From Pseudomonadota bacterium (GTDB lineage Bacteria > Pseudomonadota > Gammaproteobacteria > Steroidobacterales > Steroidobacteraceae): a DNA stretch of 33,060 nucleotides. The DNA lies in contig JAJYLP010000036.1 in NCBI GenBank assembly GCA_021787615.1, forward strand, positions 1 to 33,060, read 5' to 3'. Positions 1 to 33,060 of the stretch are shown here, in pieces. A program made the translations under genes and the position numbers. Positions within the stretch are counted from its first letter, which is position 1, and every line of letters begins with the position of its first letter. The notes beneath the pieces were generated by a model, which saw nothing but the letters and a program-made list of their open reading frames with translations, did not search any database and was not told where the DNA came from.

Positions 1-106
1 CCTGGGTTGTGAGCCCGACGACTCCGGAGAGGAAATTCACCTGCTTCACCTCAGCGCTCTTGATGCGATGAGTCACTCTAGCGGTCTGCGGGGTCGAGTC
101 GTTCAC
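1..106 (-). CDS. Possible 5' end of a gene running off the left edge
   Basis: The minus strand is open from about position 154 to the window edge. From a GTG at 104-106 it reads VNDSTPQTARVTHRIKSAEV and continues open to base 1. Third codon positions are mostly G or C, as in the real genes nearby, and less so in the competing plus-strand frame. If real, the gene is transcribed divergently from hipBA and shares its AT-rich control region. No clear ribosome binding site precedes the GTG, and too little is present to recognise a family. It could equally be non-coding. Confidence 0.3.
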   Translation of the reverse strand, partial: MNDSTPQTARVTHRIKSAEVKQVNFLSGVVGLTTQ

Positions 107-150
107 AGAAGGTATCCACGTCTGCCAGGCGAGACGTTTTCCAAACAAAT

Positions 151-253
151 ATCGTCATAAGTGGCGAGTAATTTGACAGTAATAGTATAAGACGTCATTA
201 ACGACGAATTGTATAGTTTATAGAACAGGAATATATTCGCCTTATTTGGCGAA
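151..253. promoter_or_regulatory. Three similar inverted repeats, candidate HipB operators
   Basis: Three 18-bp elements share a 6-6-6 layout: ATCGTC-N6-GGCGAG (151-168), GACGTC-N6-GACGAA (191-208) and TTCGCC-N6-GGCGAA (236-253, perfect). Read as half-sites, five of the six fit GRCGA. Centres are 40 and 45 bp apart, close to whole helical turns. The site lies just ahead of hipB, and HipB-type antitoxins are known to bind several spaced palindromes in their own promoter (E. coli uses TATCC-N8-GGATA). The operator role is inferred. Confidence 0.6.
173..201 (+). promoter_or_regulatory. Candidate hipBA promoter
   Basis: A perfect -35 hexamer TTGACA lies at 173-178, between the first and second inverted repeats. 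At 17 bp spacing the -10 would be CATTAA (196-201), a weak match that overlaps the second repeat. A repressor bound there would block polymerase. Other AT-rich hexamers (TATAAG at 186-191, TATAGT at 212-217) are at the wrong spacing for this -35. Confidence 0.4.
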
Positions 254-296
254 ATAGATGGTGGAGACACCATTGATTCGTTAGAAGGGACGACCT

Positions 297-734
297 ATGA
301 ACATCGAGTCTGGGGTGACGGACACCGCCATCCTGGCAATCCTTGGAGAGCGGGTCGAACGGCACCGGATCGAGGCGGGGCTGACCCAGGCTGAGCTCGC
401 CGAGCGTGCCGGCATCGGCAAGCGCACCCTAGAGCGTCTCGAGGCGGGCCGCGGCACCGAGCTCGTGACCCTCCTCCGGGTACTGCGAATACTGAACAGC
501 CTGGAGGGTCTCGAGAGGCTGCTGCCGGAGCTGCCTGCGAGCCCGATCGAGCAGCTCAAGCTGCGCGGCAAGCAGCGCCAGCGTGCCTTCCGTCCCCGTC
601 GCGGGCGCCAGACCAGTGAGAGCTCTGGCCGCCCGCAAGGGGGCGCACCGACCCAGCCTTGGACCTGGGGCACGCAGCCCGCGACGAGGCCGCTGGGGAG
701 CAACACCCCACGCTCCACCAAGAAGAAGGTGTGA
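297..734 (+). CDS. hipB: HipB-like antitoxin, XRE-family DNA-binding protein
   Basis: Small helix-turn-helix protein expected to bind and neutralise the HipA kinase encoded next and to repress the operon. An XRE-type HTH spans about residues 15-71, with the turn region at LTQAELAERAGIGKRTLERL (29-48). The start ATG has a good ribosome binding site, AGAAGGGA (283-290), 6 bases upstream. The protein is 145 residues, much longer than E. coli HipB (88). The extra is a basic, Gly/Pro/Arg-rich tail from about residue 90, ending in TKKKV, which looks disordered. Only 3 bases separate its stop from the hipA start, so the two are cotranscribed. The family call rests on the HTH plus the hipA neighbour. 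Confidence 0.88.
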   Translation: MNIESGVTDTAILAILGERVERHRIEAGLTQAELAERAGIGKRTLERLEAGRGTELVTLLRVLRILNSLEGLERLLPELPASPIEQLKLRGKQRQRAFRPRRGRQTSESSGRPQGGAPTQPWTWGTQPATRPLGSNTPRSTKKKV

Positions 735-737
735 GCC

Positions 738-2072
738 ATGGCCACGATTGCCGAGGTGAGACTCTGGGGCCGGCGCATCGCGGCGGTGTCCCGGGACGAT
801 GGGAGCGATGTCGCGGCCTTCCAGTACGATCCTCAATTCGCGGCCAGCGGCATCGAGGTCTCGCCGATTGTCATGCCGCTTTCATCGCGCATCTACACGT
901 TTCCCGCGCTGCCGCGGATGTCTTTCCACGGCTTGCCGGGGTTGCTCGCCGACTCCCTGCCCGACCGATTCGGCAATGCGCTCATCGACGCTTGGCTCGC
1001 CATGCAAGGCCGCACGCCCGAGAGCTTCAATCCCGTCGAGCGGCTCTGCTACATCGGCGCGCGCGGCATGGGCGCCCTCGAATTCGCGCCCGCCACGGGG
1101 CCGCGTCCCCGGCAGTCGACGACGATCCGGGTCGATGCGCTCACTGCGCTGGCATCGGACATCCTCACGCGCCGCGAGGGGCTGCACGAATCTCTTTCTT
1201 ATGCGCATCGCGATGCGGCACTGCAGGACATCCTCCGTGTCGGCACTTCCGCCGGCGGGGCGCGCGCCAAGGCCATCATCGCCTGGAACCCCGAGACGAA
1301 TGAGGTCCGCTCGGGCCAGGTGACCGCCCCTGCGGGTTTCCAGTACTGGCTGCTGAAGTTCGACGGCGTGAGCGGCAACCGGGACAAGGAGCTGGAGGAT
1401 CCCAAGGGATATACCGTCATCGAGTACGCATACTCGATGATGGCCGCGGCCGCCGGTATTGAGATGACCGAGTGCCGACTCCTCGAGGAAGGCGGCCGGC
1501 GGCACTTCATGACCCGGCGCTTCGACCGCACCGCTGACGGCGGGAAATTGCACATGCAATCGCTCGCCGCGCTCGCGCACCTCGACTTCAATGCCGCTGG
1601 AGCGCACTCCTACGAGCAGGCCTTCGCCGCCATGCGGCGGCTGAAGCTCCCGATGAATGCCCTCGAGCAGCAGTTCCGCCGCATGATCTTCAACGTCGTC
1701 GCCCGCAACCAGGACGACCACGTCAAGAACATCGCATTCCTCATGAACCTGCGGGGCGAGTGGTCGCTGGCTCCCGCCTTCGACGTCACCTACTCCTACA
1801 ACCCGCAAGGCCGCTGGACCCGGTCTCACCAGATGACGGTGAACGGCAAGCAGGAGGGATTCACGCTCGAGGACTTCCGCGCGTGCGCCGCAACCGCGGG
1901 ACTGAAGCGCGGTCGGTCCGAGGCGATTCTCGATGAGGTGCGCACTGCGGTAACGCGCTGGCCTGAATATGCCGAACGCGCCGGGGTGTTTCCCTCCCAC
2001 CGGGACCGGATCCGCTCGACCCTTTGTCTCGATTTTCCGCAGCGCGAGACACGGAAGGACGCACGTCCCTAG
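738..2072 (+). CDS. hipA: HipA-like toxin, serine/threonine protein kinase
   Basis: Toxin of a type II toxin-antitoxin pair. HipA of E. coli phosphorylates glutamyl-tRNA synthetase and causes growth arrest and persistence; the target here is unknown. At 444 residues it matches the family length. The N-terminal subdomain has the conserved LPDRFGN (74-80). A glycine-rich GTSAGGARAK (169-178) matches the nucleotide-binding loop. The kinase catalytic segment is NQDDHVKN (324-331), and AFD (347-349) supplies the metal-binding aspartate. FMTRRFDR (257-264) is another family hallmark. All catalytic residues appear intact, so the toxin is probably active. It is 3 bases downstream of hipB and convergent with the molybdenum hydroxylase gene, whose stop is 33 bases away. 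Confidence 0.93.
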   Translation: MATIAEVRLWGRRIAAVSRDDGSDVAAFQYDPQFAASGIEVSPIVMPLSSRIYTFPALPRMSFHGLPGLLADSLPDRFGNALIDAWLAMQGRTPESFNPVERLCYIGARGMGALEFAPATGPRPRQSTTIRVDALTALASDILTRREGLHESLSYAHRDAALQDILRVGTSAGGARAKAIIAWNPETNEVRSGQVTAPAGFQYWLLKFDGVSGNRDKELEDPKGYTVIEYAYSMMAAAAGIEMTECRLLEEGGRRHFMTRRFDRTADGGKLHMQSLAALAHLDFNAAGAHSYEQAFAAMRRLKLPMNALEQQFRRMIFNVVARNQDDHVKNIAFLMNLRGEWSLAPAFDVTYSYNPQGRWTRSHQMTVNGKQEGFTLEDFRACAATAGLKRGRSEAILDEVRTAVTRWPEYAERAGVFPSHRDRIRSTLCLDFPQRETRKDARP

Positions 2073-2105
2073 CCCCTCCCCATGCAATGACCGCAACCGA
2101 CCTTC

Positions 2106-4352
2106 TCATGATCCCATCGCCCCCTTGATGCGATCGCCGCTGAGCGGCAGATCCTGCAGCCTGAGTCCCGCGGCATCCGCCAGCGCATTCGCGAGCGCCC
2201 CGGCTGCCGGGCCCTGAGCCGCCTCGCCAGTCCCGAGAAACGGTTGACCGGGGCGATTCAACACCACCACTTCCACCGACCGCGGCACGGCAGAAAATCG
2301 CAGGATGGGATAGCTCGCCCAGTCGCGGCTCGTGATCCGTGTGCGGTCGAACTTGACCGACTCGAGCAACGTCCAGCTGAACGCCTGAATGATGCCGCCC
2401 TCGATCTGGTTGCGGATTCCATCGGGATTGACCGCCTCGCCACTGTCCACCGCGGCGACCACCCGCAGCACCCGCGGCATGGGCTCGCCGCGATCCACAC
2501 TGACCTCGACGGCAATCGCCAGGTACGCGGCGAGATTCTTGTAGCGCGCAAACGCGAAGCCCTTCCCGCAGCCGGCGAGCCGGCGATACGCTCTCCAGCC
2601 GAAGCGCTCCGCCACCGTACGAATCACGGCGAGGGCCCGGGGATCGTCGAGATGCCGCAGCCTGAACTCGACAGGATCGAACTTGCCGGCGCGCGCGAGC
2701 TCGTCCATGAAGCTTTCAATGGCGAAAACATTGAAATGAGCTCCGAGGGAGCGCAGCGCCGAGACTCTGAGCGGCATCTTCGGGACGAACCGGTAATCGA
2801 CCCTCAGGCTCGGAATCCGGTAGAGCGGCAGCGCGTTGCGATCACCGCCGCCCGCCGGCAGGGGCAGGGGGCTCGGCGCAGGCGGGCTCAGCGGGCGCTC
2901 GAGATACCAGGCCGGCATCAGCTCACGGGCACCGCCGGGGCGCGTGGAGTGAGTGTTGCTCCAGACTTGGTATTGCCACCAGGCGATGTGGCCCGCCGCA
3001 TCGAGTGCCCCGCGCACGCGCGCCAACATCACCGGGCCGTATGGCTCCCACTTGTGCTCATCGGCCCGCATCCATTGGACACGCACCGGGCGCCCCGGCA
3101 CCTGCTTGGCGATGAGTGCCGCATCAGCGGCCGCGTCGTCGGCTCCGTTGTGCCCGTAGCAGCCGGCGCCCTCGACCTGAATGCACCGCACACGGCTCTC
3201 GGGCAACCCGATGAGCCCGGCCAGCGCGCTGCGCAGCGGATAGACCCCCTGGGTCTGCGTCCACACGGTGAGCACGCCATGATCGAACAGGGCAACGGCG
3301 CATGACGGCCCGATCGACCCGTGCATGAGATAGCCGCGGCGGTACTCGGCCTCGAGCATCGTTGCCGCGTGCGAGCGCCGCAGACTCGGCGGGCGGCCCC
3401 GCCGCCCGACGGGCACGTCGCGCGACGGCCACGCGAGGAGGTCTGCAAAGAGACGGCTCTGATGCGGAAGACTCGCGGTCTCCTCCCAGCTTGCGGCGCC
3501 GCTGAGGGCTTCCATCGCAACGATAGCCTGATACTCGCGCCGCGCCACCACAGCGAGGTAGCTGCCGTTGCGCACGACGCTCAGAACGCCTGGAAGGCGA
3601 AGAATCGGGGCGGTCTCGACCGAGCGCAGTCGAGCGCCGTAGCTCGGTGGACGGACCACTCGGGCGTGCACCATGTCGGCAAGGCGCAGGTCCTGCACGA
3701 ACGCCCGCTCGCCGAAGACCTTCGCCGGAATATCGACGCGCGGCCACGAGCGGCCCATCACGCGACGATGCGCGGGATTTCCGAGCGGCGCGCGCGGCTC
3801 GGCGCGAACGTGCAGCGTTCGAGCGGACAGGAGATCGGCATAGGCGATGCGCCGCCCGCCGGGGGCGATGACCGCGCCCTGCGCGGCCGTCAGCTCCCCG
3901 CGGGGCTGACGCAGACGCTCGGAGGCAAGGCGCATCATGATCTCGCGCGCCTGCGCCGCGGCATTCATGATCGCCGTGCCGCTGTCCTCCATGGAGAGGC
4001 TGCCGGCCGTGTATCCCTCATCCGGCGTGCGGGCGGTATCGGCCGTCACGAGCGTGATGGCCTGCGGCTGCACGGCGAGCTCTTCGGCCGCGACCTGGAT
4101 CAGCGCGGTCTTGATGCCTTGGCCGAGTTCCGCCTTGCCGGTAAAGACCGTGATGCCGCCGGCATCGATCCGCAGCCACGCATCGAGCATCGGGGTAGAC
4201 CCGAGGCTTCCCGGCAGCGAGCGCTCGGCGGCCCTGCCCGCGCTGCGCGCCGCTGCGCCCGCCAGCGACGGCGCCAACGCGAAACTCACGACCAGCGCGC
4301 CTCCCGTCGACAGCACCGCTCGGCGCGAGACCTTCATGTCGGGAACGCCCAT
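2106..4352 (-). CDS. Molybdopterin-binding large subunit of a xanthine dehydrogenase/isoquinoline oxidoreductase family enzyme (enzyme A)
   Basis: Catalytic subunit of a molybdenum hydroxylase of the IorB/aldehyde dehydrogenase type, which hydroxylates N-heterocycles or oxidises aldehydes; the substrate cannot be read from sequence. The start at 4352 overlaps the 2Fe-2S subunit stop by one base (TGATG) and gives 748 residues, normal for the family. The N-terminus has a twin-arginine signal, SRRAVLSTGG plus a hydrophobic stretch, so the folded enzyme is probably exported to the periplasm. Near the C-terminus GTGEAAQGP (707-715) carries the expected catalytic glutamate (E710). A short Pro-rich insertion (PPAPSPLPLP) lies mid-protein. 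No FAD-domain gene accompanies it, so electrons probably go to a cytochrome or another periplasmic carrier. A second, non-adjacent paralogue is at 9709-11958. Confidence 0.92.
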   Translation of the reverse strand: MGVPDMKVSRRAVLSTGGALVVSFALAPSLAGAAARSAGRAAERSLPGSLGSTPMLDAWLRIDAGGITVFTGKAELGQGIKTALIQVAAEELAVQPQAITLVTADTARTPDEGYTAGSLSMEDSGTAIMNAAAQAREIMMRLASERLRQPRGELTAAQGAVIAPGGRRIAYADLLSARTLHVRAEPRAPLGNPAHRRVMGRSWPRVDIPAKVFGERAFVQDLRLADMVHARVVRPPSYGARLRSVETAPILRLPGVLSVVRNGSYLAVVARREYQAIVAMEALSGAASWEETASLPHQSRLFADLLAWPSRDVPVGRRGRPPSLRRSHAATMLEAEYRRGYLMHGSIGPSCAVALFDHGVLTVWTQTQGVYPLRSALAGLIGLPESRVRCIQVEGAGCYGHNGADDAAADAALIAKQVPGRPVRVQWMRADEHKWEPYGPVMLARVRGALDAAGHIAWWQYQVWSNTHSTRPGGARELMPAWYLERPLSPPAPSPLPLPAGGGDRNALPLYRIPSLRVDYRFVPKMPLRVSALRSLGAHFNVFAIESFMDELARAGKFDPVEFRLRHLDDPRALAVIRTVAERFGWRAYRRLAGCGKGFAFARYKNLAAYLAIAVEVSVDRGEPMPRVLRVVAAVDSGEAVNPDGIRNQIEGGIIQAFSWTLLESVKFDRTRITSRDWASYPILRFSAVPRSVEVVVLNRPGQPFLGTGEAAQGPAAGALANALADAAGLRLQDLPLSGDRIKGAMGS

Positions 4353-4852
4353 CAGCCGGCCCTGCCGAGACTCGAGACGCCACTCGCCACGGCACGTTGG
4401 CGTGCTTCGGCCGCGCGGCGCACCGCCCGCACGATTCTCAAGTGGGTCCCGCAGCGGCACAGGTTCGGCTCGAGCGCCGCCCGGATCTCCTCGTCCGTCG
4501 GCGATGCATTGCGCTCGAGCAGCGCCTGGGCCCGCATGATCATGCCGGCAGTGCAGTAGCCGCATTGTGCGGCCTGCTCCTCGATGAAGGCCTGCTGCAG
4601 CGCCCCGGGGCGCTCGCGGGTTCCCAGTCCCTCCACGGTGGTGATCCTCTGACCCGCGAGGTCACCGACCGGCACCACACAGGAGAACACCGCTGCGCCC
4701 TCCACCAGCACCGTGCACGCACCGCACTGCCCGAGGCCGCACCCGAACTTCGCCCCGTTGAGCTCGAGCGTATCGCGCAGCACGTAGAGCAACGGCGTAC
4801 TGGGCTCATCGTCGACTTCGACGGGACGGCCGTTCACGATGAGACGAATCAT
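4352..4852 (-). CDS. 2Fe-2S subunit of molybdenum hydroxylase (enzyme A)
   Basis: Electron-transfer subunit with two [2Fe-2S] clusters that passes electrons from the molybdenum centre. The plant-ferredoxin-type domain has CGLGQCGAC with cysteines 38, 43, 46 and 58. The helical domain has CGYC (97-100) and CRC (132-134). At 166 residues it is standard for IorA/CoxS-type subunits. It is the first gene of a two-gene operon and overlaps the large subunit by one base. Its ATG at 4852 has only a weak ribosome binding site. It probably travels with the twin-arginine-bearing large subunit, since it has no signal of its own. Confidence 0.93.
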   Translation of the reverse strand: MIRLIVNGRPVEVDDEPSTPLLYVLRDTLELNGAKFGCGLGQCGACTVLVEGAAVFSCVVPVGDLAGQRITTVEGLGTRERPGALQQAFIEEQAAQCGYCTAGMIMRAQALLERNASPTDEEIRAALEPNLCRCGTHLRIVRAVRRAAEARQRAVASGVSSLGRAG

Positions 4853-5145
4853 CTCGCACCCGTGAGTCTCGAGGTCTCGCCGCAGAGTATGCGCCGCCGG
4901 TCACGCGGGTGTGAAGCGAGCCGCAGGCATCACTGCCGATGCTCGCTCAATGCGCTTCGCACCCGCCGGTTACCCAATCGGGTCGCAGGTTGACCGGCAG
5001 GGCCTGCGAGTATCGTCGGGGACCACATGGCCTCGAGAACGGCGAGATCTGCCTCAAGCGCGTCCGATCAGCGCTGCGAAGCGCACCCCTGCTCAACCGT
5101 GCAACAGCCGGTGCTGCGCACCTCGTCGGTCTGCGCGCAGACCCT
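4853..5145. other. Intergenic gap upstream of enzyme A
   Basis: The 293 bases between the enzyme A small-subunit start and the M56 peptidase stop hold no convincing gene. The only structure seen is the inverted repeat at 4905-4966. A promoter for enzyme A on the minus strand is expected here, but I could not identify clear -35/-10 boxes. Confidence 0.5.
4905..4966. repeat. Long imperfect inverted repeat with nested hairpins
   Basis: GCGGGTGTGAAGCG (4905-4918) pairs with CGCTTCGCACCCGC (4953-4966) at 13 of 14 positions, the exception being a possible G-U pair. Inside, GCGAGC (4916-4921) can pair with GCTCGC (4941-4946), and GGCA-TCAC-TGCC (4926-4937) makes a small hairpin. It lies in the 293-base gap between the M56 peptidase gene and enzyme A, both on the minus strand. 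No T-run follows on either strand, so it is not a classical terminator. It may be a leader structure or a repeat-family palindrome. Confidence 0.5.
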
Positions 5146-6801
5146 TCAGGGGATGGGGTGATAGAAAATGCCCGTGACTTTCCCGTCGGACGACAGCGGC
5201 ACGATGATGATCTCGAGCCTGCCGTGCGCGAAGGTGGCCAGGTAGTCGTCAGCTCCATTAGGCATGACCTTAAAGAAGCGCAAAGACTCGAAGGCGCCCA
5301 GCTGCTTGAACAGCGCGGCGGACTGTGCGGTCTGTTGGCGCGCGGCCGCTGCGAGCGCCGAACTCATCCGGCTGTAGCGCGCGTGCCCGGTCCGCTCGTA
5401 TGACTCGATCTGACTGCGGATTGCCGCTGCGCTGCCAGGGCTCGCAATATTCTGCGCGATCCGCATCTGCAACGCAGCCTCTGCCGCCAGCGCAACACTC
5501 TTCGCGACCCGTTGGGCAGGCATCAGATTGCCGTTCTGATGCAGCACGAGCCCGCTGATCTTTCCGGCGGAATTGCTGACGAAGCTGATCTGCGCCGGCA
5601 CGACGGTGGCGAAGAATTCCGTCGGGCTCTCCGGATACTGCTCAACCGCAGGCTGACCCGTCAGTTGGGCGAAGTAGCGGTCGCCGCGACGGAAGACATG
5701 GAAGAAGACCGCCGTCTCGAGCTGGTAATAGCCGACATACTTGTCGAAATCGGCTGGATTGAAAGGCACTTCCTTCTGCGGGCGAGTCTGCTCCGCAAGC
5801 AGCCTCGCGTGCTCGGCAGGCGTCGGACTCATCGCGTTGGATGCCTGCGCATGTGCGAAGGGGACCGCAGGCGCCGCAAAGAGAATCGATGCGCTCAGCG
5901 CACCGGCGAGTGCCATCGAGACCGCGGTCTTCTTCGTCCGGCCGACCGGAAACGTGCCACGTCCGCTCATAATCGCCTCCACCCGCCGCTTCAAGTCCGC
6001 ACCTGATGCACCTGATGCGCAGGCGCCGCCGGGTTGTGCGAAAAACCGGCACACTTTCAGGATGCCTTCTGGGTAGACCTCAGCGCCGGTGCCCGCGGCG
6101 AGGACGGCCTCGTCACACGCCTGTTCACGCTCAGCAACGAGCCGAGCGCCCAGCCACCACACCGGCGGGTAGAACCAGAACAGGGTCTGGACCAGCTTGT
6201 GCAGTGCGGCGGTCAGGGTGTCCCGCCGGCGGTAGTGCGCGAGCTCATGGCCCAGGACGGCGCGGGTCTCGGCCTCGGAAAGCCGCTCGGCAAGTCCTCG
6301 AGGAAGCATCACGACCGGACGCCGAATTCCGACGAGGCTGGGCTCGAGGGCTGCCTGGCATTCGATGATGGGTATCGGCGCCGCCAGCGGCAACGGTCGC
6401 GCCGCTGAGAGCACGCGGCGCATCTGCCGCCACCGCAGTAGCCACGACAGCAGCACCGCCGCACAGCCCAGCGCCCAGATGACGAGCAGCAGCGTCGACG
6501 AATGCAGCGGGGACGCTGCGATGACGTGGGTGGAAGCGCTGCCCGCGGGCTGCGATTCCGTGGCGAACGGCGCAGAAAGGCGCGCCGCCATCGCCGAGAG
6601 CGGAAGGCGCAGTAGCGAAGAGGCGCCCGAGGCCGCGGGGCGCGGCACGAGCGCGGTGAGCGCCGCGAGCGGAACGAGGAATTTCATCGATGCGGCGAAC
6701 CACAGCCCGTAGCGGGCGCACGCGCCGTTCCGGCGCAGCGCCAGCGTCAGCCCACCGGCCACGCACAGAATCAGGGTGGATTGCCACAAGTGGTCCAACA
6801 A
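5146..6801 (-). CDS. BlaR1-like M56 family membrane peptidase with DUF3471-type C-terminal domain
   Basis: Membrane sensor-protease of the BlaR1/MecR1 family. In known systems ligand binding outside activates the cytoplasmic zinc protease, leading to loss of the BlaI repressor encoded just upstream. The N-terminal half has membrane segments and a metalloprotease motif HELAHYRRRD (H185, E186, H189) with a downstream glutamate in AEREQACDEAV. A further membrane segment (about 295-315) leads to the exported part. That part lacks the penicillin-binding transpeptidase domain of BlaR1. It instead has a DUF3471-like domain (about 349-435, with DKYVGYYQLE and LTGQPA) and a C-terminal domain of about 100 residues (GADDYLATFAHGRLEIII). 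The start is a TTG at 6801, 8 bases after blaI; upstream in-frame codons also read like family sequence, so the true start may be slightly further out. Confidence 0.88.
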   Translation of the reverse strand: MLDHLWQSTLILCVAGGLTLALRRNGACARYGLWFAASMKFLVPLAALTALVPRPAASGASSLLRLPLSAMAARLSAPFATESQPAGSASTHVIAASPLHSSTLLLVIWALGCAAVLLSWLLRWRQMRRVLSAARPLPLAAPIPIIECQAALEPSLVGIRRPVVMLPRGLAERLSEAETRAVLGHELAHYRRRDTLTAALHKLVQTLFWFYPPVWWLGARLVAEREQACDEAVLAAGTGAEVYPEGILKVCRFFAQPGGACASGASGADLKRRVEAIMSGRGTFPVGRTKKTAVSMALAGALSASILFAAPAVPFAHAQASNAMSPTPAEHARLLAEQTRPQKEVPFNPADFDKYVGYYQLETAVFFHVFRRGDRYFAQLTGQPAVEQYPESPTEFFATVVPAQISFVSNSAGKISGLVLHQNGNLMPAQRVAKSVALAAEAALQMRIAQNIASPGSAAAIRSQIESYERTGHARYSRMSSALAAAARQQTAQSAALFKQLGAFESLRFFKVMPNGADDYLATFAHGRLEIIIVPLSSDGKVTGIFYHPIP

Positions 6802-6809
6802 CGCGCCGA

Positions 6810-7199
6810 TCAGGGCTGCTTGCCCTGTTTGGCCAAGCGCCGCAGCGTGCTCTCGGCATCCTCGATGTCCTTGAGGCTGAGCCTGCCCGTCTCGATCAAC
6901 TGCGCCATGACCGGCTGCGCCTTGCCGCCGAAGCGCGCGAGAAAATCATCGATCAGACGCCGCTGCGCCGCCTGGCGGGACACCAGCGCCTCGAAGATGT
7001 GGGCATTGCTGATCTTCTTCAGGCGGTGCACCACCTTCTTGCCCTCGAGCCGGTAGACCATGGTCTGCACGGTCGTGTACGCGGGGCGCTTCTCCGAGGG
7101 AAAGGACTGCGGGATCTCGCGGATCGAGAGCGCCCCGCCGGCCCAGAGAGCGTCCATGATCGGCAGCTCGAGTCGAGTGAGATTTGGGATTTTCGCCAC
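6810..7199 (-). CDS. BlaI/MecI/CopY family transcriptional repressor
   Basis: Winged-helix repressor of 129 residues, the usual length. The N-terminal domain (about 1-75) reads NLTRLELPIMDALW then AYTTVQTMVYRLEGKK, typical of the BlaI DNA-binding fold; the rest is the dimerisation helix region. The start is a GTG at 7199 with AGGAGA (7205-7210) five bases upstream. Its gene lies directly ahead of the M56 peptidase, the standard sensor-repressor pairing, and the two are almost certainly one operon. It probably represses its own operon through sites in the 7200-7366 gap. Whether it also controls the divergent XdhC-like gene is open. Confidence 0.92.
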   Translation of the reverse strand: MAKIPNLTRLELPIMDALWAGGALSIREIPQSFPSEKRPAYTTVQTMVYRLEGKKVVHRLKKISNAHIFEALVSRQAAQRRLIDDFLARFGGKAQPVMAQLIETGRLSLKDIEDAESTLRRLAKQGKQP

Positions 7200-7204
7200 C
7201 GCAC

Positions 7205-7232
7205 TCTCCTACATAAGTCATAGACTCTACTA
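7205..7232. promoter_or_regulatory. Candidate BlaI operator in a divergent promoter region
   Basis: An 11-bp perfect palindrome AGTC-ATA-GACT (7216-7226) is flanked by CTACATA on one side and CTACTATT on the other. It sits 17 bases upstream of the blaI start, in a locally AT-rich patch between the divergent blaI and xdhC-like genes. BlaI/CopY proteins are known to bind short TACA/TGTA-containing dyads near their own start. Assignment as operator is inference from position and symmetry. Confidence 0.4.
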
Positions 7233-7366
7233 TTCAATCCGGCGCGAGCGTAAGCCTCTCCGAGGACACCGCGCCGGCGATCCCGCCGATGCGCAGCGCC
7301 CTCCCCGGCCGGCCATCCGCAGCGGCCGCATTGCTCCTGATCCGTCCTGCCGCTTACGATCCCGGC

Positions 7367-8425
7367 ATGGAATCCTGCCTCGGTGCCCTGCTGCCCCTGC
7401 TCGCGCGTGAGCGTGCCGCCGGCCGCGCCACCGCGCTTGCCGTTCTGCTGAGCACGGTGGGCTCGACCTACCAGCGTCCTGGGGCACTGCTGTTGATCGG
7501 CGCAGGCGGCGAGTACGCCGGGCTGCTCTCCGGCGGCTGTCTCGAGGGGGACCTCGCCGAGCATGCCCGCGCGGTGATCGACTCGGGCGAGGCGCGCCGG
7601 GTCACCTACGATCTGCGCGATCCGAATGACCTGGTCTGGGGACTCGGCGCGGGCTGCGAGGGCGCGATGCACGTGCTGCTGCTGCGCGCCGGTCCGCTCG
7701 AGCGCTGGCAACCACTCGCGCATTTTGCCGAGGCCTTCGCGGCACACACGCCGACGGCCGTCGGCCTCATCGCCGAGTCCCAGGATGCGCGCCTTGCGCT
7801 CGGCACAGTGATGCTCCCCCACGATGCGACGGACACGCTCGGAGCCGCGGCGCGCGCCGCACTCGAGTCCGCGAGCCACTCCGCCGAGCCCGGTTGGTTC
7901 GAGCAGCCGGGGCGCTGCCGCCTCTTTCTCCTGCCGCTTGCGCTGCCGCCTCGGGTGCTGGTGCTCGGCGCCGGGCCCGATGCTCCGCCCTTGGTCCGCG
8001 TCGCGGCCGAACTGCAGTGGAAGGTGACGGTCCTCGACCATCGGCCCGCGTTGGCCGTGCCCGCACGATTCCCGTCGGCCGAGCGGGTCATCCAGGCGCG
8101 GCCGGAGACACTCCTCGAGTCCGTGCAGCCGTCGACATTTGACGCGGCCGTCGTCATGACGCACCAGCTCGAGATGGACCGAGATTACCTGCGCGCGCTG
8201 TCTGCGACGACGCTGCCCTACATCGGCCTGCTCGGCCCGCCGGCGCGCGCGGCGCGACTGCTGGGCGAACTCGCGGCACAAGCAGCGGCCTTGCGCGAGC
8301 GGCTGCACGCCCCGGTGGGTTTGGACCTCGGCGGCCGCTCGCCGGAGGCGATCGCCGTGTCGATCGTCGCCGAAATCCTGGCATTCCGGCACGGGCGGCT
8401 GAAGGCGGCCGCGCCGTCAGGCTGA
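7367..8425 (+). CDS. xdhC: XdhC/CoxF family molybdenum cofactor insertion protein
   Basis: Accessory protein that binds molybdenum cofactor, helps its sulfuration and hands it to xanthine-dehydrogenase-family enzymes. The ATG at 7367 is chosen because the residues from it (MESCLGALLPLL) match the family start; an upstream in-frame start at 7289 would add 26 atypical residues. The resulting 352 residues fit the family. The N-terminal XdhC domain shows GSTYQRPGALLLI and LLSGGCLEGDL (cysteine 58). The C-terminal Rossmann domain begins VLVLGAGPDAPPL and ends with GLDLGGRSPEAIAVSI. It lies 17 bases ahead of the mocA-like gene, and enzyme B follows, forming a maturation-plus-enzyme cluster. Confidence 0.92.
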   Translation: MESCLGALLPLLARERAAGRATALAVLLSTVGSTYQRPGALLLIGAGGEYAGLLSGGCLEGDLAEHARAVIDSGEARRVTYDLRDPNDLVWGLGAGCEGAMHVLLLRAGPLERWQPLAHFAEAFAAHTPTAVGLIAESQDARLALGTVMLPHDATDTLGAAARAALESASHSAEPGWFEQPGRCRLFLLPLALPPRVLVLGAGPDAPPLVRVAAELQWKVTVLDHRPALAVPARFPSAERVIQARPETLLESVQPSTFDAAVVMTHQLEMDRDYLRALSATTLPYIGLLGPPARAARLLGELAAQAAALRERLHAPVGLDLGGRSPEAIAVSIVAEILAFRHGRLKAAAPSG

Positions 8426-8442
8426 GCCGGCGCGAGCGTCAC

Positions 8443-9042
8443 GTGCCCGCGCCTCGCACCGAACTGCATGCGCTCGTTCTGGCCGCCGGCGCGGCCCGCC
8501 GATTCGGCGCCGTCAAGCAGGTTGTCGATCTCGACGGCGAGCCGCTCTTGCTGCGCGTCGTGCGCCGCGCAGCCGCGGCCGCGGACCGGACCTGGGTCAT
8601 CCTCGGCGCCCACGCGGACGAGCTGACACCGATCCTGACACACGCGCCCGTCTCGGTGCGGATCAACTCGCAGTGGAGCGAGGGGCTCGCGGCATCGATT
8701 CGCACAGGCATCGAGCATCTGCCGCCCTCCTGCGATGCGGTGATGCTGGTCCTGGCCGATCAGGCGCTGATCAGCGCCGAGGATTTCTCCCGGCTCGCCG
8801 TGAGCTGGCGCGACGCGCCGCAGTCCATCGCCGCCGCGCAATACCGCGAGCGAAACGGCGCGCCCGCAATCTTTCCGCGCCGGCTGTTCGCCGAGCTGCG
8901 CCGGCTCAGCGGCGATGTGGGCGCACGGACGGTTCTCGAGCATCACGCCGGCGAGGTGTGCTCGGTGCCGATGCCGAGCGCCGCTTTCGATCTCGACACC
9001 CCCGGGGACCTCGCCGCGATGGTCGATTCCGCCACGCGCTGA
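8443..9042 (+). CDS. mocA: MocA-like molybdenum cofactor nucleotidyltransferase
   Basis: NTP-transferase of the MobA/MocA family, 199 residues. MocA adds CMP to molybdopterin to give the cytosine dinucleotide cofactor used by xanthine dehydrogenase/aldehyde oxidase family enzymes. The nucleotide-binding signature LAAGAARRFGAVK is at 13-25, and VLADQ (103-107) holds the metal-binding aspartate D106. The C-terminus, GDVGARTVLEHH then FDLDTPGDL, is typical. The start is GTG at 8443, 17 bases after xdhC. Context beside two molybdenum hydroxylases favours a CTP-using MocA over a GTP-using MobA, but sequence alone does not prove nucleotide preference. Confidence 0.9.
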   Translation: MPAPRTELHALVLAAGAARRFGAVKQVVDLDGEPLLLRVVRRAAAAADRTWVILGAHADELTPILTHAPVSVRINSQWSEGLAASIRTGIEHLPPSCDAVMLVLADQALISAEDFSRLAVSWRDAPQSIAAAQYRERNGAPAIFPRRLFAELRRLSGDVGARTVLEHHAGEVCSVPMPSAAFDLDTPGDLAAMVDSATR

Positions 9043-9141
9043 GACCCGCGGCGCATCGCCCGAGCCAACGCTTGTTTCCCCTCGGCTCCTCCCCCCACCG
9101 GCGGGCACCACCGGGAATTCCGCCACCACGATGCGGCGAAG

Positions 9142-9170
9142 CTGACCGGCCCTGCGGGATCTCCTATAAT
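9142..9170 (+). promoter_or_regulatory. Sigma-70-type promoter for enzyme B
   Basis: CTGACC (9142-9147; four of six matches to TTGACA), a 17-bp spacer and a perfect TATAAT (9165-9170). It is correctly placed about 55 bases ahead of the 2Fe-2S subunit gene and is the best promoter match I found in the window. Confidence 0.7.
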
Positions 9171-9190
9171 TTTGAGACGCGAACGCCGAG

Positions 9191-9204
9191 CCGTCGTTCG
9201 ACGG
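9191..9204. promoter_or_regulatory. 14-bp palindrome in the enzyme B leader
   Basis: CCGTCG-TT-CGACGG, with perfect 6-bp arms, begins 20 bases after the -10 box and ends 22 bases before the start codon. It could be a roadblock operator or an mRNA hairpin near the ribosome binding site GGAGG (9217-9221). Confidence 0.4.
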
Positions 9205-9226
9205 TGCCACTGAAGCGGAGGCGCTG

Positions 9227-9712
9227 ATGAGATTTTCCATTCTGGTCAATGGCACGCGGCGCACGGTGGAGGAAGAGGCGGATACGCCGCTGCTGTGGGT
9301 CCTGCGCGACGATCTGCATCTGGTCGGCACCAAGTTCGGCTGCGGGATCGCCGCCTGCGGCGCCTGCACCGTGCATCTGAACGGCGTGCCGGCCCGCGCG
9401 TGCGTGACACCGATCTCCGCAGTCGGCGATGCGCCGATCGTTACCATCGAGGGCATCGGCGAGAGCGACTGGGGCCGCAAGGTCAAGGCCGCCTGGCTCG
9501 AGCTCGACGTGATGCAATGCGGCTACTGCCAAGCCGGTCAGGTCATGACCGCGACGGCGCTGCTCACGAAAAATCCGCGGCCAACCGACGCGGACATCGA
9601 CGAGGCGATGCGCGGCAACATCTGCCGCTGCGCCACGTATACGCGGATCAGGGCCGCCATCAAGCGCGCCGCCGGCCTACCCACGGCTGATACGCGGGAG
9701 CAACGGCCATGA
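9227..9712 (+). CDS. 2Fe-2S subunit of molybdenum hydroxylase (enzyme B)
   Basis: Electron-transfer subunit with two [2Fe-2S] clusters, 161 residues. Cysteines 39, 44, 47 and 59 form the first cluster site (CGIAACGAC). CGYC (98-101) and CRC (133-135) form the second. It has GGAGG five bases ahead of its ATG and a strong promoter upstream. Its stop overlaps the large-subunit start in ATGA, implying translational coupling. It is clearly paralogous to the enzyme A small subunit on the other strand, but the two sequences differ throughout, so this is not a recent duplication. Confidence 0.94.
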   Translation: MRFSILVNGTRRTVEEEADTPLLWVLRDDLHLVGTKFGCGIAACGACTVHLNGVPARACVTPISAVGDAPIVTIEGIGESDWGRKVKAAWLELDVMQCGYCQAGQVMTATALLTKNPRPTDADIDEAMRGNICRCATYTRIRAAIKRAAGLPTADTREQRP

Positions 9713-11958
9713 GCGGTAAAAATACCGTGCAGCAGCCGGGCGCGGGGGCGAAAACGGGTCTGCACATCTCGCGCCGCGCCTTTCTGGGCGCCGGCCTCGC
9801 CGTGGGCGGCGGACTGCTCCTGACGCTGCGATTCGCAGAGAAGGCCTCGGCCGACGATGCGACGATCGCCGCCTACATCAAGATCGCCCCGGACGGCATC
9901 GTCACCCTCACCGCCAAGAACCCCGAGATCGGTCAGGGCATGAAGACCACTCTGCCGATGCTGATCGCCGATGAGCTCGACGTCGAGTGGAAGAATGTGC
10001 GCGTCGAGCAGGCGATGCTCGATCCGATCTACGGGGCGCAGTTCGCCGGCGGCAGCCTCGGCACGCCGCTCAACTGGATCCCGATGCAGCGCGTCGGGGC
10101 AGCCGGACGGGAGATGCTGATCGGCGCTGCGGCGAGCACCTGGGGCGTGCCGCGCGCTCAGTGCGAGGCCAGCAAAGGTGTGGTGCGGCACCGCCCGAGC
10201 GGCCGGACGCTGACCTACGGCGCTCTGGCGAGCAAGGCCGCCTCGCTCTCCGCGCCGGATCTGGACTCTGTGGCTCTCAAGAAGCCCGAGCAATACACGA
10301 TCATCGGAAAATTCACCGGCGGCATCGACAGCCCGAGCGTGCTCGAGGGTGAGCCGCTGTTCGGCATCGACACGAGGCTGCCGGGGATGAGCTACGCGGT
10401 CTACGAGAAATCCCCGGTCTTCGGCAGCCGCGCCGTGCGCGCCAACATCGGGGAAATCAAGGCGCTGCCGGGGATCCGCGATGCGTTCATCCTGCACGCG
10501 ACGGAGCGCGATGCCGCAGTGCGGATGGGGCTGGTCGACGGCGTGGCGATCATCGCCGACAAGTGGTGGGATGCGCAGAAAGCGCTGCAGAAGCTGCGCG
10601 TCGAGTGGGAGCCGCGCTCCGTCAAGGGCCAGAGCACTCCCGCCTTCGAGCGCGAGGCGGCGCGGCTCGCCGGCGATGCCCCGCAATCGGTCATCCGCCG
10701 CGACGGTGATTTCCATGCGGCGATCGCGCGCGCCGCCAAGGTCGTGGAAGCGTCGTATTCCTACCCGTTCCTCGCACACGCGACGCTCGAGCCGATGAAC
10801 TGCACCGCGCATGTCAAAGCAGACGGCAGCGTGGAGATCTGGGCGCCCACGCAGAACCCCGGCCCGGGCGCGAAGCTGGTCGCGCGCACCCTGGGGATCG
10901 ATGCGGGACGGATCCGCGTGCACATGACCCGGGTCGGCGGCGGCTTCGGCCGGCGGCTGAACAACGACTACATGGTCGAGGCCGCGATGATCGCCAGGCA
11001 CGCCGGCCGCCCGGTGAAGCTCCTCTGGAACAGGCCGCAGGACATTCAGCACGACTCCTACCGCCCGGCGGGCTTTCATCGCTTCAAAGCGGGGCTCGAC
11101 GCCTCCGGCCGGCCCATCGCGTTCCGCGATCACTTCATCACCTTCGGGCAGAGCGGGCAGGTCGCCTCCTCGGCCGGCCTGCCGCGCAATCATTTCCCGG
11201 CCGGCTACGTCCCGAGCCTCGAGTTCGTGCAGTCGTTGATTCAGCTCGACATGCCCACCGGCCCGATGCGCAATCCCGGCGGCAATGCGCTGGCCTTCGC
11301 CTTCGAGTCCTTCATCGACGAGCTGGCGCACGCCGGCGGCCGTGATCCGCTCGAGCTGCGGCTCGCGCTCTATGGTCCGCCGCGCGTCCTGCCCGCGCCG
11401 CCGCGGCAGTTCGGGATGACGATCCCGCCCTTCGATACCGGCCGGGCACGGGGCGTTCTCGAGCTCGTCGCGGACAAGTCCGGCTGGGCCCGCCGCAGCG
11501 CGCTGCCGGCCGGGACTGGGATGGGACTCGCCTTCTACTACAGCCACTTCGGCTACGTCGCGGAGGTCGTCAAGGCGAGCGTGAAGCCCGATGGCACGCC
11601 GCAGGTCCACAAGATCTGGGCAGCGGTCGACATCGGGCGGCAGATCATCAACCCCGCCGGGGCGTACAACCAGGCGCAGGGCGCGATCCTCGACGGGCTG
11701 GGACAGGCTCTGCACCTGAACATCACGGTACAGGACGGCCGGGTCGTGCAGAGCAACCTCAACACGTATCGGCTGCTGCGCATCGATGAGGCGCCGCCGG
11801 TCGAGGTGCACTTCCTGCGCAGCGACAACGATCCGACCGGTCTCGGCGAGCCGGCGCTGCCACCGGTGCTGCCGGCACTGTGCAATGCGCTGTACATCGC
11901 CACCGGCAAGCGCATCCGCTCCCTGCCCATCGACCCGCGCCTGCTGCGCAGCACCTAG
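9709..11958 (+). CDS. Molybdopterin-binding large subunit of a xanthine dehydrogenase/isoquinoline oxidoreductase family enzyme (enzyme B)
   Basis: Catalytic molybdenum hydroxylase subunit, 749 residues, IorB-like. A twin-arginine signal is present (ISRRAFLGAG followed by AVGGGLLL), so export to the periplasm as a folded cofactor-loaded complex is likely. Mid-protein, VGGGFGRRLNNDYMVEAAMI matches the cofactor-binding region of the family. GLGEPALPP near the C-terminus (711-719) supplies the catalytic glutamate (E714). Translation is coupled to the small subunit by the ATGA overlap. No FAD subunit or cytochrome c gene follows; the next gene is polX, convergent after 37 bases. Substrate is unknown. 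XdhC- and MocA-like genes directly upstream probably mature its cofactor. Confidence 0.93.
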   Translation: MSGKNTVQQPGAGAKTGLHISRRAFLGAGLAVGGGLLLTLRFAEKASADDATIAAYIKIAPDGIVTLTAKNPEIGQGMKTTLPMLIADELDVEWKNVRVEQAMLDPIYGAQFAGGSLGTPLNWIPMQRVGAAGREMLIGAAASTWGVPRAQCEASKGVVRHRPSGRTLTYGALASKAASLSAPDLDSVALKKPEQYTIIGKFTGGIDSPSVLEGEPLFGIDTRLPGMSYAVYEKSPVFGSRAVRANIGEIKALPGIRDAFILHATERDAAVRMGLVDGVAIIADKWWDAQKALQKLRVEWEPRSVKGQSTPAFEREAARLAGDAPQSVIRRDGDFHAAIARAAKVVEASYSYPFLAHATLEPMNCTAHVKADGSVEIWAPTQNPGPGAKLVARTLGIDAGRIRVHMTRVGGGFGRRLNNDYMVEAAMIARHAGRPVKLLWNRPQDIQHDSYRPAGFHRFKAGLDASGRPIAFRDHFITFGQSGQVASSAGLPRNHFPAGYVPSLEFVQSLIQLDMPTGPMRNPGGNALAFAFESFIDELAHAGGRDPLELRLALYGPPRVLPAPPRQFGMTIPPFDTGRARGVLELVADKSGWARRSALPAGTGMGLAFYYSHFGYVAEVVKASVKPDGTPQVHKIWAAVDIGRQIINPAGAYNQAQGAILDGLGQALHLNITVQDGRVVQSNLNTYRLLRIDEAPPVEVHFLRSDNDPTGLGEPALPPVLPALCNALYIATGKRIRSLPIDPRLLRST

Positions 11959-11995
11959 GCCACAGGAAGCACCAACCGGGCGGCTGAGGCGAGAG

Positions 11996-13723
11996 TCATC
12001 GCCGGGTCGCGCGCAGCAGCTTGCGCAGTTCCGCGATGGGACGGGTGTTGAGCACGTCCCCCTTGCGCGCCCACCCTCGGCGCGCCTGACGGACTCCGCC
12101 CTCGAGGTTGGCGAACTGCCCGACCGAGTGCGCGTCGCTGGCGATCGACAGCAGCACGCCGTGCTCAACGGCCGCCTTGACGTGGATGTCATCCAGATCG
12201 AGGCGCTGAGGCTGTCCGTTCACCTCGAGATAGCACGGCCGCTCGTGCGCTACCGACAGCACGCGCTCGAAATTGAGCAGGTAGGGTTCGCGCTCGCCGA
12301 GCAGGCGGCCGCTCGGATGCGCCAATATCGTGACGTACGGCCTCTCCAGTGCGCGCAATACCCGCGCCGTCTGCTTCGCCTCGGGCAGATCGAAATGGCT
12401 GTGCACTGCGATCACGACGACATCGAGCTGCGCGAGCGCCGCGTCCGCCAGCGCGAGCCGGCCGTCCTCGAGAATATCCACCTCGGCGCCCTTGAGCACC
12501 GTCAATCCCCGCACTCGCTCGTTGAGCGCATCGATGGCATCGCATTGCCGCGCCAGACGCGCGGCGTCCTGACCCCGGACGATGCCCAGATATTTGCTGT
12601 GGTCGGTGATCGCGACGTAGGTGAGGCCGGCCGCGCGCGCCGCGGCCACCATGTCCTCGATCGAGTCATGTCCGTCGGTGGCGCGGGTGTGAACGTGCAG
12701 ATCGCCCTTCAGATCGGCCCGTTCGAGCAGTTGCGGCAGGGTATGGCGCTCGGCCGCTTCCAGCTCGCCCCGGTCCTCGCGCAGCTCCGGCGGGATCCAC
12801 TCCAGCCCGAGCGTTGCGTAGATGTCCCGCTCGCTCGGCCCGGCCAGGCTCCGCCGGCCGCGGAACAGCCCGTACTCGCTCAGCTTCAGGCCCCGCGCGC
12901 GCGCGCGCTGGCGCAGGCGAATGCCGTGCTCCTTGCTGCCGGTGAAGTACTGCAGCGCGGCGCCAAAGCTTTCGGAGGCAACCACCCGCAGATCGAATTG
13001 CAGTCCATTGCGCAACACTCCGGAGGCTTTGGTCCGGCCAGAGGCGTTGAGCGCGCCGAGATCGGCATACCTGCGCAGCGCCGCGGCCGGATCGACTGTG
13101 GGTGGCGCGCACACCAGCACGTCAAGATCGCCCACGGTGTCGCGGCCTCGCCGGTAACTCCCGACGATCTCGGCGCGCTCGACGCCGGGCACTGCGGCGA
13201 GGAAGCGCCGCAGCGGTTCGGCGTACTCGGCGGCCTGAGCGATGGGCATACGCTCGAGCGCCTCGCTCGGCGCACGCTCGAGCGCCTGCTCGAGGCGAGC
13301 GCGCACGGCCGGACCGAAGCCCCGCACCTGCGCGAGCCGGCCAGCGGCCAGAGCCCGGCGCAGATCCGCCGGATTCTTGATCTTGAGCGCCGTCATGAGG
13401 GCGCGTACCCGCACCGGACCCAGGCCCGGCAGACCCAACAGTTCGCGCAGACCGGGCGGGACCTCGCGGCGCAGTTTCTGCAGCGCCGCGAGGTGGCCGG
13501 TGCGGATCAGCTGCGCAATCTTCGCCGCAAGATCCGCGCCGATGCCGGGCACCGCCTCGTACGAAGCCGGATCGGCCGCCTCGGCGATCTGATGCGTCAG
13601 GCCCCGTATGTTCTGCGCCGCGCGCCGGTAGGCACGGATGCGAAAGGCATTCGCGCCCTGGATCGAGAGCAGATCGGCGATCTCATCGAACGCCGCCGCG
13701 ATATCGGCGTTGTGAATGCTCAT
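11996..13723 (-). CDS. polX: DNA polymerase/3'-5' exonuclease PolX
   Basis: Family X DNA polymerase with a PHP exonuclease domain, acting in gap-filling and base excision repair. It has 575 residues from ATG 13723; this start gives MSIHNADIAAAFDEIADLL, which matches the family, though an in-frame ATG at 13741 is possible. Order: an HhH-containing N-terminal domain (about 1-150, with PGIGADLAAKI and LPGLGPVR), then the palm domain with GSYRRGRDTVGDLDVLV (D199, D201) and the third aspartate D244. A C-terminal PHP domain follows with DLHVHTRATDG (H343, H345), AHPSGR and SIASDAHS. All metal ligands appear present, so both activities are expected. It is divergent from the PRPP-synthetase-like gene across a 216-base gap in which I saw no clear signal. 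Confidence 0.95.
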   Translation of the reverse strand: MSIHNADIAAAFDEIADLLSIQGANAFRIRAYRRAAQNIRGLTHQIAEAADPASYEAVPGIGADLAAKIAQLIRTGHLAALQKLRREVPPGLRELLGLPGLGPVRVRALMTALKIKNPADLRRALAAGRLAQVRGFGPAVRARLEQALERAPSEALERMPIAQAAEYAEPLRRFLAAVPGVERAEIVGSYRRGRDTVGDLDVLVCAPPTVDPAAALRRYADLGALNASGRTKASGVLRNGLQFDLRVVASESFGAALQYFTGSKEHGIRLRQRARARGLKLSEYGLFRGRRSLAGPSERDIYATLGLEWIPPELREDRGELEAAERHTLPQLLERADLKGDLHVHTRATDGHDSIEDMVAAARAAGLTYVAITDHSKYLGIVRGQDAARLARQCDAIDALNERVRGLTVLKGAEVDILEDGRLALADAALAQLDVVVIAVHSHFDLPEAKQTARVLRALERPYVTILAHPSGRLLGEREPYLLNFERVLSVAHERPCYLEVNGQPQRLDLDDIHVKAAVEHGVLLSIASDAHSVGQFANLEGGVRQARRGWARKGDVLNTRPIAELRKLLRATRR

Positions 13724-13939
13724 GCAGGCCGGCTCCGCCATGATTTCCCGCTGGATCGCGCCTCAGAATACGTCTGGCCGGCCCACTGCCCATCCGTGTG
13801 TTTACCGACGCTATACGCAGTGCTGCGGATGCCGGCGCCAGCGCACTTGCGCGAGACTCCCTGCGCAGAGATGCGTTCCGAGCGATTGCGCGGCGCCCGA
13901 CCGGCCGAGCGATGCGCTCGGTGCATCCGGTCAGCCCCC

Positions 13940-14950
13940 ATGCAGCCCAAGCCCATACCAGCGGCCGTTGTCGGGCTCAGCGAGAGCCATGAGCTGGCGA
14001 GCGCGATCGCCCGCGAAGCCAGCGTCGCGCTGCTGCCCATCGAAGAGCGGGCGTTCGACGGCGGGGAATTCAAATTGAGGCCGCTCGAGTCCGCGCGCGG
14101 ACGGCGGCTGTTCATCGTGCAGTCCCTCGCGGCCACCGAGCACGCGCCGGCGCCGCAGCGGCTCGTGCGCCTGCTGTTCCTGCTGCAATGCCTGCGCGAC
14201 GCCGGCGCCGAGGCCCGCGTGGTGCTCCTGCCCTACTTCGCGTTCGCGCGCAAGGACCGGCGCACCCAGATCCGTGATCCGGTCACCTCGCGCTACGTCG
14301 CCGAGCTGCTCGAGGCGGCGGGCGCCAATGGCCTCATCGGCCTCGATGTCCACAATCCGGCCGCATTCGACAATGCATTTCGCATCCCCACGGTGCATCT
14401 GACCGCACTGCCGATGCTCGCCGAGCACTTTTTGCGCCGCCTCGGTGAACACGCGGCGCTCACCGTCGTCTCGCCCGATGTCGGTGGCATCAAGCGTGCG
14501 CAGATCTTCCGCGAGCTGCTCGCCGCGCGCTCGGACCAGGAGGTCGGGCTGGCGTTCGTCGAAAAGCGTCGCGCCAAGGGCATCGTCTCCGGCGGCACGC
14601 TTGCCGGGGAGATGCGCGGGCGGGCGGCGATCGTCCTGGATGATCTGTGCGCCACCGGCGGCACGCTGATCCGGGCGGCGGCGGCCTGCCGCGACGGTGG
14701 CGCAACGGCGGTGCACGTCGCCGTCACGCACACCCCACTGCCCACCGGTGTCGCGGCGCTCATCGCCGCGGAATCGATCGCGAGCATCACAGTCACCGAC
14801 AGCGTCGGGTTCGCGCTGCCCGCCGCGCTCGCCGGCGCCGGTGCCGATCGGCTCATCACGCTGCACACTGCGCCGCTGCTCGGTGAGACCGTGCGGCGCA
14901 TGCTCGCCGGCCAGCCGGTCGCGCCCCTTCTCGAGCGCTGGCCGGCCTGA
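13940..14950 (+). CDS. Ribose-phosphate pyrophosphokinase-like protein (divergent Prs)
   Basis: Member of the PRPP synthetase family, which makes 5-phosphoribosyl diphosphate from ribose 5-phosphate and ATP for nucleotide and NAD synthesis. It has 336 residues from ATG 13940; the frame stays open far upstream, but that stretch lies antisense to polX. Family features are FDGGEFKLRPLE (39-50), YFAFARKDRR (99-108), a histidine in GLDVHNP (H138), VVSPDVGGIKRA (177-188) and the flexible-loop VEKRR (207-211). The PRPP-binding loop is unusual: DDLCATGGT (234-242) resembles adenine phosphoribosyltransferases, where canonical PRPP synthetases have an aspartate in place of the alanine (DDxxDT). It may be a second, specialised Prs or have altered activity. 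No strong ribosome binding site is visible. Confidence 0.85.
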   Translation: MQPKPIPAAVVGLSESHELASAIAREASVALLPIEERAFDGGEFKLRPLESARGRRLFIVQSLAATEHAPAPQRLVRLLFLLQCLRDAGAEARVVLLPYFAFARKDRRTQIRDPVTSRYVAELLEAAGANGLIGLDVHNPAAFDNAFRIPTVHLTALPMLAEHFLRRLGEHAALTVVSPDVGGIKRAQIFRELLAARSDQEVGLAFVEKRRAKGIVSGGTLAGEMRGRAAIVLDDLCATGGTLIRAAAACRDGGATAVHVAVTHTPLPTGVAALIAAESIASITVTDSVGFALPAALAGAGADRLITLHTAPLLGETVRRMLAGQPVAPLLERWPA

Positions 14951-14982
14951 GCACAGGACCCCGCGCCTGCGGCGCCCCTCGC

Positions 14983-16038
14983 TCAATCGCGCGCAGTGGC
15001 CCGGCGAACGTAGCGCAGCGCATCGTCCAGGTAGGAGTACGCCCGTGCCCGCCACTGCCGCGCGTGCCCGGCGAATTGCGGATCGCGCACGTGCCAGGCG
15101 GCGATCTGCGCACGGACCGTGGCCCGACGGCTCATGTAGAACTCGATCAGCGGCGGCGGGATCGGATCACCCATGGCCTGCGCGTACCGGGCGAGCAGAG
15201 CGCGGCCCAACCGCGCCGCCCCCAACCGGCCACACTCCATCGCGAGGAAAGCCATCTCCTCGGCCGGATCGAGCCGGCGCAGCCGCGGGTCGAACTCGAG
15301 ACAGTCGATGACACAGGACGGGTACCGCAAGGTGCCGAGGAACACGTGCTCAGGGCGCAGATCGCCGTGTCCGTCGCGCAGCATCGCCCCGCGCCCATCG
15401 AGCAGCTGCCCGTGACGCGCAAGCCAGGCAAGCTGCCGCTGCATCACGCGATTGACGCGACGCGCCTGCAGCGCCAGATCAGGCGCCAGCAGCTCGCGCG
15501 CGCTGTGCAGGATCTCTCCGCGCAGGTGAGCGCGATAGGCGCGGTCGGTCATCGGCAGCCGCTCGACACCGCGAAAGAATGCGACGAGGCGGGCCACGAC
15601 GGGTTCGAGGTCGCGCGCGCCAACCGACCGCCCGGCGATCGCCTGATCGAGCATGCGCGAGGCGGGAAGCCGGCGCATCTGTACCAGCCAATCCACCACG
15701 CCGCCCGCGCCGGCGCGCAGCGCGAGCCGTCCGTCGCGAGTGCGTCCGAGCGGCACGATGCGCCGATACACCGGCGCAGCGAGACGCCTGTTGAGCTCGA
15801 GCTCGGCCCGACAGGCCCGCTCGCGCAGCGCGACGGTACGGTAATCCATGGACGCCTGGCGCAGCGGCTTCTTCAGCTTGTAGGCGCGCTCGCCCGCGAG
15901 AAAGATCCAGGCGAAATGCGTCTCGATGCTCCAGACGGCGCGCGGGCGGTGCGGATAGTGACGGGCATCGGCGAGAAAGGCGACCTTCTCGTCCAGCCTG
16001 CCACTCGCGGCGCGAGTCCGCGACGCAATGGGTTTCAT
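14983..16038 (-). CDS. Aminoglycoside phosphotransferase-like kinase (COG2187 type)
   Basis: Protein-kinase-fold phosphotransferase of unknown substrate, 351 residues from ATG 16038. An upstream in-frame start would add a low-quality 35-residue extension. The N-terminal part has ETHFAWIFLAGERAYKLKKP (39-58), where the lysines fit the ATP-binding lobe. The catalytic loop is HGDLRPEH (224-231) and the metal-binding segment is DCLEFD (245-250). The Asn that usually ends the HGDxxxxN motif is His here, which I believe is common in this subgroup. Despite the fold name there is no reason to call it an antibiotic resistance enzyme. It is convergent with the prs-like gene and divergent from ppsA. Confidence 0.85.
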   Translation of the reverse strand: MKPIASRTRAASGRLDEKVAFLADARHYPHRPRAVWSIETHFAWIFLAGERAYKLKKPLRQASMDYRTVALRERACRAELELNRRLAAPVYRRIVPLGRTRDGRLALRAGAGGVVDWLVQMRRLPASRMLDQAIAGRSVGARDLEPVVARLVAFFRGVERLPMTDRAYRAHLRGEILHSARELLAPDLALQARRVNRVMQRQLAWLARHGQLLDGRGAMLRDGHGDLRPEHVFLGTLRYPSCVIDCLEFDPRLRRLDPAEEMAFLAMECGRLGAARLGRALLARYAQAMGDPIPPPLIEFYMSRRATVRAQIAAWHVRDPQFAGHARQWRARAYSYLDDALRYVRRATARD

Positions 16039-16299
16039 TCGCGCAGTCTCCGGGCGCCGCGCGGACTGCCCGGGCCCGGCTGGCCCACACCAAAAAGCAA
16101 TTTTCCGCCTGCCGCCCGCCCGCCCGCGATCCGCACTTTCCACAGCAGCAGGCGGCCTGAGCGGCGCATGGCGTCGGCCGCGGCGCCGATAGGCACAACT
16201 GCGGATTCACGCAACGCGTGAGGCGCGTAGCGTCTGCTCACGGGCAGCGTATGCACCGGCGGATGCCGGCAAGCGTGTCGTTTGGCCAGAGGGGTGATG
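16039..16299. promoter_or_regulatory. Divergent promoter region with two dyads
   Basis: The 261-base gap between the kinase and ppsA holds TCACGC-AAC-GCGTGA (16207-16221), a perfect 15-bp dyad. It also holds a small hairpin CCGGC-GGAT-GCCGG (16256-16269), about 30 bases before the ppsA start. Both are candidate control elements. Promoter boxes are not clear. Confidence 0.35.
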
Positions 16300-18732
16300 A
16301 TGTCTCCCGCATCACGTTATATCCGGTTCTTCGAGCAGATCTCGAGCGCGGACCTGCGTCTGGTCGGCGGCAAGACCGCCTCTCTCGGGGAGATGTACCG
16401 CGCGTTGCGCCCGCAAGGGGTGCTGATTCCCAACGGATTTGCGATCACCACCGAGGCATATCGCGACCTGCTCGAGCAGGCGCAGGCGTGGCAGCCGCTG
16501 CGCGAGCTGCTCGCGGATCTGCGGGCCGATGACCCAGGCGAGCTCGCCCGGCGCGGGCAGCGCGCCCGGCAGATCGTCTATGGCGCCGCACTGCCGCGCG
16601 ATCTGCAGGAGGAGATCCTGGCCGCCTATCGCCGCCTGCGCGAGGAATCCGCCGAGCCGATGAGCGTCGCGGTCCGCAGTTCCGCCACCGCGGAGGATTT
16701 GCCCACCACGAGCTTCGCCGGACAGCAGGACTCGTTTCTCAACGTCGAAGGCGAGACGCGGCTGCTGGATGCCTGCCGGCGTTGCTTCGCGAGCCTGTTC
16801 ACCGATCGAGCCATCCACTATCGCGTCGACAACGGCTTCGATCACTTCAAGGTCGCTCTGTCCATCGCGGTCCAGAAAATGGTCCGCGCGGACCGCGGTG
16901 CGAGCGGCGTCATGTTTACACTGGACACCGAGAGCGGCTTTCGCGACGTGGTGCTCATCACCGGCAGCTGGGGCCTCGGCGAGAACATCGTGCAAGGTGC
17001 CGTCGAGCCCGACGAGTTCGTGGTGTTCAAGCCGACTTTTCTCACCGGGCGTCGCGCGGTGCTGCGTCATTCGCTCGGCAGCAAGCAGATCAAGATGATC
17101 TACGCGGACCGCGAGGCGCGTGAGCCGACCCGCAACGTGCCGACGCCGCCGGAGGAACAGCGGCGCTATTGCCTCGCCGACGAGGAGGCGCTGGTCCTCG
17201 CCGATTACGCGATCAAGATCGAGCATCACTACAGCCGGCAGGCCGGTCGGTCCATGCCCATGGACATCGAGTGGGCCAAGGACGGGCGGGATGGCCGCCT
17301 GTATGTCGTGCAGGCGCGCCCCGAGACGAGCGCCTCGCGCCGCCATGGCGCGCTGCTCGAGGAATATCGGCTCGGCGCGAGGCCCGAGCCGCTCGTGACC
17401 GGACACGCGGTCGGGGCGCGCATCGCCAGCGGACCGGCGAGGCTGATCAAGAACGCCGCGGAAATCGCCTCCTTCCGCACCGGAGAGGTGCTGGTCACCG
17501 ACAGCACCACACCGGACTGGGAACCGATCATGCGGCGCGCCGCGGCGATCGTGACGAACCGCGGCGGGCGCACCTGCCACGCGGCGATTGTCGCGCGCGA
17601 GTTTGGCATTCCCGCGGTCGTCGGCACGGTCAATGCCACCGAGCGGCTGGCGAGTGGCCAGCTCGTGACCGTCTCCTGCGCCGAAGGCGACATCGGCAAG
17701 GTCTACGCCGGCAAGATCCCCTTCGAGGTGCGCCGCACCGACCTCGCGACGATCGCGCGGCCGCACACCCAGATGATGCTCATTCTGGCCAATCCGGAGA
17801 CCGCCTTCCAGCTGAGCTTCCTGCCGAATGACGGCGTGGCGCTCGCGCGCATGGAGTTCATCATCACCGAGTACATCAAGGCGCACCCGATGGCGCTGCT
17901 GCACCCGGAACGGGTCGCCGACGAGGCCGAGCGGCGCGCACTCGATGAGCTGACGCGCGGGTACGCCGAGCCGCGCGAGTTCTTCATCGAACGGCTCTCC
18001 GAGGGCCTCGGCACGATCGCGGCCGCGTTCTATCCGAAGCCGGTCATCGTGCGCATGTCCGACTTCAAGAGTAACGAGTACGCAGGGCTTCTCGGCGGGC
18101 GCTGGTTCGAGCCGAAGGAAGACAATCCGATGCTCGGCTTCCGCGGCGCCGCCCGCTACACGCACCCGGCCTATGCCGAGGGGTTCGCGCTCGAGTGCGC
18201 GGCGATCATGCGCGCTCGAGAGGTCATGGGGCTCGTCAACATCAAGCCGATGATCCCGTTCTGCAGGCGCCTCGAGGAAGGCGCCGCCGTCGTCGCCCGC
18301 ATGCGCGAGCTCGGCCTGGAGCGGGGAAAGAACGGGCTCGAGATCTACGTCATGTGCGAGATCCCGAACAATGTGCTGCTGATCGATGAGTTCAGCCGGA
18401 TCTTCGACGGCTTCTCGATCGGCTCGAATGACCTCACCCAGCTCACCCTCGGCGTCGACCGCGACTCGGCCACCGTCGCGTTCGAGTTCGACGAGCGGGA
18501 CCCGGGTGTGCGCAAGCTGTTGAAGCTCGCGGTTGAGGGGTGCCGCCGCAACGGGCGGCACTGCGGGATCTGCGGTCAGGCGCCGTCGGATTACCCGGAG
18601 ATCACCGCCGAGCTGGTCCGTCTCGGGATCGACTCCATCGGTCTGAATCCCGATGCGCTCGTTCCGACGACGCTGCGCGTGCTCGAGCTCGAGCGCGAGC
18701 TCGCCGCCGGCGGCAAACAGTCGGCGGCATAG
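16300..18732 (+). CDS. ppsA: Phosphoenolpyruvate synthase
   Basis: Converts pyruvate and ATP to PEP, AMP and phosphate, the gluconeogenic bypass of pyruvate kinase. The 810 residues fit the family. Order: N-terminal ATP-binding domain (SLGEM, SVAVRSSATAEDLPTTSFAG), central phosphohistidine domain GGRTCHAAIVAREFGIPAV (H427) and C-terminal PEP-binding barrel. The barrel shows EIYVMCEIPNN, GFSIGSNDLTQL and the catalytic-cysteine region HCGICGQAPSD. ATG 16300 is preferred because AGAGGGG (16288-16294) is five bases upstream; ATG 16297 and a TTG at 16282 are also in frame. The PpsR-type regulatory kinase gene that often neighbours ppsA is absent here. A CBS-domain gene follows after 45 bases. Confidence 0.96.
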   Translation: MSPASRYIRFFEQISSADLRLVGGKTASLGEMYRALRPQGVLIPNGFAITTEAYRDLLEQAQAWQPLRELLADLRADDPGELARRGQRARQIVYGAALPRDLQEEILAAYRRLREESAEPMSVAVRSSATAEDLPTTSFAGQQDSFLNVEGETRLLDACRRCFASLFTDRAIHYRVDNGFDHFKVALSIAVQKMVRADRGASGVMFTLDTESGFRDVVLITGSWGLGENIVQGAVEPDEFVVFKPTFLTGRRAVLRHSLGSKQIKMIYADREAREPTRNVPTPPEEQRRYCLADEEALVLADYAIKIEHHYSRQAGRSMPMDIEWAKDGRDGRLYVVQARPETSASRRHGALLEEYRLGARPEPLVTGHAVGARIASGPARLIKNAAEIASFRTGEVLVTDSTTPDWEPIMRRAAAIVTNRGGRTCHAAIVAREFGIPAVVGTVNATERLASGQLVTVSCAEGDIGKVYAGKIPFEVRRTDLATIARPHTQMMLILANPETAFQLSFLPNDGVALARMEFIITEYIKAHPMALLHPERVADEAERRALDELTRGYAEPREFFIERLSEGLGTIAAAFYPKPVIVRMSDFKSNEYAGLLGGRWFEPKEDNPMLGFRGAARYTHPAYAEGFALECAAIMRAREVMGLVNIKPMIPFCRRLEEGAAVVARMRELGLERGKNGLEIYVMCEIPNNVLLIDEFSRIFDGFSIGSNDLTQLTLGVDRDSATVAFEFDERDPGVRKLLKLAVEGCRRNGRHCGICGQAPSDYPEITAELVRLGIDSIGLNPDALVPTTLRVLELERELAAGGKQSAA

Positions 18733-18777
18733 CCGGCCCCACCACTCCATGAGTCACTCCACCGGGATGGCGCTTTT

Positions 18778-19230
18778 ATGAATGTCGGAAGTATCTGCAG
18801 ACACCAGGTCATCACCGTGACGCCGCGTACCGATCTGGTCGCGGCTGCGCAGCTGATGCGTGAACAGCACGTCGGCTTTCTCGTGGTCGTCGAGCCCGAA
18901 CCGAACACAACGTTCGGCCGCCCCGTCGGCGTTCTCACCGATCGGGACATCGTCATTTCCGTCGTGGCGCGCGAGGCAGATCCGAAGCTGCTCACGGTCG
19001 CGGATGTCATGAAGCAGTACCCCGCGATGGTCGATGAGACCGATCCGCTCGATCAGGCACTGCACACGATGCGTCGCATGGGCGTGCGGCGCCTGCCGGT
19101 GGTCGGCTCCGCAGGCATGCTGACGGGCATTCTCGCGCTCGACGACGTGCTCGATGTGCTGTCGGGTGAGATCAGCGACGTGTCCGGCACCGTGCGCAAC
19201 GAGCAGCGCATCGAGAGCCGGCTGCGCTAG
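18778..19230 (+). CDS. CBS-domain pair protein (first copy)
   Basis: Stand-alone Bateman module of 150 residues with two CBS domains, roughly residues 8-68 and 75-135. Motifs are VGVLTDRDIVISVVA and GVRRLPVVGSAGMLTGILAL. Such modules usually bind AMP, ATP or S-adenosylmethionine and regulate a partner; no catalytic or DNA-binding domain is attached. It is paralogous to the protein at 20399-20848 and shares its arrangement, including (L)MRExHVGxLVVV and LTVxDxM-type segments. It is placed between ppsA and pfkA, so sensing adenylate charge for these two enzymes is an attractive inference, unproved. Confidence 0.88.
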   Translation: MNVGSICRHQVITVTPRTDLVAAAQLMREQHVGFLVVVEPEPNTTFGRPVGVLTDRDIVISVVAREADPKLLTVADVMKQYPAMVDETDPLDQALHTMRRMGVRRLPVVGSAGMLTGILALDDVLDVLSGEISDVSGTVRNEQRIESRLR

Positions 19231-19286
19231 TTGACCGGCAGGCGAGACGCCGATGAAGCGCGCGTGTGCCATCCGCAGGGTCACCC

Positions 19287-19314
19287 CGCCCGCGCTGCAG
19301 CTGCAGCGCGGGCG
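19287..19314. repeat. Perfect 28-bp palindrome upstream of pfkA
   Basis: Every base of CGCCCGCGCTGCAG (19287-19300) is mirrored by its complement at 19301-19314, with no spacer. In RNA it would fold into a very stable GC hairpin around GCAGCTGC. No T-run follows, so a standard intrinsic terminator is unlikely. It lies 56 bases after the CBS gene stop and 46 bases before the pfkA start. Confidence 0.75.
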
Positions 19315-19360
19315 AGAGGCAACCCGCCTGCGCGATCGATGCATGGAACCACGGTGAGGC

Positions 19361-20335
19361 ATGCAGACCCGCGTTGCGATACTGACCAGCGGGGGCGATG
19401 CTCCGGGGATGAACGCGGCGATCCGCGCGGCGGTACGCACGGGCATCGCGCACGAGCTCGAGATGTTCGGCGTCCGTCACGGCTACAGCGGGCTGATCGC
19501 GGGTGATTTCCTGCGCCTCGGCGCCCGGGAGGTCGGCGGCATCATCGACCGCGGCGGCACCATGCTGGGCACGAGCCGATGCCCGCCGTTTCTGACCGAC
19601 GAAGGCCAGCAGACGGCCGTGCGGCAGCTCGCCGAGCGGGCAATATCGGGGCTGATCGTCATCGGGGGCAACGGCTCACAGCACGGAGCGCTCGCCATGT
19701 CCGAGCGGGGAGTCGCCGTGGTGGGTATCGCATCGACGATCGACAACGATCTGGCCGGCTCGCAAGTAACTCTCGGGGCGACCACGGCGCTCGATGTCGC
19801 GCTCGAGGCCATCAGCCGGTTGCGCGTGACCGCCTCGGCGCACGGACGCGTCTTTCTTGTCGAGGTCATGGGCCGCACGTGCGGGTATCTGGCGCTGATG
19901 GCCGGAATTGCCGGCGGCGCCGAGGCGATCGTGATTCCGGAGGCGGAGCAGTCGCCCGAGGAGGTCGCGACCGCGATCCAGGAGGCCTATCAGCGCGGCA
20001 AGAGCCACGCCATCGTGGTCGTCGCGGAGGGCGCCAGGCACAACGCCGATGCGCTCGCCCGGCACTTCACCGACCATGCCGAGCGGCTGAACTTCGAGCT
20101 GCGGGTCACGAAGCTCGGTCACGTACAGCGCGGCGGCAGCCCCGGCGCCTTCGATCGGTTGAGCGCGACCCTGCTCGGCGCGACGGCCGTCGAGCGCCTG
20201 TGCGCCGGCGAGCACGCGATTCTGCTCGGCCTCGCCGGGGCACGCGTCGTGACCAGCACCCTGCGCGAGGCGGTGCGGGCCATCAAGCCGCTGGAGCCGC
20301 AGTGGCTGCATCTGGCGCACGTGCTCTCGCGCTGA
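19361..20335 (+). CDS. pfkA: 6-phosphofructokinase
   Basis: Phosphorylates fructose 6-phosphate to the 1,6-bisphosphate, the committed glycolytic step. The 324 residues match short bacterial ATP-dependent enzymes. Motifs are GGDAPGMNAA (11-20) at the nucleotide site, STIDND (125-130, catalytic D128) and MGRTCGYLAL (170-179). GHVQRGGSPGAFDR completes the substrate site. The phosphate-loop segment reads GGNGS (102-106), where E. coli PfkA has GGDGS with metal-binding D103. Pyrophosphate-dependent enzymes usually carry GGDDS, so phosphoryl donor choice is not fully settled but ATP is favoured. Flanking CBS proteins and upstream ppsA suggest coordinated control of opposite carbon fluxes. Confidence 0.94.
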   Translation: MQTRVAILTSGGDAPGMNAAIRAAVRTGIAHELEMFGVRHGYSGLIAGDFLRLGAREVGGIIDRGGTMLGTSRCPPFLTDEGQQTAVRQLAERAISGLIVIGGNGSQHGALAMSERGVAVVGIASTIDNDLAGSQVTLGATTALDVALEAISRLRVTASAHGRVFLVEVMGRTCGYLALMAGIAGGAEAIVIPEAEQSPEEVATAIQEAYQRGKSHAIVVVAEGARHNADALARHFTDHAERLNFELRVTKLGHVQRGGSPGAFDRLSATLLGATAVERLCAGEHAILLGLAGARVVTSTLREAVRAIKPLEPQWLHLAHVLSR

Positions 20336-20398
20336 GCCCGGTGCCAAGGCGCTCGGGCGAAGCCAGAGCGGCTCATTCCATACCGAGGAGCGATGACC

Positions 20399-20848
20399 AT
20401 GAAATTGACAGAGATTTGCACGCCTGAGGTCATCTCCTGCGCCGCCGACATCACGGCTCTGCACGCGGCGCGGCTGATGCGCGAGCGGCATGTGGGCGAC
20501 CTGGTCGTCGTCGACGAGAGCGGCGAGGATCCCGCGCCGATCGGCATCGTGACCGACCGCGACATCGTGGTCGAGGTGCTGGCCAAGGACCTCGATCCGG
20601 CCAAGGTCACCGTGCGCGATATCATGCGTTTTCCTCTCGTCATCGCGCGCGCCTCGGAAGAAGCCGAAAACGCGCTCGAGCGGATGAGAGTGCACGGTGT
20701 GCGCCGTGTTCCTGTGGTGGACGACGCCTCGAAACTCGTCGGCGTGCTCTCTCTGGACGATCTGATCAGGCGACTGGCCGCCGACGCAATGACCCTCGCC
20801 GACATCGTCGCTCGCGAGCAGGACCACGAGCATCGTGTGCGTCGTTGA
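20399..20848 (+). CDS. CBS-domain pair protein (second copy)
   Basis: Two tandem CBS domains and nothing else, 149 residues from ATG 20399. That start is preferred because GAGGAG (20385-20390) is 8 bases upstream; an in-frame ATG at 20393 is too close to it. Motifs are IGIVTDRDIVVEVLAK and GVRRVPVVDDASKLVGVLSL. Paralogous to the product of 18778-19230, so pfkA is bracketed by two related nucleotide-sensing modules. The C-terminal tail (about 125-149) is charged and differs between the copies, which may direct different partners. It starts 63 bases after pfkA and is probably cotranscribed. Confidence 0.88.
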   Translation: MKLTEICTPEVISCAADITALHAARLMRERHVGDLVVVDESGEDPAPIGIVTDRDIVVEVLAKDLDPAKVTVRDIMRFPLVIARASEEAENALERMRVHGVRRVPVVDDASKLVGVLSLDDLIRRLAADAMTLADIVAREQDHEHRVRR

Positions 20849-20912
20849 TTCGGGCCCGTGCGGCCGAGGGCGGTCGCGCCTGCACCGACTCGTTCCCGAC
20901 GGCGCGCGCTGC

Positions 20913-20918
20913 TAGAAT
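20913..20918 (+). promoter_or_regulatory. Candidate -10 box for the old yellow enzyme gene
   Basis: GCTAGAATCC contains TAGAAT (20913-20918), five of six matches to the -10 consensus, about 52 bases ahead of the start codon. No good -35 is visible at the right distance. Confidence 0.35.
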
Positions 20919-20969
20919 CCACGCCATCCACCGTTCACGTCCGCCGTCCATGCGAACAGCCCCGTCACG

Positions 20970-22076
20970 ATGAATACGCCCGCTCTGTTCAGCCCCCTGC
21001 GCATCCGCAATCTCGATCTCGTCAATCGGATCGTGATCGCACCGATGTGTCAGTACTCGGCGGACCATGGCCGCATGAGCGACTGGCATCTGATCCACCT
21101 CGGTCACCTGGCCCTCTCCGGGGCCGCGCTGCTCACGATCGAGGCGACCGCCGTGATGCCAGAGGGCCGCATCACCTACGGCGACGTCGGGCTGTGGGAC
21201 GACCAGACCCAGGCGGCCATGGGAGATACGATTGAGCGCATTCGCCGCTGGTCCGCGATACCGCTCGCCGTACAGCTGGCGCATGCCGGCCGCAAGGCCT
21301 CGACCGAGGTGCCCTGGAGAGGCGGCAGGCAGCTCTCCCCCGGCGATCCGCTCGGCTGGCAGACCGCCGCACCCTCTGCCATCGCCTTCGCCGACGGACA
21401 ACATCCACCGGCGGCGCTCGATCGCAGCGGCATGCGCTCGGTGCGCGAGGCGTTCACCTCAGCGGCGGCGCGCGCGGCCCGCATTGGGCTTGACGCCGTG
21501 CAGATCCACGCCGCTCACGGCTATCTACTGCACCAGTTCCTCTCCCCGCTGGCCAATCACCGCACCGACGAATATGGCGGATCGATCGAGAACCGGTTGC
21601 GCTTTCCGCTGGAGATCTTCGAGGCGGTTCGGGCCGCGTTTCCCGCCGAGCGGCCGGTCTCGGTGCGCGTGTCGGCGACGGATTGGTTCGACGGGGGTTG
21701 GGACCTCGAGCAGACCATCGCATTCGCCGAGAAGCTGCAGCAACGCGGCTGCGATGCGATTCATGTCTCGAGCGGCGGGCTGCACCCCGCCCAGCGAATC
21801 CCCGCGGGACCGGGCTATCAGGTGCCGCTGGCGCGCGCCGTCAAGGCCGCCGTGCGCATCCCGGTCGTTGCCGTCGGGCTGATCACGGGCTTCGAGCAGG
21901 CCGAAGCCATCATCGCCACCGGCGATGCAGACCTCATCGCCCTTGCCCGCACGGCGCTCTACGACCCGCGCTGGCCGTGGCATGCCGCGGCGGAACTCGG
22001 CGCTCAGGTGCACGCGCCGAAGCAGTATCTGCGCTGCGAACCCGCGCGCCTGCGCGGCCTGTTCAAGACCGACTGA
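20970..22076 (+). CDS. NADH:flavin oxidoreductase, old yellow enzyme family (YqjM/XenA class)
   Basis: FMN-dependent ene-reductase that reduces activated C=C bonds, and in some members nitro compounds, using NAD(P)H. The 368 residues form a single TIM barrel. Class markers of the YqjM/XenA branch are present: MCQYS with C27 and Y29, QLAHAGRK (102-109), and QIHAAHGYLLHQFLSP with H180, H183 and Y185 as substrate-binding and proton-donor residues. HRTDEYGGSIENR (197-209) and the C-terminal RWPWHAA are also typical. The physiological substrate is unknown. It appears monocistronic and converges with the six-gene uptake cluster, stops 9 bases apart. Confidence 0.93.
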   Translation: MNTPALFSPLRIRNLDLVNRIVIAPMCQYSADHGRMSDWHLIHLGHLALSGAALLTIEATAVMPEGRITYGDVGLWDDQTQAAMGDTIERIRRWSAIPLAVQLAHAGRKASTEVPWRGGRQLSPGDPLGWQTAAPSAIAFADGQHPPAALDRSGMRSVREAFTSAAARAARIGLDAVQIHAAHGYLLHQFLSPLANHRTDEYGGSIENRLRFPLEIFEAVRAAFPAERPVSVRVSATDWFDGGWDLEQTIAFAEKLQQRGCDAIHVSSGGLHPAQRIPAGPGYQVPLARAVKAAVRIPVVAVGLITGFEQAEAIIATGDADLIALARTALYDPRWPWHAAAELGAQVHAPKQYLRCEPARLRGLFKTD

Positions 22077-22085
22077 GCGCAAGTC

Positions 22086-23594
22086 CTAGCGCCGGATCGC
22101 CCACAGCACGACCGCGTCGAACAGCGCCTTGCCCTGAGGGGTCATATCGTCGTACGAGGGGTTATCGAGCGGCAGCAGCGCGCGCCGCGCCGGCGCGATG
22201 AACCCGTCGGCCATCCGCGCCCCCTTGGGATAGCCGAAGATCGCATCCTCGCGCGGTTCGTTGGGCAGCGTGGCGATCACGGTGGCATCCGGCAGCGGCC
22301 AGGCCCATTTCAGAACCCCCGGGTGGTAGGTGAATTTCATCGGCCCGGGCTTCAGGCCCGCCGCCATGGGGCTCCAGGCGCCGACGATGTCGAGATAGTT
22401 CTCCGGCGGATCGTCGCTCTCGAGCAGCTCGCCGTGCTCCCCGTAATCGGTGTAACGGTCCCGGCCGGCGAAATGCAGCGAGTCCGACAGCAGGCCTTCG
22501 AGCGAGATCAGCGGAATCGGCGCATCGACGTATTTGTTGGCGAGCTTCCACTTCGAACACGTGCCGGAAATGATGACCAGATCCATCCCGCGCGCAACGC
22601 TCTGCGGCGCGGTCTGGTCCGTCACCGTCACCTCAAATCCGAGACGGCGCAGGTGCGCAACGATGTGCGCATCGGAGCGCCGCCCCTCCCCGCCATTGAC
22701 CCGCTCGACGTAGAGCACCTTCGTGCCGCGCGCGGCCCGGCGCAGCGCGGCATCGAGCGCCTGCGGATCGTAAAGCGGCGGCGGCGGCGGCGGCGATGCG
22801 GCCCAGCGCAGGGCGGCATCGAAGAGCTTCAGGCCGATCGCCCAATGGCGAAGATTGGGGTCCGCGGCAGGGGGTCCGTACACCGCGGTGAGCAGATGAA
22901 AATCGTCATTGCCGAGATAGAACCCCACGCGGCGCGCCGGCGCCGTGCGCCCGTTCTCGAGCGTCGCTTCGCGCTCGTAGGTGAACACGGCGGCATAGCG
23001 GCGGGAGCCGAAGAAGTCCGCGATTACGGTGCCGCCCGGGCCCGGGCGTCCCCAGCCCGCCGTCTCGGGCTCCAGGTACAGCGTGCCGAACAGCTGCGGC
23101 CTCAGGCCCACGGCGCGGCTGATCTCGGAGGTGATGTTGGCGCCGAAGCCGTAGAGGACGGCGAAGCTGTCCGCGTAGTGCTGCACTGGATCGATGACAT
23201 CGAAGTCGCGGTGCAGCACCGGACCGGTCATGCCGAGGTTCGGGTAATCGAATGTGTTCCAGGTGAATACCGGAACCGTCGTGTCCGCAAACTTCTCGCC
23301 GAGCTCGTGCGCATCGGCGGTGGAGGAGATCACGATCAGGGCGGCGCCGTCGGCAGCCGAGGGCGCAACCGCCGCATCGACGGTGCGCACCACGAAGCCG
23401 AGTTTGCGCAGATGCCGCGCCACGAGTGCATCGTCATTGGGCTTGGGGCTCGCCTTGCCGCCGGTGACGAACAGCACCGTCTTGCCCGCAAGCTGCGACC
23501 ATGGCACGAGCGCCGCCTGTGCCTGCGGCATCAGAATGGTCGCAAGCCCGACCGAGAGCGCGAGGATGCGCAATCCACTAAGGTGACGGTTCAT
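22086..23594 (-). CDS. Exported protein of unknown function with tandem-duplicated ThuA-like domains
   Basis: Unrecognised 502-residue protein, last gene of the cluster. ATG 23594 overlaps the propeller gene stop in ATGA. A Sec signal peptide (residues about 1-28, ending AQA) predicts export. The mature protein is two related halves. Half 1 (about 36-266) has KTVLFVTGG, LRKLGFVVRTVD, ALIVISST, TVIA, APARRVGFYL and LFDAALRWA. Half 2 (about 290-502) has TKVLYVERV, LRRLGFEVTVTD, DLVIISGT, TVIA, APARRALLPL and LFDAVVLWA. A hexaproline linker (about 268-273) joins them. The alternating strands suggest a ThuA/glutamine-amidotransferase-like Rossmann fold; this is a fold guess, not a function. No catalytic triad is evident. 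Confidence 0.85.
   Translation of the reverse strand: MNRHLSGLRILALSVGLATILMPQAQAALVPWSQLAGKTVLFVTGGKASPKPNDDALVARHLRKLGFVVRTVDAAVAPSAADGAALIVISSTADAHELGEKFADTTVPVFTWNTFDYPNLGMTGPVLHRDFDVIDPVQHYADSFAVLYGFGANITSEISRAVGLRPQLFGTLYLEPETAGWGRPGPGGTVIADFFGSRRYAAVFTYEREATLENGRTAPARRVGFYLGNDDFHLLTAVYGPPAADPNLRHWAIGLKLFDAALRWAASPPPPPPLYDPQALDAALRRAARGTKVLYVERVNGGEGRRSDAHIVAHLRRLGFEVTVTDQTAPQSVARGMDLVIISGTCSKWKLANKYVDAPIPLISLEGLLSDSLHFAGRDRYTDYGEHGELLESDDPPENYLDIVGAWSPMAAGLKPGPMKFTYHPGVLKWAWPLPDATVIATLPNEPREDAIFGYPKGARMADGFIAPARRALLPLDNPSYDDMTPQGKALFDAVVLWAIRR
22775..22795. repeat. Trinucleotide repeat (GCG)7 encoding the polyproline linker
   Basis: Seven perfect GCG units in the gene at 22086-23594. 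On the coding strand they encode most of the run of prolines joining the two halves. Slippage would change linker length without breaking the frame. Confidence 0.7.
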
Positions 23595-24613
23595 TGAGAC
23601 TCCGAGACCGGAGCGGCGAGCCGCCACAGCGCGGCCGGCTTGCCGCCACCGCGCGCGACGGCGAGCCACAGCACACCGGCCGCCGGGGCGAGCGCGAGCG
23701 CCGTGATGCGGCGCGTCACGGGCAATCGCCCGCCGGCCCGGTAGCGAACGAAGGCCTGCATCTGAATCGCGCTCAGCGCCCCGCCGCCGGCGATGAACAC
23801 CCCGCCCTTCCAGCCGTGCGGGCCGAGCGGGCGGTAGGCAAACGCGGCGCGCAGATGTCCGCCTCGCTGGATCGGCAATCTGACGAAGGTGAAGCCGAGA
23901 TCGGCATCGATGATGAGCGCGCGGCCGTTGCTGCACGCGACGAACAGGCGCCGGCCGACCGTATCCATCGCCAGAGCGTGCGGCGCATGGCAGCGCCGCA
24001 GCGGGATAGCGCCCTCATATCTCATCCCGCGGGCATCGGTGACATCGATCGCATCGTGTGTCGCGTTCGCCACGTACAGCGTTCCGCGCCCGTTGGCGGC
24101 CATTTGTCCCAATGCACCGGCGAGCCGCACGCTCCCGAGCGTCCGGCCGGTTTGCGGATCGAGCCGCGTAACGGTGTGGCCGGCGCGGTCCTCGATAAAG
24201 AGCATGTGCACCGCCGGATCGTAGAGCAGTGCCGAAGGTGAGGCGGCGATGAGCGCGCGCTGGCGAAGCACGCGCAATGACTTCGCGGCGAGAAATTCGA
24301 GACTCGAGGGATGACTCACGGCCACGACGATCTGCCCATCGACCGCAGCCAAGGCTCGCACCGTGCCGTCGAGGCGCCGGTGAGCGATCCGAAGCGCGCC
24401 GGTAGGAGCATAGAGGCTCACGGAGTCACCTTGCCCGGCATAGAGGTCACGTCCGACAACCGCCAGCGCGCTGACGTTCGCCGCGGCCGGCAGCGCGATG
24501 CGGCGCAGCGCGCGATAGGGAAACACCTTAGCCCCGGCAGCAGGACAAGCCACCGCCAGCGCCGCAACCCACATCAGGTGCGACCCGAGGCGCCGCACGT
24601 GAGCCGCCCTCAT
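23591..24613 (-). CDS. Exported YncE-like beta-propeller protein
   Basis: Predicted periplasmic protein of 340 residues with an N-terminal signal peptide (about 1-28, hydrophobic MWVAALAVACPAAGA). The remainder is a series of short repeats of the seven-bladed propeller type: VVGRDLYAGQGDSVSLY, YDPAVHMLFIEDRAGHTV, NGRGTLYVANATHDAIDV and MDTVGRRLFVACSNGRALI. No enzyme motif is visible, so a binding or scaffold role is likely. In E. coli the propeller gene yncE lies beside the TonB receptor gene yncD, a parallel to this operon. It overlaps both neighbours by ATGA, so all are translationally coupled. Confidence 0.82.
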   Translation of the reverse strand: MRAAHVRRLGSHLMWVAALAVACPAAGAKVFPYRALRRIALPAAANVSALAVVGRDLYAGQGDSVSLYAPTGALRIAHRRLDGTVRALAAVDGQIVVAVSHPSSLEFLAAKSLRVLRQRALIAASPSALLYDPAVHMLFIEDRAGHTVTRLDPQTGRTLGSVRLAGALGQMAANGRGTLYVANATHDAIDVTDARGMRYEGAIPLRRCHAPHALAMDTVGRRLFVACSNGRALIIDADLGFTFVRLPIQRGGHLRAAFAYRPLGPHGWKGGVFIAGGGALSAIQMQAFVRYRAGGRLPVTRRITALALAPAAGVLWLAVARGGGKPAALWRLAAPVSESQ

Positions 24614-25791
24614 CGATGCGCACCCGCCGGCGCAAGCCGCGCGATTCGCAGCGCCGCGCTCACCTGGAATGCCCGCAATGGCAGAAAGACCGCCTCGCGC
24701 CGCACGTCAAATTGGCCCTGGCGGCTGAGAATGAGCCGCAGAAACTCCCCGAGCGCCCGCCTCGGCCGCTCGCCGGGGCGCAGATTGACGTTCGCATAGA
24801 GCAGCCGGCTGAGCGGATAGCGGGCGAGCGCGACATTGGTGTAGGTCGGGGAAAGCGCCCGCTCGCCGCGACCCACCGCCAGCACCTTCACACCCGCATC
24901 AAGGAATGCCAGACCCGTGTACCCGATGCCATCAGGATCGGCAGCGACACGCCTCGCGAGTGGGAACACGGTGCCGGAGAGACGCATGCCTCGCCGCCAG
25001 TGTCCGCGATGAGCGCCGACATCGAGAACGCGCTGACGGACGAACTCCTCGAAGCCGTTCCACGGCTTGATGGCATACACATGGATCGGGCGGCGCGACC
25101 ATGCGCCGCTCACGCCGAGATCGCCCCAGGTGTCCGCTTGACGATCCCCGCGCAGATGCGAGCGCGAGAACACCGCATCGAGCTGCTTCAGCGTCAGGCG
25201 CTTGAGGGGGTTGCGCGGGTTGACGATGATCGCGATGGCGTCGAGATATCCGAACTGCCGCCAGGAGCCGCCCGAGACCGGCACGCTGGTGGGCAGGTAG
25301 CCGTACTCGGCCCGGAAAGTCGCGACGTCCACTGGCCTCAGCTCCCGCGACACGAAGGCGATGTCGATGCGGCCCTGCCGCAGAGCCTGCGCCGCATCGT
25401 CCCCCTCGTACGGCGGGCGCAAAATGATGCGCACGTGCGGGTAGAAACGCGCGAACGAGTGGATCCACGCCCGCATCAGCGCGGGCATGGTGTCCGAGCA
25501 CATCAGCCGCAGAGTACCGGAGAGGCCGCGGCCGTAGCGCGGCGTGAAGCTGCGCAGTGCGGGATCCAGTGTGGGCTGAAGCACTTCCGGAGCCGGTAGC
25601 GCCCGACCCTTGAGCATCCCCGCCCGATCCTGCGCACGGGTCTGCACTGGGTGGGTCGGGGCGATCGGCAACTGCCACTCCACGGTGGCCGGATGCACGG
25701 ACGCGCCTGCTGCGAGCGCGCACGCGGGAGAGAGCAGCGCGCCGATGGCGAGACATCGCCAGGTGCACGCCATACGTCGTTTCCGGATCAT
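24610..25791 (-). CDS. PstS-like periplasmic substrate-binding protein
   Basis: Phosphate-binding-protein-like (PBP superfamily) product of 393 residues with a signal peptide (about 1-27, cut near CALA). The body follows the PstS pattern: GTLRLMCSDTMPALMRAW near the first strand, QGRIDIAFVSRELRP for the ligand-site serine/arginine region, and LDAIAIIVNPRNPLKRLTL followed by DPDGIGYTGLAFL. The C-terminal LLYANVNLRPGERP resembles PstS ends. No PstCAB permease genes are in the window, so it is an orphan binding protein coupled to a TonB receptor. The ligand may be phosphate, a phosphorylated compound or another oxyanion. ATGA overlaps with both neighbours. Confidence 0.85.
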   Translation of the reverse strand: MIRKRRMACTWRCLAIGALLSPACALAAGASVHPATVEWQLPIAPTHPVQTRAQDRAGMLKGRALPAPEVLQPTLDPALRSFTPRYGRGLSGTLRLMCSDTMPALMRAWIHSFARFYPHVRIILRPPYEGDDAAQALRQGRIDIAFVSRELRPVDVATFRAEYGYLPTSVPVSGGSWRQFGYLDAIAIIVNPRNPLKRLTLKQLDAVFSRSHLRGDRQADTWGDLGVSGAWSRRPIHVYAIKPWNGFEEFVRQRVLDVGAHRGHWRRGMRLSGTVFPLARRVAADPDGIGYTGLAFLDAGVKVLAVGRGERALSPTYTNVALARYPLSRLLYANVNLRPGERPRRALGEFLRLILSRQGQFDVRREAVFLPLRAFQVSAALRIARLAPAGAHR

Positions 25792-28334
25792 TGCAGATAC
25801 ACGCGCGCCGAGAGCGTGAACATGCGCGGCGCGCCCGGCAGAACGCTGAGGTTATTGGTGAATCCCGAGCTCTCGTAGTATGTCGAATCCAGCAGATTCG
25901 TCACTTTGAACGTCAAGGTGTATTGATCGCGCACGTAGTACAGGGCGGCATCCACTCGGGTATAGGCCGGCAGCTCCAACATCGGCTCCGCCTTGGTCGG
26001 GCTGATGCCGTTGCGCTGCCCGTCGTGGATGATGCCGAGCCCGAAGCCCAGACCCCGCAATGCCGGCGTCTGGAACTGATAGCGGGACCACAGGTGCTCG
26101 GCCATCAGCGGGACGTTCGGCAGCTGCAGGCCGACCTCGTATTTGTCGGTCGACGCCGTGATGCGCGCGCGCGTGTACGCCGCGCCGGCGGTCAGCTGCC
26201 AGTTCGGCAGCGGCCGGGCGTTGAGCTCGAACTCCACGCCCTTGGACTGCGCCTTGCCGACCTGCTCGTAGCAGGTGCCGTAGTCGGCACAGGGGAAGTG
26301 GCTGAAGGTGTTCTTCTCGTCGATTCGGTACAGCGCCAGGGTGGAGGTCAGCCGCCCGCGCAGGAAGCTGTCCTTCTCACCGACTTCGATCTGATTCGCC
26401 GAAGTCGGCACGAAATTGCTCGTGCCGTTGATGCTGATGGCGTTCGAGGCCGGTGGCTCGAACGATGTGCTGTAGCTGGCGTAGAGGCTCCAGTGCTTGT
26501 CGGGCTGATAGACGACGCCCCCCATGGGCAGCACATCGTGCGCCGTCGAGACCGTCTCCGGCGCCGTCGTGCCCGTGATCGGATAGTAGGTGCGCTGCCA
26601 CTGCTTGTCGTAGGCGTAGCGCAGTCCCACCGATGCCTTCCAGTGCCTCGAGATCGTCAGCATGTCGGCCATGTAGGCGCCGAAGTTCTCGATGACCTCG
26701 TTGCGGTCGTCGAGCAGCGTATCCTTCCCCGGCGCCACGAGCGGCAGCGAGGACAGCGGGGGCACGTTGGCATAATCGGGATTGTAGATGTTGATGTCGA
26801 GCGAGTCCGGTCCTGTGGCCGGGGCATTGAAGAACTGCTTGCGGTCCTCATAGGCCGAGTCGCGCCCGGCGGTCAGGCCCACGACCATGTTCTGGGCGAC
26901 GCCGAGGGTCCTGAAATGCATCTGCAGGTGGGTGTCGGCATAGTGATAGCCGCGCTGGTTCAACTGACCGCGTGCACGGCGCGTGACGTAGAGCAGATTC
27001 TTGCCGACCCCCGTCACGTCGAAGCCGTGCGCCTCGTCCGTGTGCCACACGTCGCGCGTCTCGAGGTGCCAGGTCCAGCCGTTGCCGAAGCGGTGCACGA
27101 AAAACATCGACAGGACGCTGCCGTGCTCCTTGCCATAATCGCTCGGCTGCTGGTAGCGCGTCGTGATGGGCGCGACCAGATGAATGTTGTTGTCGGGTGC
27201 CACGAGGTAGCTGTCGTAGCTGTACTTGAGGGCTTGATACACGTACTGCAGCGTCAGCTTGGTGGCGGCCGAGACGCGCCACGTGAAGCTCGGCGCGACA
27301 TAGATGTTCCGGTTGTAACCGAACGTCCGGAACGTATCGGCGTTCTGGTCCGAGACGATCATCCGATAGAGAAAGTGCCGATTGCCTGCGATGGCGCCGG
27401 TGGCGTCCATCCCCGCCGTGAACCCGGGCCGCTGTCCGATGCCGACGCCGTGGCCGTCATAGGTCGTGCCGATCGCGGAGAGCTCGACGGACGTGCGGGC
27501 CTGGGGCTTCTTCGTCACCAGATTGATGAACCCGCCGGGCTGCTCCTCGCCGTTCATCACGGATGCCGGTCCACGCACCACGTCGATGCGCTGAATGCCG
27601 ATGGTCACCGGCGAGCCGAAGCGGGTCTCGAGCCCGGGCAGCCCGTCGACCAGGATCGAGTTCTGATCGTTCGCGCCGCTCGTGAAGCCGCGGAACACGA
27701 TGTCGTAGCCGGTGCTGCCGGCGCTCTGAATGCCCGTCATGTAGGCGTAGAGCGAGGACACCTGCTGCGCCTCGATGGCGTGCATGAAGCTCTGCGTGTA
27801 CGTGGAAATCGAGAACGGCGTGTCTTTCGCCGGCAGATTCATCTTCATCGCGCTGAACCCGGCGCGCGATATGAACCGCGCCAGCACGAGGACGGTCTCA
27901 AGTGATGCCGGCTTCTTCGGTGCGGCTGCGGCTATGGTCCGTGGCTTCGGCGCCGCCTGCGGCGGCAGCCTCGGCGTCGGCCTCGGGGCGGACGGATCGG
28001 CCTCGATGGCGCGCGAGCGCCGGATCGCGATGGTGCGCGCATTGACCCGCGTGAAGGTGAAGCCGGTGCCGCGCAGCAGCCGCGTCAGTGCATCCTGGGC
28101 CGCCATCCGGCCGCTGACCCGCCCGGCCTTCAGGTGCTCGAGCGCCCGATAGTCGAACAGCAGCTGCAGGTGCGCCTGGTGGGCAAAGGCGCGCAGCGCA
28201 CCCGGCATCGGCTGAGCCGGGATGCTGAACGCGATGGGGCTCAGTGGTGTGCCCGCGAAAGCCGGCGCCGCGAGCTGGCCGCAGGCGAGCAAAATCAAGC
28301 CGCAGCCGAGCCGGCATCGTGTGATGCGTGCCAT
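25788..28334 (-). CDS. TonB-dependent siderophore-type outer membrane receptor with STN signalling domain
   Basis: Outer membrane active transporter of 848 residues. It has a signal peptide (1-27, AFA), an STN domain (about 35-107, FSIPAQPMPGALRAFAHQAH) and a Pro/Ala linker. A TonB-box-like ETVLV (146-150), plug domain (ILVDGLPGLETRFG, VVRGPASVMNGEEQPGGFIN) and 22-strand-type barrel follow, ending NLLDSTYYESSGF and SARVYLQ. Plug and barrel resemble ferric-siderophore receptors, but the substrate is not certain. The STN domain and the fecI/fecR genes upstream mean it can signal its loaded state through FecR to the sigma factor. GAGGGGG is correctly spaced before ATG 28334. The gap to fecR is 83 bases, room for its own promoter. 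Confidence 0.95.
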   Translation of the reverse strand: MARITRCRLGCGLILLACGQLAAPAFAGTPLSPIAFSIPAQPMPGALRAFAHQAHLQLLFDYRALEHLKAGRVSGRMAAQDALTRLLRGTGFTFTRVNARTIAIRRSRAIEADPSAPRPTPRLPPQAAPKPRTIAAAAPKKPASLETVLVLARFISRAGFSAMKMNLPAKDTPFSISTYTQSFMHAIEAQQVSSLYAYMTGIQSAGSTGYDIVFRGFTSGANDQNSILVDGLPGLETRFGSPVTIGIQRIDVVRGPASVMNGEEQPGGFINLVTKKPQARTSVELSAIGTTYDGHGVGIGQRPGFTAGMDATGAIAGNRHFLYRMIVSDQNADTFRTFGYNRNIYVAPSFTWRVSAATKLTLQYVYQALKYSYDSYLVAPDNNIHLVAPITTRYQQPSDYGKEHGSVLSMFFVHRFGNGWTWHLETRDVWHTDEAHGFDVTGVGKNLLYVTRRARGQLNQRGYHYADTHLQMHFRTLGVAQNMVVGLTAGRDSAYEDRKQFFNAPATGPDSLDINIYNPDYANVPPLSSLPLVAPGKDTLLDDRNEVIENFGAYMADMLTISRHWKASVGLRYAYDKQWQRTYYPITGTTAPETVSTAHDVLPMGGVVYQPDKHWSLYASYSTSFEPPASNAISINGTSNFVPTSANQIEVGEKDSFLRGRLTSTLALYRIDEKNTFSHFPCADYGTCYEQVGKAQSKGVEFELNARPLPNWQLTAGAAYTRARITASTDKYEVGLQLPNVPLMAEHLWSRYQFQTPALRGLGFGLGIIHDGQRNGISPTKAEPMLELPAYTRVDAALYYVRDQYTLTFKVTNLLDSTYYESSGFTNNLSVLPGAPRMFTLSARVYLQ

Positions 28335-28375
28335 ACGACCCCCTCAGTCGAATTGTTGTCGTCCGCCTCGATATC

Positions 28376-28397
28376 GACGGCTGGCGGCGCGGTTTCC
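28376..28397 (-). promoter_or_regulatory. Possible ECF-sigma promoter ahead of the TonB receptor gene
   Basis: In the 83-base fecR-receptor gap the minus strand carries GGAAAC (28392-28397) and, 12 bases later, CGTC (28376-28379). These are the core words of many ECF promoters, but the spacing is shorter than the usual 15-17, so this is weak. Confidence 0.25.
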
Positions 28398-28417
28398 TAT
28401 ACGCGGGGGGCGCGCCC

Positions 28418-29428
28418 TCAGAGACCGGCAGAGCGATACAGCTCGATCGAGTGGTGCGGGCCCGGCCGGGCCTCGATATTGAACGAGCGCGCGAGCGCGG
28501 CCACGAAGCTGTGAACGTCGAGCGCGCGGAAATTCCCGCCGATGCGCAGCCGCGCGAGGGACGACTCGTCGATGACGAGCCTGCGGTAGTTGTAGCGGTT
28601 GAACTCCGCGACCGCCTGCTGCAGCGTCTCGCCCTGGAAATACAGCTTGCGCCGTTCCCAGAGCAGCCGCTGGGCCATCTCCTGAGGTGAAGCCCGCCGC
28701 ACCGTCACCCGGTGCGCCGTCAGAACGGCAAGCTGATGGGCCCCGAGCGTGCGCAGCGGCAGGCGCCGTGCGCTCGGCTCACCACCGACGGGCAGCACCG
28801 CAACCCGGCCACTCGTGACCAGGACCTCGACAGTCCGCGCATCGTCGCGCCGGACGTCAAAGATGGTCCCGACATCGCGCACCACACGACCATCGACCGC
28901 GACTTGAAACGGACGTCGGCTGTCGTGCACAACGTGAAACTGCGCTTCGCCCTCGACGAGCGTCACAGCGCGCAACGCCGGCAGGAAGTGCACGCGCAAT
29001 TCAGTGTGGGCGTTGAGCGTTGCGACCGTACCGTCCGGCAGGGCCACACGCGATAGTCCGGCCGGGCCGGTGCGGTAGACGCGGGTCCCGGCGTGCGGCG
29101 AGAGGCCCCACCAGGCGAGAAATGCGCCGGCCGCCGCCAAAGCTGCCGCTGCCCGCAGAGAGATGCGCGCGGCCGCCGGCCGCGCCATGCGCCGGGCGGA
29201 CGGCCGGGCGGGTGCCAGCAGATCGGCATCGACGGAGCCACTCATCGGGCGCAGCCGCGCGAGGCGCTCGGTGCGGCTCCACGCCTCGGCAAGCCGCAGA
29301 TACGCCGCCCGATGGCGTGGATCGGCCAGCAGCCAGCTCGCGAGCTCGGCGTCCTCGCACGACCCGCGCGCGTCGCAGCGGGCAATCCAGCTCGCCGCCT
29401 GGGCTTCGATGTCGGCCGCCTCAGTCAT
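28418..29428 (-). CDS. fecR: FecR-family anti-sigma factor/sigma regulator
   Basis: Inner-membrane transducer that holds the cognate ECF sigma factor and releases it when the TonB receptor is loaded. It has 336 residues. The cytoplasmic N-terminal domain (about 1-85) has AASWIARCDARGSCEDAELA, the WLLADPRHRAAY motif typical of FecR and the W of EAWSRTERL. One membrane helix lies at about 89-107, and the periplasmic FecR domain follows with LPDGTVATLNAHTELRV and LVEGEAQFHVVHDSRRPFQV. The C-terminus (FQGETLQQAVAEFNRYN onward) is an STN-like domain. The start overlaps the sigma factor stop by 8 bases, giving tight coupling. Confidence 0.93.
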   Translation of the reverse strand: MTEAADIEAQAASWIARCDARGSCEDAELASWLLADPRHRAAYLRLAEAWSRTERLARLRPMSGSVDADLLAPARPSARRMARPAAARISLRAAAALAAAGAFLAWWGLSPHAGTRVYRTGPAGLSRVALPDGTVATLNAHTELRVHFLPALRAVTLVEGEAQFHVVHDSRRPFQVAVDGRVVRDVGTIFDVRRDDARTVEVLVTSGRVAVLPVGGEPSARRLPLRTLGAHQLAVLTAHRVTVRRASPQEMAQRLLWERRKLYFQGETLQQAVAEFNRYNYRRLVIDESSLARLRIGGNFRALDVHSFVAALARSFNIEARPGPHHSIELYRSAGL

Positions 29429-29999
29429 GCCGCTTCAACCGTCGGGCCAGACGCCCGGCCAGGGAATACGGTCGGTCGGCAACCACTTCGCGCGCGAACA
29501 GCGATTCGGCGCAGCGCCGGACCGCACGTGCAAGCAGCTGTTCAACTGTGCTCTCCTTGATCCGCAGATGTCGGGCAATCTCACGCTGTGACAACCCGTA
29601 GACGCGCCGCAGCGTCAACGCCTGCCGGCAACGCTCCGGCAGCTCTGCGACACACTGCGCGAGCAGCGCCAGCTCCTGGTGCGCATTGACGATCTCCTCG
29701 ACCTGGGCGCTCTCATCGAGCACATCGAGCGCGGCGATATCGGCCACGAGGTTGATGGGCACCACGTCGCGGTGGCGCAGCCAGTCGAGCGCCACATTGC
29801 GCGCCACCGTCAGCGCGAATGCGCGCACCGATCGTATCTCGACGCCCGAGTCGTGCTGAGCGCTGAGCAGGCGCGCATAAGTCTCCTGCAGCAGCTCGTC
29901 GACGTCCGCCGCATTGTGCGCGTAACGAAAGAGGAACGCCCGCAGAAGCCCTTCGCATTCAAGCGCCTCGAGAAGATATCGACTGCCCGCTGCCGCCAC
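29421..29999 (-). CDS. fecI: ECF RNA polymerase sigma factor, FecI-like
   Basis: Extracytoplasmic-function sigma factor expected to direct transcription of the downstream receptor cluster. Region 2 is seen in LLRAFLFRYAHNAADVDELLQETYARLL and AFALTVARNVALDWLRHRD (split here as two neighbouring segments). Region 4 appears as LPERCRQALTLRRVYGLSQR and IARHLRIKESTVEQLLARAV. I prefer GTG 29999, preceded by AGAGGGGGA, giving 192 residues as usual for the family. In-frame ATGs at 30026 and 30086 would add 9 and 29 atypical residues and lack good ribosome binding sites. The adjacent overlapping fecR and STN receptor identify the system type. Confidence 0.92.
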   Translation of the reverse strand: MAAAGSRYLLEALECEGLLRAFLFRYAHNAADVDELLQETYARLLSAQHDSGVEIRSVRAFALTVARNVALDWLRHRDVVPINLVADIAALDVLDESAQVEEIVNAHQELALLAQCVAELPERCRQALTLRRVYGLSQREIARHLRIKESTVEQLLARAVRRCAESLFAREVVADRPYSLAGRLARRLKRHD

Positions 30000-30102
30000 T
30001 CGTCCCCCTCTTGCGCAAGCGAGCATGCGCCGACAGGTTGGGGCCTGCAAGCAGTCCGGAGCGAGTTGCGCAGCGCGCAGCGCCAAGCGCGCGCTGATGT
30101 GT

Positions 30103-30140
30103 AGGAGATTGCCGACTCGTCCGTCTTGAGGGGATTGCCG
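30103..30140. repeat. Two direct repeats upstream of the sigma factor gene
   Basis: AGGAGATTGCCG (30103-30114) and AGGGGATTGCCG (30129-30140) match at 11 of 12 bases and are 26 bp apart. They fill the gap between the zwf stop and the sigma factor gene, where a regulator of the cluster would bind. Confidence 0.45.
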
Positions 30141-30142
30141 CT

Positions 30143-31522
30143 TTAGACAGCGACGTCCGGATCGTACCAGCCTTCCGGCGGCGCCACGCGCGCAGCTTCC
30201 TGCGGGCCCCAGCCCCCCGGCTCGTACGGATACACGGGCGTGTCCGCCTTGAGGACCGGATCGACGATGCGCCAGGCTTCCTCGACGTAATCCTCGCGGG
30301 CAAACAATGTCCGATCGCCTGACATCGCATCAGTGAGCACCCGCTCGTAGGCGTCCATCTCGTTCGACCCGGGATGCCGGCTCGCCAAGAGCTCATTGGT
30401 CTGGCCGATTCCGAGCTCCGCCTCGTCCATGACGTTCAGGCCGATGGCCATCTCGTTCTGCGGGCTGATACGGAAGCGGAAGTAGTCATGTTGCGGCGTG
30501 CACCCCGGATATACCGCGGGCGGGCGGCGCAGATGCGCAACCACCTCGGTGCAAGTCACGGGCAATGACTTGCCGGCGCGGATGTAGAACGGCACGCCCT
30601 GCCAGCGCCAGTTGTCGATCTCGAGCCGGATGGCCGCGAAGGTCTCGGTCTTTGATCCCGGCGCGACGCCCTTTTCATTGAGATAGCCGCGGAACTGCCC
30701 GCGCACCAGATCCCTCGGCGCGAGCGCCGGTATCGCCTTGAGGACCTTCACCTTCTCGTCGCGGATCGATTCGCTGTCGGTGCGCGCCGGCGGCTCCATG
30801 GCAAGATTGGCCATCACCTGGAACAGATGGTTCTGCACGACGTCGCGCACCGTGCCGACCGGATCGTAGAACGCACCGCGCCCGGCGATGCCGAAATTCT
30901 CGGCCATCGTGATCTGCACGCTCTTGATGTAGTCCCGATTCCAGAACGCCTCGAGCAGCGCGTTCGTGAAGCGGAAGAACACCATGTTGTGCACCGGGCG
31001 CTTGCCGAGGTAGTGATCGATGCGAAAGATATGCTCCTCGTCGAAGGAGCCGAGCAGGATCTGATTGAGCGAGCGCGCCGACTGCAGATCGCGGCCGAAG
31101 GGCTTCTCCACCACCACCCGGGTGCCTTTCTCAGTGCATCCGGCCTTCGAGAGCTGCTCGACGACCGCGCCGAAGAGCGACGGCGGAATGGCCAGGTAAT
31201 GCGCCGGACGGCGCGCCGCGCCGAGCAGCTTGCGCAGCGCGGCGAAGGTCGCCGCGTCGGCGTAATCACCGTCCACGTACGACAGGAGCGAGGTCAGCTT
31301 CGCGAACGCGTCCTCGTCCACGCCGTCGCCGAACTTCTCCAGGCTGTCACGGGCGCGCTCGCGCAACTGCTCGATGCGCCAGCCGGCCTTGGCCACGCCG
31401 ATGACCGGCACATTCAGCGTGCCGCGCTTGATCATCGCCTGCAGCGCGGGGAAGATTTTCTTGTGAGCCAGATCGCCGGTGGCGCCGAAGAACACCAGCG
31501 CGTCGCTGTGCGTATCGTTCAT
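30143..31522 (-). CDS. zwf: Glucose-6-phosphate 1-dehydrogenase
   Basis: Oxidises glucose 6-phosphate to 6-phosphogluconolactone with NAD(P)+, the entry to the oxidative pentose phosphate and Entner-Doudoroff routes. It has 459 residues. The N-terminal nucleotide site is GATGDLAHKK (13-22), with EKPFG (139-143) after it. The substrate motif RIDHYLGK (167-174) and QNHLFQ with catalytic H232 are intact. The C-terminal half has NWRWQGVPFYIRAGK and ends AWRIVDPVL. ATG 31522 lies 22 bases after the gnd stop, so it is the last gene of a pgi-gnd-zwf operon. A lactonase gene is not next to it here. Confidence 0.96.
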   Translation of the reverse strand: MNDTHSDALVFFGATGDLAHKKIFPALQAMIKRGTLNVPVIGVAKAGWRIEQLRERARDSLEKFGDGVDEDAFAKLTSLLSYVDGDYADAATFAALRKLLGAARRPAHYLAIPPSLFGAVVEQLSKAGCTEKGTRVVVEKPFGRDLQSARSLNQILLGSFDEEHIFRIDHYLGKRPVHNMVFFRFTNALLEAFWNRDYIKSVQITMAENFGIAGRGAFYDPVGTVRDVVQNHLFQVMANLAMEPPARTDSESIRDEKVKVLKAIPALAPRDLVRGQFRGYLNEKGVAPGSKTETFAAIRLEIDNWRWQGVPFYIRAGKSLPVTCTEVVAHLRRPPAVYPGCTPQHDYFRFRISPQNEMAIGLNVMDEAELGIGQTNELLASRHPGSNEMDAYERVLTDAMSGDRTLFAREDYVEEAWRIVDPVLKADTPVYPYEPGGWGPQEAARVAPPEGWYDPDVAV

Positions 31523-31544
31523 GTGAACCTCATCGGGTCTCGAC

Positions 31545-32561
31545 TCATTTCTCCGGCTTCTCGAGGTGGCCGCCGAATCCGTAGCGCATCGCCGAGAGGA
31601 TCTTCGCCTGGAAATCGGCCTCGCCGCGCGAACTGAAGCGCTCGTACAGCGCCGTGGTGAGCACCGGGGCCGGCTGTCCCTCGTCGACCGCGGCCTTGAT
31701 CGTCCAGCGTCCCTCGCCCGAGTCCGATACGTGGCCGGCGAATTTCGCGAGCCCGGGGTCGCCGCACAGCGCTGCTGCCGTCAGGTCGAGCAGCCAGGAG
31801 GCGATCACACTGCCGCGCCGCCACACCTCGGCGATGTCCGGCAGGTCCAGATCGTACTGATAGTTCTGCGGATCGCGCAGCGGCGTCGTCTCGGCGTCGA
31901 CCTCCTTGGCGCCCTTGCCGACGTTCGCAGCGCGCAGGATGCCGAGTCCCTCGGCATAGGCGGCCATGATGCCGTACTCGATGCCATTGTGGACCATCTT
32001 GACGAAGTGACCGGCACCGTTCGGCCCGCAGTGCAGATAGCCCTGCTCGGCGGCGCCGGGCGGGTCCGTGCGCCCCGGTGTGCGCGGGATGGAGCCGATG
32101 CCGGGTGCGAGGCGCGCGAAGATCGGGTCCAGGCGCTGCACCGCCGCGCTGTCGCCGCCGATCATCATGCAGTAGCCCCGCTCGAGGCCCCATACCCCGC
32201 CGCTGGTGCCGACATCGATGTAACGGATGCCTTTACCGGACAGCGTCTGCGCCCGGCGAATGTCGTCAACGTAGTAGGAGTTGCCGCCATCGATGACGAT
32301 ATCGCCCTTGCCGAGCAGCGGCACCAGATCCGCGAGCGTGTCATCGACCGCCGCGGCCGGCACCATCAGCCACACGGCGCGCGGGGTCTGCAGCTTCTGC
32401 ACGAACTCGGCGAGCGATGCGGCGCCCGTGGCCTTCTCCTTCGCGAGTTCGGCGACGGCCGCCGCCGACCGATCGAACACAACGCAGTCGTGGCCGCCCT
32501 GCAGCAGCCGCCGCACCATGTTTGCGCCCATGCGTCCGAGACCGATCATTCCAAGTTGCAT
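31545..32561 (-). CDS. gnd: 6-phosphogluconate dehydrogenase, short (GntZ/YqeC-like) form
   Basis: Oxidatively decarboxylates 6-phosphogluconate to ribulose 5-phosphate. With 338 residues it belongs to the short class, which is often NAD-preferring, unlike the ~470-residue enterobacterial Gnd. The Rossmann motif is GLGRMG (7-12), VIDGGNSYYVDD is at 89-100, the SGG substrate loop is at 120-122 and GHFVKMVHNGIEYG (184-197) holds catalytic K188. ATG 32561 is chosen over an upstream in-frame start because AGGAGCG sits properly before it and the family begins MQLGMIG. Preceded by pgi with a stem-loop between, followed by zwf. Confidence 0.94.
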   Translation of the reverse strand: MQLGMIGLGRMGANMVRRLLQGGHDCVVFDRSAAAVAELAKEKATGAASLAEFVQKLQTPRAVWLMVPAAAVDDTLADLVPLLGKGDIVIDGGNSYYVDDIRRAQTLSGKGIRYIDVGTSGGVWGLERGYCMMIGGDSAAVQRLDPIFARLAPGIGSIPRTPGRTDPPGAAEQGYLHCGPNGAGHFVKMVHNGIEYGIMAAYAEGLGILRAANVGKGAKEVDAETTPLRDPQNYQYDLDLPDIAEVWRRGSVIASWLLDLTAAALCGDPGLAKFAGHVSDSGEGRWTIKAAVDEGQPAPVLTTALYERFSSRGEADFQAKILSAMRYGFGGHLEKPEK

Positions 32562-32598
32562 GAATCGCTCCTTTGTCTGTTGACGACGGGACACCGGC

Positions 32599-32618
32599 GC
32601 CGCCGCCTGCGCGGCGGC
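32599..32618. repeat. GC-only stem-loop between pgi and gnd
   Basis: GCCGCCGC (32599-32606), loop CTGC and GCGGCGGC (32611-32618) form a perfect 8-bp stem in the 73-base pgi-gnd spacer. No T-run follows, so it may be an mRNA stability or processing element that sets relative expression within the operon. Confidence 0.5.
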
Positions 32619-32634
32619 ACGCCGGCGCGCACGC

Positions 32635-33060
<426 letters not shown>

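Follow-up and report, generated by a model that had tools for sequence, protein, structure and literature searches.

A surface-signalled TonB receptor cluster with a PstS-fold partner that may take up carboxylate-type ligands

Six genes and the relatives that share them

What does a TonB-dependent receptor import when its gene runs straight into those for a PstS-like binding protein, a propeller and a duplicated exported protein, with no ABC permease gene within the cluster? An earlier note raised this question for six minus-strand genes in a 33,060-nucleotide stretch of DNA (the window), and both the genes and their overlaps proved real. The set comprises a FecI-like ECF sigma factor with a GTG start (29421-29999), a FecR-like sigma regulator (28418-29428; PF04773, 57.7 bits, cut-off 24), a TonB-dependent receptor of the siderophore-receptor type with an N-terminal STN signalling domain (25788-28334), a PstS-fold exported binding protein whose phosphate-type loops are replaced (24610-25791), an exported beta-propeller-like protein (23591-24613) and a further exported protein built of two ThuA/class I glutamine-amidotransferase-like domains in tandem (22086-23594). 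Three exact ATGA overlaps join the last four genes (25788-25791, 24610-24613 and 23591-23594), and fecI and fecR share 8 bases (ATGACTGA, 29421-29428). The GTG start of fecI was picked by comparison with kin and agrees with loci L052, L059 and L062; an alternative, longer TTG frame begins at 30086. The cluster is flanked by an Oxidored_FMN gene and by zwf/gnd (zwf identified by eye).

The note had named as its refutation test the co-occurrence of the four overlapping genes in homologous neighbourhoods. We ran this comparison on 33 loci, the window among them. In 26 of these the upstream DNA reaches far enough, and 22 of the 26, window counted in, preserve the order receptor, PstS-like protein, propeller, exported protein, which exceeds chance. 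The loci come from the window's family, from Rhodanobacter-type bacteria and in part from Acidobacteria, with named Rhodanobacter and Dyella strains among the carriers. FecI/FecR and the STN domain were found only in the closer kin of the window among the loci examined. The proposal that the set acts as one unit holds in the functional sense, but fecI/fecR lie outside the widely conserved set and the genes possibly form two transcription units, because the 83-base gap between fecR and the receptor carries a conserved promoter-like element. A class-wide scan of 321 genomes with the last protein gave a full-length match in the window's own genome only, with weak partial matches in two others, which suggests that the system is rare and patchy. 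Searches of open-licence PubMed Central papers turned up none that, judged by title and the start of the abstract, describes this gene set.

The receptor and its signalling genes

The receptor scores above the cut-offs for Plug, barrel and TIGR01783 (268.3 bits, cut-off 223.5). Its relatives among solved structures, the pyochelin, FhuE, FhuA and pseudopaline receptors, are led by the enantio-pyochelin receptor 3qlb (E 7.1e-41). These matches favour a rival explanation that we regard as possible, if on balance unlikely: uptake of a ferric (xeno)siderophore of hydroxamate, catecholate or pyochelin type, in which the propeller would hold the ligand as XusB does, and the symporters found near related loci would either have no role in it or transport a stripped-off carboxylate part. 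Against this explanation, the cluster showed neither an ABC importer for siderophores nor a reductase or esterase.

The combination of ECF sigma factor, FecR and STN receptor follows the same logic as E. coli Fec (FecIRA-FecBCDE), and citrate is the suspected ligand class. However, scores for the FecA, FecR and FecI models lie far below the cut-offs, the locus itself holds no FecBCDE-type ABC transporter genes, and three exported proteins follow the receptor; the note was right that this is not a standard FecIRA system. Membership of the receptor in FecA was rejected on its score (NF041676, 45.1 bits, cut-off 1100).

Both ECF sigma domains are above their cut-offs (Sigma70_r2, 44.7 bits; r4_2, 60.3 bits), and the STN domain reaches 33 bits, above cut-off, in the genome search and 28.1 bits against a cut-off of 28.4 on the protein. 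In this family, the signal passes from STN to FecR to the ECF sigma factor. By this route, a receptor-bound ligand would act through the STN domain and FecR on the sigma factor, which would then switch on transcription of the receptor gene and of the three genes for exported proteins downstream of it. A candidate ECF promoter lies before the receptor: the promoter-like element TRTAGGA[AG]A-N12-CCGTC (28376-28401, minus strand), recognised by its conserved blocks. The TAGGA and CCGTC blocks are invariant in all eight aligned sequences, at a mean column identity of 65%. A second copy, found as a pattern match in the opposite orientation, lies between zwf and fecI (30100-30125, plus strand). The two matches in the window compare with 0.13 expected, and one of 100 shuffles reaches two, for a pattern that was chosen after inspection. 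By eye, similar reversed blocks are seen upstream of fecI in loci L051, L052, L056 and L079.

Exported partners: a PstS fold with replaced loops, a propeller and a tandem protein

The note's leading idea was a phosphate-bearing, phosphonate or oxyanion ligand, imported or sensed by the PstS-like protein. The fold is indeed that of PstS, with PBP_like_2 above cut-off, 31-34% identity across the domain to 4omb and 4pqj, and the phosphate-binding 4omb as closest structure; the SR motif at 148-149 is kept as well. In contrast to PstS proteins, this protein has replaced phosphate-type loops, no adjoining PstCAB and a conserved N-terminal extension, and it reaches only 87.2 bits with TIGR02136 (cut-off 206.6). 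Specifically, all 117 homologs that could be parsed from the 120 closest listed carry W[NG]G[FY]EE at the phosphate-type loop, and none has SG there; in E. coli PstS, SGT-type residues of this loop contact phosphate. The genome's own PstS, beside PstC on contig C38, keeps SGSGTG, GASD and HRTDGSGDTF intact. The view of the cluster protein as an orphan without an ABC permease stood up, with PstC and its own PstS located elsewhere in the genome. After this comparison with the genome's own PstS and 4omb, we rejected phosphate or phosphonate as the leading idea, and we now consider a phosphate-bearing, phosphonate or oxyanion ligand very improbable: the loops are replaced in the orthologs, and a normal-looking PstS with intact loops stands beside PstC. 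We also identified no phosphate gene among the families recurring in at least three loci (blast clusters, only some of them named by Pfam). One neighbour does favour such a ligand and points away from an organic acid, namely a phosphodiesterase-like gene beside a second receptor in locus L048.

The 62 PstS-like loops in a paralog comparison divide into 25 of the orthologous W[NG]G type, 35 others and two with SGT (one each in L039 and L040). In L040, a single open frame joins a PstS-like domain to a weak propeller match. SGT does occur in 33 of the 120 proteins when searched for loosely, but at positions unrelated to the loop. A phosphate or PstS name is borne by 33 of the 38 entries that are named in the list of the 120 closest homologs. 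If our reading is correct, proteins now called phosphate-binding PstS work in another kind of uptake.

For the product of 23591-24613, propeller is a weak label, of YncE type by weak match only. It reaches 20.1 bits with the YncE model NF052280 (cut-off 400) and 18.5 bits with PQQ_2 (cut-off 27.6), and its matches among solved structures include hydrazine synthase beta (5c2v, E 1.5e-6) and YncE (3vgz, E 7e-4). The echo of E. coli yncD/yncE that the note had heard extends to the pairing of receptor and propeller and is otherwise loose, with the PqqU(YncD) model at 62 bits (cut-off 1200) and the propeller far under the YncE cut-off; membership in YncD/YncE was rejected on these scores. A pairing of TonB transporter and propeller is also found in XusABC of Bacteroides, and passages of PMC13142918 describe XusB as a seven-bladed propeller that hands ferric siderophores to the TonB transporter, which favours the siderophore explanation. 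However, a Pfam search of the cluster's proteins at E 1, run with a program whose filters discard weak hits, listed no DUF4374, the XusB family; the cluster adds PstS-like and ThuA-like partners, and by eye no lipobox is present.

The duplication that the note reported inside the last gene is genuine, with 28% identity between the N-terminal and C-terminal halves (E 1.5e-21), and both domains resemble the ThuA/class I glutamine-amidotransferase fold. Many homologs carry the precomputed Pfam label PF27100. A sequence search of solved structures with the protein's alignment returned nothing useful (two matches, E 0.69 and 0.78), and Foldseek on its model gave an IFT52 domain and GMP synthases as best matches, at low TM-scores.

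Symporters near related loci and the probable ligand

We found an organic-acid-type symporter near 13 of the 33 loci (MFS in nine, 2HCT in two and CitMHS in two). The window contains no MFS, 2HCT or CitMHS gene, and 20 of the 33 loci lack all three in the DNA examined, many of them being short contigs; counted in these 20 are the window and, with the exception of L054, its closest relatives in the genus. Because relatives often place the set beside organic-acid transporters and the phosphate grip is lost, the ligand is probably not phosphate but an organic acid bound to a metal. We propose that the cluster encodes a TonB-dependent import system, under surface signalling, for a ligand of carboxylate type that probably has a metal bound, and that this system works via a repurposed PstS-fold protein, a reading to which we give slightly less than an even chance. 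TonB would drive the ligand, most likely a citrate-like carboxylate chelate and probably with a metal, into the periplasm. There, the PstS-fold protein without a phosphate-type site, the propeller and the tandem ThuA-like protein may bind, hold or process it, and in relatives the inner membrane would be crossed via a proton symporter instead of an ABC transporter. In favour of this carboxylate reading we count the conserved order, the replaced loop, the symporters, the pairings and 2HCT association described below, and the fusion-like frame in L040; against it we count the loci without a symporter, the siderophore-like receptor, its low FecA score, the phosphodiesterase-like gene in L048 and the limits of the CitMHS, MFS and 2HCT evidence set out below. 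The symporters also speak against the siderophore explanation.

In two loci the symporter gene directly adjoins the receptor gene, and there it is CitMHS, for which a passage of PMC8537297 describes transport of citrate-metal complexes. In L050 the stop codon of CitMHS and the first ATG of the receptor overlap, and in L049 CitMHS stands directly before the receptor with a gap of 31 bases. By this position in L049 and L050, metal-citrate symporters of the CitMHS type, with two-component regulators of the TctD-like/2CSK_N kind, count among the known systems nearest to the cluster; CitMHS is, however, absent from the window, and the window's genome has no TIGR00784 match at E 1e-50, a broader PF03600 match being present.

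The MFS proteins near nine of the 33 loci are of the aromatic-acid/H+ or Sugar_tr kind, below cut-off for the aromatic-acid/H+ model (177 bits, cut-off 418.55), and the Rhodanobacter-type loci are mutually related, so that the MFS cases are not independent. The window's genome holds no close relative of these MFS proteins, only five matches at about 27-34% identity. Together with the ThuA-like fold, whose named members act on sugars, the MFS kind would suit a nutrient receptor for another organic acid without metal, such as an aromatic or sugar acid. We find this improbable given FecI/FecR in the window's kin, the siderophore-type receptor, and CitMHS and 2HCT at other loci.

A second kind of receptor (TBDR2) accompanies MFS in six loci (L044, L065, L066, L073, L149 and L150) and 2HCT in L060 and G139, and thus one receptor kind is paired with two unrelated symporters. 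Within the family, 2HCT occurs in 5 of 9 genomes with a full-length last gene versus 3 of 141 others (hypergeometric, p = 1.1e-5, relatedness ignored). In the window's genome, 2HCT and an ECF-like gene after it stand at the end of a separate contig, C45. The corresponding 2HCT-ECF pair in four genus mates runs on to another large receptor, which counts against the carboxylate reading.

More broadly, and as a tentative idea that we think rather unlikely, the PstS-fold family may have been turned into receptor-side binders of non-phosphate ligands, with tandem arrays beside TonB receptors, loop-varied copies, one propeller fusion and organic-acid proton symporters replacing ABC transporters: a Proteobacteria/Acidobacteria counterpart of Bacteroides SusD/XusB. 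Such partner proteins would have been hidden by their naming as phosphate-binding PstS. If so, TonB receptors outside Bacteroides would gain their own co-transcribed partner proteins, and TonB uptake of chelated organic acids would be linked to proton symporters. Seven further CitMHS loci in the family lend the citrate link weak, general support: a receptor-like frame was found by blast at five (23-31% identity to the queries), by eye only at one and not at the last.

Gene order of the cluster in the window and in relatives

The cluster forms a six-gene run on the minus strand of the window, from 29999 to 22086, which by profile matches encodes, in order, a FecI-like ECF sigma factor, FecR, a TonB receptor with an STN domain, a PstS-like protein, a propeller-like protein and, last, an exported protein of two domains. 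The ATGA overlaps claimed in the earlier note are exact in the sequence, and sequence comparison shows a resemblance of the receptor to siderophore receptors. We compared this run with loci from one genome scan (69 loci, of which 27, L054-L080, were used) and from further genome searches; removing repeated contigs left 33 loci that match the last protein strongly. Two of these, L076 and L079, are contigs from one assembly that each carry part of the last gene, and thus probably represent a single locus. The order count leaves out seven of the 33 because the contig ends less than 2.3 kb upstream, a limit chosen after the list had been seen. We found the receptor, PstS-like, propeller and last genes in this order and on the same strand in 22 of the 26 judgeable loci, window included. 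The exceptions are L041, which has no receptor; L045, with receptor and PstS-like genes on the opposite strand; L078, where this holds for the PstS-like gene; and L080, which lacks a receptor of this kind but encodes upstream an outer-membrane barrel protein that weakly matches TonB receptors. Identities to the window go down to about 42% for both the receptor and the last protein, and to 28% for the propeller.

Matches to the last protein occur in 12 of 150 genomes of the window's family (full length in nine) and in 3 of 321 in a class-wide draw, where the only full match is the window's own genome. The family of the Rhodanobacter record has matches in 12 of 147 genomes, seven of them full. 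In the remaining five of these 12 genomes (L154-L158), a single-domain relative of the last protein adjoins a TonB receptor (with a 4-base overlap in L154), so this domain accompanies TonB receptors beyond the four-gene set too. We also observed one TonB receptor amid nine PstS-like genes (L039:1-12612), a single open frame of uncertain start combining a PstS-like domain with a weak propeller match (L040:12926-15202), and GGDEF (diguanylate cyclase) genes flanking the set in several relatives (L041:4899-6266 and kin; L059:1394-3412).

Signalling genes and a candidate promoter

Window-like FecI and FecR genes lie upstream of the receptor in L051, L052, L056, L059, L062 and L079; L060 has a pair more distant from the window's, and L068 has FecR at the contig end. 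Among the 22 loci with at least 3 kb upstream, 10 have no upstream FecI/FecR pair (L049, L050, L065, L066, L067, L069, L070, L149, L150 and L153), although in L049 a FecR-like gene lies on the other flank. Among those pair-less loci for which the receptor match was listed, it starts no earlier than residue 125 and so lacks STN. From the missing pairs and STN-less receptors we conclude that the four-gene set is the core, to which signalling has been added locally.

The fecR-receptor gap in the window (83 bases) contains TAGGA with CCGTC downstream, an arrangement kept in all eight aligned gaps (window and seven kin; mean column identity 65%). The window holds a second, inverted copy at 30100-30125, between zwf and fecI and directed toward zwf. 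These two matches compare with 0.13 expected, and 1 of 100 shuffles reaches two. We propose the gap element as a candidate ECF promoter. Reversed blocks resembling the inverted copy also seem conserved in kin.

Organic-acid-type symporters near the set

In the fetched DNA, 13 of the 33 loci carry an organic-acid-type symporter: MFS in L044, L054, L065, L066, L069, L070, L073, L149 and L150, 2HCT (2-hydroxycarboxylate transporter) in L053 and L060, and CitMHS (citrate:proton symporter) in L049 and L050. The MFS proteins are kin of the aromatic-acid/H+ family, yet fall under its cut-off. CitMHS also occurs in L048, which carries the PstS ortholog without the full last gene. The CitMHS stop overlaps the earliest possible receptor start in L050, and 31 bases separate the two genes in L049. 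A 2CSK_N sensor kinase and a TctD-like regulator accompany these CitMHS genes. Six loci combine MFS with a second kind of receptor, which also occurs alongside 2HCT in L060 and G139. 2HCT is present in 8 of 150 family genomes, five of them among the nine with a full last gene (p 1.1e-5, kinship ignored); within the window's genus, it is present in 4/4 genomes with the set versus 2/10 without (15/1001 by our own arithmetic). For CitMHS, the family count is 9 of 150, two of which belong to the nine genomes with a full last gene. At family CitMHS loci elsewhere (L182-L188), blast places a TonB-receptor-like frame nearby in five of seven.

None of the three symporter kinds was found in 20 of the 33 loci, the window's included, many of these loci being short. 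The 2HCT gene of the window's genome lies on a separate contig, where it and an ECF-like gene behind it (identified by eye) occupy the contig end, and four genus mates (L176, L177, L180 and L181) have the run 2HCT, ECF-like gene, FecR and a large receptor unlike that of the set. The genome also has a broader PF03600 match on contig C3. L048 contains a phosphodiesterase-like gene, and the CitMHS-linked binding protein weakly matches a 2-aminoethylphosphonate binder (26.7 bits against a cut-off of 310).

Reading of the system and neighboring genes

The reading that fits best is a surface-signalled TonB importer for a carboxylate-type ligand, probably metal-bound. CitMHS is described as carrying citrate-metal complexes (PMC8537297), and E. 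coli FecI, FecR and FecA provide surface signalling for ferric citrate in the way read here for the window (PMC9249621). A precedent for the propeller comes from Bacteroides, where a propeller lipoprotein passes ferric siderophores on to its TonB transporter (PMC13142918). Pseudomonas VreAIR has phosphate-linked signalling and, unlike the window's system, a receptor without a barrel (PMC4971064). TonB uptake with surface signalling is a known kind, and the set described here, with its conserved partners and converted PstS fold, represents a variant of it; we found no description of that variant in the open-licence literature.

A central-metabolism run lies on the plus strand at 11786-22076, with a PRPP-synthetase-like domain, a PEP-synthase-like protein, two CBS-type proteins (the second, by eye, at 20393-20848), phosphofructokinase and Oxidored_FMN. 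The stretches 738-2072, 2106-4565, 7289-8425 and 9709-11958 hold a HipA-like gene as well as genes for XdhC and two molybdopterin-binding proteins, these last three spread over both strands.
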